Shown here piece by piece: positions 1 to 53,141 of a stretch of DNA of 53,141 bases. The notes below the pieces were generated by a model, which was given only the letters and a program-made list of their open reading frames with translations, had not been told where the DNA came from and searched no databases. Location: NCBI RefSeq assembly GCF_001642955.1, contig NZ_LWSK01000030.1, positions 1-53,141 on the forward strand, given 5' to 3'. Within the stretch, counting starts at the first letter, position 1. Each line of letters begins with the position of its first letter. The DNA is from Rubripirellula obstinata. Lineage in GTDB: Bacteria > Planctomycetota > Planctomycetia > Pirellulales > Pirellulaceae. Made by a program: the position numbers and the translations under genes.

Positions 1-144
1 TTTGCTGGTCAATTTACATTTTTCAGTGTTCATTTTGCAATTTGCAATCAACACCGAGGCCGGTCAGCCACAAACCCCCAAAGTCGTCCAGTTTCCCTCC
101 ACGCAAACATTTTCGTCAGCCCAGGCAATGCGGTGGGGCCCTTT

Positions 145-389
145 ATGCGGTGGGCCCGGCCGCTTACGCGTCGCGGCTCACTTTATGCGGTGGGCCGGCC
201 GCTTACGCGTCGCGGCTCACTTTGATGCGGTGGGCCCGGCCGCTTACGCGTCGCGGCTCACTTTGATGCGGTGGGCCCGGCCGCTTACGCGTCGCGGCTC
301 ACTTTGATGCGGTAGGCCCGGCCGCTTACGCGTCGCGGCTCACTTTAATGCGGTAGGGCCCGGCCGCTTACGCGTCGCGGCTCACTTTG
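145..389. repeat. Tandem array of six 40-42 bp GC-rich units
   Basis: Six head-to-tail units begin at 145, 185, 225, 266, 307 and 348. Each reads ATGCGGTGGGCCCGGCCGCT followed by TACGCGTCGCGGCTCACTTT, with one or two variable bases at the joint. A partial unit precedes them at 128-143. Units are nearly identical, differing by G/A changes and single-base length changes, which suggests recent expansion by slippage or unequal exchange. Each unit contains a small dyad (GCCGC and GCGGC around a 9-base centre). A single degenerate relative lies at 40469-40498. An ORF runs across the array but is not believed to be a gene. The rest of 1-428 shows nothing recognisable. Confidence 0.9.
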
Positions 390-428
390 ATTGGTGGGCC
401 GTCGCGCAACTGGCAGGGGGATTCCGTT

Positions 429-1133
429 TCACGGCTCATCATCGCGGCCGAAGAATAACCAGTCGGTTTGTTCGTGACCGACGAGTGTGTTTAGGGTCGT
501 CACCGGTTCGACGCTGACGGATTGAAATGTGTTTCGCAGCGCGTCTGCAAAATCGCTTGACTGAGCGTAAGACCACACGGCCAGGACGCCGCCCGGTTTC
601 AGATGCGCCTTTGCACGTTGCAGGCCCGCCATCGTGTAGAACGAATGTTCTTGTTCGTCCAGTTGGTCGCTTGGCGAATGGTCCACATCAATCACGATCA
701 GGTCAAACGTTTTTGCCGGCGGCGACCACAAATAAGCGTACACGTCGGCTTCAACAATCGTTAGCTTTCCATTATTAGCTAGGTTGCCCGAAAGCGGGAC
801 TAAACCTTGGTTCATCCAATCAATCACCGGCGGCAAGAACTCGATCACTTCGACCGAAGCAACGTTGTCGTGTTTCAGTAACTCTGCTGCTGTGTAACCG
901 AGTCCTAATCCACCAACCAATGCATCGATGTTTTTGTCGCCGTGGATTTCAACGCTGCGGTTAGAAATCACACGCTCCGAATCCGTGTTAAAACTACTCA
1001 TCAGGAATTCGTGGTTCAGCGTCACCTCAGTTACGATCGTCCCAGGCTGGGACAACAACTCACGCTCACGCAAACACAGCGGCCCAAGGCACGTGTCCTC
1101 GTAGGCCAGAATCTTCAAGTACGGTTTTGTCAT
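429..1133 (-). CDS. Spermidine synthase-like, SAM-binding-fold protein
   Basis: A 234-residue protein with the Rossmann fold shared by spermidine synthases and methyltransferases. The nucleotide-binding glycine motif GGLGLGYTA lies at about residues 74-82, followed by VEVIEF, whose Glu98 is placed to bind the ribose. EAD at 128-130 and the acidic IDVDHSP segment at 148-154 follow, as in aminopropyltransferases. The segment SFYTMAGLQRAKAHLKPGG at 164-182 matches the late part of the fold. At 234 residues it lacks most of the N-terminal beta domain of true SpeE (about 280-300 residues), so the substrate may not be a polyamine. No hydrophobic signal is seen. It lies downstream of the giant genes on the same strand, separated from them by a strong hairpin. 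The family is likely; the reaction is unknown. Confidence 0.75.
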   Translation of the reverse strand: MTKPYLKILAYEDTCLGPLCLRERELLSQPGTIVTEVTLNHEFLMSSFNTDSERVISNRSVEIHGDKNIDALVGGLGLGYTAAELLKHDNVASVEVIEFLPPVIDWMNQGLVPLSGNLANNGKLTIVEADVYAYLWSPPAKTFDLIVIDVDHSPSDQLDEQEHSFYTMAGLQRAKAHLKPGGVLAVWSYAQSSDFADALRNTFQSVSVEPVTTLNTLVGHEQTDWLFFGRDDEP

Positions 1134-1231
1134 GGTTGGTTTAGTCTAACGACAACACGACGCGTGCAGGGAGTTGCTCTGGCGTTGATCCTTGGGGAAA
1201 TCACTTTTTCAGGCCGCCAGAAATACAATTC

Positions 1232-1295
1232 ATAGTCGCCTTTCGCTCCGCGAAAGTAGCGAATCCGCTGCTTTCGCGGAGCGAAAGGCGACTAT
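1232..1295. repeat. Perfect 25-bp palindrome, copy 1 of a dispersed element
   Basis: Arms 1232-1256 and 1271-1295 are perfect reverse complements, with a 14-base loop that can add four more pairs (AGCG/CGCT). Each arm also contains its own small dyad, TTTCGC and GCGAAA around three bases, so two short hairpins could form instead of one long one. The core 1235-1304 recurs at 47385-47454 with one difference in the loop. It lies just downstream of the giant operon. In that direction the stem is not followed by a T-run, so it is not a classical intrinsic terminator. Confidence 0.93.
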
Positions 1296-1322
1296 AAAAA
1301 GTCGTTCGTTCCTTCGCGAATC

Positions 1323-4300
1323 TTAAAACAAACCAGTCAACACTTCGTCAATCGCTGATGTCTCTGAATCAGAATCTGACGATGACGAATCGATGACGAT
1401 TGAATCGATGATGTCGTCATATTCGCTGGATGAATCAGACACATCGACCAGCTTTTCAGCGACCTGGTTGTTGATTGGATCGTTAGCAACCGAGGTCACT
1501 GAGCCTGACGCCAATCGGCTTTCAGTCCCCACATCAATGCCTGACGCAAACACCTGCTCACGTTCGGCTCCAAAGCTGTTTTGACTGACGTTATTGATAC
1601 GCTCCAGTTCGTTAATCACATCCAACGCATCACGCACGCTAACCACTTGGTCACCACTGACGTCCAAGAATCGGAATCTTCTGAGTTCATCTGGAATTCG
1701 AGTGATCGCGTCATTGACTGCCAGGTTTGTTCCTTCACGTCCGATGAAGTTGACGATCAACAAAGCATCGATGGCGGTGATCAACCCATCCGCGTTGACG
1801 TCGCTGAATCGATCCGGGTTCTGCATGCGGCTTGCCACCACTTGAACCCGCGTCGTTGCGACGTTGCTAAGCCGGCCTTGGTCGTCAGCGATTCGGTACT
1901 CGAAAGTATCGATGCCGACAAAGCCAGCGTCGGGAATGTACTGAACCGTGCCATCGGGCTGAGCCATTGCTTCGCCGAACAACGGTGTCCGTACGATGGT
2001 GATCGAATCCAGATCCAACGATCCATTTGGATCCGAATCATTTTCGGCAACGTCGATAAACACCGATTCATTGATGAACGTCGTTTCGTTGTCGCTCACC
2101 GCGATCGGGCTGGCGTTCGCTGAAATCGTTACCAATGCCTCTTCGCTTCGCAAACCGAAGTTGTCCGCCACGGTGTATCGGAACACGTCGTCGGCATCGG
2201 AATCATTGAACGGTGTGTAGATGATTGTTCCATCGTCTAGCACGTCCAACGATCCGAAGGCGGGCAACAAAGTGATTTCGATCGACGTCGCATCGATCGT
2301 TCCGTCAATGTCAAAGTCGTTTTCCAGCGGCGTGATAATCGTCGTGCCGTCGGAGTTTAGCGTCGGCGTGTCGGGAACCAGGATCGGAGCGTCGTTGATT
2401 CCGGAAACATCGATCGCGACGCGGGCAACGTTACTAACCAAGCCGGTCGAATCGATCAGCGAATAGGTGAACGAATCGGTTAGGCTTTCCGCGGTGACGC
2501 CGTCGTTCATCAAGGCTTGAAGCGTCGGTGATGCAAAGCGATCGGTTGGATCGTAGGTGATCGTTCCCGTCGCGGCATCGTACCGAACTCTGGCACCACT
2601 TGCGGATGTAAATTCCGGCTGCAGGTTTAGGCTAAGCGTTTCGCCTGGGTTGGTCAGCGTGTCCGGGTCGGTGTCGTTGGCGATCAAGTCGGCAACAGTC
2701 AACGTTAACGGAGTGTCCTCGTCGGTGCTGAATTCGTCCAACCGTGCTCGCGGCGAATCATTGACCTCAGTAATCACGATGTTGAACGTGAATGTGCTGG
2801 CATCATTGCCACCGTTATCGGTTCCGCCCGAATCGCGAGCCGTGACGACAATCGGTATAGGACCAGTGATAAACGAATTAGCGTTCGGTGCGGTAGTGAA
2901 TCGCAGGAATCCTGATTCGTCAACCGTTGGTTGAACCGAGAACAGGTCAGCGAAGACAGGTGCCAACGGTTGCACTTCAAACGAAACCGTTTGGCTTTGT
3001 TCGTCGGTTGCTTCCGCAGGTCCAGGGCTGAACGGATCGAATTGCTGAACCGAAATTGGTCCTTCATCTTCGTCAACGACCACGGTCGGATTCACGATTG
3101 TCGCCTGTGGCGGATCGTTGACGGATTCGACAGTGATCGTAAACGTGCCAGCGGGTTCGCTGCGGAACTTGTCGCCGGTCGGATCATTTGCACCGGTTTC
3201 GCTGCCAGGGCCATCGTCTTGCAGGAAGACCTCGAAGACTGCGACGCCGTTGGCCTGTGGAATTTGCTGAAAGGTCAGCGATGCTGTTCCCGTCGCGGCG
3301 TCAATCGGAGCGGTTACCGGTGTGGCGAACAGTCCGGTGTCGCCAGAAACCTGATTGAACACGAACTCCAAACCTTGGGCGGGCGCGTTAATCGTGCCGT
3401 TGATTTCATCGATCGCCGTGGGTGGTCCGGCTTGAACGATCGACGCCCAATTGGGAATCGAAACGTCCGTAACGAGGGATTGTTCCGGAGTCGTGACATT
3501 GTCACCGCCGCTGAACAGCGGAGCGTCGTTGACCGGAGCAACAACGATGGTCACGGTATTCGATGCGATTCGCGAATCGGTAAAGGCGACGCCGTCGGCA
3601 TCAACCGATTGTCCGTCATCAAACACGCTGTAGATGAACGTGTCGGTGCCGACAAAGTTGGGTCGCGGTGTGTAGATCAACTGAGGCGTTGCACCTGAAT
3701 CATCAAACTCAATCGTTCCGCCTTCGGTGCTGCGGTTGGTGATCGGGGTTCGCAGTGCGACGGTTTGGTTTCCACCGGGTGCAGGTGCGATATCAGCGGC
3801 TTCGTCGGTTCGACCGACCGATGGGCCAGGCCTAAACACGTCCAGCAATCCGTCTTCGGTTGCCGTTCCATTGACCAAGATGACGGCTTGATTGTCTTCG
3901 TCAATCTCGAACACCAACGGATCGGCACCGGGTGCTACTTGCGGCGGATCATTGGTTGGCCGAACACCGATGGTCAACGTCACTGGAACCGATGAGATCA
4001 AGTCACCACGGGTCGAGTTTTCTGGTCCATCATCATTCAGTGTGACTTCAAATCGGAAGTCACCGAAGATGTTGGCCGCCGGTTGGAAGGCCAACAATCC
4101 CGTCGATTCGTCGATTTCAGGATAGACCTCAAAGAAGTCATCCGCATCGGCTTGCGGGAAGTCCAGTGAAACCAAGGTGAATTCCAGCGATTGGCCGGTC
4201 GTCGAACTGACTTCGTCAAACGCCGTGCGAACCGGACCTGCAAAGATTCCCGACGCGTAAGCTTCGATCTCGGTCAGTTGTGCGTCTTCCTGAACCGACA

Positions 4301-7300
4301 ATTCCAGAGTCGTTGTGTCGAAAACCGGTCGATCGTTGACCGGGTTTAATCGCAGTTCAACTCGATTGGTGCTGGTCAGCGGTTGAGGAATGATGATTCC
4401 CAAATCTGGATCAAAGGACTCACCGCCACTCGGATTGTCATCCAAGACGGTATAGAAGAACGAATCGATTCCACCGCTGCCAAAGTTGGTGTTCAGGTCA
4501 GTCGGCGGAACGTAGTCCAAGCCAACCAAAACGCCAGCTTCCATGCGTGGTGTCAGCGTACCGCCAAGCGCGGTGATGCCGACGCCGCGATCACTGAACG
4601 CTTCCACGAAGTTCAAGACTTGGTTGCCGGTTGGATTGCTTGGGTCCAATTCGTCGGCGGCACCGGCTTCAAAGACGCTAAGCAATCCGATGCGGTTGTA
4701 ACCGACCGAGGTTCCGGTGGTGAACGGAATGAAGAACGGATCGCCGACCACGCCAAGCAATTCGGTGTTGTCTTCTTTCAACGTGTAAGCGATTTCGCCG
4801 TTGGCGGCGACACTGTACGCGTCATCTGCATTGCGTTGATCGGCCGCGGGGACGCCCAAAGGATCCTTGATGCGTGGTGCATCGTTTTGGGGGCGAACGT
4901 TCAGCGTGACGGTGATCGGTGCGCTGGTCAGTCCCACGTTATCAGTTGCTGTCAACGTAAACGTGATCACGCCGTTGCCATCGGGCACGGTTGCGTACTG
5001 CAGATCAGCGGTCAAGTCGCCGCCGGTTCCCGGAGTGACGATTTGCAACGATCCCGGAATCAACAAGCCAGGTGTTCCACCGATCGACGAAATGTTGACT
5101 GAGGCCACGGTTTGCGATTGAAGCTCGACCACCTTGTTCGGGTTACCCGGCAACAAGTTGGTCAGGAAGTTGGTAATCGTTTGCACGTCACTGGTATCGC
5201 CTTCACGCAATTCGATGCTTGTTCCCGTCATGGTGAACGAAGGTGGCGTGTTGAACGGCAGACCGAAATCAGTGGGTGCGATCGAGATTTGATAATCTTC
5301 GACTTCACCGCCCAGTGCGAACCCGGTCGGCAGCAAGCCACCGGTTTCAGAAACGCGGAAACGTGCGAACGTATCGATCGGTGTCGTCAATCCGGCCGGC
5401 GTCGTAACGCTGATGATATTGTTGCCAGTGGTGACGGGAATCGACGCAGCGATTCGGTCTTGTTCATCGAAGCTGCCATCGCCATCGAAATCGATCCAGG
5501 CGTCCAAGAAACCGTCGCCGGTAGCGACGACATTGATCGCCGTGGTCGTCCCAGGAACCAAGATCCCATCAACATCGGCGGCACTGACAACTCCGTCTGC
5601 TTGCGGCGTACCGAAGACAAAGTAGTCGCGTCCGGTTCGGTTGATTCGTCCAATCTGAACGCCATCTTCATCGTCAAACGATTCAAGAGCGACCGTGTCG
5701 GTTGCTGGTGCCGCAGCCACGGCAACGCCGCTTTGGTTTGCGGTCAAGAACGATTCCAACGCACTGCTCAGGTCCGCAGTCACGCTTTCCACCGTCGATG
5801 ATCCGTCCACGTTGATGGCGACACGCCCGATGCCGATATTCTGAGTCGGGTCAGAGAACTGAACCACAAATCCGCGACCATCCAAGCTCATGAAGACGAC
5901 TTCACCGACCGCTGGAACCGCTGAAACGGTAATCAAAGTCTGACCGCCAACCAACGATGAAGTCAAGCTTGGTGCCGAAGCAACATTGACCGCGATGGCA
6001 GCCACGTTGTCATCGGAATCAGCCATCGCCGATGGAATTCCAGCAGCCTCCGTATCCAAACGACTGCCCAAACGGACAGAAGCGTTCGCAGGCAACGAAT
6101 GCACTGGTCCACCGTCGGACGACGATGTTCCATACGATGCGGGTGCGTCACCAAAATCGACCTCAACACCAGCGGTGATGATGGTCAGCAAAGTTTCGTT
6201 TTGATCGTTCGTCGGCGCGATCGCGTTACCAGCCAAGTCGCGAATGGTTTGGCTGAGCAGAACTTCATAAGTCGCATCACCACGGAATTCACCGCGAGTC
6301 GATGTCAAGCGAATGGTCGTTCCGGCGGGCGAGAATGCAAACGTGTAATCACGTCCGCGAACGAGCGGTGTACCGTTTTCAAGCAGCGTCACAGCGCTTG
6401 GTGTTACCGTGTCCAGTGCAATGCCGATCCCGACATCTGACAATTCCACTTCGATAAACGGAAGTGGTTGTGGTGACCCCAACCGCACCACTGCCGGCGC
6501 GGGCTCGTTGTCACCTGACAGGTTCGCTGATCCAACCGCGTCCAATGGCGACGACAACCGCGCCGTTGGCCGACGTGTGTCCGACTGTTCCAAGGCACCT
6601 CGGTCAACAAACACGTTGCCACCTGTTCCACCGGCACCAACACCGGGGCTGTCGATGCGGCGATTGCCCAACGCGTCAAAGGTAGGAGCCAAAACGGGTG
6701 ATGGTGCGATGTTCACGGGGCCTTTGACAGAATCGACAAAGTCCAATCGGTCGCGAAGCGTTTCCAGCGACGAATCCACCAACACGCTGCCGGCCGCAGG
6801 AACAAAGATCGGTTGATCGCCGTTGGTCGCGGTGGAGAACAAGTTGTCAGCCGTTGGCAAAATGATCGATTGATCTTCGGTGACATTGGAAGGTGTTGTC
6901 ACAATCGCTGCAAACACATTCGATGCAGACACCGTCTGATTCGCTGTCACCGTGTCAACGTTCACGCCAAGAGCTGTTCCGACAATGACGTTGTTCAGGA
7001 TTGCTGGTGCGGCACGCCCAGCGATATCGATCGCTGTCCCGTCGCCATCGCCGATGATCGTATTGTTTAGAATCCGACCGAAGACATTGGGTGATGGCAC
7101 ATCGCCGTCGGCAAATGTTCCACCCGCAAACCGAATCGCGGTCGCGGACGCATCGTCGGCGGTTCCGTCGGTGATCGTGCTATCGATGATCAAGTTGTTG
7201 ACGATCACGGTACCGGTGACCAAAGCCGACGAGTTGATGTTGCGAAGAAGTGCTGCCGAACCGGGGCGAGTCAAACCGTCCACGGTGACTGGCGAGGTTG

Positions 7301-10300
7301 CAGTCTGGCCACGCGCACCGATCGAGGCATCAATCGCGAAGTCCAATGAATCGCGAATGATGTTGCTTTCGATCAAGATTTGTCCTTGATCATCGACACG
7401 GTTGACGTCGGTTTTGCCAAATTGGTAATCAACAAACAACACGTCACGCGATGGCACACCAGTGGATGATTGTGACGCACCCGGCGCGACGGATGCCGTT
7501 GGCCGAATCGTCAGTTGGTATTCACCAAACCCAGCGTCGGCCGGATCGGTAAACGGATTGTCATCATCGAATGGTTCATTGAAATCAAAATCTGGATTCT
7601 GGGCAAAGAAGCCACCGTCGTACGCAAAGCGGCTGCTGATCACGACGTCGTAGTATCCATCGACATCCGCAACGGCCGTCGCGAATGCTCCGCCGGCCGA
7701 TTCACCGTTTCCGGATTCGATGTTAGCGAAGTCACTGAATCCGATCAGGTTTTGATCGAATTCCAACGAGTTTGAGAACGGAGTTCCAGCACGCAAGACC
7801 GCGATCACTGGTGCGACTAACCGCGACGTGTCGCGGAACAAGCCGGTTGTATCGACGTCCAGATCGATCGACGATCCAGCGGTCAAATAAATCCGGTAGA
7901 TGTCGAGATCTTGCTGCGGATCAGAAACAACAATTGATCCATCGTCCGCCGCAGTATTGTTTTGGATGCCCTTGGATACTCGATCGCCAATCTTTCCATC
8001 GACCACCAAGGTGTCACCAGGAACGTAGTCCGTCAGTGCGGCAGATTCGTTGTTGATTTGCAAATATGCGACCGTTCGCAGGTCTTGATCGACCACGGGG
8101 AAGCGTCGATTGGTGAAGTCGCCAAACGGCGTTTCAGTTGCAACACCATCGATCTTGATTGTTCGTCCGACGTCTCCGGTTTGTCCGTTGGAACGAGCGG
8201 CAAAGGTGGGATTGACCACGATGTTTTCGCCGATCAATTCCACTCGGTTTGATGAAGTGACACCGACCTCTGCGCCGTCGCCAGACAAAGCGCGGACGCG
8301 AAGTCCGCCTTCGTTGGCTTGTTCACCATCACTAGACGTAAACTGTTCGTTGTTGATCGCATCACGGATCTTTCCGGCAATGTCGAAATCGGTATCGCTT
8401 GGTTCAAAGTTGATTGGCACATTGCTGGGATCAACGCTGGTGTCAGACGATTCTGGATCGACCAGCGTATTGTTGAATTCAAACGTTAATGATCGAGTGC
8501 CATCGTCGATGGTAAAACGATCGCCATCGATCAAATTGATGCCCGCGGGCACGATCATGGTCACGCCACCATCGCGAAGTCGGTCGTTGGTATCAAACGT
8601 TCGGCCGGAACCGGTCGATTCGTCGAGAACCAGGTTGATGGGATCGAAATCTTGCGGCACGCCGTAGTTGTCCGCAGTGCGGATTTCGAGCGAATACTGA
8701 CCGACCAAAATCTGATCAGGGTTTTCTGGTTGGTCCGTGTTTCCAGCGACTCGTTGTAGACCCGATCCACGGGAATCTGGCGTGTATTCGGGGTTGAGAA
8801 CAAAGTTGGCATTGGCAGCAGATCCAAGGAAGTTGTCATAAATGACGGCTTCCCCACGTTCGGCAAAGCCAACAATGATGTCGTCAATGTAGACGCCCTC
8901 GAATTGGTTACCTGACGCCGCGACCGTGCTAACTTGGTTGTTGGTAAAAGCATCGGGCAAGCTGACGCCAAAATTGTCACCAGGCAGGAACGTGTTCAAT
9001 CCGTATCGACCGGCATCCACCACTTGCGAATTGAACAAACGAACTCGGTCACCAGCTTCGATCTTGTAGTTGATCGCAGACGCGGAAGTAGCCGCACGAC
9101 GCGACGGTTCAGTCGGAACAAAGAAACCTGGTTCTGGTGTAGGATCGTTGGCTAGCGGGCCTAGAGCATCGGCAAGTCCAATCTGCAATGCTTCGGCGAC
9201 TTCGGTCGAATCCTGCGATTGATTGATCAACACCGGCGTCGCTCGGATCACTCGTGCATCGTCAAAGAAGTCACCCGGTTCCAAGGTCGTATTTTCCGCT
9301 GCTTGGAACGACACGATCGGTGGAGTGGAACCCGAGTTGCCAACGATCACACTGGATGCATTCGATAACAACAGAACTCGATCTGAACCATCAGCAAACT
9401 GCGATCGCAGGTCGCCGGCCAACTGTCCCAGCAAACGTTCGGCAATCACGCTGGCTGATTCCGATGGAGCAAACAAAATCTGGTTCACACCTGCCGCTGC
9501 GGCGACCGGATCGGTCGTGAAGGTGTAGACTTCGCCAACTTGTTCAAAGGGACGATCGCGGCGGAAAATGGTCAGCGTTTCGCCTTCGTTGATCAACTCA
9601 CCACGTGGAACCGTGATCGGAACCGAATAGGTAAACGACTCGTCACTGACATCAATCTGGGTTGCTTGCGGATCAAAGCTAAGGACTGCATCGGCACCGT
9701 CAACGGCCAAGCCAAAGCCGGTCAATGTTCCCACGGCGACGAATGCAGGATCAATTTGATTGACGCGTTGCGCTATGTCACGTCCGACGTCGATGGCTGT
9801 GCTGGTTTCGTCAAACGGAATCGCAAGCTGTCCGGCTGGGACGTTGAAAGTCGATCCGGTGCGAACAAATACCAACGTCAGTGCTTCGCCGGTTGGCAGG
9901 CTGAGGTCAATCGTTTCGCCGGTACGCAGTCCGCGTCCGGTTTCAGTGATTGTCGGCAGATCGATCTCAATGAACGGCTCGAAACGCAGTGTCGTCACAG
10001 CCGGATCCGGTGACGTCGTATTCAATTCATCGCCAGCGATCAACAATTGAACCTGGCCCGCTTGACCGGTTGCTTGGAAAGCGAAACGATAGATTGCGTC
10101 GAGGTCATCGCGGATGTCTTCGGCAGAATCTAATCGCTCGAAACCAATTTCGCCAATCTCATCAGCCGCTGGGTTTGCACCTTCGTCAACAAACGTGATC
10201 AAATCCTCGTTGGCCGAATCGGATGTTGGCGGTGTTGCTGTGACTTCGATTGTGTCACGGTCGTTTAGCTCGTTTCCAGAGGGAACGTTGATTCGTCTAG

Positions 10301-13300
10301 CTTGGACGTCAAAGATTTCAAAGTTCGTGTTTTCTTCGCTAAACGTCACATTGGTAACGTCAATGCCGTAGAAAATCAGACTGCCGCCATCGCGACCGAT
10401 CTCAAAGTTTCCTTCCAATGCAACATCGATGAAGTCATCGACGATTGCACGCACGCTGGTGACCACGTTGCCTGGAACCGAATTGTTTCGGAACACGACT
10501 GTCCCCACATCGCTTGGTCCATTGGCTGCATTGAACAGAATTTCAACCGTTCCGGTCGGCGTTTCGATCGTGATGGTTTCCCCGTCAATGATCTGGTTGG
10601 CCGTTGGGAAGTCGAATCGAACTGCGTCTGCGGCAACGGAGAAGAACGGATTGGGCCGCTGGGTTTGCGCGAACACCGATGCGTCAAACGTCACTGCAGT
10701 CGGCAGGCCGAATTCATCCAGCGCCGCAGCGGCATCCAGTGACGGCGCGGCGGTGGTGACCGCGGCGACCACCGCGTCGCGAATCTGTTCAACGGTATCG
10801 CCATTGGCAAACGCAACATCAATGACAGTCGCGCCGGCGGGAATGATGTTTCCGGGGATATTGTTGTCATCGTTTAGCACGATCACAAAGGTGTCACCAA
10901 ACGCATCGGTCAATTGAACGGTTTCGTCGTCGTTGGTGACGATTCCTTCGGAGAATTCGACGCGTACTCGTGGATCATCAACCGTTCGTCTGGCTAATAC
11001 GGTTGGGCCAGCGGTAACGCTTAACTGAACATCCAAGCTATTGAACTGAACATCACCACCGACGACAAAGGAAACCAAACCGAATCCTTGGGCACCAAAG
11101 ACTGAATTGATCACGCGACTGGCTTCGGTCGCAACCGACACGTCGCTGATGATCGGATCAGTGATGGTATCGTCGAAGATGATTTCGTTTGTGTCACCGG
11201 TTTCGTTGCCTAGACGTCGGTACGTAAAAGTTTCGACGCCGAAGCCACCAAAGCCGAACAGATCGACAGTGAAGGTTTCGCCATCGACCGCGGCTTGGGC
11301 GTTTGGTGTAATCAAAAGCGGTGAACCGGGATCAGCAAACGGTTGTGGCGTCGCCAGACCGGCTGCGATCGCTTCATCGACTGACACATTGACGGCTCGC
11401 AGCAAGCTAAGTCGCCCGTTGCCGTCGATGGTGGGTGCCAACGAACTTGGGACTGCCGCACCAACGGCTCTGGCGACATCGTTTGCACTGGCGGCTGGAT
11501 CAATTAACACCGGCACCGTTCCTGCGGCGACTGCTCCGCCGAGTGAATCGACAAACAAAACGGTCGTCAATTCACCATCAGCACCAGTGATGATCAGTGA
11601 ATCGCCGGCGTTGTAATTGACGCCTGGTGCGAACACGATGTCGCTGCCCACGATCGTTTGCAGGGCTGCGCCTTGATCGCGATCATTGGTTAACAACGCA
11701 ATGTCATTGTCAGGAATCACCACGGCATCGCGTGCAACCAATTCCACGCTACCGATCTGATCCAATCGAGCACCCGCGGAGCTAAAATCGAAACGAATCT
11801 TTACGTCGCGATCGCCAGCAAAGGGTGACAAATCAACGCGTGCTTGACGCCATTGACCGTTGGGAATGTCGTCAAAGATTTCTTGGACAGGAATGCCCGC
11901 TTCAAATCCTGGATCGTTGTCAAGGTCGCGAGTCAACGCTCGGTTGAATTCGTCAAACTCGTCATCGAATGCCACGTTGCGAAATTCGTTGTTGGTGGCC
12001 AGCAAGCGGTACTGACCGTCTTCGCCGCTACCAAAGACACGGAAACTATCGCGTTGCGGTTGGGCGTCACCACCAATCGGATCGAAGTCATCATCGGCTT
12101 CCACTTCGATAAAGTAAGTGAAGTACAACGTCGGACGATCGCCAGCGGAATAGTTGCTGAGGTCAATCGAGTCTGAAATGGTTGATCCCTGCAACCCGCC
12201 GGGCGATAGCTGGCGTCCAGTTTCCGGGCTGCCGAGCGTGTTATCATCGGTGCCGCCAGCGGTGCTAAACCCAAAGTACAGTGAGTTTCCGCCACCAAGT
12301 CCCAAGGGTTGTCGTGATCGGTCGTATGGCGTGACCAGTCCATGCCCTGGATCGGCAAAACGTTCGCCATTGATCTGGAACGGATTGATTTGAAGCGTGC
12401 TGAACGCCAAACCATTCGTAACATTCCCTACCGGGGAGGTAAATCCAAAGTCGGAAACAAACGAAAGTTCAACGCCATAGTTTCCATCAAAGAAAACGGG
12501 CGCAGGAACAACATCGAACTCACCGGTGACTTCATTGTTGTCTAGCGTGAACGCATACAACCAACCGTCGCTCGTCGTTGCGAAATAAGTGTCGTCGTAC
12601 CGGCCTTCTTCGATCGATTGCGGAGCGTAAGTGAGCCCGGAAAACTGCAGGAAGGTCGAACCATTGCGGGCAACGTGATCCGGTGTTGGTTCCAGCAAAC
12701 CGTAGAAATCGGTTGGGATGACGCGGTTGTATCCTTCTTCGGGGCCGCCGATCGGCGCGGGCTGAGTGACCGATGGATTGATGACGTGAACGCCGCCCAG
12801 GTTAGTGACAGCAACCAATTCATTGTCAAAGACAACTTCGTCTGAAACGCGAACTGCAACACCCGTTAAGTCGCCACCATCTCCACCCAATTGCGTGTCG
12901 ATTTGTCCTGTATCAACGACGCCCAATTCCTCCTCGTCCGACGCAGGTCCGAAACTTGTGTTGTACGGTACGTTGCCGAAGTCGCGGTCATCGTCACCAT
13001 CCAAGCTGCCGAACGAAGTGATTTCACCATCGTTTGCTGCGGCCAGGTAAAGGATGTTGCGCGTCAAAGACACTGGAATCTCGCCGCCACGTCCCGTGTT
13101 GTCTCGCGTACCGACGACAAACAACCTTTCCTGGGCGGGAATGTTGTTGGTGGGGATCAAAGCAGTACCAAGGTTTGGCACGAACGCCATCCCTTGGATC
13201 AACAACTGCGCACCACCGCTAACTTCGTTACCTGTTCCCGCTTCGTTGCTTTGCTGGAAAACGATTCCATCTTCACTGCTACCTAGAACGTCGGCGTCAG

Positions 13301-16300
13301 TGCTGCTAATTCGTTGAAAGTTTCCCGTATTCCCACTGTTCTGTTGACCATTGTTTGGCCCAAGCGTGTACGAGAACAAAGCTCCGTCACGTCGGATCGC
13401 AATGTCGCCGACGGGTTGTTGACTTTCACCGATCAAACGCGTCATCGTTCCAGTAAACGGATTGAACGCGGCCAGCGACTTGACATCGTTGCCGCCGTTT
13501 CCGGGAATGCCGTTGCTGTAGGAGACGAACAGTGTGATGTCGTCGAGTGAATAGGGGACCGCGGAATTGACATCGAAGTTTGGAACGATGTAGGCTGCTT
13601 CGGCGGTGTAGTCGAGGAATTGGTCCGCAAACCCAATCGTTGAACCGGGGATTCCCTCGAACGTCAATTCCTCAAACGAATCACGCGAAATCGTTCGCGT
13701 GGAGTTGATCGGCATCAAACGCACCAACGGGTTGGTTGGCGTTTCGTCAAAGAATTGGTCTAAGAACTGAGGCACCGTTGCCGCGCTGCTGACGGCAACA
13801 AAGTAAGTACCTTCGGGCAATTCGACGGGGCCAATGTACGCGTCCGAAATTCCGGATGATCCGCCGCTAAGATTAGTGCTATCGACGCCTTCGACCGGAC
13901 GCGCGCTGTCGTCGGTCACGTTGGAATCGTGTCCAACCAAGATCAAGCGACCTTGCGCGTCATAGATGCTCAAACGCGTGTCGGGACGTCCGAGTTGATC
14001 GGCGTAGTCGATGTCAAAGGTGGTGGTGACGAAGCGATTTTCGCTGTCAAACGTATCTGGTTCTAATTGTTGAGCGAACAGATCGACGCGATAGATATCG
14101 ACGTCTTCAAGGCGTTCATCTAATAGGCTGTTAAACAGAGCGGGAACGGAAAGGCTGTCGTTCAGGTTACCGATTTCGCCCGTTACGACCAACGAACCGC
14201 GATCAGAAGTCAACAGGTTGCCAATCGGCTGGGCGGCACCCGCAAAGTTCTGATTCAAACGTAAATCAACGACTTCGCGTGTCGATTCATCACCGCTGTT
14301 GCGATCGCCAGGCGTTGGGTCGATCACATCGACAATTTCGCCGACGTCACCGGCAAGCGGACTGTGCAGCGGTGCCGCGACGACATCAATCGCAGTGGTT
14401 GCGTAACGAATTTCGGCGCGTCGAATGTTCGACCCAGCGATCTCGTTACCGTCTTGCAGACGCAGCGACAAAGTGTACTGACCTGACGTGATTCCATCGG
14501 CGGTTCGGACCCGGATGTAATAATCCAGGTCGGCCAGCGAACTTCCGGGTAAGCGGACTTTGAAACCCGCATCGGCCAAGTTGGGACTTTCGACGTTGGT
14601 CGAAGTAATCGTTGTCACCGTTGGACGAACATCTTCGTCTAAGACGCCTTCGGGCAGAGTTTCATCTACGAACAAAGATTCAGTACCGACCGATTCGGCG
14701 CGGCTGTTGTCGCTGGATGCGATGATGCGTCCATCAACCGTTACCAATTCCAAGACCGTGTCGAGTCCAGACGAAGTTTCGTCGATGTCGAAAATGACTT
14801 CGGTGCCGCCCGAGGCGGTGAACGAGTAAACATCGACGTCCGATGGAGCTGACAATAACCCGCGAACATTGAAACCCAATCGTTGGTTTTCATCGCTGGC
14901 ATTTTCGCGAGCCGCCAGGATCCCGAGTGCTTGGGCATCATCGGGACGATCGTTGGTCGATTCATCAGCGGCGATCGGCAATTCGTTTTCGTAGCGGTAG
15001 GCCACGTTGCGATCGTTGGCGAACGTACCGATGCGAACACCAATCCAATCGCCTGGCGCAGGCGTGATCGGGTTGCCGTCAATGTCCAGTGTTTCTGGTC
15101 CAACGGTATCGACGTTTGGAATTCCATCGGGCGTGAATCCACCACCGATCGTGTCGTCATTCAAGCTGGTCAACACGACGGGGAAACCTGGCGAACCAAG
15201 AATTTGCAGCGTTCCACCGATGCGGTCATCGATATCAAGCGGACGCCCGTCGGCGTTCAGCGTTCCGTCGGGGCCAAACTTGACCACCAACGACGCATCG
15301 CTATCGCTGCGCAAACGCAACGCGCCGCCGTAGGCGTTGGTCAGCGAATGGATCGGCGCACGAACGACGTGAGTGATGTCGGTGTCGTCCCAGGTGGAAT
15401 CGACGGTGACAATTTCGCTGCGAATGTCTAAGCCATTGATGCCATGACCAGCGATCTGGTTGCCGGCGATCAATGGACCTTGGTTGTCAAGTTCTTGTGT
15501 GTAAAGGTCAACAAGGCCGGTGCTGCGGCCGTGGTCAATGTTTGCATCGGGAGTGAACGAGTCCGGGTTGATGCTGATCGCTGCGCCTTCGCCGCGATCG
15601 ATCACGTTATCGACGATGATCGGTTGCGAACCTCGAACAAAGATCGTCGCCGGCGCGTTAAAACCACGCCCCAAACGTGTTTCGTTCGCAGCGGCTTCGT
15701 CACGGAAACCGTCAGCGTTGTCGGTGAAACGACTGTTGGTGACTCGAACGTCGGCTTGCAAAATCTCCAACGCATTGGAATCACGCAATTGACCTTCCAA
15801 GACCGCACTGCCGCCGCCGAATCGGATGTCGGCGTAGTCCAGCGACGCGGTGCTGCTTTGACGGATCGAAATGCCGCCCCAATCGCCAGCGGTTGGTAGC
15901 GCATTGGTGACCACGGTACGGCCACCCGCCGTCGCATCGTTAAGCGAGGTGAAAGTGATCGGCGCGCCGGGCGTTCCCTCGGCGTAGAAATCAGCACCAA
16001 AGTTGACTTCGATTCGCGACGTGTCGAACTTCAAGACCGAACCGGGATCGATGGTCAACCGAGCGTCGTAGCGAGGCAACAATTTGGATGATCGTTGGGC
16101 GTCGAGCCCCAGTGTGCTGTTGAGTGCGGTAGCATCGGATTCGGGTTGAATCCCAGTGTCGACCAGAGTCGTGATGCCTTCGTTGAGTTCAGCGATCAGC
16201 AAGTAGTTTCCGGACACCGCGTCACGTCGGTAAACGTTGGTACCGGTGAAGATTGCCGCGCTGTTGTCGCGAAGTGGCGGCTGGGGAATGCCGTCGATCT

Positions 16301-19300
16301 CGATTGCACCGTCTTGCAACGCAAACACGGTACTGGTCGCGACGCTGGCTTGCGATTCGCCGCCAAAGACGTCGCGGAACGTAAACCGGTAATCGTATCC
16401 GCGACCGGCGACCATGACACCATCCACGGGATCACCAAAGTCATCCACCGGCGCTCGGTCCAGCGTAACACCGGCCACGCTTGGAACGACGATCGATTGA
16501 ACCGAACCGCGTGTTGCTGCGCCAACGTCAGTGAAACGTGTGCCGCTGCGATCGATTTGGTCCACGAATCCGTATTCAATGGTTCCGCCGGTGTCCAAGC
16601 CGCGATAGATGCGTCGGCCAACAAATCCATCCGGTGCAGTCGGTAGGTTTCGCAGCTCAATGGCACCGTTGCTGGTGAATCCGCGAGTTGGAACGCTGGA
16701 CAAGGATTCTTGGCCTTCCAATGTCACAAACGTCACGATGTAACGGTACGTTCCAGCGGCGAGTGTACCGGTGCTGCGAGTGATCCCAGTGACCGAATTG
16801 ACATCGGGACGATCTTCCTGCAACGTAGCGCCGCCAGGGTTGCCTGCGACTACTAGCGAATCGGTGATGACGTGGGCGATGTCGGTGTCGTCAAAGCGTC
16901 CGCTGACCAGCAATTCGCCAGTTGATCCGCCTGTTGGTGTTGATACCAAGACGGCTAGACCGTTGACTGAGTTTCTTTGCAGATCGTTGCCCACAATTTC
17001 GGGGCCGACTCGGTCGTAGTCGCTGGTGAAGGCGTAGAACAAACCGTTTTCAACGTCGTTGGCAAAACGTTGGTAACGCGGCGAATTAAAAGTGTCTTCG
17101 CGGAACGAGTTGGGTGTCGCCGAGATCGCCGCTCCGGCCGAATCGGTGATCGAGTTGTAGATGATCGTCGGTCGTGCATCGTCGATCTTGATCGCCGCGG
17201 TTGGCGGATCGGATGGACGTACACGTCCACCGCCAAAGCGGATGTCGGCGTGCGAAACATAGTTTACGAAGATGCCTTCGTTTTGATAAACGTCGCGGCC
17301 TTCGGCCAAGTCAACGTCGTCGCGAAATTCAATCCCGCCCCACTGTGCCGACTGTGGCGTCGTGATGATGTTGGGAAATTCATCAACACCAACACTTTCA
17401 TCAGACAACGAAGTCAAAATCACGTTGTTCGCGGGCGTTCCCAAGACTTGCACGGCGGCCAGCGAACGATCTTCGCTGACGGATTCGCTACCGGCGACAA
17501 TTTTGGAATCGCTGAACTTCAAGATTGCACCGGCGTCGATCATCACCGTCACGCCTTGCGGCACTTCGAACGTTTCGCCGTCTCGCAAGATCGCATTGTT
17601 GGGGCCGCCGCGACCGATGTTGTAGGCAACGTTGTCATCGGTGGTTGCCAGATCGCCGTCGTCACCGAGTGATGGAAGCAATCGCACCACGTCGCCCGGT
17701 TGTGCTGCGGCTAGCGCATCGTCAATGCGGCTGAACGGTGTTTGCAGCAATCCGTTACCGCCGTTGGCATCGGGATCGACAAAGATCGTTCGCGGTGAAT
17801 TCAGTTGATTCGGTGCGGCGTTGAACCAGAAATTGAAATCGCCACCGGCTTGTCCATCGGCATCACCATCAAGCGGGACGCCGAATTGATCGGTCAAGCC
17901 GGTCGGGGCAGTCGATTCGCTTTGGCTGCGAGAATCAAACGTGATGCGCAGGTCATATCGTCCTTCGGTTCGTCCACCGGTGGCTGAATCATCGCCGTCT
18001 TTTTCGCCGTAGTAATCTTCGTGGCCGGTGCTGCTGACGCCGACGACGTAACGCCCGGGTTGCAAATCCAATCGCAGGTGGCTGTCGTCACCAAACGAGT
18101 CATCATTGCGTGCAACCAGTTCAAATGTTTCGCTGCCAGGTTGACCGTTGACGCGGTACAACCGGATGACCGAATCCAACAACGATGCTTCGCCGAGTCG
18201 CTGAGCGTAGGTTTCGATCGTGACGATCCCGCCAGCATCCAAGCCGGCACTTTGTGCGACGTTAAAGGCGTAGAAATCGACATCATCGACTTCGGGACGA
18301 TTGACTGCTTGACCGATCACCTTCGCAGCGTGCGACAGGAAATCTGGTTCGGCTGGCGTCGCGGGGAAACCGGCGATCCCCAACGGGTTTCCACCCCCGT
18401 CGCCGTCGCTGCTAAACAATTCGCTGTTGGGTTCGTCTTGCGAACCGATTGCGCCGTCGGTTCCGGTCGGCAGTTCAAACAAATCGCCGATGCCAAGAAC
18501 GCTGCCGATGCCGCGGATGGCTTCGACAAAGTAGCTTGGTCGTGTATCGGGCGACAAACCGTAACTGTCAAAGAAATTCTCGGACGCATCCAGCACCAAC
18601 GTGCCGCGCGACGGGTCACGTTCATTGATGCGATACAGCGATTTCGGAGTGCCATCACCCGCGCTGACGTCAGCGGTTTGCTGCAACCCGCGCAGGTCGC
18701 CGGTGACGATTTGCAAACCAGAATCGGCGGTTTCGACGAATCGAACGCCTAGATTTTCCTCGTACAGATCCAGCACTTCGCGAACCCGTTGTCGCTGGGC
18801 GGGCGTGATCGCATTGTCTAGCGATTGGCCAGTCGCGTCGCGTCCGTACAGGTCAGCAAAGTTGTACGGGTAAACGTTGGTTCCGATCGTCGAATCGGAT
18901 TGGCGAGTGAACTTGGCATCGCGGCGTTGGTCACGGATTCCGGGATTCTGGTAAGAACCGGGCCATGGCAAGACATAGGAGCTGTCGTTACGGATTTCGC
19001 CACCGACCAAGACGTGACTTTGCAGCCCATCGCCGGGCGTGAAGTCGATCGAAACCGCGCCCGTGCCACTGAGAGCTTCCGCAAACGTGTCGCCCGGGGT
19101 GGATGTCTCGCTGACAACGCTTTGCACCGGAGCATCATTGGTGTCTTGTCCAGACCCGATGCGCAGCCGATAAGTTTCGCCCGGGGCCAACGTCGACAAA
19201 TCGCCAGCGGTCGTCAGCGTCGCTTTGCCACTGATGGGGTCATAGCTGACTGCCGTGATCATGACTTCGGTGTCGTCCGTCGATTCGACGGTTCCCTTGG

Positions 19301-19967
19301 TCGCAAACAGTCGGTAATTCGCTGGGTCAACGACTGGCAATACCGGTGGCGGTTGGCCAGGCCCAGCGGTGTAGCTGACCACGCCGGCCGATACGCGGCT
19401 GAGTGGATCGTCGTTAAAGAAAACTTCGATTTGGTTGGTCGCTTGCACGCGTGATCCGACACCGCCGGTCACGGGTTGCGGAACGACGGCCAAGACGCGG
19501 GGGCCGAGTTGCAGATCAAAGTCTACCAGTGTCGTCCCTAGACCAATGGTGTCTTGGGGGATGCTGACGCGATAGCTGTCTTGTGGCAAGTCGCCCGCGA
19601 AACGAGCGACCACGATTCGATCGGTGTCGCCGAGTCCCAGGAAGTCGGGTGTGACGGTGGTTTCATTGCCGCTGTCAAAGTTCCCGTCGCCGCCGGATGC
19701 GGTGAAGGTGAACGAAGCCAAGGCGGTTGCATTGAATCCCGTTGAACCGCCAAACCGGAATGTCAATTCACGCGGTGGCGAATCCAATTGCGTGACGCCG
19801 CCGAGATTGAATTGCTCGGTCACATCAGCCGCGACACTAACCAAGTCGAACGCCAACAATTCACGCTTTTCGAGCGTTTCGTGATGCAGGTTTCGCGATG
19901 AAAGCGATTTGGATCGGCTGCGTGATTGGCTACGTGATTGGTGACGTAGGTTTCGTCGTTTGGTCAT
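1323..19967 (-). CDS. Giant surface protein 1 (pseudo-metzincin, PPC, beta-helix, GEVED, cadherin-like, dockerin)
   Basis: A 6214-residue protein, probably exported or surface-bound. ATG 19967 is chosen over an upstream in-frame TTG (19997) because AAGG lies 11 bases before it. A basic N-terminus leads to LEKRELLAF (32-40), a planctomycete surface-protein motif. Then come a beta-sandwich region, a metzincin-like domain (about 387-500) without zinc ligands, a PPC-like domain (561-678; again near 1700 and 1955), a parallel beta-helix region (726-1520), a beta-propeller-like stretch (2130-2510), seven copies of an unnamed DG...FEF module (2769-3579, more near 3800 and 4660), a second beta-helix ending in DRGALEQSD (4189-4462), GEVED (4600-4895), eight cadherin-like modules (5030-6045), dockerin (6051-6123) and a Ser/Asp-rich tail. 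I saw no cysteine in the first half on reading. Second gene of an operon with its paralogue. Adhesion or matrix roles are inference. Confidence 0.92.
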   Translation of the reverse strand: MTKRRNLRHQSRSQSRSRSKSLSSRNLHHETLEKRELLAFDLVSVAADVTEQFNLGGVTQLDSPPRELTFRFGGSTGFNATALASFTFTASGGDGNFDSGNETTVTPDFLGLGDTDRIVVARFAGDLPQDSYRVSIPQDTIGLGTTLVDFDLQLGPRVLAVVPQPVTGGVGSRVQATNQIEVFFNDDPLSRVSAGVVSYTAGPGQPPPVLPVVDPANYRLFATKGTVESTDDTEVMITAVSYDPISGKATLTTAGDLSTLAPGETYRLRIGSGQDTNDAPVQSVVSETSTPGDTFAEALSGTGAVSIDFTPGDGLQSHVLVGGEIRNDSSYVLPWPGSYQNPGIRDQRRDAKFTRQSDSTIGTNVYPYNFADLYGRDATGQSLDNAITPAQRQRVREVLDLYEENLGVRFVETADSGLQIVTGDLRGLQQTADVSAGDGTPKSLYRINERDPSRGTLVLDASENFFDSYGLSPDTRPSYFVEAIRGIGSVLGIGDLFELPTGTDGAIGSQDEPNSELFSSDGDGGGNPLGIAGFPATPAEPDFLSHAAKVIGQAVNRPEVDDVDFYAFNVAQSAGLDAGGIVTIETYAQRLGEASLLDSVIRLYRVNGQPGSETFELVARNDDSFGDDSHLRLDLQPGRYVVGVSSTGHEDYYGEKDGDDSATGGRTEGRYDLRITFDSRSQSESTAPTGLTDQFGVPLDGDADGQAGGDFNFWFNAAPNQLNSPRTIFVDPDANGGNGLLQTPFSRIDDALAAAQPGDVVRLLPSLGDDGDLATTDDNVAYNIGRGGPNNAILRDGETFEVPQGVTVMIDAGAILKFSDSKIVAGSESVSEDRSLAAVQVLGTPANNVILTSLSDESVGVDEFPNIITTPQSAQWGGIEFRDDVDLAEGRDVYQNEGIFVNYVSHADIRFGGGRVRPSDPPTAAIKIDDARPTIIYNSITDSAGAAISATPNSFREDTFNSPRYQRFANDVENGLFYAFTSDYDRVGPEIVGNDLQRNSVNGLAVLVSTPTGGSTGELLVSGRFDDTDIAHVITDSLVVAGNPGGATLQEDRPDVNSVTGITRSTGTLAAGTYRYIVTFVTLEGQESLSSVPTRGFTSNGAIELRNLPTAPDGFVGRRIYRGLDTGGTIEYGFVDQIDRSGTRFTDVGAATRGSVQSIVVPSVAGVTLDRAPVDDFGDPVDGVMVAGRGYDYRFTFRDVFGGESQASVATSTVFALQDGAIEIDGIPQPPLRDNSAAIFTGTNVYRRDAVSGNYLLIAELNEGITTLVDTGIQPESDATALNSTLGLDAQRSSKLLPRYDARLTIDPGSVLKFDTSRIEVNFGADFYAEGTPGAPITFTSLNDATAGGRTVVTNALPTAGDWGGISIRQSSTASLDYADIRFGGGSAVLEGQLRDSNALEILQADVRVTNSRFTDNADGFRDEAAANETRLGRGFNAPATIFVRGSQPIIVDNVIDRGEGAAISINPDSFTPDANIDHGRSTGLVDLYTQELDNQGPLIAGNQIAGHGINGLDIRSEIVTVDSTWDDTDITHVVRAPIHSLTNAYGGALRLRSDSDASLVVKFGPDGTLNADGRPLDIDDRIGGTLQILGSPGFPVVLTSLNDDTIGGGFTPDGIPNVDTVGPETLDIDGNPITPAPGDWIGVRIGTFANDRNVAYRYENELPIAADESTNDRPDDAQALGILAARENASDENQRLGFNVRGLLSAPSDVDVYSFTASGGTEVIFDIDETSSGLDTVLELVTVDGRIIASSDNSRAESVGTESLFVDETLPEGVLDEDVRPTVTTITSTNVESPNLADAGFKVRLPGSSLADLDYYIRVRTADGITSGQYTLSLRLQDGNEIAGSNIRRAEIRYATTAIDVVAAPLHSPLAGDVGEIVDVIDPTPGDRNSGDESTREVVDLRLNQNFAGAAQPIGNLLTSDRGSLVVTGEIGNLNDSLSVPALFNSLLDERLEDVDIYRVDLFAQQLEPDTFDSENRFVTTTFDIDYADQLGRPDTRLSIYDAQGRLILVGHDSNVTDDSARPVEGVDSTNLSGGSSGISDAYIGPVELPEGTYFVAVSSAATVPQFLDQFFDETPTNPLVRLMPINSTRTISRDSFEELTFEGIPGSTIGFADQFLDYTAEAAYIVPNFDVNSAVPYSLDDITLFVSYSNGIPGNGGNDVKSLAAFNPFTGTMTRLIGESQQPVGDIAIRRDGALFSYTLGPNNGQQNSGNTGNFQRISSTDADVLGSSEDGIVFQQSNEAGTGNEVSGGAQLLIQGMAFVPNLGTALIPTNNIPAQERLFVVGTRDNTGRGGEIPVSLTRNILYLAAANDGEITSFGSLDGDDDRDFGNVPYNTSFGPASDEEELGVVDTGQIDTQLGGDGGDLTGVAVRVSDEVVFDNELVAVTNLGGVHVINPSVTQPAPIGGPEEGYNRVIPTDFYGLLEPTPDHVARNGSTFLQFSGLTYAPQSIEEGRYDDTYFATTSDGWLYAFTLDNNEVTGEFDVVPAPVFFDGNYGVELSFVSDFGFTSPVGNVTNGLAFSTLQINPFQINGERFADPGHGLVTPYDRSRQPLGLGGGNSLYFGFSTAGGTDDNTLGSPETGRQLSPGGLQGSTISDSIDLSNYSAGDRPTLYFTYFIEVEADDDFDPIGGDAQPQRDSFRVFGSGEDGQYRLLATNNEFRNVAFDDEFDEFNRALTRDLDNDPGFEAGIPVQEIFDDIPNGQWRQARVDLSPFAGDRDVKIRFDFSSAGARLDQIGSVELVARDAVVIPDNDIALLTNDRDQGAALQTIVGSDIVFAPGVNYNAGDSLIITGADGELTTVLFVDSLGGAVAAGTVPVLIDPAASANDVARAVGAAVPSSLAPTIDGNGRLSLLRAVNVSVDEAIAAGLATPQPFADPGSPLLITPNAQAAVDGETFTVDLFGFGGFGVETFTYRRLGNETGDTNEIIFDDTITDPIISDVSVATEASRVINSVFGAQGFGLVSFVVGGDVQFNSLDVQLSVTAGPTVLARRTVDDPRVRVEFSEGIVTNDDETVQLTDAFGDTFVIVLNDDNNIPGNIIPAGATVIDVAFANGDTVEQIRDAVVAAVTTAAPSLDAAAALDEFGLPTAVTFDASVFAQTQRPNPFFSVAADAVRFDFPTANQIIDGETITIETPTGTVEILFNAANGPSDVGTVVFRNNSVPGNVVTSVRAIVDDFIDVALEGNFEIGRDGGSLIFYGIDVTNVTFSEENTNFEIFDVQARRINVPSGNELNDRDTIEVTATPPTSDSANEDLITFVDEGANPAADEIGEIGFERLDSAEDIRDDLDAIYRFAFQATGQAGQVQLLIAGDELNTTSPDPAVTTLRFEPFIEIDLPTITETGRGLRTGETIDLSLPTGEALTLVFVRTGSTFNVPAGQLAIPFDETSTAIDVGRDIAQRVNQIDPAFVAVGTLTGFGLAVDGADAVLSFDPQATQIDVSDESFTYSVPITVPRGELINEGETLTIFRRDRPFEQVGEVYTFTTDPVAAAAGVNQILFAPSESASVIAERLLGQLAGDLRSQFADGSDRVLLLSNASSVIVGNSGSTPPIVSFQAAENTTLEPGDFFDDARVIRATPVLINQSQDSTEVAEALQIGLADALGPLANDPTPEPGFFVPTEPSRRAATSASAINYKIEAGDRVRLFNSQVVDAGRYGLNTFLPGDNFGVSLPDAFTNNQVSTVAASGNQFEGVYIDDIIVGFAERGEAVIYDNFLGSAANANFVLNPEYTPDSRGSGLQRVAGNTDQPENPDQILVGQYSLEIRTADNYGVPQDFDPINLVLDESTGSGRTFDTNDRLRDGGVTMIVPAGINLIDGDRFTIDDGTRSLTFEFNNTLVDPESSDTSVDPSNVPINFEPSDTDFDIAGKIRDAINNEQFTSSDGEQANEGGLRVRALSGDGAEVGVTSSNRVELIGENIVVNPTFAARSNGQTGDVGRTIKIDGVATETPFGDFTNRRFPVVDQDLRTVAYLQINNESAALTDYVPGDTLVVDGKIGDRVSKGIQNNTAADDGSIVVSDPQQDLDIYRIYLTAGSSIDLDVDTTGLFRDTSRLVAPVIAVLRAGTPFSNSLEFDQNLIGFSDFANIESGNGESAGGAFATAVADVDGYYDVVISSRFAYDGGFFAQNPDFDFNEPFDDDNPFTDPADAGFGEYQLTIRPTASVAPGASQSSTGVPSRDVLFVDYQFGKTDVNRVDDQGQILIESNIIRDSLDFAIDASIGARGQTATSPVTVDGLTRPGSAALLRNINSSALVTGTVIVNNLIIDSTITDGTADDASATAIRFAGGTFADGDVPSPNVFGRILNNTIIGDGDGTAIDIAGRAAPAILNNVIVGTALGVNVDTVTANQTVSASNVFAAIVTTPSNVTEDQSIILPTADNLFSTATNGDQPIFVPAAGSVLVDSSLETLRDRLDFVDSVKGPVNIAPSPVLAPTFDALGNRRIDSPGVGAGGTGGNVFVDRGALEQSDTRRPTARLSSPLDAVGSANLSGDNEPAPAVVRLGSPQPLPFIEVELSDVGIGIALDTVTPSAVTLLENGTPLVRGRDYTFAFSPAGTTIRLTSTRGEFRGDATYEVLLSQTIRDLAGNAIAPTNDQNETLLTIITAGVEVDFGDAPASYGTSSSDGGPVHSLPANASVRLGSRLDTEAAGIPSAMADSDDNVAAIAVNVASAPSLTSSLVGGQTLITVSAVPAVGEVVFMSLDGRGFVVQFSDPTQNIGIGRVAINVDGSSTVESVTADLSSALESFLTANQSGVAVAAAPATDTVALESFDDEDGVQIGRINRTGRDYFVFGTPQADGVVSAADVDGILVPGTTTAINVVATGDGFLDAWIDFDGDGSFDEQDRIAASIPVTTGNNIISVTTPAGLTTPIDTFARFRVSETGGLLPTGFALGGEVEDYQISIAPTDFGLPFNTPPSFTMTGTSIELREGDTSDVQTITNFLTNLLPGNPNKVVELQSQTVASVNISSIGGTPGLLIPGSLQIVTPGTGGDLTADLQYATVPDGNGVITFTLTATDNVGLTSAPITVTLNVRPQNDAPRIKDPLGVPAADQRNADDAYSVAANGEIAYTLKEDNTELLGVVGDPFFIPFTTGTSVGYNRIGLLSVFEAGAADELDPSNPTGNQVLNFVEAFSDRGVGITALGGTLTPRMEAGVLVGLDYVPPTDLNTNFGSGGIDSFFYTVLDDNPSGGESFDPDLGIIIPQPLTSTNRVELRLNPVNDRPVFDTTTLELSVQEDAQLTEIEAYASGIFAGPVRTAFDEVSSTTGQSLEFTLVSLDFPQADADDFFEVYPEIDESTGLLAFQPAANIFGDFRFEVTLNDDGPENSTRGDLISSVPVTLTIGVRPTNDPPQVAPGADPLVFEIDEDNQAVILVNGTATEDGLLDVFRPGPSVGRTDEAADIAPAPGGNQTVALRTPITNRSTEGGTIEFDDSGATPQLIYTPRPNFVGTDTFIYSVFDDGQSVDADGVAFTDSRIASNTVTIVVAPVNDAPLFSGGDNVTTPEQSLVTDVSIPNWASIVQAGPPTAIDEINGTINAPAQGLEFVFNQVSGDTGLFATPVTAPIDAATGTASLTFQQIPQANGVAVFEVFLQDDGPGSETGANDPTGDKFRSEPAGTFTITVESVNDPPQATIVNPTVVVDEDEGPISVQQFDPFSPGPAEATDEQSQTVSFEVQPLAPVFADLFSVQPTVDESGFLRFTTAPNANSFITGPIPIVVTARDSGGTDNGGNDASTFTFNIVITEVNDSPRARLDEFSTDEDTPLTLTVADLIANDTDPDTLTNPGETLSLNLQPEFTSASGARVRYDAATGTITYDPTDRFASPTLQALMNDGVTAESLTDSFTYSLIDSTGLVSNVARVAIDVSGINDAPILVPDTPTLNSDGTTIITPLENDFDIDGTIDATSIEITLLPAFGSLDVLDDGTIIYTPFNDSDADDVFRYTVADNFGLRSEEALVTISANASPIAVSDNETTFINESVFIDVAENDSDPNGSLDLDSITIVRTPLFGEAMAQPDGTVQYIPDAGFVGIDTFEYRIADDQGRLSNVATTRVQVVASRMQNPDRFSDVNADGLITAIDALLIVNFIGREGTNLAVNDAITRIPDELRRFRFLDVSGDQVVSVRDALDVINELERINNVSQNSFGAEREQVFASGIDVGTESRLASGSVTSVANDPINNQVAEKLVDVSDSSSEYDDIIDSIVIDSSSSDSDSETSAIDEVLTGLF
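1597..1815 (-). other. Dockerin type I-like domain of giant protein 1
   Basis: Two calcium-binding loop-helix repeats are visible, DVNADGLITAIDALLIVN and DVSGDQVVSVRDALDVIN, separated by a linker of about 28 residues, at residues 6051-6123. Asp/Asn positions of the loop are kept, so calcium binding is plausible. Dockerins of this kind are common at the C-terminus of large planctomycete proteins. No cohesin partner is seen in the window. Confidence 0.88.
18468..18515 (-). other. Degenerate metzincin zinc motif in giant protein 1
   Basis: Residues 485-500 read RGIGSVLGIGDLFELP. This aligns with the metzincin consensus HExxHxxGxxH followed by a short loop, but the three histidines and the glutamate are Arg485, Ser489, Asp495 and Gly486. 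Structural residues (the central Gly492, the leucines and the ELP ending) are kept. About 100 residues upstream, TPAQRQRVREVLDLYEENLG resembles the N-terminal helix of serralysin-type proteases. The call is a non-catalytic domain of protease descent. Confidence 0.72.
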
Positions 19968-19978
19968 AGTTGACCCAA

Positions 19979-19982
19979 CCTT
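19979..19982 (-). promoter_or_regulatory. Ribosome binding site of giant gene 1
   Basis: AAGG lies 11 bases before the ATG at 19967. The leader reads AAGGTTGGGTCAACTATG, close to the leader of the upstream giant gene (AAGGTTTGGTCTATG). This supports ATG 19967 over the in-frame TTG at 19997. The 65-bp gap 19968-20032 holds nothing else recognisable, so both giants are probably on one transcript. Confidence 0.6.
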
Positions 19983-20032
19983 GCGGGTAGGATTCAAGTG
20001 AAGAATAAATGTTGTAAGTTCAGTCGTTACTT

Positions 20033-23000
20033 CTAAATTTCGTCAAAGCCAATTTCGTCAAAAACTGACGCCAGAGCTTCGTCATGTTCGTCTGCTGAAA
20101 CGGTCGGGCCTTCAGTGTTGCTCAACCAGTCGGTTGCCGAATCGTTACCGGTCGTGTCGATCGACATTCCCGACGCCAGCAACTTGTCGGTCGCTTGATC
20201 GGTGGTGATCGTCGATTCGGATTCCGATTGCACGCTTTCGACCAATTCTAGTTGCCGTGATGGCATCCCGGACGAATCTGGTGAAACAATCGACGAGGTG
20301 ATTGCCGAGGACGCGATTGTTGTCGTTACCGATGTCGAAGCCGTGTCAGCGGGGGCAATGAATTCGGGCTCAAATTGGCTTGGAGCGTTATTGACCTCTC
20401 GCAGGTGATTGATCACCAACAAAGCATCAAAAGCCGAAATCTGTCCGTCGCCGTTGACGTCCAGGAAGTCTGGCGGAGCCGTCACGATGGTGCTAACCGG
20501 TACTGAACCTGTGCCACCGGTCGCGGACGAACGTCGTTGCAGGAAGTTCAGGACTCGCAGGGCATCCAGGGCCGAAATGTTTCCGTCGGCCGTGACGTCT
20601 TCGCGAAGCGAGGCAATCGGGTTTTGATAACGCGATTGATTTAGCGTGAAGGTCACCGTCGCGGTATTGCTGACGCGGCCAGTCGAATCGACGATTCGAT
20701 AGGTCAAATCAGCTTGGTCACCGACTGATCCGCCGACTGGGCTTTGGTAAGTGAACGTGCCATCGGCATTCAATGCGATTCCCGCGGCGGCTGAACCGGC
20801 AACCGTTTCAAGCTGAATCGAAATTGCATCGCCATCCGGATCGACATCGTTTCGCAGTAACCCGCCCGCTGGACTGGCAAACGTCAACGACGAACCAATC
20901 GGCAAGAAGTATGCATCGTCGCCTGCGACCGGTGCATCGGGAACACTGGCGATATTCAAGCTGAACGAGTCCGTCGCTTGTGACAGGCCATCGCTAGCAG
21001 CAATTTCGATCAGGTCAACCGTGCCGGACTGGTTTGGTTTCAGTTCGATACGAAGCTGGTCACCGACAAAGGTGATGCTCTGGATCAACGGGTGATTGGC
21101 GATCTGTGCCGGTGTTGGATTGAACGTCGTTCCCAGACGCAGCACCGAATAGGTCAGTGGCGTGTTGTCGGGATCGTTGAAGATCGTTCGCAGATCAGCC
21201 GTAACGATTTGGTCTTCGACGCCGCTAAGCGGATCCAGCGTGTCGATTCGCGTCGGTGCGTCTTCGGTGTTTTGCACGTTAGCGGTGACCACGACAGTCG
21301 TCGAAGCGCCCTCGGGATCGGTTGCCGTGATCGTCAAGTTGGCGGTGCCGAATCCAAACGACGGATACTCGATTCGCAACAGGTTATTCGCGGTCGCCCC
21401 AAGCGAAACCGTGGCAACCGACGGGTTGTCGCTGATAACGGCGTAGGTCAACGGTGCGTTCTCGGGATCGCTAAACCAAGTGTTTAGGTCGAACGTTTCC
21501 GTGTTGGGAACCGTCTTGCTTTCCTCGCGTTGGAACATGTTGACCGGCAAAGGATTTTCAAGCGTCGAACCATTCTGTTTGGCTCCGTTGACACCTTCAA
21601 AGATCGGGTTGTTGTTGACGTTGGACAGGTTGATCGAAACGGTCGCGGTTCCGATTTCGCCATCGCTATCAGTAACGCTGTACTGGAACGTATCGATTCC
21701 GCTAAACAGCCCACGCGGTGTGTAGATCAACGTGTTGCCGTTGCCCAATCGGACGTTGCCGCCAGCGGTGGTTTGCATTGGGAATCCGCTGGTGACCAGA
21801 CTGACCGTTTGGTTTTCGCCAGCCGGGCCGCCTGAGTCGTTGTTCAGAATGCCAAAGGGAGCCGTCGCACTTAGGATCGGAATCGTCAGCTCTTGGTCTT
21901 CTTGACCTTGGAAATTGTCGTCCCGAGCGATCGGTGCATCGTTGACAGCGGTGATGCTGATCTCGACAAAGCCTTGGTCGGCTGGGGAAGACGTTTCCGG
22001 CGTCGTGCCGTCGGTGGGAACATCGACGACTGAATAGTTGAACGTATCCGGAATCGCGCCGTCGTAATCTTGCGGTGGCGTGTACTGGATTTCAGTTCCG
22101 TCAGACGAAATGACCAGTGTGCCGCCCAGTTCGGACATGTTCATGCCGCGAACGCTGGAAACCGAATCAAAGATCAGGCCTTGTCCGAGTTCGTTCATCG
22201 GGCCAGCGACAAAGATCGGTCCGGCCGCGCTGTTTGCGGTGTTAAAGATCAATTCATCGGCGGTGAAGATCTGCACTGCATCTTCGGCGATGGTTCGATT
22301 GATGACTTGGTAACCCGATCCACGTTCTGGCATGTCGTTGATCGGATCGACCGTGATCGTGACCGTGATCGGACGCGGCGAATTGAGTTGACCGTCGGTG
22401 ACGCCAGCCGTGAATTGGACCACGCCGTTGAATTCAGCCGCGGGGGTGAAGTCAAAGCTTCCGTCGGATGACAGATTCAATTCACCTGCCAACATTCCGC
22501 CGACGGTGAACAGTTCACGCGGCGTTCCGGGAACCGTCACGTCGTTTGGATTGATCGACACGGGGTCGCCGTTGGGGTCCACGATCCCGGACAACAAACC
22601 GCCCGGCGAAACGACCACCAATGCGGTGTCTTCGTTGGTGTTAAAGGTTTGGTTGGCTTGTGCATCGGAAACCGTTGGTGGTAATCCGTCGGTCAGTTGC
22701 AAAGCGTAGTCTTCGACTTCACCGCTAAGAGCCAAACCGGTCGGGCTAAGTCCACCGGTCGCGGACACTCGGAACCGAGCGTAGGTTTCTGTCGATGCGA
22801 TCGGTGCCGTCGTCGTCGGTGGGACGATGATACAGAACGTTCGCGTTTCCGGCATGCCGGTGCCACCAAAGTTGTTATCGGTTTCACCGGTCAAACCGAC
22901 GGGGCAAAGTTCGTCGCGACGTGCGGCAAACGGACTGCTTGGGTCCATCGGAATGATCTGTTCGCCTGGGTCGGTCCAATCACCATCGGCATTGAAATCG

Positions 23001-26000
23001 ATCCACGCTTCCAAGACACCTGACCCGGTCACGGTGACTTCGATCGGAGTCGCAATTCCGGCATTGATGATGTTTCCATTGGTGCCAAGGAATTGAACAC
23101 CGTCTTCATCGTCGCCACTGATCGTGACCGAGGTGGACGTTGTCGTCACGCTGGCGGGGTTCAGCGGACTGATTGCAATCGCGTCACGAATCGCTTCGGC
23201 AATCGATGCCGCGGATGACGGGTTCGTCGGGCTGATCGCGAAGTTGTCTTCGTCGAATCGTCCGTTGGTGTCGAATTCAAGTGTCGCCTGAGCAACGCCC
23301 GTGTCGATCACAATCGTGTCACCGTCACGCGTCAGCGGGGCAACCGTGCCGGTGTTGATGTTGACCGTTGCAACTCCGCCAACATTGCTGATCGTAAACA
23401 GGGTTCCTGTTTCGCTGATCACCAACGTCGCATCGTCACCATCGGCTGCTGCGGTTGGAATGCCGTCCAGGTTGGTGTCAACGGTGGTTCCGAGTGTCAA
23501 ACCGCCGCCGACGATGTGTCTTGCACCGTCGAATTCCAAGCTGGTTGGGTAGCGACCGGCGACACCTGCAACGGGATCAGGTGCGTCGCCGTAATCCAGG
23601 CCGATCGTTGGCAACAGGTACGTGAACTGAGTCGTGTCGTCGTTGCGATTGGGTTCCAGCGGGTTGCCTGACAGATCGCTGATTGCGGGCAAGGCGAAAT
23701 TGCTGATGCCTTCGCCAAAGGAAACTGCACCGGAAACAAACAGCGTGTTACCGCCGCGGTCTTCGGCGACCAAAGTGGTCAGCGCAGGTTGTCCAGGTTG
23801 GTTGATCGAGTTGATCGCATTGATCAGGGCTCGTTTGACTTCCGTTGATCCAAAGCTAGGCAGGATTCGCACTGGCGTTGCACCACCGGGGACACCAAAG
23901 CGGCTAAGCGTCGGTGCGGCGGAGACGTCAACGATCGTTCCAGGAACGTCATTCAATTCGACGATGCCGTCATCCGTCGCGACTGGATCCAACAACAAAC
24001 CGTTCTTGTTGTTATCGATCGCGGCTGCCAAGGCTTGCGCAATGTCTTGTGCAGTGCTGGCGGCCGTGAATGCGACGCGAACGTTGCCCGGCATGACACC
24101 ATTGCCGCCAACCGCGGCTTCGAATTCGTAATTGACGGTGATGTCGGCTTGGGTGATCGTCAGCACTTCGCCATCGGCGACTGTGCCACGACGAACGCTC
24201 GATCCCAACAAACCAGGGACGGGAACTCCGTCGATCGTACGACCAGCCGTGTTGACTCGGCCATCTTCGATTCGTCCAAAGGAAACGATTCCGGGACCGC
24301 CCTGTTCGGTGTCGACGCCGGCCGCGTTCGCATTGACGGACGCGATGATCGCGTCACGAATGACTTCGGCGGAATCAAAGGACGTGTAGTCAATGAAGTT
24401 GGCATCGGGCAGATTCGGCAGAGCGGTTCCGCCTTCGATGCGGAATTCAAAGAACTGTTCGACGCCCTGGTTATCGATCACTGAAAAGACTGCGCCGGGA
24501 ATGATCACTCGGCCGCCATCGGCTGGCACGGAAAGCAACAACGGGCCAAAGACTTCGATCCCGGTACGCCCCGCAACCGATGGTTCGCCGGTCACTGCAA
24601 GCGATGGGCCGCTGGCGTTGATTTCCAGACCTTCCAAGCCGCCGATCGACAATTGTCCGCCGGGCACTTGTTGAATGTCATTGGTGTTCAAGCCCGCGAT
24701 CGCTGGCAAAGCATCGATCGCGTTGTTGATCGCAAGATTGATTTCGTCGGCGGTCATCGAACGCGTGAACGCCACGGGAGCGTTGTTGTCGATGGTCGCA
24801 TCGATAACGCCATCGTTGTCTAGTTCCAGCGTAAAGACGGTTTCGCCATCGACACTGTCCGAAGGCGTGATCGTGATCGTTTCCCCATCGACTGGCGTGC
24901 GGCTGAGACCGACGACCGTCAACTGGCTGTCCGATGCATCAACGGTTCCGCCGGCGGGCAGATTCAAATACAGGATGTCAGCTTCGATGCCTGCGACAGC
25001 CGAACCGAGCATCAGTGGCGAATCGTTGATGGCTTCACGCATCGCAGTCGCGATTTCGGTGCTGGTGATCAGCCCGGCGATGTTGATGGGCAGATTGTTT
25101 GCCGCGGCAACATTGCCGTCGGTGGTGAATTCAAACCCTTGAGTAATCTGTCCGTCGCTGATGATGATTTGATCGCCATCGGCAATGTTCGCGATCGAAG
25201 GAACCTGGACGGCCAGTGTTCGTGCGGGTTGGTCCAACGCACTGCCGGAGGTCACCGCCGTCGCACCGCGATCCGCACCAATGATGACTTCTGTTCCGAT
25301 CACACGTGCATCGACGTCCAACGTCGCAGCATCGACTTGTCGCTGAATCGCAGCGAAAATTTCGGCTGCGATGCGGCCCAGATAGGCACTTAAATCCGAA
25401 ACGCCCGCGGGGACTGCTTCCAACGGAACCGGAACGGTACCGGGCAATGTCAACGCATCGTTGTTGAATTCAAAGGTGACAGGCGGGTTAACGCCATCAT
25501 CAATTTGGAACGTATCGCCGTCCAGCAATCCGCCTGCACCGGCACCCACCGCGGGGACTTGCAACGTGATCGGTTGAGGAGCGAACAGCGAGTATCCGGT
25601 CTCGAATTCAAAAACCAATTCACCGCCGCGTGAATCGACGATTGACAATTGGTCGCCATCATTCAAATCAGCGGCCGAAGGAACCACGACGACGCTGCGA
25701 TCTTGGTTGTTCAGCAATGCTCGGTATGACCGATCGCTACGCCAAATTCCGGCCAGCGGCGTCAGCGTGATCACGTTCTGATTCGGGTCATAACCAAAGC
25801 TGTAATCGACGCCTTCGGTTAGCAGTTGATCATTTTCAAACAGCGTCACGTTGGCACCGCTGCTGCGAAGTCCATCGATGACCGAAACAACGACCGTGTT
25901 GTCATCGATCCCTTGGCCGTTAAACGGATCCGACGCGTCGCCAGTGTCACGTAATTGGATTCGGAATTCGTCGTAGATGCCTTCGGGCAATTGAATGACG

Positions 26001-29000
26001 CTGACGAATGGATCCGTTTCGCCGGTCACCGATTCGTTATCGGCTGGGTTCAACGCCAGCGCGACCGGGCCAACAAAGTCGGCGCGTTCGGTGGACCCAC
26101 GATCCTTGAAGATCTGGCTGCCCAATCCCGGTGGTGGGGCGACGTTTGGATCGTCGGCGCGAAGGACGCCGTTGATGTCACGGTTAGGTGCCAGCACGTT
26201 GCTCATCGACAAACCGACCGATTGCAGCACGTCGGTCAAACGGTCGCGTTGAGTGACCGCGTTGACGCTGCTGTCGATGATCGTCGTATCGAAGGTGGGA
26301 ACGAAATCTCCACCAGCGGCGTTGACGAACAGGGGATCCTCGTTGCCCAATGTGACGTTGAAATCGTCATTGGTCGCATTGATGTTGCTGGGGCCGTCGA
26401 TGATTCCAATGTTCCCGTTGCCGGAAAACGGTTGGGTCATGTTGGTGCGGAAGACGTTGTTGTCCGGCTCGATATGTTGGAACGTGTTCGCCGTTGCAAT
26501 CGCGATCGCTGGCTTGGGATGAATGTCCGCAGGACCAGGGAAGAAGCCACCGAACTTGGTCTCTTCCAGCACGATGCCTTGATGCAGGTTCGATAGGACA
26601 TTGTTCAATGCCGTACCGCTGCTGCCACCGGTAAACAGGATTCCGGTTTCTGGAATCAGTTGATCGATGTTGTTTCCGGCGACAGGATCCAATCGCAAAC
26701 CGGCCGCTGCGGCTTCGGGGCTGATCGTAATTTCGGCTGCATTTTCAACGTAGACATACAGTTCCGTTGTTCCGTCACCAAGCGACGATGTTCCAGCGAG
26801 CCCGACTGAGAAGACCGGCATCCCGGAGCTGCGGTTGTATCCAAAGCCCGTGAAGTCAGAAAAGTTTGCCGTGCCAGCGCTGTCGTTGCCGTCTGAAACT
26901 CGGCCAAAGAATGGATTGAACAATTCAAGACCAGGTCCATTGCCATCAGGACCGCCCAATCCAAGTGCGGTCACCGGACCGATCGGGCCAGAGAGTCCGT
27001 CGGGACCGTTGCCAAACGTGTGGTTAGGCAACGGAGGGTTTGTCGTATTAGGGTTGGTAACGAATGGCGCACCACTGATCGCGTTGGCAATCGCAGCAAT
27101 CGTTTCAGGAACGAAGTAGGTGTTTGGGTTCTGGGTAGGGATGGGAATGTTGATGTCGCCATTGCCTAACCGTTGACCGCCCACGGGACCAGAAAACGTA
27201 AACGTTTGTTGGTTGGACGGTGTATCGGCGTTGGATAGATCGGCAATTTGAGTGATCGTGAACGATGTCCCGATCAGATCCGACCCGCGACTGCCCTGGT
27301 TGTTTCCGGTGCGATTGTTGTTGAGATCATCGATTGACAACACGAACGTTCGCGGTGCGTAAACTTCCAAACCAACCGTGTAATCAAACGCACTGGCGTC
27401 CGCTAAGGCACCGCGGCCAGAAATCGAATTTGGATCGTAGGCCGCGTTGACGGCTGACGAAACGCCGACGTAGTAAGTTCCCGGAATCGTAGCGGTGAAA
27501 TCGATAAACGGGTCAACCGTCGATGCGTCCGCACCATCGTCATCGGAATCCGCGATGCCGAGATCAAATTGGGCTCGAGCGACCGTGAATTCGTTGATCG
27601 CTACTTCAACACCATTGGAATTGAACACTCGTAGCGTCGTATCAACACCTGCTGGCAACGCACCATCGGCGACCAAAGTGTCGATGTCGGCGATCAAACG
27701 ATCACCCGATCCCAATTCGACTTGGAACAGATCGACATCGCCGGGGCCAGCGATCGTTCCGGTATCGACGTAAGGTCCGGTGTGAGCACTGCCGGCCCTG
27801 GTGTTGACCGCTTGGCTGATCAGATCGTTCAGCGTGTCATCAGCGGCTTCGACGAACGTTGATTCGGTACCGTCGTTTCCGTAAATCGTGTTGTTGACGA
27901 TTCGAGACACTGGTTGCGGCGCGTCAAACACAGCGGCCAGACCAGTCAAGTCGAACGGACCGAAATCGCGTGCTCGGACGTCTTGGAAATCAGTGTCATA
28001 CTGGATGTTGGTCGCACCTTCGAGGTAAACAGCAGCGTTACCATTTTGAGGGGTTTCGAAGATGGTTCCAGCGTTTGGATCTGCCACTTGTAACGACGTG
28101 CCCAGCGTCGCTTCGATCAACGGAACAATCCCGTTGGTGACTAAAATGCTGCCTTGGATCGACGAGATAATCGCCGCCATGACTTCGTATCGCGAATCAG
28201 CCGGACCAACACCGCTGGAACGACGGTAATGAATTGGAACGTGACCATCGGCAACCCCGTCACCGTCAACAGTTCCACTGCCCAGAGGTGCTGCATCGCC
28301 ATTGATGTCGTCAAACTCGAACACCACCCGGACGCCGTTGGCGTCAATCGTCATCGCCAAACCGTCAACGATCAAATCGCCAAACAAGTTGGAAATGTCC
28401 ACGTCCTCAAACGCGAACTCACTGGAATCGATCACATAGGGACGAATGTCGCCTTCGACTTTTACGCCCGCATAACCCGCTTGATCAATCGTGTTGTTGC
28501 GAACAACGATCCCGGGGGCTTCGCCGCCGATGACGGAATTGTTAAGCGTCGGCAGGTTGCGAACTGCACCTGGGTTGGTTGTGCCAACCGGCGAACGGCT
28601 AACCGAGAAATTGAACGGGTCTTCTGGATCGACACCGCGGTCGCTCGTTTCGCTCCAGATGCCGATTCCCCGGACGTCGCTGATGCGATTGTTTTCGACA
28701 ATCACCATGCTTTGCGAACGAGTGACATTGGAATCACCGGTGCCGCTGGTGAAGACGACGGGCAGTTTAAAATCGTCATTGGCGTTAAGCGGCGTTCCCG
28801 ATTCGGGCAGGTCATTGGGGCTGTTTAAGACGTTGAAGTCGCCAACGATCGTTCCCGAAATCGCGACTTGATTGTCGCCGAAACCGCCGGTCGCTGAACC
28901 GGTCGAATCCGATGCGGATACTTCGATGATCGATCGGACGACTGGCAAATTGATCGCGTCGCGAATCGCGTCGGCAATTTGCGATTGCGTGCTGGCTTCG

Positions 29001-32000
29001 TTGACGTCCGGAGTTGCCGGATCATCGATTTGGTAAGGAATTCGGATGCTTCCCGCGGTCGCGGCTGGCGAACCAATTAGGTCGAATTCAAATCGGACGC
29101 TGCGGACGCCATCGCTAAGCACAAACGAATCACCGTCGCTGAGTTGATCAGCGTGAGGCGCGATGATCGATGCGGAACCTTCGATCTGGCGATCGTTGGT
29201 GTCGAACGACTGAGTCAATACAAAGGTGTCGGTTCCAAACAATGGATCGACAACGGAACTTCCATAAGCCGTCGATGGTCGGACTTCCAATTGGTATTCA
29301 CCGGCCAGGAAACCTGCGTTGGCACCGCTGACCGTCGTCACGCCAGGAGCCGAGTTGGTGATCAATTCACCGCGTTCAGCAAACCCGACCACCAAGTCGT
29401 CCAGGTACAGACCTTCCGGACCGATGTCCGCTGAATCAGTGGTGTAAACAAACTCGATTGACAGGTTGTCCATGCCCGCGAACTGTTCCAGCGAGATAAT
29501 CCCCTGACGCCAAACGTTGTCACCGGTTGCCGATGGGATTAGCTGGAAATCAAACGGGCTGATCGCGGTCACGATGTCCGCACCATCGATTGGATCGATC
29601 GGGTCCAGACCGTCCACGTCGGGTTCACCGACGACCTGGCGCACTTGGATCGTGACATCGTCGCCGGCGGCGCGGTTGAAGAAGTAGTTGAAGTAGAAAC
29701 GTGGTTGGTCGCCGGCGCTGTAGCCGCTGAGGTCAAAGTTGCGGCTGGCCAGCGTTCCCGAATCAACGCTGCGATCGAATCGATAGGATTGGTTGCCAAT
29801 GTCGCCCGAATCACTTGGGTGATTTTGGACTGACACATTCAGTTCATAGCTCCCGGATGCTGGACGCTCTGCTTCGGCAAGCGTGAACGAACCGGTCACC
29901 GGATCATAGGTGGTTCCTTCGGGCGAAACGGCGACAAAGTAAACACCGGTTGCCAGCGTGGTTTCGATGTACGGGTCGTTGGTAAACGGTGTTGATGTCG
30001 ATGGATCGAAGAACGATGTTCGGTTTCGGGCGCTACCCAATGCACCGTCGGTCGCCAGGCTGGTGGTGTTGAATCCAGCGATGTTGCCGGTTGCGTCAAG
30101 CAAATGCAATTGCAGGTCAACACTGTTGGGATCGTCCGTCGCTTCGATGCCTTCGGGAGTTCCCTCGGGCAATTCACCGCCGTTTAGCGAAGATGGATTG
30201 AAACCATTATCAACATCCAAAATAACTTGTGATCCGTCGGCGAAGACTTCAAAGCGATAGATATCGACGACTTCGTTGGCCGTGGTTCCGAACACCTTGG
30301 TATGCGGAATGATGTTTGACGTGTTGGCCGCTGCATCACCGACGTTGGGATCGCTGGACAAACTGAACGTTGGATCGCCAGCGGTCAGATCTTGGAAGTT
30401 CAAGATCGTGTCACCGATAATGTTCTGTTCAAATTGGATGCTGGGCTGGGAATCAGCAAAGGTTCGCGAGCGATTGAACGTGCTGGTGATCTGGTGGCCA
30501 ACATCCAATGCACGATCGGTCGTGATCGTCCAACCTGGATTTAGTTCGGCGGGATCAGTAAAGCTTGGTTGGATCGGGTCCACCGCGGTGCTGCCACCGT
30601 TGGTTTCAACGTGGTCGTCAAAAATCCGCACCAGTGATTCGATCGGTTCGCGGCGAACGGTGGGTGAATTCAGGGCATCAGGAACCGCACCATCGGCGAC
30701 AACGCCGACGTAGTAGGTGCCGCGAGTCAACGAGACTGGGCCGATCAACGGATCCCCGGTCGAGATCGATCCGCGAGTCAGAATGTCAAGCGAATCGGTT
30801 GAGATCGTGCTGGCTTGATCGTCCAACACGTTGCTGGATTCACCAAAGAATACGAGCTGTGGCGTTTGGTCGCCGAATTCGCCGTCGGCGTCATAAAAGA
30901 CGACCAGCGATGTGTTGGGGCGACTGAAACCGTCGGCGTAATCGATATCGAAAACCGTCGGCGTTTGCAGATCTTGGATGCCTTGCAGGTTGTCTTCTGG
31001 CCCGCCAAGAACGTCGATTTGGTAGAAGTCGATGTCAAAGAAATTGGACAATTCCCCACCCACGCTAAACGTCTTGTTTTTGCTGTGCAGCAAATCGCCG
31101 ATGTACTGGGCACGTTGTCCCGGAACCAACGGATTCGATGTAATCGAGTTGTTGCTGGAAATGAACGAGGGGGTGCCACCTTCCGCGTTGCTAAATACGA
31201 CGCTTTCGTTTTCCTGTGCGTCACCAAGCAATGGCGAATCGGCCATCAAGCCACGAACGTGGATTCCGTGGTTGGCGTAACGAATGTCAGCGTGACGGAC
31301 GATGCTGCCGGGGAATTCCTGGGCTTCGCGCAGTCGCAATTGGAAACGGTATCCACCGTTGGTGATGCCGCCGGACGCGTCATTTGGATTTTGTGAAGCA
31401 CTGCGAATGCGGAAAAAGAAAACGCTTCGTGTGCCGCGGTTGCCGGGCAACGAAAGTGAGATTCCAGCGTCACGCGGATTGGTTGATGCGTAATCTTCGT
31501 ACAATCCGCCCGCACCAAATCGGCTGTCGCCGGGCGTGCCGCCTTCGAGTGAGCTTGCGGTGCCGCCCAAGATCGGCTGAACCGCTTGCAATGGCGTTCC
31601 CGCGATTTCGTCAAAGCTGTTGTCGCTGCGAGCGATCACGTTGCCGTCGGCGTCCAGAATTTCAATGACCGAATCCAGCGTGAAGCTGGTCTTATCGACA
31701 TCGACCCAGATCCGTGTGCCGGCTTCGGCAGTGAAACTGTAGGTATCGACGTCGTCATCGGACGACAAGAAACCTTCGACCTCGAACCCAAGTCGATGTT
31801 GGTCATCGCCGTAGTTGACGTTGGGTGCCAGGTCGCCAAGCACCTGTGAATTGGCAGCCAATCCGTTCAGGCCTGGCGCGACGCTGGACGTGATGTTGCG
31901 TTCCAGAATGTAATCAAAGTTGCGATCGTTGCTGTATTCGTCCAGCAAGATGCTGCGCCAATCATTTCCTTCGGGACGCGAATTGAAACTGTCGCCGTTG

Positions 32001-35000
32001 GTGTCCGTAAAGGCTTGACCATCGGGCGTTAACCCAGCACCGGCGGTGTCGTCGGCAAAGCTGGTCAGGATCACCGGAGCACCTGGCAAACCGACAATCT
32101 GAACCGAACCACCGATGCGATCTTCGATGCTGGATCTGGTTCCGCTGGCACTGATGCCGGTTCCCGATCGGGCGCTAAACGGTGAACCTTCGCCATCAAG
32201 TTTGACGACCAAGCTTTCGTCATCGCGGCTGATCAATCGCAGACCGCCAACCGAATGCAAGTTGCCTACATCGACCGTGTCGAACAGCAAGTGAACGATG
32301 TCGGTATCGTCCCAAACGCTGGCCGTGGTCAATTGCCCGCCGCGAATTTCCAACCCAGAAATCTGGCGTTCGTTAACGTTCAGTGCCGGAACATTTTCGT
32401 AACGATTCAATCGAATCAGTGGCCCGTAGTTGTCATCAAGCGATGCGAATCGGTCGCTGTCGCCGGTTTGTCGGCCCAGGTCCACAATCCGCTCGTCCGT
32501 CATCGAGTCCACATCGATATCGATGATGCTGCCGCGGTTATCGACAAACTCATTGCCAACAATCGTCGGCTGTGATCCTTGAACAAAAATTGTCGATGGT
32601 GCAACACCCAAGCGACCGAATCGGCCAACCGGGCCGGAACCGTCTTGTCCGTCTTCGTTGAATTGGAATTGGCTGTTGGTCACCCGTGCATCGGCTTGAT
32701 GCAGTTCTAGTGCCGCGAAACCACGGCTCTGTCCGCCGGTAATCAAACTGACGCCGCCGCCGTAGGCAATCGTTGCATTGTCCAGCGACACAAACGCATT
32801 GGGGCTGGCGTAAATGCCCGACCAATCGCCACGATCTGGGGCGGTGGAACCGGACGGTGAATTGGCGTCGTTGGTGGTGTCGAACGTCCCGCCCGCACCA
32901 AAACGATCGTCGGCCCAACTGGTAAAAATCACCGGACGACTTTGCGTTCCTTCGGCGATCAACTGAGTGCCCTGGCCCAATTCAATCCGCGTTCCACGGA
33001 ACTTCAACACCGCACCTGGATCGATCACCAGCGAAGCGTCCAAACGACCGCGAATGCCGGTTCGCGTTAGATCCAAAACGCCAGTCGATGTCGTGCCGTT
33101 GTCCAGGAAGTCAACATCGGTCGCGTCCAAGTCGGCAATGAAGAAGTATTGGTTGGTCGCAGGATCCAAACGATACAAACGTCGCGAAACGTAGTCCGAA
33201 TTCGCGGCGATCGGCTGCAGGTTCGCTACTCGGATCGACGAATCGGCACCGACGACAACGTTGGACGATGGCTCGCTTGCCAATGATTCAAAACCACCTG
33301 CATCGACGAACGTTAGGCGATAGTTATAGGTGCCAGCGTCCAGCGTTCCGCCGCTGATCGGTTGGAACGAAGCCGAAACCAAATCAGGCTGGATGCCGTC
33401 TTGGATCGAACCGCCCGGTGTGCCGGTGATGAAGATGTTTTCAGCGACGTAGTGAACGACGCTGACGTCATCAAACCGAGCCGACAACGACAATTGTTGT
33501 GGCGGCAATTCGGGTGACGTTTCGATGCGAATGAACAGCCCATTGACGCTGTTATTGGTGATCACATTGTTGTGAAAATCAGGTCCAATCCGTGCGTAAT
33601 CAGGGTTGAACGATCCCGCTTGTTGGAAACGTGGCGACAGATAACTAGTTTCCTCGAAACTGTTGGGCGATGCACTGATCGCTGAATCGGCGCTAAAACT
33701 GATTTCGCTAAAGCTAACCGTTGGCCGTGTGTCAAAAATCTGAATCGGGTTGACCAATTGCTGAACGCTGTCGATCAACAGATCGCTGGTTCCGCCGTAG
33801 CGGATTTGGGCATGGTTGACGTGACGCAGGAAGATGCCTTCGTCTTCCAGATCAAAGCGTCCTTCGCTGATGTCCAAGTCGCGTCGGAAAACCAGACCGC
33901 CCCAATCACCAGGCTCCGGTGCAAGCAGTGGACTCTGCACGGTCGCCGCATCCGCATTGGGATCTTGGATGCTGGTAAAGATGACACTGCCGTCGTTAAA
34001 ATCGGGATGGCGGGCGTTGTCTTGACCCAGCAAGGTGGTCGTGATCGGCGAACCTTCGGGTGAAAGCTGGACCAATCGAGGTGTACCGAAAACCTGGATC
34101 ACGCTCTGGCTGCGGTCTTCCAAAAGTGTGCTACTGCCTGCCGCGATTCGGGCACTGCGCAGTTTGACAATCGCACCAGCGTCAAAGATTGCGGTGACGC
34201 CTTGTGGGACTTCCAGGTTGCGTCCGTCTTCCAATTCAAAGCCGCCAAAGTTGGACACGCCGACTTGGTAGCTGAAATTGTCTTCTTCGGTCGTGATGTC
34301 GCCGTCCAAACCGCCGTTACCGACGATTCGCACGATGTCACCGGAGATTGCTGATCCGAACGCGTTGGCGGTGGTGATTCCGGCGATGTTGTTGAACGGA
34401 TTATCGAGGCTGCCATCGGCGTTGGGGCCAGCGGTCTTGTCCACGAAGATGTTGCGTCCGAACGCTTCGCCGCCTTGGAAATCGCCGGACAACGCGATCG
34501 TTTGTTCTCCGGTGAATTCAAGTGTTTGACCGGAAACCAAAACGCGAACGCCGGTTTCGGAGATCGGTCGGCTGTTGATTGCCGTGCGAAGTTCTTCCAC
34601 CAAACCGTCTGCGGGCGTGGCGACAGCGCCGACGGATCCATCGTCAAAGATGACGGGAATGTTGCCGGGCGTCAGCATGGACACAGACGTAACGAACTGG
34701 AATGTTTGCGTGACGCCGTTTGCACCGGTTACCGCCAACGTTTGACCGTTGGTGATTGCGGTTCCGTCACCGGTGATGGAAAGCAATCGATTTTCGGGAC
34801 GCGTTTGGAACCAAAAATTGTGAACTCCACCGGCTAGTCCATCACCGTCGCCATCGATCGGAGTGCCCGGCACACCGGTGCGTGGATCGTCGGTGTCACG
34901 GATCACGTTGACTTCATCAACTTGCGGCTCGAAACGCAAACTGAGGTCGTATCGACCTTGAGTCAGTCCGCCAAAACCGCTCTCTGGAATCGTTGGGTCG

Positions 35001-37723
35001 TAGGTGTCATTGCCGCTGGCGGCGACGCCAATGTAGTAGGTGCCTTCGCCAAGCGACGCGATGATGCGTGAATCTTCGCTGAAGTAATCATCGTTGCGGC
35101 GCAGTTGTTCAACATCACCACCGGTCAATTGGACTGGTTGCAAGTTCAGGTCCGCCGTGCCGACGATTTCTCCGCCGCCTCGGACCACGGTGCCGGTCAA
35201 CAGGCCGGCGGACAGTGGGCTATTGTTGATTGCCGCGACAACTGCATCAGCACTCACGCCGCTGCGTGGAATGTTGACGATCAAACCGTTGCTGATCGCG
35301 TTTCCTTGTGCATCGATTTTCTGGGTGACCGAAACAGCGCCACCATCGTTGCTGACAAATTCAATCGTCGTGTTGTTGCCAAGCTTGCCGTTGCGAAGCG
35401 ATTCAAATTCAACCGATAAAGCAACTCCGACACCGAAGCTGGTGACGGCGGTTGCTTTGGTTTCTTGGAACAGTGTTAATGTTGAATCGAGCGAGCTTGA
35501 ATCGGGCAGACGTTCGGCGAACGTTTCGGCGGTCAGCGTGCCCAATCGATCGGCGTCATCCAAGTCGACCACAAATCGAAACAGGTCGATATCGTTGCTG
35601 TCGGGACGGTGAATGAATTGACCGTGCAGCGTGTCATAGTTGCCTGGGAACGTTGGTTCCAAGAATTGCAGTTCTTGCTGTTCCGACGGAATTTCAAACG
35701 GGTTCGGGAAACCAAAATCGGGGTAGAACGGATCAAAGGCGTTGATGTCTTCCGGTGTCGCGCGGCTTTGGACCGAGTTGATCGATGCGTTCAGGAACTG
35801 GGGCGACAGAGTCATCAACGTTTGCAGCGGCAAACCAGGGGCCTGTTCCAATCCCAACAGGAATCCGATTCCGGCCGCGGTCTTACGCGAGAAGTCTTCG
35901 CCAAACGCGGTGCCAAAGTTTGCTTGATTACTGAACACAATCGCCGGTTCAGCAAAGGTCGGATCGATACGCAGTGACGCGTTCAAAACGGGGTAGGATT
36001 GCAGCCGAGTGTCGGGCAATGCTGGCAGTACCGATGGGTCACCGACGGCAAACGTGATTCCTGAATCAACGGTTTCGCGGAACTGAACACCGACGCTGCG
36101 CGACCACAAATCCAAGGCTTCGCGAACTCGAGTTCGTTGCCGCTGGGTAATCTGGTTCAGGAACGAATTGCCGCCATTGGAAGCAAAGATTCCTTGGAAA
36201 TTGTAAGCGATTTCGGTGATGCCATCGGTCACGTCGGCAGCCGATTCGGAATTAGGATCGCCGAAGGCTGCGTTGACGAATTGAACCAATCCACCGCCAG
36301 CCAATTCAGGAATCTCGCGGCGACCGGGATCGTCATTGCCACCGGGAAGTTCAATGTCGAAAGGTTGCGGCGAAATCGATTCGCTAAGCACCAAGCTGGT
36401 GATTCCGTTGGAATTGTCCAACACGCCAACGTCAAAAGCCGTCGTCAAAGTCTCGCCTGCATCAATGCCAGTCAGATCGGTCGTTGTTGGTGGCAAGATC
36501 AAGTCGATTCGATCGTCAACCGCGGTGCCGATTCGCAGACGGAATGTTCCGCCGCCGATGCCAACGCCTGCATTGCCGTCGGCATCGGGCCCCAGGTTGT
36601 TGATGTCGTCGGCGAAGATCAATCGCGCGGTATGCGTGGCTTCGTCGTAGACCACGGTTTCGGGGAAGTACAACGCGTCGTCGGTCGTGCGAACAGTGTC
36701 TTGCGTTAACAGCAGTTGGTAAAAGCGAGGGTTTTCAGCGGAGCGTGCGGTGGGACTGCCGCTGACTTTGGCACCGCCCGCGGGTGCAACAAACGGCACA
36801 TTGGGATTGCCCGCAACGACGCTGGCACTAAAATCGGCCAACGTATCAATCGCGACCGCGATCGCTGAAACAGTGGTAATGCCGGTGGGGTACGAAACCG
36901 TGATCGTGCGAGTTGCCGGGTCCAGCGTCGCGGCGACTCGGGTTGCGGTGGTGCTGGGGGCAAAGTTGATTTGCGTATCGTCGAAACTGCCATCGACCAG
37001 GTTGCCGGTCACGGCGATCTGCTGAGCACCGACGGTGATGGTGCCGGTGGCCGATGAGTCTTCGACAAACAACGGATCTTCGTTGAAGTAAACAACGATC
37101 TCGTTGCGGTTTTGCACCAGCGATCCGTCTTCGGTTCGCACGACCGGTTGTGGAACGACGGCTTCGATCAACGCACCAAGTCGAAGTTCAAAATTAACCG
37201 ATTGGGCACCCTGGCCCGCGATGGAGGGCTGGAATGATTCGCCGTCGACGTTGCGAATCGCTTCGATGCCTTGGCTGGGGCTATCCACGCCAAAAACGGT
37301 GGCGCGATACAGATCATCAGGCAGCGAATCGGCGAAGCGAACCACGACTTCGTTTTGTGCGTTGTCACCCAGCGTCACCAAGCCGGGTTGAATCGTCACA
37401 TCATCGGCGGTCCCGAACAGGCCGTCACCGCCCGCTCGTTGCAACTGGATGCCGCTTAGGTTTGCGTCGTCGATTTGTTGGACTTCGTCGAACCGGAACG
37501 TCAACGCACGCGGTGCCTCATTCCGCACGCTGCCTTCGACAATCAGGTCGCCTTCGTTGGGTTGGATGCCAACCAATTGGGGCCCTGCCAATAATTGGCG
37601 TGGTTCCAAGGTTTCCAGCAGGTTGCGGCGTCGCTTTTGATGACTCGGCTTGTTGGATCGAGTCGTCTTGGCGGAGCGTTTGTCAGCTTTTTGCTTGCTG
37701 GAAGGACGCGGGCGAGAGGTCAT
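20033..37723 (-). CDS. Giant surface protein 2 (pseudo-metzincin, PPC, beta-helix, GEVED, cadherin-like, dockerin)
   Basis: A 5896-residue paralogue of giant protein 1 and first gene of the pair. Its ATG follows AAAGG by 8 bases. A basic N-terminus of about 35 residues leads to LEPRQLLAG (39-47). Then come beta domains, including a segment GALIEAVVPQPV similar to protein 1, a metzincin-like domain (about 525-632) without zinc ligands, PPC-like domains (about 710-970, 1978-2034, 2225-2296, 3331-3377), a parallel beta-helix region with GDWGG motifs (1088-1824), about ten copies of the unnamed DG...FEF module (near 978, 2845, 3105, 4008-4565, 4772), further beta-helix patches ending DRGSTERAD (up to 3881), GEVED (4705-5012), six cadherin-like modules (5015-5694), dockerin (5698-5776) and an acidic end. 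The only two cysteines I noticed are in the GEVED domain. Likely exported; the ligand is unknown. Confidence 0.92.
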   Translation of the reverse strand: MTSRPRPSSKQKADKRSAKTTRSNKPSHQKRRRNLLETLEPRQLLAGPQLVGIQPNEGDLIVEGSVRNEAPRALTFRFDEVQQIDDANLSGIQLQRAGGDGLFGTADDVTIQPGLVTLGDNAQNEVVVRFADSLPDDLYRATVFGVDSPSQGIEAIRNVDGESFQPSIAGQGAQSVNFELRLGALIEAVVPQPVVRTEDGSLVQNRNEIVVYFNEDPLFVEDSSATGTITVGAQQIAVTGNLVDGSFDDTQINFAPSTTATRVAATLDPATRTITVSYPTGITTVSAIAVAIDTLADFSASVVAGNPNVPFVAPAGGAKVSGSPTARSAENPRFYQLLLTQDTVRTTDDALYFPETVVYDEATHTARLIFADDINNLGPDADGNAGVGIGGGTFRLRIGTAVDDRIDLILPPTTTDLTGIDAGETLTTAFDVGVLDNSNGITSLVLSESISPQPFDIELPGGNDDPGRREIPELAGGGLVQFVNAAFGDPNSESAADVTDGITEIAYNFQGIFASNGGNSFLNQITQRQRTRVREALDLWSRSVGVQFRETVDSGITFAVGDPSVLPALPDTRLQSYPVLNASLRIDPTFAEPAIVFSNQANFGTAFGEDFSRKTAAGIGFLLGLEQAPGLPLQTLMTLSPQFLNASINSVQSRATPEDINAFDPFYPDFGFPNPFEIPSEQQELQFLEPTFPGNYDTLHGQFIHRPDSNDIDLFRFVVDLDDADRLGTLTAETFAERLPDSSSLDSTLTLFQETKATAVTSFGVGVALSVEFESLRNGKLGNNTTIEFVSNDGGAVSVTQKIDAQGNAISNGLIVNIPRSGVSADAVVAAINNSPLSAGLLTGTVVRGGGEIVGTADLNLQPVQLTGGDVEQLRRNDDYFSEDSRIIASLGEGTYYIGVAASGNDTYDPTIPESGFGGLTQGRYDLSLRFEPQVDEVNVIRDTDDPRTGVPGTPIDGDGDGLAGGVHNFWFQTRPENRLLSITGDGTAITNGQTLAVTGANGVTQTFQFVTSVSMLTPGNIPVIFDDGSVGAVATPADGLVEELRTAINSRPISETGVRVLVSGQTLEFTGEQTIALSGDFQGGEAFGRNIFVDKTAGPNADGSLDNPFNNIAGITTANAFGSAISGDIVRIVGNGGLDGDITTEEDNFSYQVGVSNFGGFELEDGRNLEVPQGVTAIFDAGAIVKLRSARIAAGSSTLLEDRSQSVIQVFGTPRLVQLSPEGSPITTTLLGQDNARHPDFNDGSVIFTSIQDPNADAATVQSPLLAPEPGDWGGLVFRRDLDISEGRFDLEDEGIFLRHVNHAQIRYGGTSDLLIDSVQQLVNPIQIFDTRPTVSFSEISFSADSAISASPNSFEETSYLSPRFQQAGSFNPDYARIGPDFHNNVITNNSVNGLFIRIETSPELPPQQLSLSARFDDVSVVHYVAENIFITGTPGGSIQDGIQPDLVSASFQPISGGTLDAGTYNYRLTFVDAGGFESLASEPSSNVVVGADSSIRVANLQPIAANSDYVSRRLYRLDPATNQYFFIADLDATDVDFLDNGTTSTGVLDLTRTGIRGRLDASLVIDPGAVLKFRGTRIELGQGTQLIAEGTQSRPVIFTSWADDRFGAGGTFDTTNDANSPSGSTAPDRGDWSGIYASPNAFVSLDNATIAYGGGVSLITGGQSRGFAALELHQADARVTNSQFQFNEDGQDGSGPVGRFGRLGVAPSTIFVQGSQPTIVGNEFVDNRGSIIDIDVDSMTDERIVDLGRQTGDSDRFASLDDNYGPLIRLNRYENVPALNVNERQISGLEIRGGQLTTASVWDDTDIVHLLFDTVDVGNLHSVGGLRLISRDDESLVVKLDGEGSPFSARSGTGISASGTRSSIEDRIGGSVQIVGLPGAPVILTSFADDTAGAGLTPDGQAFTDTNGDSFNSRPEGNDWRSILLDEYSNDRNFDYILERNITSSVAPGLNGLAANSQVLGDLAPNVNYGDDQHRLGFEVEGFLSSDDDVDTYSFTAEAGTRIWVDVDKTSFTLDSVIEILDADGNVIARSDNSFDEIAGTPLQAVQPILGGTASSLEGGTPGDSRFGAGGLYEDYASTNPRDAGISLSLPGNRGTRSVFFFRIRSASQNPNDASGGITNGGYRFQLRLREAQEFPGSIVRHADIRYANHGIHVRGLMADSPLLGDAQENESVVFSNAEGGTPSFISSNNSITSNPLVPGQRAQYIGDLLHSKNKTFSVGGELSNFFDIDFYQIDVLGGPEDNLQGIQDLQTPTVFDIDYADGFSRPNTSLVVFYDADGEFGDQTPQLVFFGESSNVLDDQASTISTDSLDILTRGSISTGDPLIGPVSLTRGTYYVGVVADGAVPDALNSPTVRREPIESLVRIFDDHVETNGGSTAVDPIQPSFTDPAELNPGWTITTDRALDVGHQITSTFNRSRTFADSQPSIQFEQNIIGDTILNFQDLTAGDPTFSLSSDPNVGDAAANTSNIIPHTKVFGTTANEVVDIYRFEVFADGSQVILDVDNGFNPSSLNGGELPEGTPEGIEATDDPNSVDLQLHLLDATGNIAGFNTTSLATDGALGSARNRTSFFDPSTSTPFTNDPYIETTLATGVYFVAVSPEGTTYDPVTGSFTLAEAERPASGSYELNVSVQNHPSDSGDIGNQSYRFDRSVDSGTLASRNFDLSGYSAGDQPRFYFNYFFNRAAGDDVTIQVRQVVGEPDVDGLDPIDPIDGADIVTAISPFDFQLIPSATGDNVWRQGIISLEQFAGMDNLSIEFVYTTDSADIGPEGLYLDDLVVGFAERGELITNSAPGVTTVSGANAGFLAGEYQLEVRPSTAYGSSVVDPLFGTDTFVLTQSFDTNDRQIEGSASIIAPHADQLSDGDSFVLSDGVRSVRFEFDLIGSPAATAGSIRIPYQIDDPATPDVNEASTQSQIADAIRDAINLPVVRSIIEVSASDSTGSATGGFGDNQVAISGTIVGDFNVLNSPNDLPESGTPLNANDDFKLPVVFTSGTGDSNVTRSQSMVIVENNRISDVRGIGIWSETSDRGVDPEDPFNFSVSRSPVGTTNPGAVRNLPTLNNSVIGGEAPGIVVRNNTIDQAGYAGVKVEGDIRPYVIDSSEFAFEDVDISNLFGDLIVDGLAMTIDANGVRVVFEFDDINGDAAPLGSGTVDGDGVADGHVPIHYRRSSGVGPADSRYEVMAAIISSIQGSILVTNGIVPLIEATLGTSLQVADPNAGTIFETPQNGNAAVYLEGATNIQYDTDFQDVRARDFGPFDLTGLAAVFDAPQPVSRIVNNTIYGNDGTESTFVEAADDTLNDLISQAVNTRAGSAHTGPYVDTGTIAGPGDVDLFQVELGSGDRLIADIDTLVADGALPAGVDTTLRVFNSNGVEVAINEFTVARAQFDLGIADSDDDGADASTVDPFIDFTATIPGTYYVGVSSAVNAAYDPNSISGRGALADASAFDYTVGLEVYAPRTFVLSIDDLNNNRTGNNQGSRGSDLIGTSFTITQIADLSNADTPSNQQTFTFSGPVGGQRLGNGDINIPIPTQNPNTYFVPETIAAIANAISGAPFVTNPNTTNPPLPNHTFGNGPDGLSGPIGPVTALGLGGPDGNGPGLELFNPFFGRVSDGNDSAGTANFSDFTGFGYNRSSGMPVFSVGLAGTSSLGDGTTELYVYVENAAEITISPEAAAAGLRLDPVAGNNIDQLIPETGILFTGGSSGTALNNVLSNLHQGIVLEETKFGGFFPGPADIHPKPAIAIATANTFQHIEPDNNVFRTNMTQPFSGNGNIGIIDGPSNINATNDDFNVTLGNEDPLFVNAAGGDFVPTFDTTIIDSSVNAVTQRDRLTDVLQSVGLSMSNVLAPNRDINGVLRADDPNVAPPPGLGSQIFKDRGSTERADFVGPVALALNPADNESVTGETDPFVSVIQLPEGIYDEFRIQLRDTGDASDPFNGQGIDDNTVVVSVIDGLRSSGANVTLFENDQLLTEGVDYSFGYDPNQNVITLTPLAGIWRSDRSYRALLNNQDRSVVVVPSAADLNDGDQLSIVDSRGGELVFEFETGYSLFAPQPITLQVPAVGAGAGGLLDGDTFQIDDGVNPPVTFEFNNDALTLPGTVPVPLEAVPAGVSDLSAYLGRIAAEIFAAIQRQVDAATLDVDARVIGTEVIIGADRGATAVTSGSALDQPARTLAVQVPSIANIADGDQIIISDGQITQGFEFTTDGNVAAANNLPINIAGLITSTEIATAMREAINDSPLMLGSAVAGIEADILYLNLPAGGTVDASDSQLTVVGLSRTPVDGETITITPSDSVDGETVFTLELDNDGVIDATIDNNAPVAFTRSMTADEINLAINNAIDALPAIAGLNTNDIQQVPGGQLSIGGLEGLEINASGPSLAVTGEPSVAGRTGIEVFGPLLLSVPADGGRVIIPGAVFSVIDNQGVEQFFEFRIEGGTALPNLPDANFIDYTSFDSAEVIRDAIIASVNANAAGVDTEQGGPGIVSFGRIEDGRVNTAGRTIDGVPVPGLLGSSVRRGTVADGEVLTITQADITVNYEFEAAVGGNGVMPGNVRVAFTAASTAQDIAQALAAAIDNNKNGLLLDPVATDDGIVELNDVPGTIVDVSAAPTLSRFGVPGGATPVRILPSFGSTEVKRALINAINSINQPGQPALTTLVAEDRGGNTLFVSGAVSFGEGISNFALPAISDLSGNPLEPNRNDDTTQFTYLLPTIGLDYGDAPDPVAGVAGRYPTSLEFDGARHIVGGGLTLGTTVDTNLDGIPTAAADGDDATLVISETGTLFTISNVGGVATVNINTGTVAPLTRDGDTIVIDTGVAQATLEFDTNGRFDEDNFAISPTNPSSAASIAEAIRDAIAISPLNPASVTTTSTSVTISGDDEDGVQFLGTNGNIINAGIATPIEVTVTGSGVLEAWIDFNADGDWTDPGEQIIPMDPSSPFAARRDELCPVGLTGETDNNFGGTGMPETRTFCIIVPPTTTAPIASTETYARFRVSATGGLSPTGLALSGEVEDYALQLTDGLPPTVSDAQANQTFNTNEDTALVVVSPGGLLSGIVDPNGDPVSINPNDVTVPGTPRELFTVGGMLAGELNLSSDGSFDFTPAAEFNGVVQFTAGVTDGQLNSPRPITVTITVDPINDMPERGSGYQVINRTIAEDAVQIFTADELIFNTANSAAGPIFVAGPMNELGQGLIFDSVSSVRGMNMSELGGTLVISSDGTEIQYTPPQDYDGAIPDTFNYSVVDVPTDGTTPETSSPADQGFVEISITAVNDAPIARDDNFQGQEDQELTIPILSATAPFGILNNDSGGPAGENQTVSLVTSGFPMQTTAGGNVRLGNGNTLIYTPRGLFSGIDTFQYSVTDSDGEIGTATVSINLSNVNNNPIFEGVNGAKQNGSTLENPLPVNMFQREESKTVPNTETFDLNTWFSDPENAPLTYAVISDNPSVATVSLGATANNLLRIEYPSFGFGTANLTITATDPEGASTTVVVTANVQNTEDAPTRIDTLDPLSGVEDQIVTADLRTIFNDPDNTPLTYSVLRLGTTFNPTPAQIANHPLIQSITFVGDQLRIELKPNQSGTVDLIEIAASDGLSQATDSFSLNIASVPDAPVAGDDAYFLPIGSSLTFASPAGGLLRNDVDPDGDAISIQLETVAGSAAAGIALNADGTFTYQSPVGGSVGDQADLTYRIVDSTGRVSNTATVTFTLNQSRYQNPIASLREDVTADGNISALDALRVLNFLQRRSSATGGTGSVPVSTIVTAPPDFLDVNGDGQISAFDALLVINHLREVNNAPSQFEPEFIAPADTASTSVTTTIASSAITSSIVSPDSSGMPSRQLELVESVQSESESTITTDQATDKLLASGMSIDTTGNDSATDWLSNTEGPTVSADEHDEALASVFDEIGFDEI
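20395..20632 (-). other. Dockerin type I-like domain of giant protein 2
   Basis: Two repeats, DVTADGNISALDALRVLN and DVNGDGQISAFDALLVIN, with a linker of about 28 residues, at residues 5698-5776. The second loop matches the calcium-binding consensus very well; the first has Thr at one loop position. The layout, including the preceding QNP, matches the dockerin of giant protein 1. Confidence 0.9.
35828..35875 (-). other. Degenerate metzincin zinc motif in giant protein 2
   Basis: Residues 617-632 read AGIGFLLGLEQAPGLP, which fits HEIGHLLGLEHAPGLP with every catalytic position changed: Ala617, Gly618, Phe621 and Gln627 replace His, Glu, His and His. The framework Gly624 and the hydrophobic residues remain. 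Upstream, TQRQRTRVREALDLWSRSVG matches the serralysin-type helix, and a hydrophobic strand precedes the motif as in active enzymes. The replacements differ from those in giant protein 1. Confidence 0.75.
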
Positions 37724-37731
37724 AGACCAAA

Positions 37732-37761
37732 CCTTTGAAATGCTAAACGGGCAACTTGCCC
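37732..37761 (-). promoter_or_regulatory. Leader of the giant operon: ribosome site and small dyad
   Basis: AAAGG at 37732-37736 lies 8 bases before the ATG of giant gene 2, the best-spaced ribosome site in the window. At 37749-37761 a perfect dyad (GGGCAA, one base, TTGCCC) sits 25 bases upstream of the start and could be an operator or a leader hairpin. An A+T-rich patch at 37767-37785 is a possible promoter region, but no clear -35/-10 pair can be assigned. Confidence 0.4.
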
Positions 37762-38185
37762 AAGCGGTTAATGATTAATAATGGGCTTCAAGACGAAGGG
37801 TGACGGTTCGCTTGAAGGGGTTCTGAGACTGTCTTGGCTTCGAGTTCAAATCGGGTCTTTGCTGCGTCAGCCGTCGTGGTGGGCGCGCAGCCCGCCCCAA
37901 AGACAGTCGAGGCACGAGTATAGTTGGGGCGAAAATACCCGCAAACAATTGGCACTTTGCTTCCTTTTCTCTGTTCTTATTGGACCGTTTCAGTGTCAAT
38001 GTTGACGAACAAGCCGGTCGTAACATCGGCCTGATCTCCGTTTCCATCGCCATCTCCACCTCTGTCCCCATCGCCCCGATTGCGGAATTCCACAGAGGGG
38101 GTTTCTGATTCGGAGCGTATTCCTACGTGGACTTTTGACGGTTGAAGGGGATAAAAGTTCCTTACATAGGGCAAAATGCAAGCAA
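37762..38185. other. Non-coding gap upstream of the giant operon
   Basis: This stretch lies between the WYL regulator and the giant operon. A weak dyad pairs GACTGTCTTGG near 37828 with CCAAAGACAGTC near 37901. Short ORFs here start in repeats or are low in complexity, and one minus-strand ORF ends in a Gly/Asp-rich segment at about 37980-38090. I see no convincing gene. Confidence 0.5.
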
Positions 38186-38278
38186 ACGTAGGCCGGAACA
38201 AGCTCTGCGCAGTTCCGGCAATGGCATGACCGACGCATCGGATTGCCGGAACTTCGCTGCGCTTGTTCCGGCCTACGT
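38186..38278. repeat. 37-bp imperfect palindrome (GTAGGCCGGAACAAGC family)
   Basis: Arms 38186-38222 and 38242-38278 pair at 34 of 37 positions around a 19-base loop. The element starts 16 bases beyond the stop of the WYL gene and separates it from the giant operon. A second, interrupted member is at 47314-47507. No poly-T follows either arm. Confidence 0.9.
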
Positions 38279-38293
38279 AAATCTGGTCCAACG

Positions 38294-39307
38294 TCATGAT
38301 TGCTGGTATTTCGCCGCCATTTTGGCCACCGCCTCGCTGACCGCGTCGCGGAACGACGCCGGTTCGATAACCTCGGCGTCGCTGCCCAGGGACAGGACTT
38401 TCGGCAGGACTTCGCGGGGATGGGACACGGGAACCGTCAGGATCGACCCGCCATCGTCGGTCGGATCGAGTTTTTGTTCGGGGTGCCAGGGGTCTTCGCG
38501 GACATACGCAGCCGCTCGTCCGCCCAGGCGAATTTTGACCATCGTCGCCTCGTCACCGCTGAAAATCCCGATACTGCGGCCCAGATGTTTGGACAGGTCC
38601 AATTCATCGGCCTTGAAGTATTCGTCCAGCGCCGTCGCCTTGCGGAAACGATCCAATTTCCAATTCCGCAGCCGTTCCTTGGGGTCTTCGATTTCGTGCG
38701 CGGCCGCGACCACATAAATGCTGCTCTGGTAAACCGCCAAACCGTACGGTTCGATCAGCCGCTTGGTCATCGGCTTGCCGACCGACTCGTACTGAATTTC
38801 AACGACGCGATGTTCGACGATCGCTCGGTTGATCGTCTTCAACATGCCTTCGTGTTCGGCGTACGACTTACTGGGCGTCCCAAACACGTGCAACGTTTTG
38901 CGATAGCGGGCGTAGTGATCGAACACTCCATCGGGAACCGTTTCCTGGACCTTGTTCCAGAACGACTCGATGCCTCGCCAATACTGTGTCCCGACCAGCG
39001 GGTACAGCAATTCGCGACCGATCGACAACGCGATCATTTCGGACGCCGAAATCCCGACCTCGTGAACGCCGGTCGTCGCTTGGCCCAGCTTCAACACTTT
39101 GCCGCGTTCGACGGTGTCGGTTTGAATGTCAAAACCAGCCGCTTGCAACGCTTCGACATCCCGGCGAACCGTACGTTCATGCAGCGCCGTCAATCCAAGA
39201 TCGGCGATCAGGTCCAACCGCAATTCTTCCAGCGTCCGTCCAAACCGCGAAAATTCCAGCAGTTGCAGCAACTTGTGCTGGCGAATCAATTGTTCGTTAC
39301 GAGCCAT
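38294..39307 (-). CDS. WYL-domain transcriptional regulator
   Basis: A 337-residue protein. Residues 1-60 form a winged helix-turn-helix of the DeoR-like type found in this family (segment TALHERTVRRDVEALQAAGF at 40-59). Residues about 155-235 are the ligand-sensing WYL domain, with SIYVVA at 196-201 where the Trp-Tyr-Leu signature usually lies and an arginine-rich NWKLDRFRKA strand after it. A C-terminal extension domain follows, as in PafB/YafY-type regulators. ATG 39307 is chosen because GGAAG lies 10 bases upstream and the longer ORF runs through a palindrome at 39381-39444. Such proteins usually act as DNA-binding sensors of nucleotides or other small ligands. It is the first gene upstream of the giant operon on the same strand, 570 bp away, so control of that operon is possible but only inferred. 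Confidence 0.87.
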   Translation of the reverse strand: MARNEQLIRQHKLLQLLEFSRFGRTLEELRLDLIADLGLTALHERTVRRDVEALQAAGFDIQTDTVERGKVLKLGQATTGVHEVGISASEMIALSIGRELLYPLVGTQYWRGIESFWNKVQETVPDGVFDHYARYRKTLHVFGTPSKSYAEHEGMLKTINRAIVEHRVVEIQYESVGKPMTKRLIEPYGLAVYQSSIYVVAAAHEIEDPKERLRNWKLDRFRKATALDEYFKADELDLSKHLGRSIGIFSGDEATMVKIRLGGRAAAYVREDPWHPEQKLDPTDDGGSILTVPVSHPREVLPKVLSLGSDAEVIEPASFRDAVSEAVAKMAAKYQQS

Positions 39308-39317
39308 CGTGTGACGT

Positions 39318-39322
39318 CTTCC
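39318..39322 (-). promoter_or_regulatory. Ribosome binding site deciding the WYL gene start
   Basis: GGAAG lies 10 bases before the ATG at 39307. This supports that start over the longer ORF beginning at 39463, whose first 50 codons cross a palindromic repeat. Confidence 0.6.
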
Positions 39323-39380
39323 ATCCGTGTGAAGTGGTTGCTGTTTTAGCAATTGTCCCGAAACAATTCTACGTTTTCCA

Positions 39381-39444
39381 AACCCGAACGCGTAAGCGAG
39401 GGATCTTGCTTGCCCCGTAAATCCCTCGCTAACGCGTTCGGGTT
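39381..39444. repeat. 24-bp palindrome (AACCCGAACGCGTAAGCGAG family)
   Basis: Arms 39381-39404 and 39421-39444 pair at 23 of 24 positions around a 16-base loop. It lies between the RDD gene and the WYL gene, both on the minus strand. It could stabilise or end the upstream transcript, but no T-run follows. I see no second copy in the window. Confidence 0.88.
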
Positions 39445-39499
39445 GGGATTTTGGGAAATCCAATCTCGTGAAGTTTTTTCAGGACAATTCCTTAGAGTG

Positions 39500-40339
39500 T
39501 TAGTTTTGTACGACCATCGTTTTCGCCAATTTGTCGTGCAGCGTTTCGTGCCCGTCCATGAATAGGTAAACGAGGTCAACGATCGCGATGATGAAGCCAA
39601 TCACCGGTATCCCGGTTAGGAAACCAAAAACGACGTTGCGAGTAAACCAGCCATCCGCGAACGACGCTGTGACGCCCGTTTGACTGTTGACCATTCGGAT
39701 TCCCATCGCTTTTTTCCCGACCGACATTCCTGATTTTGAAATCAAGACAATGTTGATCAGGTAAGCGATCGCGATCGACGCCCAGGTCACAATGTTGAAA
39801 GCCAAAAAGACGCCTGCCGAGGGCTCGCCGTTTGGACCAGCACCAAAGATCGCAAGAATCGCGATCCCGATTCCGAATCCTGCGCCGATGATGACCGCGT
39901 ACATCAAACCATCCAGCAACGTTGCAAGAATTCGACTTCCGGGCGTCGCCAAGGTCATGTCGGCCACGCGTTGCCCGCCGGCCGCGGCTGCACCGCCCGA
40001 ACCGGGCGAGTACTGGTTCAGTAATTTCGCGCCAGCCGAATGGTCACGCACTTCGGCGCGGCCAGGCTTGTTGACGGCTTTGACCGGCTGAAGATCCGAT
40101 TCGGTTAGCTCATCGAAAAACCCATCGCCATCGAAATTGGATGGGGCCGCGGCGGGACGTCGTGCTGGTGAGGGTGGTCTGGTGGCGGGTGGTCTGGTCG
40201 CGGAAGGTGTTGCCGCAGCGGGCGGGCCGGCGGCCGCAGGAGCCCTCAATTGTTTGCCGCACGGGCATTTTACCACTTTGCCCGCAGCCGCATCAGGAAT
40301 ACTGAGCACGTTCGAGCAGGCGGGACACTTAATTTTCAT
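39500..40339 (-). CDS. RDD-family membrane protein with N-terminal zinc ribbon
   Basis: A 279-residue protein. The first 30 residues form a small zinc ribbon with Cys5, Cys8, Cys25 and Cys27 (CPAC and CPC). A Pro/Ala-rich disordered linker runs to about residue 120. The rest is an RDD domain: the PGSRILATLLDG start, three hydrophobic membrane segments (around LMYAVIIGAGFGIGIAI, FNIVTWASIAIAYLINIVLI and FLTGIPVIGFIIAIVDLVYL), GKKAMGIRMV between the second and third, and the typical ending HETLHDKLAKTMVV. RDD proteins are inner-membrane proteins of mostly unknown role, some linked to ion transport. ATG 40339 is chosen because the zinc ribbon begins there; the upstream 41 codons lie in repeat-like sequence. 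It is divergent from the gene at 40647. Confidence 0.85.
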   Translation of the reverse strand: MKIKCPACSNVLSIPDAAAGKVVKCPCGKQLRAPAAAGPPAAATPSATRPPATRPPSPARRPAAAPSNFDGDGFFDELTESDLQPVKAVNKPGRAEVRDHSAGAKLLNQYSPGSGGAAAAGGQRVADMTLATPGSRILATLLDGLMYAVIIGAGFGIGIAILAIFGAGPNGEPSAGVFLAFNIVTWASIAIAYLINIVLISKSGMSVGKKAMGIRMVNSQTGVTASFADGWFTRNVVFGFLTGIPVIGFIIAIVDLVYLFMDGHETLHDKLAKTMVVQN

Positions 40340-40415
40340 CAGTCGAAAACGATTCCAAGGAAGATGCGAGCCCGTAACAAGACAAATCAAATTTTTCAGA
40401 TGTGGCGATATTCTT

Positions 40416-40498
40416 GTGAGCCGCTGGCCGTGAGGCCTCGGGCAACCAGAGCTCTCGGGCAACCACGCTGGCCCGGCCGCTTACGCGTCACGGCTCAC
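40416..40498. repeat. Degenerate GC-rich palindrome related to the 5' tandem array
   Basis: The right part (40469-40498) matches the unit of the 145-389 array (GCCCGGCCGCTTACGCGTCA, then CGGCTCAC). The left part starts GTGAGCCGCTGGCCGTGAGG and is a poor inverted copy of it. A similar left part without a right partner lies at about 41416-41447. The divergent gap 40340-40646 otherwise holds only unassigned sequence. Confidence 0.6.
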
Positions 40499-40646
40499 AA
40501 AAGGATCACTTCAAAACTTGAAAAACAATTTGCTCCAGTGCCACTAAATCCTAATCAATTGGCGTGGACCTGTCGCCGAGCCTTCTTTGCACCTAAAATC
40601 ATGGCGAGAGAACTTTCTGCGAATCCGGTGGACCCTGGGACAAACG

Positions 40647-41390
40647 ATGAGTGAATACGGTGCATTCAGCGACGATTATTACTTGAATATGAATCTGTCG
40701 ACCGAAATGGACCTGCCGACCGGCCGCGAATCGGTGCTGCATTATTTTGAGCAGATGCGTCGCCGGTTCCCAAAAATGGTCAATTTTTACTCGCGGGACA
40801 AAGGCGAATATGTCCTGGAGGAAGAAAAGGAGGCCGGTTCCTACCGTTGGACCTCGCTGGAACCCCGCCGAGTCAACAGCGGCGTCATCAACCCCGAAAG
40901 CTACGACGCCGCCGTCGATCTGCACGCTGAAGTCCTGGAACGAGTGCCCTACGATCTGTCGATCACGCCGCTGGATTGCGAATCGCTTAGCGTGATGTTG
41001 GGATTCGACTTCGCCTATTCCGGCAACCACAACGAAATCATCGCCGAAGTCGTTGGCGTGCCGACCGGATTTCAAGCCTTTGCCGACGTCCCCGAAGCCA
41101 AACTGTTGTCCCACGAACCCGCGATCCAATTTTCGCTCGACGAAGATTGCAAGACTCAATGCCGAGTCAGTTTGGAATCTCGCACCAACGCTTTCCAAGT
41201 TCGCACCGGCGAGTTTGGCGAGGAACAAATCAGCGTCTATCTAATGGTCCGTCGCTACGACAGCATGGGACCGAACGAAGACTACGCAAAAGAATTCCGC
41301 CGCCTAGCAAGTTTATGCCGCGACTTGGCCGACGAGCATCTGGTGTCCGCGGTCCTGCGCCCATTGCAAGAAGCCATTTCGATGCGGTAG
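40647..41390 (+). CDS. Conserved-looking protein of unknown function, 247 aa
   Basis: The ATG at 40647 (MSEYGAFSDDYY) follows GGGA by six bases; the ORF could begin 20 codons earlier but that stretch looks non-coding. The protein is acidic, without signal peptide or membrane segment. It has an aromatic/acidic N-terminus, a central LDCESLSVMLGFDFAYSGNH segment, and a C-terminal helical part (KEFRRLASLCRDLADEHLVS). The even mixture of beta and alpha patterns suggests a single globular cytoplasmic protein. I do not recognise the family and assign no function. It is followed after 250 bp by another unrecognised gene on the same strand, with a palindrome between them. Confidence 0.72.
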   Translation: MSEYGAFSDDYYLNMNLSTEMDLPTGRESVLHYFEQMRRRFPKMVNFYSRDKGEYVLEEEKEAGSYRWTSLEPRRVNSGVINPESYDAAVDLHAEVLERVPYDLSITPLDCESLSVMLGFDFAYSGNHNEIIAEVVGVPTGFQAFADVPEAKLLSHEPAIQFSLDEDCKTQCRVSLESRTNAFQVRTGEFGEEQISVYLMVRRYDSMGPNEDYAKEFRRLASLCRDLADEHLVSAVLRPLQEAISMR

Positions 41391-41455
41391 TTGGAAGGTG
41401 GGCGGTCGATTGGCTGCGAGCCGCTAGGTCGTGAAGCCTCAGCGGGCAATGCCCT

Positions 41456-41484
41456 GAGCACTTTGTAGACAGAGCACTTTGTAG
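41456..41484. repeat. Two direct copies of a 13-bp sequence
   Basis: GAGCACTTTGTAG occurs at 41456-41468 and 41472-41484, a period of 16 bp. The second copy runs into the palindrome that starts at 41481. This may be the edge of a repeat insertion. Confidence 0.65.
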
Positions 41485-41547
41485 CGGAAGTCGCCAAGAC
41501 TTTCGGTGATGCCAATGGAGGCCGAAACTCTTGGCGAGTTCCGCTAC
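41481..41547. repeat. 26-bp palindrome (GTAGCGGAAGTCGCC family)
   Basis: Arms 41481-41506 and 41522-41547 pair at 24 of 26 positions around a 15-base loop. It lies between two unrecognised genes on the plus strand. A half copy of the same family (GTAGCGGAACTCGCCAA) is cut by the right end of the window at 53116. Confidence 0.88.
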
Positions 41548-41640
41548 GTCAAACCGCCCACAACGCCGGAAAAAACACTTCACAGCGTTGCACCGCTCCG
41601 CGCCTTACTCAATCAAGTTACTTCGCCAACCCGTTTTCAC

Positions 41641-41964
41641 ATGATCGCACGCGACCGCGCACTCGCCTTGTTAACCCAGTGCACCGGCGAAACGATTTGG
41701 CCGATCGACCTATGCATCGACAAGTCCATCCCGAAGCCGTGGATCGACGAACTCAGCGACGCGTTCGAATCGAGCTTTGATCACGACCGCGACACGATCT
41801 ACTTCAACGAACAAAAAACCAACCAGTTCCATGGCATTCGCGACGTTGACTTGGCCGCCAAGCTAGGCGAATCGTTAGGCATCGACGTGGGAAGGCTGCA
41901 ACAACAATCACTCGGCCGCGCCGCCCTGGTCGCCGCGATCAAAGAAGCCGTCATGGAAGGATGA
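41641..41964 (+). CDS. Small protein of unknown function, 107 aa
   Basis: Starts at MIARDRALALL; the ORF extends 45 codons upstream but that part crosses a palindrome arm, so ATG 41641 is preferred although no Shine-Dalgarno is obvious. The protein is acidic and soluble. It has an N-terminal helix, a PKPWIDELSDAFESSFDHD segment and a helical C-terminal half (RDVDLAAKLGESLGIDVGRL). No motif that I recognise. It ends 10 bp from the convergent GIY-YIG gene. Confidence 0.6.
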   Translation: MIARDRALALLTQCTGETIWPIDLCIDKSIPKPWIDELSDAFESSFDHDRDTIYFNEQKTNQFHGIRDVDLAAKLGESLGIDVGRLQQQSLGRAALVAAIKEAVMEG

Positions 41965-41974
41965 CGTCGTCGCC

Positions 41975-42880
41975 CTACGGTCTCACATTCAGCTTCGGAT
42001 GGCGACTTCGAATCAACTCGCTTTCGTAAGCTCGCCGCATTCCGACCTTCGCCGCGGGACTGTTTTTCGGAAAGACATGCAGTTCGACGGAAACCTCGCC
42101 CGCGGCCGCCTTCGACAAATGATCTGCAAGTGCAATGCGGTCGCTATCGGCGGTGTGCTGTGCCAACCGGTCCGACAGATCCACCGCTTCGCCGATGTAC
42201 AGATAGCCTTCGTCGGTTCGGAACAGATAAATGCCCGGTTGATGTGGCACTTCATCAGCAGCGACCTTGGCACGCAATTCCGCCAACGACCATGTCATCA
42301 CTTCGCGATCCCAATCGGCGACCTGCAAAACCAGTTCAGGTTTCAACGAACGCTTCTTCCTTAGACCCAAAATCGACTTGCGAACCGCATAAGCATCCAC
42401 ACCAGGCGAAATCAATTCCGCTTCTTGTTGCAGTTCAGCACGCAGCGTTGGATTCACCAACATCGTGTCAACAGTCACCCGATGCCGATCCGAAACGACT
42501 CGAGCGGCAATTTCGGCCACCGCTGAACAGTCGTCTTTGATCCGCCGACTACGGCGAACTGATCGGTAGGTCAGCTTTCCGGCTTTGCGTGCCTTCAACA
42601 GATCCAACAACACCCCCGCCTGATCATCAAGCGAGATTTCAGTCGCCGTCTGCTCGGCGATCGAATCAAAAAACGCCGAACGCAAGTCGTCTCTCAGGAT
42701 CACCTCATCCGTGCTGTAACCGTCCGCCGATTCGCCGAGCGCCCGATCCAAAACCGCGGGCGAAATACTGGCGGCGATCTTCTCGACCGCAAATGCGTTG
42801 GTGATTGTCGCAGCGCAGGAAAAAGCAACACCGAACGAAAAAACAGCGTACGAACTAACAGCGAAGCGGTTGCATGGCAT
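41975..42880 (-). CDS. Exported GIY-YIG domain protein
   Basis: A 301-residue protein. Residues 1-31 look like a signal peptide (basic start, hydrophobic core FAVSSYAVFSFGVAFSCAA, likely cleavage after NAFA). The middle (35-210) is helical and charged, with an Arg/Lys-rich patch RSVRRSRRIKDD, and is not recognised. Residues 215-301 are a GIY-YIG nuclease domain: GIY at 216-218, YIG at 228-230, the conserved Arg238, and a C-terminal YESELIRSRHPKLN with a candidate metal-binding Glu at 286 or 288. GIY-YIG enzymes cut DNA, normally in the cytoplasm. An export signal would place this one in the periplasm or the planctomycete outer compartment, where it might act on incoming or external DNA. Divergent from the dehydrogenase at 42951. 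Confidence 0.8.
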   Translation of the reverse strand: MPCNRFAVSSYAVFSFGVAFSCAATITNAFAVEKIAASISPAVLDRALGESADGYSTDEVILRDDLRSAFFDSIAEQTATEISLDDQAGVLLDLLKARKAGKLTYRSVRRSRRIKDDCSAVAEIAARVVSDRHRVTVDTMLVNPTLRAELQQEAELISPGVDAYAVRKSILGLRKKRSLKPELVLQVADWDREVMTWSLAELRAKVAADEVPHQPGIYLFRTDEGYLYIGEAVDLSDRLAQHTADSDRIALADHLSKAAAGEVSVELHVFPKNSPAAKVGMRRAYESELIRSRHPKLNVRP

Positions 42881-42950
42881 AGAAACGGGACGACTTCGCG
42901 ACTAGGAAACAGAACGTTACACTTTGCAGCTTAACTGTTTTCAACTCCGA

Positions 42951-43976
42951 ATGACACATAAACTGGATAGCAATCAAGTGCGTATCGTTCTCTGTTATCC
43001 CGTCTTGCCTCATCACACTGAGCAGATCCAAGCCGCGGCTTCAGACGCCGGAGTCGTTGACGCCGAAATCATCGATGCCGGTCAAGAACGGATTGACGAA
43101 CTGTTGCCCAGTGCCGATGTGTTTATCGGCCACGCAAAAGTCCCCGTCGATTGGGACCGAGTGTTGGCCGCCGGCAAATTGAAATGGATCCAATCGTCCG
43201 CCGCTGGCTTGGACCATTGCTTGGTGCCGGGCGTGATCGATTCGGACATCATCGTCAGCAGTGCATCGGGCTTGTTTGCTCCACAAGTCGCCGAACAGAC
43301 CTTTGCGTTGCTGTTCGGATTGCTGCGTCGGTTGCCTTTGTTCTTCCGAGCCGAAGCGAAACGGGAATTCATTCGTTTGCCCACCGACGATCTGCGAGGC
43401 AAGACGGTTGGGATCGTTGGCATGGGTGGCAACGGCCGCGCGATTGCGGACATGTTGTCGCCTTGGGACGTTCGCATCATCGCCACCGATTACTTCCCCG
43501 TTGAAAAACCTGATTCGGTGGACGAATTGTGGCCTGCCGATCGGTTGCAACGCTTGTTGGCCGACAGCGACATTGTGATTTTGACTTTGCCGCTCAACTC
43601 GCAAACGCTTGGCTTGTTTGATGACGAAGTGTTTCGCCAAATGAAATGCGGCAGCTACCTGGTCAATGTGGCTCGCGGATCGGTGGTGGTCGAATCGGCC
43701 CTGGTGGAAGCACTGGATGCCGGGCAAATTGCCGGATGCGGATTGGACGTGACCGAAGTCGAACCGCTTTCCGAATCGAGCAAACTTTGGGACGACGATC
43801 GAGTGATCATTACGCCGCATGTCGGCGCACAATCGTATCGCAGAGTCGATGATTCCACCGACTTGGCATGCATCAATTTGAAACGTTTCTTTGCGGGCAA
43901 GTCGCCCTACAATTTGGTTGACAAACAACTCGGGTTTCCGCATCCGTCCAAGGCGTATCGAGGACAAAGCGAATGA
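42951..43976 (+). CDS. D-2-hydroxyacid dehydrogenase family oxidoreductase
   Basis: A 341-residue NAD(P)-dependent 2-hydroxyacid dehydrogenase. The Rossmann motif is GIVGMGGNGRAIADML, with GMGGNG at about 157-162. The family's catalytic residues are present: Arg242 in VNVARG, Glu269 in LDVTEVEPL and His290 in TPHVGA. The N-terminal substrate domain has the usual KWIQSSAAGLDH segment. Members interconvert 2-keto acids and D-2-hydroxy acids; the substrate cannot be read from sequence. ATG 42951 is preferred over a TTG 27 bases upstream; both have poor ribosome sites. Its TGA overlaps an ATG in the next frame, but the downstream PCD domain begins much later. Confidence 0.9.
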   Translation: MTHKLDSNQVRIVLCYPVLPHHTEQIQAAASDAGVVDAEIIDAGQERIDELLPSADVFIGHAKVPVDWDRVLAAGKLKWIQSSAAGLDHCLVPGVIDSDIIVSSASGLFAPQVAEQTFALLFGLLRRLPLFFRAEAKREFIRLPTDDLRGKTVGIVGMGGNGRAIADMLSPWDVRIIATDYFPVEKPDSVDELWPADRLQRLLADSDIVILTLPLNSQTLGLFDDEVFRQMKCGSYLVNVARGSVVVESALVEALDAGQIAGCGLDVTEVEPLSESSKLWDDDRVIITPHVGAQSYRRVDDSTDLACINLKRFFAGKSPYNLVDKQLGFPHPSKAYRGQSE

Positions 43977-44218
43977 TTTCCTCCAGCAGCAGCAACCGAA
44001 CGCCGGGACAATGCGACGCCGTGTTGAGTGTCGGTGCGGCTGATCCAACATCTTCGGCGACCACTCGCTCTGCTGTCGGACCGCTGCGGTTGCCGCTAAA
44101 AAATCCCGAGTCCTTTGTTGCCCGATTCAATCGCATCTACGCGTCGATTGGTTTGAGTCTGCAGGTCGCCGAGAATTCTGGTTCATTGGTTTCAAATCTC
44201 AATCTCCAAAAGACCGCG

Positions 44219-44572
44219 ATGGACACTGACATAACACCTGAATCGTTGCGAGAAAAAAAGTGCGTGCCATGCGAAGGCGGAGTGCCGTTGATCAGTGCCG
44301 AATCGGCGCAACAGTACTTGAATTCGCTGACGGGCTGGACGCTCGACGACGAAGGAAAAACGATTTCACGCAAAGTCAACGCAGGCAACTTTGTAAAGGC
44401 GATGGCAATCATGCAGCAAATCGCCGACTTGGCTGAATCAGAACAGCATCATCCAGACCTGCATTTGACCGGCTACCGAACCCTAACCATCGAGATGACC
44501 ACCCACGCGATCGGCGGTTTGAGTGAAAACGATTTTGTCGTTGCAGCAAAAATTGATACACTGCTGGCGTAG
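44219..44572 (+). CDS. phhB: Pterin-4-alpha-carbinolamine dehydratase (PCD/DCoH family)
   Basis: A 117-residue protein of normal length for the family. It starts with the typical KKCVPCEGGVP segment (13-23), followed by LTGW at 37-40. The active-site motif EQHHPDLHL places His77, His78 and Pro79, and the second histidine is His96 in TTHAIGGLS, followed by an aspartate at 105. The enzyme dehydrates 4a-hydroxytetrahydropterin during recycling of the pterin cofactor of aromatic amino acid hydroxylases; in bacteria some members serve molybdopterin metabolism. No hydroxylase gene is nearby. The ORF is open from 43973, where its first ATG overlaps the stop of the dehydrogenase, but the extra 82 residues are Ser-rich and unlike the family, so ATG 44219 is preferred. 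Confidence 0.88.
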   Translation: MDTDITPESLREKKCVPCEGGVPLISAESAQQYLNSLTGWTLDDEGKTISRKVNAGNFVKAMAIMQQIADLAESEQHHPDLHLTGYRTLTIEMTTHAIGGLSENDFVVAAKIDTLLA

Positions 44573-44605
44573 CGGTTCTTGTTAAAGCCAACATTCCAGC
44601 AAAAT

Positions 44606-44662
44606 GTAGCCGAGTTTGTCCCAAACTCGTCGGTGCTTCGAGGTTGGGACAACCTCGGCTAC
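44606..44662. repeat. 24-bp palindrome (GTAGCCGAGTTTGTCCCAA family)
   Basis: Arms 44606-44629 and 44639-44662 pair at 22 of 24 positions around a 9-base loop. It lies between the PCD gene and the UvrC-like gene, both on the plus strand. The ORF of the latter runs open through it, which is why a downstream start is chosen. Confidence 0.88.
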
Positions 44663-44737
44663 TATCAAAAGCAAAGACAAAGATCTGTCACACTTAGGGT
44701 CTTTCACAGGATCGACAATCTCATTCGACGGTTTTGC

Positions 44738-45937
44738 ATGGACGCAATCTTCAACACAGATCCTCAACTCGGTTTCGGCACCGATCCGCTGTACCCGTAT
44801 TCGCTGCGGCCGATCGATGTCATTGGTGGGAAATGCAAACGGCAACTTCGCGACCAGTTGACTCAGTCCTGCCCGCGCGTTCCAGGCGTCTACGGGATGC
44901 TGAACCCCAAGGGCGAATTGATCTACGTCGGCAAGAGTAAATCGCTGCGGTCGCGTTTGCTAAGTTACTTTGCGGATTCAAACGCTCGCGAAAAAGGCGG
45001 TCGGATCATTGAAGGGACGCGTGCGATCCAATGGGAAACTCAACCGAGTGAATTTGCGTCGCTGGTCCGCGAACAGCAATTGATCCGCCGTTTTTCGCCT
45101 CGTTGGAACGTCAAAGAAGTTCCCAAGCGGCAGCGAGCGGTCTATTTGTGTTTAGGACGAAGTCCGGCGACGTTTTTCATATCAGCCGTTCCTCCGCAGG
45201 ATTGCCAAGCGATCGAAGGACCGTTCTTTGGTGCGAATCGGATGAACGCGGCGGTCGATGCGCTGAACAAAGTGTTCAAGCTGCGTGATTGCGGTCAGAA
45301 ACAGGTTTTCCAGTTCTCTGAACAGATGCAATTGTTTGATCTTGAACTACGACCAGGTTGCCTGCGATTAGAAGTCGGCACCTGCCTTGGTCCTTGCGCG
45401 GCCGCATGCAGCCAAGACGAGTATGCGATGGCGACATCGGCGGCCGAGAGTTTTCTGGACGGGTTCAACCACGAACCGCTGGTCAAACTTCGCCGGCAAT
45501 TCGATTCAGCCATGCAGAACCGCCAATACGAACTGGCTCAGCGGCATCATGCAGCGATCAAGTCATTGGAATACGTGGATCGCAAATTGGCGATGTTAAA
45601 TCGGGCCCGACGAAGATACACGTTTGTGTACAACGTCGCCGGATACGACGGATGCGGAATCTGGTACCTGATCCACAGCGGCGAAATTGCAGAAGCCGTC
45701 GCAGCACCACGCAATGCACCGGAGCGTCGTGCGTTGATGCCAACACTGAAACGATGGCAGAAGACAACCGCCGACCATCTTCACCGCGGACACGGAACTT
45801 ATCCGTACACGTTGTCTTTGGTCGCGTCGTGGTTTCGCAAGAATCGCGAAGAGCTAGCCGAGTCAACTTTTGTGCCCGGCGATGTTGTGAAAAGTAGGCC
45901 GAATGGAGCCAAAGCGACATCCGGCATTACGGCCTGA
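44738..45937 (+). CDS. Truncated UvrC / Cho-like GIY-YIG nuclease
   Basis: A 399-residue homologue of the N-terminal half of UvrC. The GIY-YIG domain is at 46-130 (PGVYGMLNPKGELIYVGKSK; conserved arginines near 71 and Glu112 in REQQLIRRFSPRWN). The next part keeps four cysteines spaced like those of UvrC: Cys185, Cys208, Cys216 and Cys220, the last three as C-x7-C-x3-C; in E. coli UvrC this cluster is reported to hold a [4Fe-4S] centre. A UVR-like UvrB-binding segment is at about 251-285. The C-terminal RNase H-like nuclease and helix-hairpin-helix of UvrC are absent, as in Cho. It probably makes the 3' incision in nucleotide excision repair as a helper nuclease. ATG 44738 is chosen because the ORF upstream crosses a palindrome. 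The last 15 residues are encoded by another palindrome. Confidence 0.83.
   Translation: MDAIFNTDPQLGFGTDPLYPYSLRPIDVIGGKCKRQLRDQLTQSCPRVPGVYGMLNPKGELIYVGKSKSLRSRLLSYFADSNAREKGGRIIEGTRAIQWETQPSEFASLVREQQLIRRFSPRWNVKEVPKRQRAVYLCLGRSPATFFISAVPPQDCQAIEGPFFGANRMNAAVDALNKVFKLRDCGQKQVFQFSEQMQLFDLELRPGCLRLEVGTCLGPCAAACSQDEYAMATSAAESFLDGFNHEPLVKLRRQFDSAMQNRQYELAQRHHAAIKSLEYVDRKLAMLNRARRRYTFVYNVAGYDGCGIWYLIHSGEIAEAVAAPRNAPERRALMPTLKRWQKTTADHLHRGHGTYPYTLSLVASWFRKNREELAESTFVPGDVVKSRPNGAKATSGITA
45893..45935. repeat. Palindromic repeat forming the 3' end of the UvrC-like CDS
   Basis: AGTAGGCCGAATGG on the left and CATTACGGCCT on the right form an imperfect stem of about 10 pairs (AGGCCG/CGGCCT plus AATG/CATT) around about 20 bases. 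The TGA stop of the CDS at 45935-45937 is at the end of the right arm. It resembles the GTAGGCC palindromes at 38186 and 52996 in its outer arm. Confidence 0.62.
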
Positions 45938-45955
45938 ATCGCCGCCGCTGCCCGC

Positions 45956-47077
45956 TCACGCCGGTGATGGGCGACCGTAGTAGAAGCCTTGCGCGAGATC
46001 GAAACCGAGTTCGCGACACGCCAAAGCTTCCTCGGGAGTCTCGATGCCTTCGGCCAGTGCGGCGATATCTAAATCTCGCACCATTTGAACCAGCGTTTCT
46101 AGCATTCGACGTCGTTCGTCACTCGCCTTGTCGATTCCGCGAATCAGCGAGATGTCAAACTTGACGTAGTCCGGTCGGGCTTCGATCAATTCAGCCAATC
46201 GAGCTTGGCCGGAACCAAAATCGTCGTACGCCAATCGGATGTTCAAATCTCGCAACGCCGAATGAAGCGTGTTCATGGATTTTGGATTGGTGACCGATGA
46301 TTCGTGAATCTCCAAAACCAAATCGGTGCCACCGGTCATGTCTCGCACCTTGACCAGCGAATCGATTAGACCGGCGATGTCTTCCATTTCGCGTGGGTGA
46401 GTGTTCACGAACAGCGATGGTCGGTCCGGCAAATCGCGGCCCACTCGGATGCCTTCCCAGCGAAGCAGGCGGCTAAGTTCGACTTCTAGGTTGAGTTGTT
46501 CGGCGGCTTGGAACATTGCTCCGACCGATTCGAGGCCAAAGACACTGCCGCGACCAAGGATTTCAAAACCGACGCCCTTTGCACCCGCAACATCGACGAT
46601 GACTTGAAAGTGAGGTTTAACAAGACGTTCGCTCATCAGCCGATCAAACTGGACAAGCGCCAGTGCTTGATCGCAGACGTTTTCAGCGATGGTGCCGTTG
46701 GTCATTCCGGTGGGCGATTGCCGACGAACGCGGAACGGAGCTTCGGCAAAGTGAATTAGGTCTTCTTCGGAAAGCTTGCAGGTTTCGCCTTGTTCGATTC
46801 GGTTACCGTTGATGTAGGTACCATTGGTGCTGCCCAGGTCACGCAAGTAAAGCGCACCCGATTCCACCCACAGCGCGGCGTGATTGCCGCTGACGGTTCG
46901 GAATTGCAACTTCATCGACACGCCAGTCTTTCGACCAACGATGTAAGGGTTGCCGTCAATGTGCGCGTGCAGAACGCTCTCGCCTGGCTGTGTTGGGCCG
47001 GACAAAAACCAGACGTCTTCGGTGACGACGGTACTGCGACGAATACGGTCGATCGATGCGCTATCAACAGTTGGCAT
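45956..47077 (-). CDS. FHA-EAL protein, predicted c-di-GMP phosphodiesterase
   Basis: A 373-residue protein. The FHA domain at 24-118 has Gly48-Arg49, the SGNHA segment (63-67) and GSTNGT (82-87), the surfaces that bind phosphothreonine. The EAL domain at 140-373 keeps the residues needed to bind two metals and cut c-di-GMP to pGpG: Glu172 in FEILGRG, Asn225 in NTHP, Glu256 in LEIHE, Asp285-Asp286 in DDFGSG, Lys306 in VKFD, Glu343 in AEGIE and Gln363. No membrane segment is visible. ATG 47077 is chosen because GGAAG lies 8 bases upstream; the ORF is open further upstream. The FHA domain implies recruitment to a Thr-phosphorylated partner. The kinase encoded 2 kb away on the other strand is a conceivable source, but this is only a proximity argument. 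Confidence 0.9.
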   Translation of the reverse strand: MPTVDSASIDRIRRSTVVTEDVWFLSGPTQPGESVLHAHIDGNPYIVGRKTGVSMKLQFRTVSGNHAALWVESGALYLRDLGSTNGTYINGNRIEQGETCKLSEEDLIHFAEAPFRVRRQSPTGMTNGTIAENVCDQALALVQFDRLMSERLVKPHFQVIVDVAGAKGVGFEILGRGSVFGLESVGAMFQAAEQLNLEVELSRLLRWEGIRVGRDLPDRPSLFVNTHPREMEDIAGLIDSLVKVRDMTGGTDLVLEIHESSVTNPKSMNTLHSALRDLNIRLAYDDFGSGQARLAELIEARPDYVKFDISLIRGIDKASDERRRMLETLVQMVRDLDIAALAEGIETPEEALACRELGFDLAQGFYYGRPSPA

Positions 47078-47085
47078 GGTCGGTT

Positions 47086-47090
47086 CTTCC
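47086..47090 (-). promoter_or_regulatory. Ribosome binding site deciding the FHA-EAL start
   Basis: GGAAG lies 8 bases before the ATG at 47077, giving a start just before the FHA domain and favouring it over the more distant 47218. Confidence 0.6.
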
Positions 47091-47313
47091 GAGGATCTCA
47101 AAAGTGGTTTGCTTCTGAGACAAAATTCTGAAACGTAAATGAGATTGGGTAAAAGGTCTGTCGCTGAAACGTCACGCCAAATCGGCAAAATGCTTCCTTT
47201 CATCAGTCCTTCGTGCAAACCTAGGTCAGTAATTGGTGAACAGACGAATTTTTTTCAAGATGACCGTTGTAAATAGGCAGGTTCGGTTTCCACCGGCCAA
47301 TCGCTAGGTCGAA

Positions 47314-47507
47314 GTTGTAGGCCGGAATAAGCGCATCGCAGTTCCGGCAATGACAAGGTGCTAAGGAACGAGCGGGAAATTAATGTCGCCTTTCGCTCCG
47401 CGAAAGTAGCGAATTCGCTGCTTTCGCGGAGCGAAAGGCGACTATAAAAAGTCGCACGTTGCTAGGTTGGATTACCGGAACTGCGCTGCGCTTGTTCCGC
47501 TTACAAC
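47314..47507. repeat. Nested palindromes: one repeat element inside another
   Basis: The outer arms 47314-47351 and 47471-47507 belong to the same family as 38186-38278 and pair at about 33 of 38 positions with one gap. In the copy near 38.2 kb the loop is 19 bases; here it is 119 bases and contains the complete 70-bp element otherwise found at 1235-1304. The inner element (47385-47454; arms 47385-47406 and 47421-47442, perfect over 22 bp) is therefore probably an insertion into the loop of the older palindrome. The gap 47078-47667 between two divergent genes shows no gene and no promoter that I can assign. Confidence 0.85.
47385..47454. repeat. Copy 2 of the 70-bp palindromic element
   Basis: It matches 1235-1304 at 69 of 70 positions; the only change is C to T in the loop (GAATCC versus GAATTC). 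Both copies end with TATAAAAAGTCG beyond the stem, so the conserved unit is longer than the palindrome itself. Confidence 0.93.
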
Positions 47508-47667
47508 AGGCGTCAAACGCAAAAATGCAACGAACTTTCCTTGCGTTGACTAATTGCGAGCTAGGTTTGTTCGGGCTGGAGAACCAGATCCACCGACGCG
47601 GGGCATCATCCGCTGTGAAAATTTGAATCACAAAAATCGAATAACCTGAACAAGCTGCAAAACCGTC

Positions 47668-49008
47668 ATGACGCTTTTAGCTAACGAAACGCATTCATTC
47701 GAACCAAGCCTTTTGGGCGGCCTGCTGTCCGACGACACCTTTTGGCCTTCGCAACCGCAAAACGTTGGCGAAACGGGTCTAAGTGAATCGTTCATCGAAG
47801 CACTCGTGCTGAAAACAGTCCTGATTGCCGGAACCGTCAGTGGCCGATCGATCTCTGATCGCACCGGTTTGGCGTTTCGCGTGATCGAACCGTTGATGGA
47901 TGTCCTACGCACACGCAAATTGTTGTCGCATGTGCGTCCCGCCGCATTCAATGACTATTACTACTCATTGACCGAAGCCGGCCAGCAACGCGCCCAAACA
48001 CACATGCAAAACTGCAGCTACGTTGGCCCGGCACCCGTGCCTTTGGCCGACTACGTTTTGAGCGTCGAAGCACAAGCAGCGGGACTCGATCCCATCGACC
48101 GCGATCAACTGCAACAAGCACTGTCGCGAATATCTTACCAAGACGATTTGTTGGACCAATTGGGACCAGCGATCAACAGCAACACGGGCTTGTTCCTGTT
48201 CGGGCCTCCCGGAAACGGAAAAACAACGATCGCCCGCTGCCTGACTCAATGTCTGGGCCAAGAAATCTGGATTCCGCATGCGATCATGGATGACGGAAAC
48301 CTGATCAAACTTCAAGACGACGCCTTTCACCGTCCCGCACCGATTTCAGAAGCCGGATCGGATTCGTCCAGCGGCAATATCCTGAAGACCCAGGAATGGG
48401 ACAAGCGATGGCTTCGAATTCAACGTCCCACCGTGGTCGTTGGTGGTGAATTGGTAATGGAAAACCTAGAAGTTCGTCACGATCCACGATCCAATATCTG
48501 TGAAGCTCCGTTGCAAATGAAGAGCAATTGCGGATGCCTGTTGATCGATGACTTTGGAAGACAACGCATTGCACCCGAGGAATTGCTGAATCGTTGGATC
48601 GTGCCGCTTGAAAACAGTTGCGATTATCTGACGCTGCCAACGGGAAAGAAGATTCAAATTCCGTTTGAGCAATTGATCATCTTTTCGACCAACTTGGATC
48701 CCGACGAATTGGTCGATGAAGCCTTTCTTCTCCGCGTGCCTTACAAGATTTTTGTTGGCGATCCGACCGAAGACGAATTTCGTGCGTTGATGAACGAAGT
48801 AAGCGAAAAACTCGGATTCCCATCGACTCCCGAAGCTTCCGAACACCTCTTTCGCTACTACAAAGAAACCGAGCGCCCGCTGCGTCGTTGTCACCCGCGT
48901 GACTTGATGACGCAAGTCGCCAACTTCTGTCGCTATCGCAAGATGCCGATGACGGTTCGACCAGAGTACCTGGATCAAGCCTGCCGTAGTTACTTTAGCC
49001 AACTGTAG
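47668..49008 (+). CDS. Winged-helix AAA-family ATPase
   Basis: A 446-residue cytoplasmic protein. Residues about 40-115 look like a winged helix (EALVLKTVLIAGTVSGRSIS, then a second helix and YYYSLTEAGQQRA). The ATPase core starts near 150: Walker A GPPGNGKT at 179-186, Walker B CLLIDDFG with Asp294-Asp295, sensor 1 STNLD with Asn342, and a candidate arginine finger Arg356 in FLLRVPYK. Between Walker A and B lies a long insertion (205-285) with WLRIQRPTVVVGGELVMENL, which is not in ordinary AAA proteins. The C-terminal lid has RPLRRCHPRDLMTQVANFCR. No membrane segment, no protease domain. The next gene starts 11 bp after its stop, so the two are surely one transcript. The role is not known; ATP-driven remodelling controlled by the partner kinase is a reasonable guess. 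Confidence 0.82.
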   Translation: MTLLANETHSFEPSLLGGLLSDDTFWPSQPQNVGETGLSESFIEALVLKTVLIAGTVSGRSISDRTGLAFRVIEPLMDVLRTRKLLSHVRPAAFNDYYYSLTEAGQQRAQTHMQNCSYVGPAPVPLADYVLSVEAQAAGLDPIDRDQLQQALSRISYQDDLLDQLGPAINSNTGLFLFGPPGNGKTTIARCLTQCLGQEIWIPHAIMDDGNLIKLQDDAFHRPAPISEAGSDSSSGNILKTQEWDKRWLRIQRPTVVVGGELVMENLEVRHDPRSNICEAPLQMKSNCGCLLIDDFGRQRIAPEELLNRWIVPLENSCDYLTLPTGKKIQIPFEQLIIFSTNLDPDELVDEAFLLRVPYKIFVGDPTEDEFRALMNEVSEKLGFPSTPEASEHLFRYYKETERPLRRCHPRDLMTQVANFCRYRKMPMTVRPEYLDQACRSYFSQL

Positions 49009-49019
49009 AAACCACTTCG

Positions 49020-52000
49020 ATGACTACACTTCAAGCTCCGAAGATCCAAGCGGGATACGAACCGCTGCCTGGTTACCGTTTAGAAAAACGGATCGGCCAA
49101 GGTGGTTTTGGTGAAGTGTGGAGAGCCGGTTCGCCAGGTGGAATGAAGAAGGCAATCAAGTTTGTCTTCGGCAGCCATGACCAATCGCGTGCGACGCGAG
49201 AAATGCGATCGCTCGAACGCATTAAAGGTGTCCGACACCCTTTTCTGCTGACACTCGAACGATTCGAGATCATTGATGATCAATTGGTGATTGTGACGGA
49301 GCTTGCCGACGAATCGCTGGAAGATGTGCAGGCCCGTTATCGTAAAAACGGATCGTGCGGAATTCCACGCGAAAAGCTGCTGTCGTATTTGAATGACTCA
49401 GCCGATGCGCTGGACTATCTGCATGATTCCTACAAGCTTCAGCACCTGGACATCAAGCCTGGCAACCTGTTGATGGTGGGTGGGCACGTCAAAGTTGCCG
49501 ACTTTGGTTTGCTGAAAGATCTTCGTGACGTTGAATGCAGCGTTGTCGGTGGTTTGACGCCCGTTTACGCGCCGCCGGAACTTTTTGATGGTCGCCCCAG
49601 CATCCACAGCGATCAGTATTCGCTGGCAGTGATGTATCAAGAATTGCTGACCGGGACTCGTCCATTTAGCGGTCGTACGATTGCCCAATTGGCAAGCCAA
49701 CATGTTCACAGCCCGCCAAATTTAGAACCGCTGCCGCCCAGCGATCGACCAGTTTTGGCGAAGGCTTTTGAAAAGACTCCAGAGCGGCGTTTCCCGAGTT
49801 GCCGCGAGTTCGTTGAAGCACTTCGTGATGCACGTAAGCGTCCAGTTTCGGTCGCCAGTTCTACTGACACGCCAATCTTTGGCCAGCAGGAAGCAAAAGC
49901 CGACGTCGCCGACTTGCCGCTGCTTGCCGACGGCGGTGGGTTGCTGCCAGAAAAAGCTAAAACGGAGTCAGCAACCAAGCATGCACTCGTGATCGCCATT
50001 GGCGGAAGTGGTGCAGAATGTGTTCGCGAACTTCGCCGCCGGGTAGCGGACCCAAGAATGTCCAGCGGATTGAAACTGCACAGCGTGTTGATTGATACCG
50101 ACATGCGGACCATTCACTCGATGCGTTTGGCCGAAGCATCCGACCGCGTGCCCAAGTGCAATCTAATCCACACACCGTTGAAAACAGCTCACCAGTACCG
50201 CGAAAATGGAACCGAGAAACTGCGTTCGATTTCGCGTCGTTGGATCTACAACGTTCCTCGAAGCGGAGCGACCGAGGGTATGCGTCCCTTGGGACGACTT
50301 GCGCTAGTGGATCATGGCGAGATGGTGACCAAGAAACTGTCTGAATCGATCCACCAATTGATTGAAGAAGTCGGGCAAGAATCGGTTGACGTTTATGTGG
50401 TCGGTTCATTGGCGGGTGGAACATGCAGCGGAATGTACATCGACGTCGTGCATTTACTACGCGATCTGATGGACAAATCCGGTCTGGCCGACACGAAAAT
50501 TCTGTCTTTGTTGACTTCGGCACCGTTACTGGTTGATCAACGAAATCCAATTGCGGCGCACGACACGCAAGCAGCACTTGTGGAAATCGAACATTTTCTA
50601 AAAGCTGGCAACGGATACCCGGGCGACGAAGGCGCGGGGTGGCCCAGCGTTCCTGCTGCACGAACGCCGCTGCATGACATTTATCTTGTCGCAGGTGCGT
50701 CGAACAGCCGGTTTGGAATTTCGCCAGTCGATACGATCGTTGAATACTTGTGGGCAGACGTGAACGAGTGCGACGAACTTTTTGAACAAGCAAGAAGTCC
50801 CGCCAAGCAAGAAAAGGGAACGGTATCGAAGCTTGGATTCCGAAGCGTCGGCGTGGTTCCTTTGGGCGATTCGCATCGCTTAGAACAAGGATTACTTGCA
50901 CCGGCATTGGTTCGCGAAGTGATGATGGCGTGGATCGGCAATCCGGCCACGGCGTCAAACCGTGCGTCCTTTGTCGTGCAACGTTTGATGCGAAGAATTG
51001 GATTGTCGCCTGACGCGATTACGGCTCAAATCCAAAACTTTCTCACCGAAAAACAAATCACAACCGACGCTGCAGTTGAATCAAAAGGCAGCTCGCAGGA
51101 TTCCGACGCTGGCGTTGCCAAGCCCGATCCCGTCACGCTGCAAATCGAGGCTCTTGCCAACGGAGGTCGATTTGATTGGATGTGTGCGGGTTGGATTAAC
51201 AATCTGTATCGTGAAATTTCAGTTGGCCTTTCCGATCGCCGCGTCGATTTAGTGACCGCGGTTGAATCTCTTAAATTGATCAAAGACCAAGCAGCGAAAA
51301 TGAAAGCTCACGCTTTCGATTCTTTGACGGACTTACCAAACACATCTGGAAATTCGCGGCCGCAAAGCAAATCAGATCGTGATTTTGTTTGTCGAACCGT
51401 GCGTGCAGTGACTGCAGTTCAGTTTGATCACTTGTCACGCAGCATTAAGTTCCTGGAAGAAAGACTCGAACGCTTTTCGACAATCTTGGCGATTGCGATC
51501 AATGAATCAAAACAGAATTCAAGAGAAGAGAATCCCTGGGCTTCGATGCCTGATGAGATTAAGGCTTACCTGCCAGAGCTAAAAAATTGCCTGCACGATG
51601 CCGCTGTGAACTCCTATTTGGTTCGACCGCTGAACGACCAAAGTTCCAACGTTGACGCTCGATATTTGATCACCGAATTATCGCGTCAGGCAACAGATTT
51701 GGTCATCCCGGTTGTGCAGCAACACAACAACCTGTTGGTTGTTGAACTGGGGAAGGAAATGAAGCATGATTCTGTGCAAAGCGACGGTACAAAAGCGTTC
51801 AACACAGCCAAAATGGTGCAGCATTCGATCGATGCAACGCAAACGATGCCGGATTCTGGTCAGCGTTTAACGGACTCGCCGGTAACAATCGAAGAAGCAC
51901 TTGAACTGGCGCGTCCCGAACTGCTTTCGCTAGGCGGAATGCAGCGATTGGTTTTGGTCGTCAGCAATGAAATTGAACGAGGACGGATGGAGTCAGAGCT

Positions 52001-52178
52001 AAGAGCGATCTATGACGGAGCCGTCACCGTGGCTGTGATTCCGGGGGCAGCACCCAAGCTGGTTCATGAAGCTCAGCAAATTGAACTCAAAAATGTGCTG
52101 TCCAGACTCAGTGCACTCAATGGCGGAAACGAACACGTCACCGCGCGGCTATCCAGTCGTACCGACGTTGCTTGGTAG
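49020..52178 (+). CDS. Ser/Thr protein kinase fused to a tubulin/FtsZ-like domain
   Basis: A 1052-residue protein. Residues 18-275 are a Hanks-type kinase: glycine loop GQGGFGEV (26-33), Lys47, catalytic loop HLDIKPGNLL (142-151), DFG at 161-163 and APPE at 184-187. The catalytic loop has Leu before Asp (HLD rather than HRD), a non-RD kinase, so activation may not need loop phosphorylation. After a linker, residue 322 onward is a tubulin-like domain: ALVIAIGGSGAECVRELRRR begins the nucleotide fold and GSLAGGTCSGMYID at 462-475 matches the tubulin/FtsZ signature GGGTGSG with one Cys. The C-terminal 400 residues are helical and charged. No membrane segment. It lies 11 bp behind the AAA gene and ends 1 bp before the convergent gene. 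Such a fusion could couple phosphorylation to GTP-dependent assembly; polymerisation is not shown. Confidence 0.85.
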   Translation: MTTLQAPKIQAGYEPLPGYRLEKRIGQGGFGEVWRAGSPGGMKKAIKFVFGSHDQSRATREMRSLERIKGVRHPFLLTLERFEIIDDQLVIVTELADESLEDVQARYRKNGSCGIPREKLLSYLNDSADALDYLHDSYKLQHLDIKPGNLLMVGGHVKVADFGLLKDLRDVECSVVGGLTPVYAPPELFDGRPSIHSDQYSLAVMYQELLTGTRPFSGRTIAQLASQHVHSPPNLEPLPPSDRPVLAKAFEKTPERRFPSCREFVEALRDARKRPVSVASSTDTPIFGQQEAKADVADLPLLADGGGLLPEKAKTESATKHALVIAIGGSGAECVRELRRRVADPRMSSGLKLHSVLIDTDMRTIHSMRLAEASDRVPKCNLIHTPLKTAHQYRENGTEKLRSISRRWIYNVPRSGATEGMRPLGRLALVDHGEMVTKKLSESIHQLIEEVGQESVDVYVVGSLAGGTCSGMYIDVVHLLRDLMDKSGLADTKILSLLTSAPLLVDQRNPIAAHDTQAALVEIEHFLKAGNGYPGDEGAGWPSVPAARTPLHDIYLVAGASNSRFGISPVDTIVEYLWADVNECDELFEQARSPAKQEKGTVSKLGFRSVGVVPLGDSHRLEQGLLAPALVREVMMAWIGNPATASNRASFVVQRLMRRIGLSPDAITAQIQNFLTEKQITTDAAVESKGSSQDSDAGVAKPDPVTLQIEALANGGRFDWMCAGWINNLYREISVGLSDRRVDLVTAVESLKLIKDQAAKMKAHAFDSLTDLPNTSGNSRPQSKSDRDFVCRTVRAVTAVQFDHLSRSIKFLEERLERFSTILAIAINESKQNSREENPWASMPDEIKAYLPELKNCLHDAAVNSYLVRPLNDQSSNVDARYLITELSRQATDLVIPVVQQHNNLLVVELGKEMKHDSVQSDGTKAFNTAKMVQHSIDATQTMPDSGQRLTDSPVTIEEALELARPELLSLGGMQRLVLVVSNEIERGRMESELRAIYDGAVTVAVIPGAAPKLVHEAQQIELKNVLSRLSALNGGNEHVTARLSSRTDVAW

Positions 52179-52179
52179 T

Positions 52180-52884
52180 TTATGCCGCGTTTGCCACGGC
52201 TGTGATATTCACAATCTGACTAATCGCCAGCGTTATCCCGCGGATCGCTTCGGCGCGCAGTGCCGTTTTTCGCTCTGACCAAGCTCGATTGAGCATCAAT
52301 TCGATGCCGATGTAGGGTTGGTTCCGGAATTCCGATCGCATGGACTTGGTGATCGAATCGCTTGACCCGCGTCGTGGATAGTTGCGGCGAACGCGCAGCA
52401 TCGGTGCCGCATCGTACATTTCGTCGATCAAATCTAGGCAGAAATCGACTTCATCGTCATGCGACGGATCGTATGAAAGTCCAACGTCGGTGCGTCGTAT
52501 CTTGCCTGACTTGCTGCGAAGTCCAAATGTCTGAACCGACAAATGCACCACGTACGGTTGACGCGAAAGCTGATGCGAAATCGCGCTGCGGACTTTTTCG
52601 CGATACGGAAAATAGATCGTGTCCAACAACCGTTGCCGATCATCAGGTTTCCATTTTCGAGTCTGCTTTCCAAACAGGTCACGGTGGTGACTGGAAAGCC
52701 GAACATCGATCAGCGATGACGCATGTTTGTTTTGAATCAGCGGAACGCGAAGCAGACGCGATAATTCGCCAGCAACCTCTGAAGCCGGATCATGGCATAC
52801 AGCCGGGATTTCCAGGTCTTCACGAAAACTTAGTTCCGGCGGGATCGATTGCCCACCTTGTTCGCAACTAAGTAAAACGCTCAT
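52180..52884 (-). CDS. N-formylglutamate amidohydrolase-like protein, active site altered
   Basis: A 234-residue protein of the N-formylglutamate amidohydrolase family. Family landmarks are SCEQGGQSIPPEL (6-18), HDPASEVAGELSRLL (31-45), SSLIDVRLSSHHRDLF (56-71), the YFPYREKV helix (91-98), VVHLSVQTFG (112-121), RTDVGLSYDP (131-140), RVRRNYPRRGSSDS (164-177) and YIGIELMLNR (191-200). Active members have His in the first (..H-S/G-G) and in the HSF/HSM motif; both are Gln here (Gln9, Gln118), and the Glu of the late ELE-N motif is Met197. It may therefore lack the usual metal-dependent hydrolysis. ATG 52884 is preceded by AGGA at 5 bases; the ORF extends 37 codons upstream without support. It converges on the kinase-tubulin gene, 1 bp apart. 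Confidence 0.78.
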   Translation of the reverse strand: MSVLLSCEQGGQSIPPELSFREDLEIPAVCHDPASEVAGELSRLLRVPLIQNKHASSLIDVRLSSHHRDLFGKQTRKWKPDDRQRLLDTIYFPYREKVRSAISHQLSRQPYVVHLSVQTFGLRSKSGKIRRTDVGLSYDPSHDDEVDFCLDLIDEMYDAAPMLRVRRNYPRRGSSDSITKSMRSEFRNQPYIGIELMLNRAWSERKTALRAEAIRGITLAISQIVNITAVANAA

Positions 52885-52889
52885 GAAAA

Positions 52890-52893
52890 TCCT
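52890..52893 (-). promoter_or_regulatory. Ribosome binding site deciding the start at 52884
   Basis: AGGA lies five bases before the ATG, directly ahead of the first conserved family motif. It favours this start over the ORF's upstream Met at 52995. Confidence 0.6.
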
Positions 52894-52995
52894 GAAATCT
52901 AAAAACCACCCGGAATTGCCCCAAAGTCTAGAAGGCCTAAACGCCACGACACAACCTTGATTCCAGAATTGATAGCATTCGCAGTGCGGGCACAA

Positions 52996-53077
52996 AAAGT
53001 AGGCCGTAGCGAGCCCCAGCGAGTTACGGCAATTTGCGCACCGCCGTAACTCGCTATGGCTCGCTACGGCCTACTTT
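52996..53077. repeat. 35-bp palindrome (GTAGGCCGTAGCGAGCC family)
   Basis: Arms 52996-53030 and 53043-53077 pair at 33 of 35 positions around a 12-base loop. It lies upstream of the amidohydrolase-like gene. The outer GTAGGCC is shared with the palindromes at 38186 and 45893. Confidence 0.9.
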
Positions 53078-53115
53078 CAAGGTTCGCTAGTATTCCGCGT
53101 CACCTCAATTTTCGG

Positions 53116-53141
53116 GTAGCGGAACTCGCCAACGGCTTGTT
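53116..53141. repeat. Half palindrome cut by the window end
   Basis: GTAGCGGAACTCGCCAA at 53116-53132 matches the arm family at 41481-41547; the partner arm would lie beyond the window. Confidence 0.65.

Follow-up and report, generated by a model that had tools for sequence, protein, structure and literature searches.

A kinase-tubulin fusion protein (TubK), a dedicated AAA+ ATPase (of a subfamily named AAA-T here) and an FHA-EAL protein are encoded together in a 53,141-nucleotide stretch of DNA from Rubripirellula obstinata, the whole of which is called the window below, and we put the chances at about even that this locus is a threonine-phosphorylation/c-di-GMP signalling module that works as proposed here, output included. 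The module is typical of Pirellulaceae-type planctomycetes, and a GGDEF protein is added to it in some lineages. An earlier note on this DNA had proposed an undescribed two-gene system of the ATPase and TubK, perhaps in conflict with mobile elements; the conserved, co-inherited pair was borne out, whereas the novelty, the limit to two genes and the mobile-element role were not. The planctomycete kinase-FtsZl1 fusion, which in the accessible text of that report has the same tubulin-like domain and the same N-terminal kinase as TubK, was reported in 2010 by Makarova and Koonin (PMC2875224); a 2023 paper also mentions it (PMC9871819), and a 2024 study described the tubulin-like domain as the most frequent of the domains confined to cytoplasmic kinases (PMC11032199). 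No published description of an AAA partner of the fusion was found, and in the 2010 account, supplements aside, neither an AAA nor an FHA-EAL partner was seen.

Genes and domains of the locus

The AAA ATPase and TubK are encoded by two coupled open reading frames on the same strand, separated by 11 nt as the earlier note had read, and the union of a kinase and a tubulin-like domain in the second protein was confirmed when five window proteins were scanned against Pfam, with both matches exceeding their cut-offs (Tubulin_2, PF13809, at 84.5 bits versus a curated cut-off of 27; Table 1). Pkinase and Tubulin_2 were both present in 44/44 aligned TubK members scanned (E<=0.001 for Tubulin_2), the complete set being 97 TubK loci from 48 genera.

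Table 1. Positions of the genes, domains and motifs of the locus within the window.
Feature	Position	Strand	Details
FHA-EAL protein gene	45956..47077	-	373 aa from ATG at 47077; extendable to TTG at 47218
FHA-EAL domains	FHA residues 45-110, EAL residues 146-370		Pfam FHA E 2.8e-17, EAL E 2.9e-36
Divergent intergenic region, FHA-EAL/AAA	47078..47667		590 nt; from sequence
Large imperfect inverted repeat	47364-47463		Within the FHA-EAL/AAA intergenic region; inverted-repeat search
AAA+ ATPase (AAA-T)	47668..49008	+	446 aa
AAA Walker A	48202-48228	+	Motif position
AAA Walker B	48538-48561	+	Motif position
TubK (kinase-tubulin fusion)	49020..52178	+	1052 aa; Ser/Thr kinase + Tubulin_2 (FtsZl1) + C-terminal part
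TubK kinase domain	49074..49769	+	Residues 19-250; Pfam Pkinase E 2.3e-30
TubK activation-loop Thr180	49557-49559	+	T180 in 96/97 TubK
TubK Tubulin_2 match	49986..50609	+	Residues 323-530; Pfam E 1.1e-23
TubK T4 loop GGTCSG	50415-50432	+	
TubK C-terminal tail, R...R.D..W	52146..52175	+	Residues 1043-1052; conserved

The Hanks-type kinase signature (catalytic Lys, HxD, DFG, APE), whose motifs had been pointed out earlier, is complete in the window TubK, and its residues are nearly invariant among the 97 homologues (K47 97/97, D144 96/97, N149 97/97, D161 96/97, E187 97/97). These residues are better preserved than the T4 loop, for which the FtsZl1 reference motif is GGGTG(S/T)G: the strict form GGTG[SG]G was found in 40/97 TubK, with near variants in the rest, and the window (AGGTCSG) is not among the 40. 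The GGTCSG loop singled out in the earlier note is thus present as written, and its Cys is peculiar to the window's own copy (1/97). With the T4 loop so loosely kept, some TubK members may not bind GTP.

The canonical FtsZ/tubulin model, PF00091, remained below its cut-off in the window TubK (15.5 bits versus 33) and was matched at E<=0.001 in 5/44 members. When a profile of the TubK tubulin region (40 sequences) was aligned to E. coli FtsZ with hhalign, 39 columns near the N-terminus matched at 3.1% probability and E 0.014, compared to 0.7% probability for a dehydrogenase control; the tubulin/FtsZ GTPase 3zid (E 0.00095) was the sole PDB sequence match to the tubulin-domain profile up to E 1. 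AlphaFold2 models built from two-sequence alignments (the window and locus L032) had a mean pLDDT of 36.0 for TubK and 37.3 for the AAA protein; the least poor part of the TubK model (~320-500), too weak for use at this score, displays a strand/helix alternation like that of a GTPase core, and many helices are predicted between 569 and 937 at the same mean score; for comparison, the FtsZl1 family has a mostly helical C-terminal part with coiled coils. The C-terminal tail pattern, in its strict form and within the last 60 residues, was found in 85/97 TubK, and among the 44 aligned members R1047 is invariant and R1043, D1049 and W1052 are nearly so. Docking of the AAA ATPase as the sole role of this tail was rejected, because the tail is retained in three genomes without AAA-T.

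The window AAA protein carries GPPGNGKTT (179-187), LLIDDFGR (291-298), FSTN (339-342) and R356, and the Walker A and B motifs recognized earlier belong to a core (K185, D294, D295, N342, R356) that is identical in 79/79 aligned relatives; by motif position, N342 is presumably sensor 1 and R356 the Arg finger. About 100 residues lie between Walker A and Walker B, and they are largely conserved apart from ~222-243. No Pfam AAA model reached its cut-off on the window protein (AAA at 17.8 versus 21.2 bits; other models were below theirs too), and the winged helix named in the earlier note was not confirmed, residues 1-135 giving no Pfam match with E <0.1 (Parvo_NS1, 98-196, E 0.13). AAA-T is, judged by its sequence, a divergent AAA+ subfamily, and its clade was distinct from 12 paralogues (SH-aLRT 98) in a quick tree, which, like the TubK tree, was produced with long-branch warnings. 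Taken together, these data demonstrate the domain make-up and residue integrity of TubK and AAA-T, with catalytic parts, kinase and AAA, that look intact.

Conservation and co-inheritance of the partners

Conserved synteny of the pair, a check that had been suggested for it, was found: tubK is immediately preceded by the AAA gene on the same strand in 71/97 loci, five of the 71 AAA ORFs being fragments at contig ends, and the gap is <=60 nt, overlaps included, in 49 of the 71. An FHA-EAL gene was found <=7 kb from TubK in 81/97 loci and 43/48 genera, and the system therefore extends beyond the two genes first proposed; it should be noted that genes in related loci were called as longest ORFs and that the AAA and FHA-EAL search profiles were derived from these same loci. 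The layouts vary and the partners are constant: with FHA-EAL written as FE, the 97 loci include FE< AAA> TubK> (56), AAA> TubK> (11), AAA> FE> TubK> (10), FE> TubK> (9), TubK> alone (5), FE> AAA> TubK> (4) and AAA< FE> TubK> (2). In locus L219 the AAA gene stands apart from TubK and FHA-EAL stays with AAA. No FHA-EAL was found within 7 kb at 16/97 loci, seven of which run into a contig end shortly upstream and nine do not; three genomes of these nine (G451, G466, G477) carry an FHA-EAL elsewhere, 73-74% identical, and G467 has only an FHA-EAL fragment, with stop codons, beside AAA. Over the 97 loci the recurrent neighbours of TubK are AAA, FHA-EAL and REC-GGDEF, the next cluster reaching only 16 genomes, and chance neighbourhood was rejected on the recurrence of AAA and FHA-EAL.

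In the family sample of 149 genomes, AAA-T was present in 91/94 genomes with an intact TubK (all except G346, G350 and G361) versus 1/51 without one. This tally was read from the match listings, counting best matches of 1e-134 or better plus G375 and G443, in which a contig end truncates the AAA gene next to TubK; the 51 comprise 49 genomes without a Tubulin_2 match and two with an unfused Tubulin_2, and four genomes with TubK fragments (G401, G430, G431, G468) were excluded, of which G430 and G431 have AAA-T. TubK and FHA-EAL were absent from 11/11 AAA-paralogue loci fetched, as were Tad genes. FHA-EAL proteins with clear similarity also occur in TubK-less genomes (e.g., G358 and G382). These data demonstrate that the module is conserved and its TubK-AAA pair co-inherited.

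The distribution bears on whether TubK is a kinase-regulated tubulin that stands in for FtsZ in budding or cell division, and this is very unlikely. PF00091 gave no match in 58/60 genomes searched, the window's own included, and the two matches were a 229-aa ORF at the edge of a contig and a 1060-aa ORF in G496 that scored below the cut-off and is itself a TubK; this near-absence speaks for such a role. However, Tubulin_2 was matched in 100/149 family genomes and 21/343 genomes across the phylum (18 above cut-off), so it cannot be a general division protein, and the weak conservation of the T4 loop also speaks against this role.

A role in anti-phage defence or other conflict would be highly improbable as well, and the earlier suggestion of conflict with mobile elements gained no support. 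PADLOC matched the mad6 kinase (7.8e-40), the PD-T4-6 kinase (4.4e-38) and the IetA AAA (1.2e-8), and conflict systems that pair a tubulin with a GTPase, or MoxR with vWA, resemble the locus in combining a tubulin or an AAA ATPase with regulatory partners, the MoxR-vWA systems being present in planctomycetes (PMC7159879, accessible text). However, the best stretches among the PADLOC matches listed are the kinase region or the surroundings of the P-loop, and none is full-length; the TubK-AAA pair is common to most sampled family genomes in few layouts; and no effector-like neighbour gene recurs. In the accessible text, the published systems use another ATPase family, include no described kinase-tubulin fusion and restrict the tubulin theme to Firmicutes and Actinobacteria (PMC7159879), and the TRAFAC GTPases, HSP70 and MoxR-vWA on record there were not found in the window proteins scanned (bpMoxR 17.2 bits versus 27; no vWA).

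FHA-EAL, GGDEF and the Tad-pilus relatives

FHA was found in 31/31 and EAL in 30/31 aligned FHA-EAL partners by Pfam, and the FHA residues G, R, S, H and N are present in 76/76 proteins (76 of the 81 loci were used). With the window copy as reference, the window protein carries all tested FHA residues and all nine EAL sites, the residues counted as phosphothreonine-binding and catalytic being those we take to be so; it is a predicted c-di-GMP phosphodiesterase that, with an apparently intact EAL, looks able to act. The EAL sites were complete (9/9) in 57/58 loci with FHA-EAL ahead of AAA, as in the window, and in 1/18 where FHA-EAL stands directly before TubK; with EAL incomplete in 17 of these 18, c-di-GMP hydrolysis is not universal to the module.

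In each of the four FE> AAA> TubK> loci (L123, L186-L188), the three genes are preceded on their own strand by a GGDEF gene with an intact motif. These loci cluster together in both the AAA and TubK trees, and L123, L186 and L187 also do so in the FHA-EAL tree, whose set covered these three of the four; such joint grouping would result from movement of the module as one block. No GGDEF partner was found in the window nor in any of the 56 window-type loci, and the window's genome has eight matches to the L186 GGDEF protein, all on other contigs and none clearly a partner.

The neighbours also weigh on a membrane-remodelling machine, in which TubK would be the core FtsZl1 filament, tuned by its kinase and the AAA protein, with FHA-EAL as a side branch. 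TubK falls within FtsZl1/Tubulin_2, and this role was proposed for the family from vWA, GTPase, OmpA and membrane-protein neighbours (PMC2875224, accessible text). This is nevertheless unlikely for TubK: the recurrent neighbours are AAA, FHA-EAL and REC-GGDEF instead of that published context, which is typical rather than defining; the Pfam scan of five window proteins gave no vWA, GTPase or OmpA domain; a hydropathy threshold in a simple scan was passed by 5/97 TubK, 0/79 AAA and 1/76 FHA-EAL; and the kinase residues are more strictly conserved than the T4 loop.

Relatives of the AAA protein on proteobacterial plasmids amounted to 75 records, with 34-37% identity among the matches listed, and in the eight regions opened (plasmids of Rhizobium and Burkholderiaceae, about 35% identity over 93-98%) all eight relatives, which match the AAA protein over nearly its full length, sit inside Tad/Flp-pilus operons, in which no kinase-tubulin or FHA-EAL is annotated. 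CpaF, TadB and TadC are encoded in the window's genome on contig C109, and these two findings favour a Tad regulator, in which AAA is the working part on a Tad pilus encoded elsewhere and TubK and FHA-EAL control AAA. That arrangement is quite improbable, however, as no Tad gene was found in the TubK or AAA-paralogue loci except for two weak CpaF-like ORFs, in searches with 14 proteobacterial queries (13 non-AAA, mostly Tad proteins) that could miss diverged Tad genes. No AAA gene is present on the 5.7-kb contig that bears the Tad genes in the window's genome. The flagellar FlhA family is present in 146/149 genomes, and being near-universal it offers no contrast for linking the module to a motile-sessile switch by co-occurrence.

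A proposed signalling circuit

In the threonine-phosphorylation/c-di-GMP module that we prefer, the tubulin-like domain would bind nucleotide and drive TubK self-association, bringing kinase domains together, and the clustered kinases would phosphorylate one another, most simply at Thr180. The FHA domain of FHA-EAL would dock on the phosphothreonine and so place or activate c-di-GMP hydrolysis, and where FHA-EAL stands directly before TubK, its EAL would be a pseudo-enzyme and the protein would retain the docking role only. The AAA ATPase would then remodel or dismantle the assembly and reset it. As its likely output, the module would control whether cells live attached or swim freely, perhaps via Tad pili, suggested because the AAA relatives sit in Tad-pilus operons. 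We infer, tentatively and with considerable doubt, that the tubulin-family domain is a nucleotide-driven switch for kinase clustering and not a moving skeleton, that FHA passes its state on to c-di-GMP, and that a Tad-derived AAA disassembles it.

In the PpkA-Fha pathway of type VI secretion, too, a kinase and an FHA reader are joined by an AAA+ remodeller that works on a polymer; the window locus has a tubulin-like domain and an EAL instead. Bdellovibrio DgcB, an FHA-GGDEF protein in which FHA controls a c-di-GMP enzyme via phosphopeptide binding, is a precedent for such control; in the accessible text, its FHA is fused to the cyclase and binds its own N-terminal region (PMC6733907), whereas here FHA is fused to EAL and encoded beside the kinase.

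The kinase-tubulin fusion has been published since 2010 and no report of a function for it was found; its conserved partners now give it a testable context. If the proposal is true, the module would connect tubulin-like assembly directly to a second messenger in bacteria that lack FtsZ. What a tubulin relative does in such bacteria is thereby opened to direct test, and the module points to a way in which they may control attachment.

An ATPase co-inherited with the kinase–tubulin fusion

The two open reading frames of the earlier note were recovered as 446 and 1052 codons on one strand, separated by a gap of 11 nt. As claimed there, AAA+ motifs are visible in the first, which in a Pfam scan fell below every AAA cut-off, being too divergent; the second (TubK) carries a kinase and a tubulin-like domain, with Pkinase and Tubulin_2 both well above Pfam cut-offs. 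The 6.6-Mb genome of R. obstinata gave 49 kinase-family match rows and one Tubulin_2 match in total.

Features of the window
Feature	Position	Strand	Remark
Copies of 20-nt arm stretch	1235-1254, 1273-1292		exact
Giant ORF	1323-19997	-	6224 aa
Giant ORF	20033-37723	-	5896 aa
FHA-EAL gene	45956-47077	-	third partner, divergent
Large inverted repeat	47364-47463
AAA+ ATPase (AAA-T)	47668-49008	+	446 aa
TubK	49020-52178	+	1052 aa
TubK C-terminal tail	52146-52175		R...R.D..W
N-formylglutamate amidohydrolase-like gene	52180-52995	-	converges on TubK
Second hairpin	52996-53077		35-nt arms, 94% complementary

The consecutive giant ORFs take up the greater part of the first 38 kb of the window. A 20-nt stretch of the inverted-repeat arms, which lie between the FHA-EAL and ATPase genes, gave four matches in the window versus none in shuffles, and because its exact copies recur with the same inverted spacing, the repeat looks like a dispersed hairpin element. 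The near-perfect hairpin near the window's end differs in sequence. The amidohydrolase-like gene was in none of the recurrent neighbour clusters at TubK loci.

Stretches were fetched around Tubulin_2 matches and kept as TubK loci where the kinase–tubulin fusion was found. Tubulin_2 was detected in 100/149 sampled genomes of the window's family, Pirellulaceae, and in 21/343 across the phylum (18 above cut-off); the fusion was present at 97 loci in 97 genomes, 94 from this family and 3 from another family of the same class, and a simple hydropathy scan predicted 92 of the 97 proteins to be soluble. Conserved synteny, which the earlier note had proposed as a check, was observed: the ATPase gene lies immediately 5' of TubK on the same strand in 71/97 loci (median gap 32 nt, range -277 to 457 nt), some 3 kb upstream beyond intervening genes in 10, close by on the opposite strand in 2, and absent from the fetched stretch in 14. 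Since the window's ATPase subfamily, AAA-T, is encoded elsewhere in the genome for 11 of these 14, it accompanies TubK in 91 of the 94 family genomes with intact TubK; G346, G350 and G361 have TubK without AAA-T anywhere in the genome. Among family genomes without Tubulin_2, or with unfused Tubulin_2 only, AAA-T was found in 1/51 (G422, 72% complete), a large contrast, although species are not independent; four genomes with TubK fragments were left out of this count. A paralogue of the ATPase (about 45-51% identity in the matches listed) is present in many genomes, whether or not they have TubK. The tree sets AAA-T apart from 12 paralogues with a support of 98, and at the 11 paralogue loci that were fetched TubK was never beside the paralogue.

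The kinase and ATPase residues tested are strongly conserved. The TubK kinase retains K47 (97/97), D144 (96/97), N149 (97/97), D161 (96/97) and the activation-loop T180 (96/97), and the ATPase sites K185, D294, D295, N342 and R356 are each kept in 79/79. The tubulin T4 loop is less strictly kept (GGTG[SG]G in 40/97), and the Cys in the window's T4 loop is unique among the 97. The TubK tail follows the strict pattern in 85/97 members, and is retained also in the three genomes without AAA-T.

FHA-EAL as a third partner

Clustering of the ORFs around TubK revealed that, besides the ATPase, the most frequent neighbour is FHA-EAL (76 genomes), followed by REC-GGDEF (23 genomes) and clusters of 16 and fewer. 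The two-gene system of the earlier note had therefore missed a partner, which lies within 7 kb of TubK in 81/97 loci and 43/48 genera by a laxer search. A contig edge lies just upstream in 7 of the 16 loci without FHA-EAL. At L084, in a congeneric genome, FHA-EAL beside AAA and TubK was matched as a fragment with internal stop codons (G467:C74:4881-5189) and is apparently decaying.

Layouts of TubK loci (FE, FHA-EAL; arrows, strand relative to TubK)
Layout	Loci
FE< AAA> TubK> (window type)	56
AAA> TubK>	11
AAA> FE> TubK>	10
FE> TubK>	9
TubK> alone	5
FE> AAA> TubK>	4
AAA< FE> TubK>	2

Seven FHA sites tested are each kept in 76/76 proteins. The nine EAL catalytic sites are complete in 57/58 loci with FHA-EAL ahead of AAA, whereas they are complete in 1/18 (L182) with FHA-EAL directly before TubK. 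Which tested residues count as catalytic we take to be established family knowledge. The residues predicted to serve c-di-GMP hydrolysis are thus retained in window-type loci but not in the other layout; with the FHA sites invariant and the EAL sites layout-dependent, what seems to stay constant is the reading of phosphothreonine.

Of the 21 loci in which FHA-EAL directly precedes TubK, 18 have a GGDEF-cluster gene upstream on the other strand; no gene of this cluster is near TubK in any of the 56 window-type loci. The GGDEF motif is absent in 17 of these 18 proteins and altered in L121; among scanned members of the cluster, the set of REC and CBS domains varies. This alternative layout (L094, L105, L121, L166 and similar), with a degenerate EAL, an intact FHA and a divergent GGDEF-cluster protein, apparently has pseudo-enzymes for both the synthesis and the breakdown of c-di-GMP. 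At L123, L186, L187 and L188, an upstream gene of the same GGDEF cluster, its motif intact, forms one run on one strand with FHA-EAL, AAA and TubK. These four loci cluster together in the trees of AAA and of TubK, as do, in the FHA-EAL tree, the three that it includes. They do so despite belonging to two families (one genome from the window's and three from a different one), which suggests that the module was transferred whole between lineages.

Plasmid relatives of the ATPase

Relatives of the ATPase (about 35% identity) were found in 75 plasmid records, mostly Rhizobium with a few Burkholderia and others. In all eight regions opened (L229, L230, L232-L235, L246, L247), five from Rhizobium and three from Burkholderiaceae, a Tad/Flp pilus operon encloses the relative. 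Annotation gives no role to this member of alpha- and betaproteobacterial plasmid Tad/Flp operons. The window's genome carries Tad genes too, on a different contig, and proteobacterial queries detected none close to TubK or to the AAA paralogue, apart from two weak CpaF-like ORFs. The Tad context is a lead to function, short of proof.

A putative signalling switch around a known fusion

The simplest reading of the locus is a signalling switch, to which we give an even chance. From the parts list, conservation and integrity demonstrated here, we infer a wiring in which the tubulin-like domain would cluster the TubK kinase, clustering would lead to trans-phosphorylation, FHA docking would localise or activate the EAL domain, and the AAA protein, as an ATP-driven remodeller, would reset the switch; the residues of window-type FHA-EAL would fit it for c-di-GMP destruction. 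Each separate step carries less weight than the signalling reading as a whole. In the available text of PMC6733907, Bdellovibrio DgcB provides a solved precedent for a c-di-GMP enzyme under FHA control.

A role in conflict with mobile elements, suggested in the earlier note, was not borne out, as defence-database matches were at domain level only. A search of 60 genomes for FtsZ (PF00091) detected none in 58, among them the window's own; TubK as an FtsZ replacement was considered and rejected because its distribution is too patchy. In one congeneric genome (G497:C61; L197/L223), PF00091 was strongly matched by an ORF of 229 aa that lies at the end of a contig, although FtsZ was missing from the other genomes searched; the match is possibly contamination.

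The claim that the pair is undescribed held in part. FtsZl1 was defined by Makarova and Koonin (PMC2875224), the available text of which reports an N-terminal kinase in four planctomycete members and, from the vWA, GTPase and OmpA genes nearby, proposes a role in membrane remodelling. As far as their available text goes, PMC9871819 mentions the fusion and keeps Tubulin_2 separate from the FtsZ/tubulin family proper, and PMC11032199 gives the tubulin-like domain as the commonest of the domains that, in its set, are confined to cytoplasmic kinases. The AAA and FHA-EAL partners are unnamed in the available text of these three papers, supplements aside, and no description of either was found in the literature searched by titles and abstracts. 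The fusion protein itself is therefore already known, and what appears to be new is the conserved, putative signalling module in which it is now placed.
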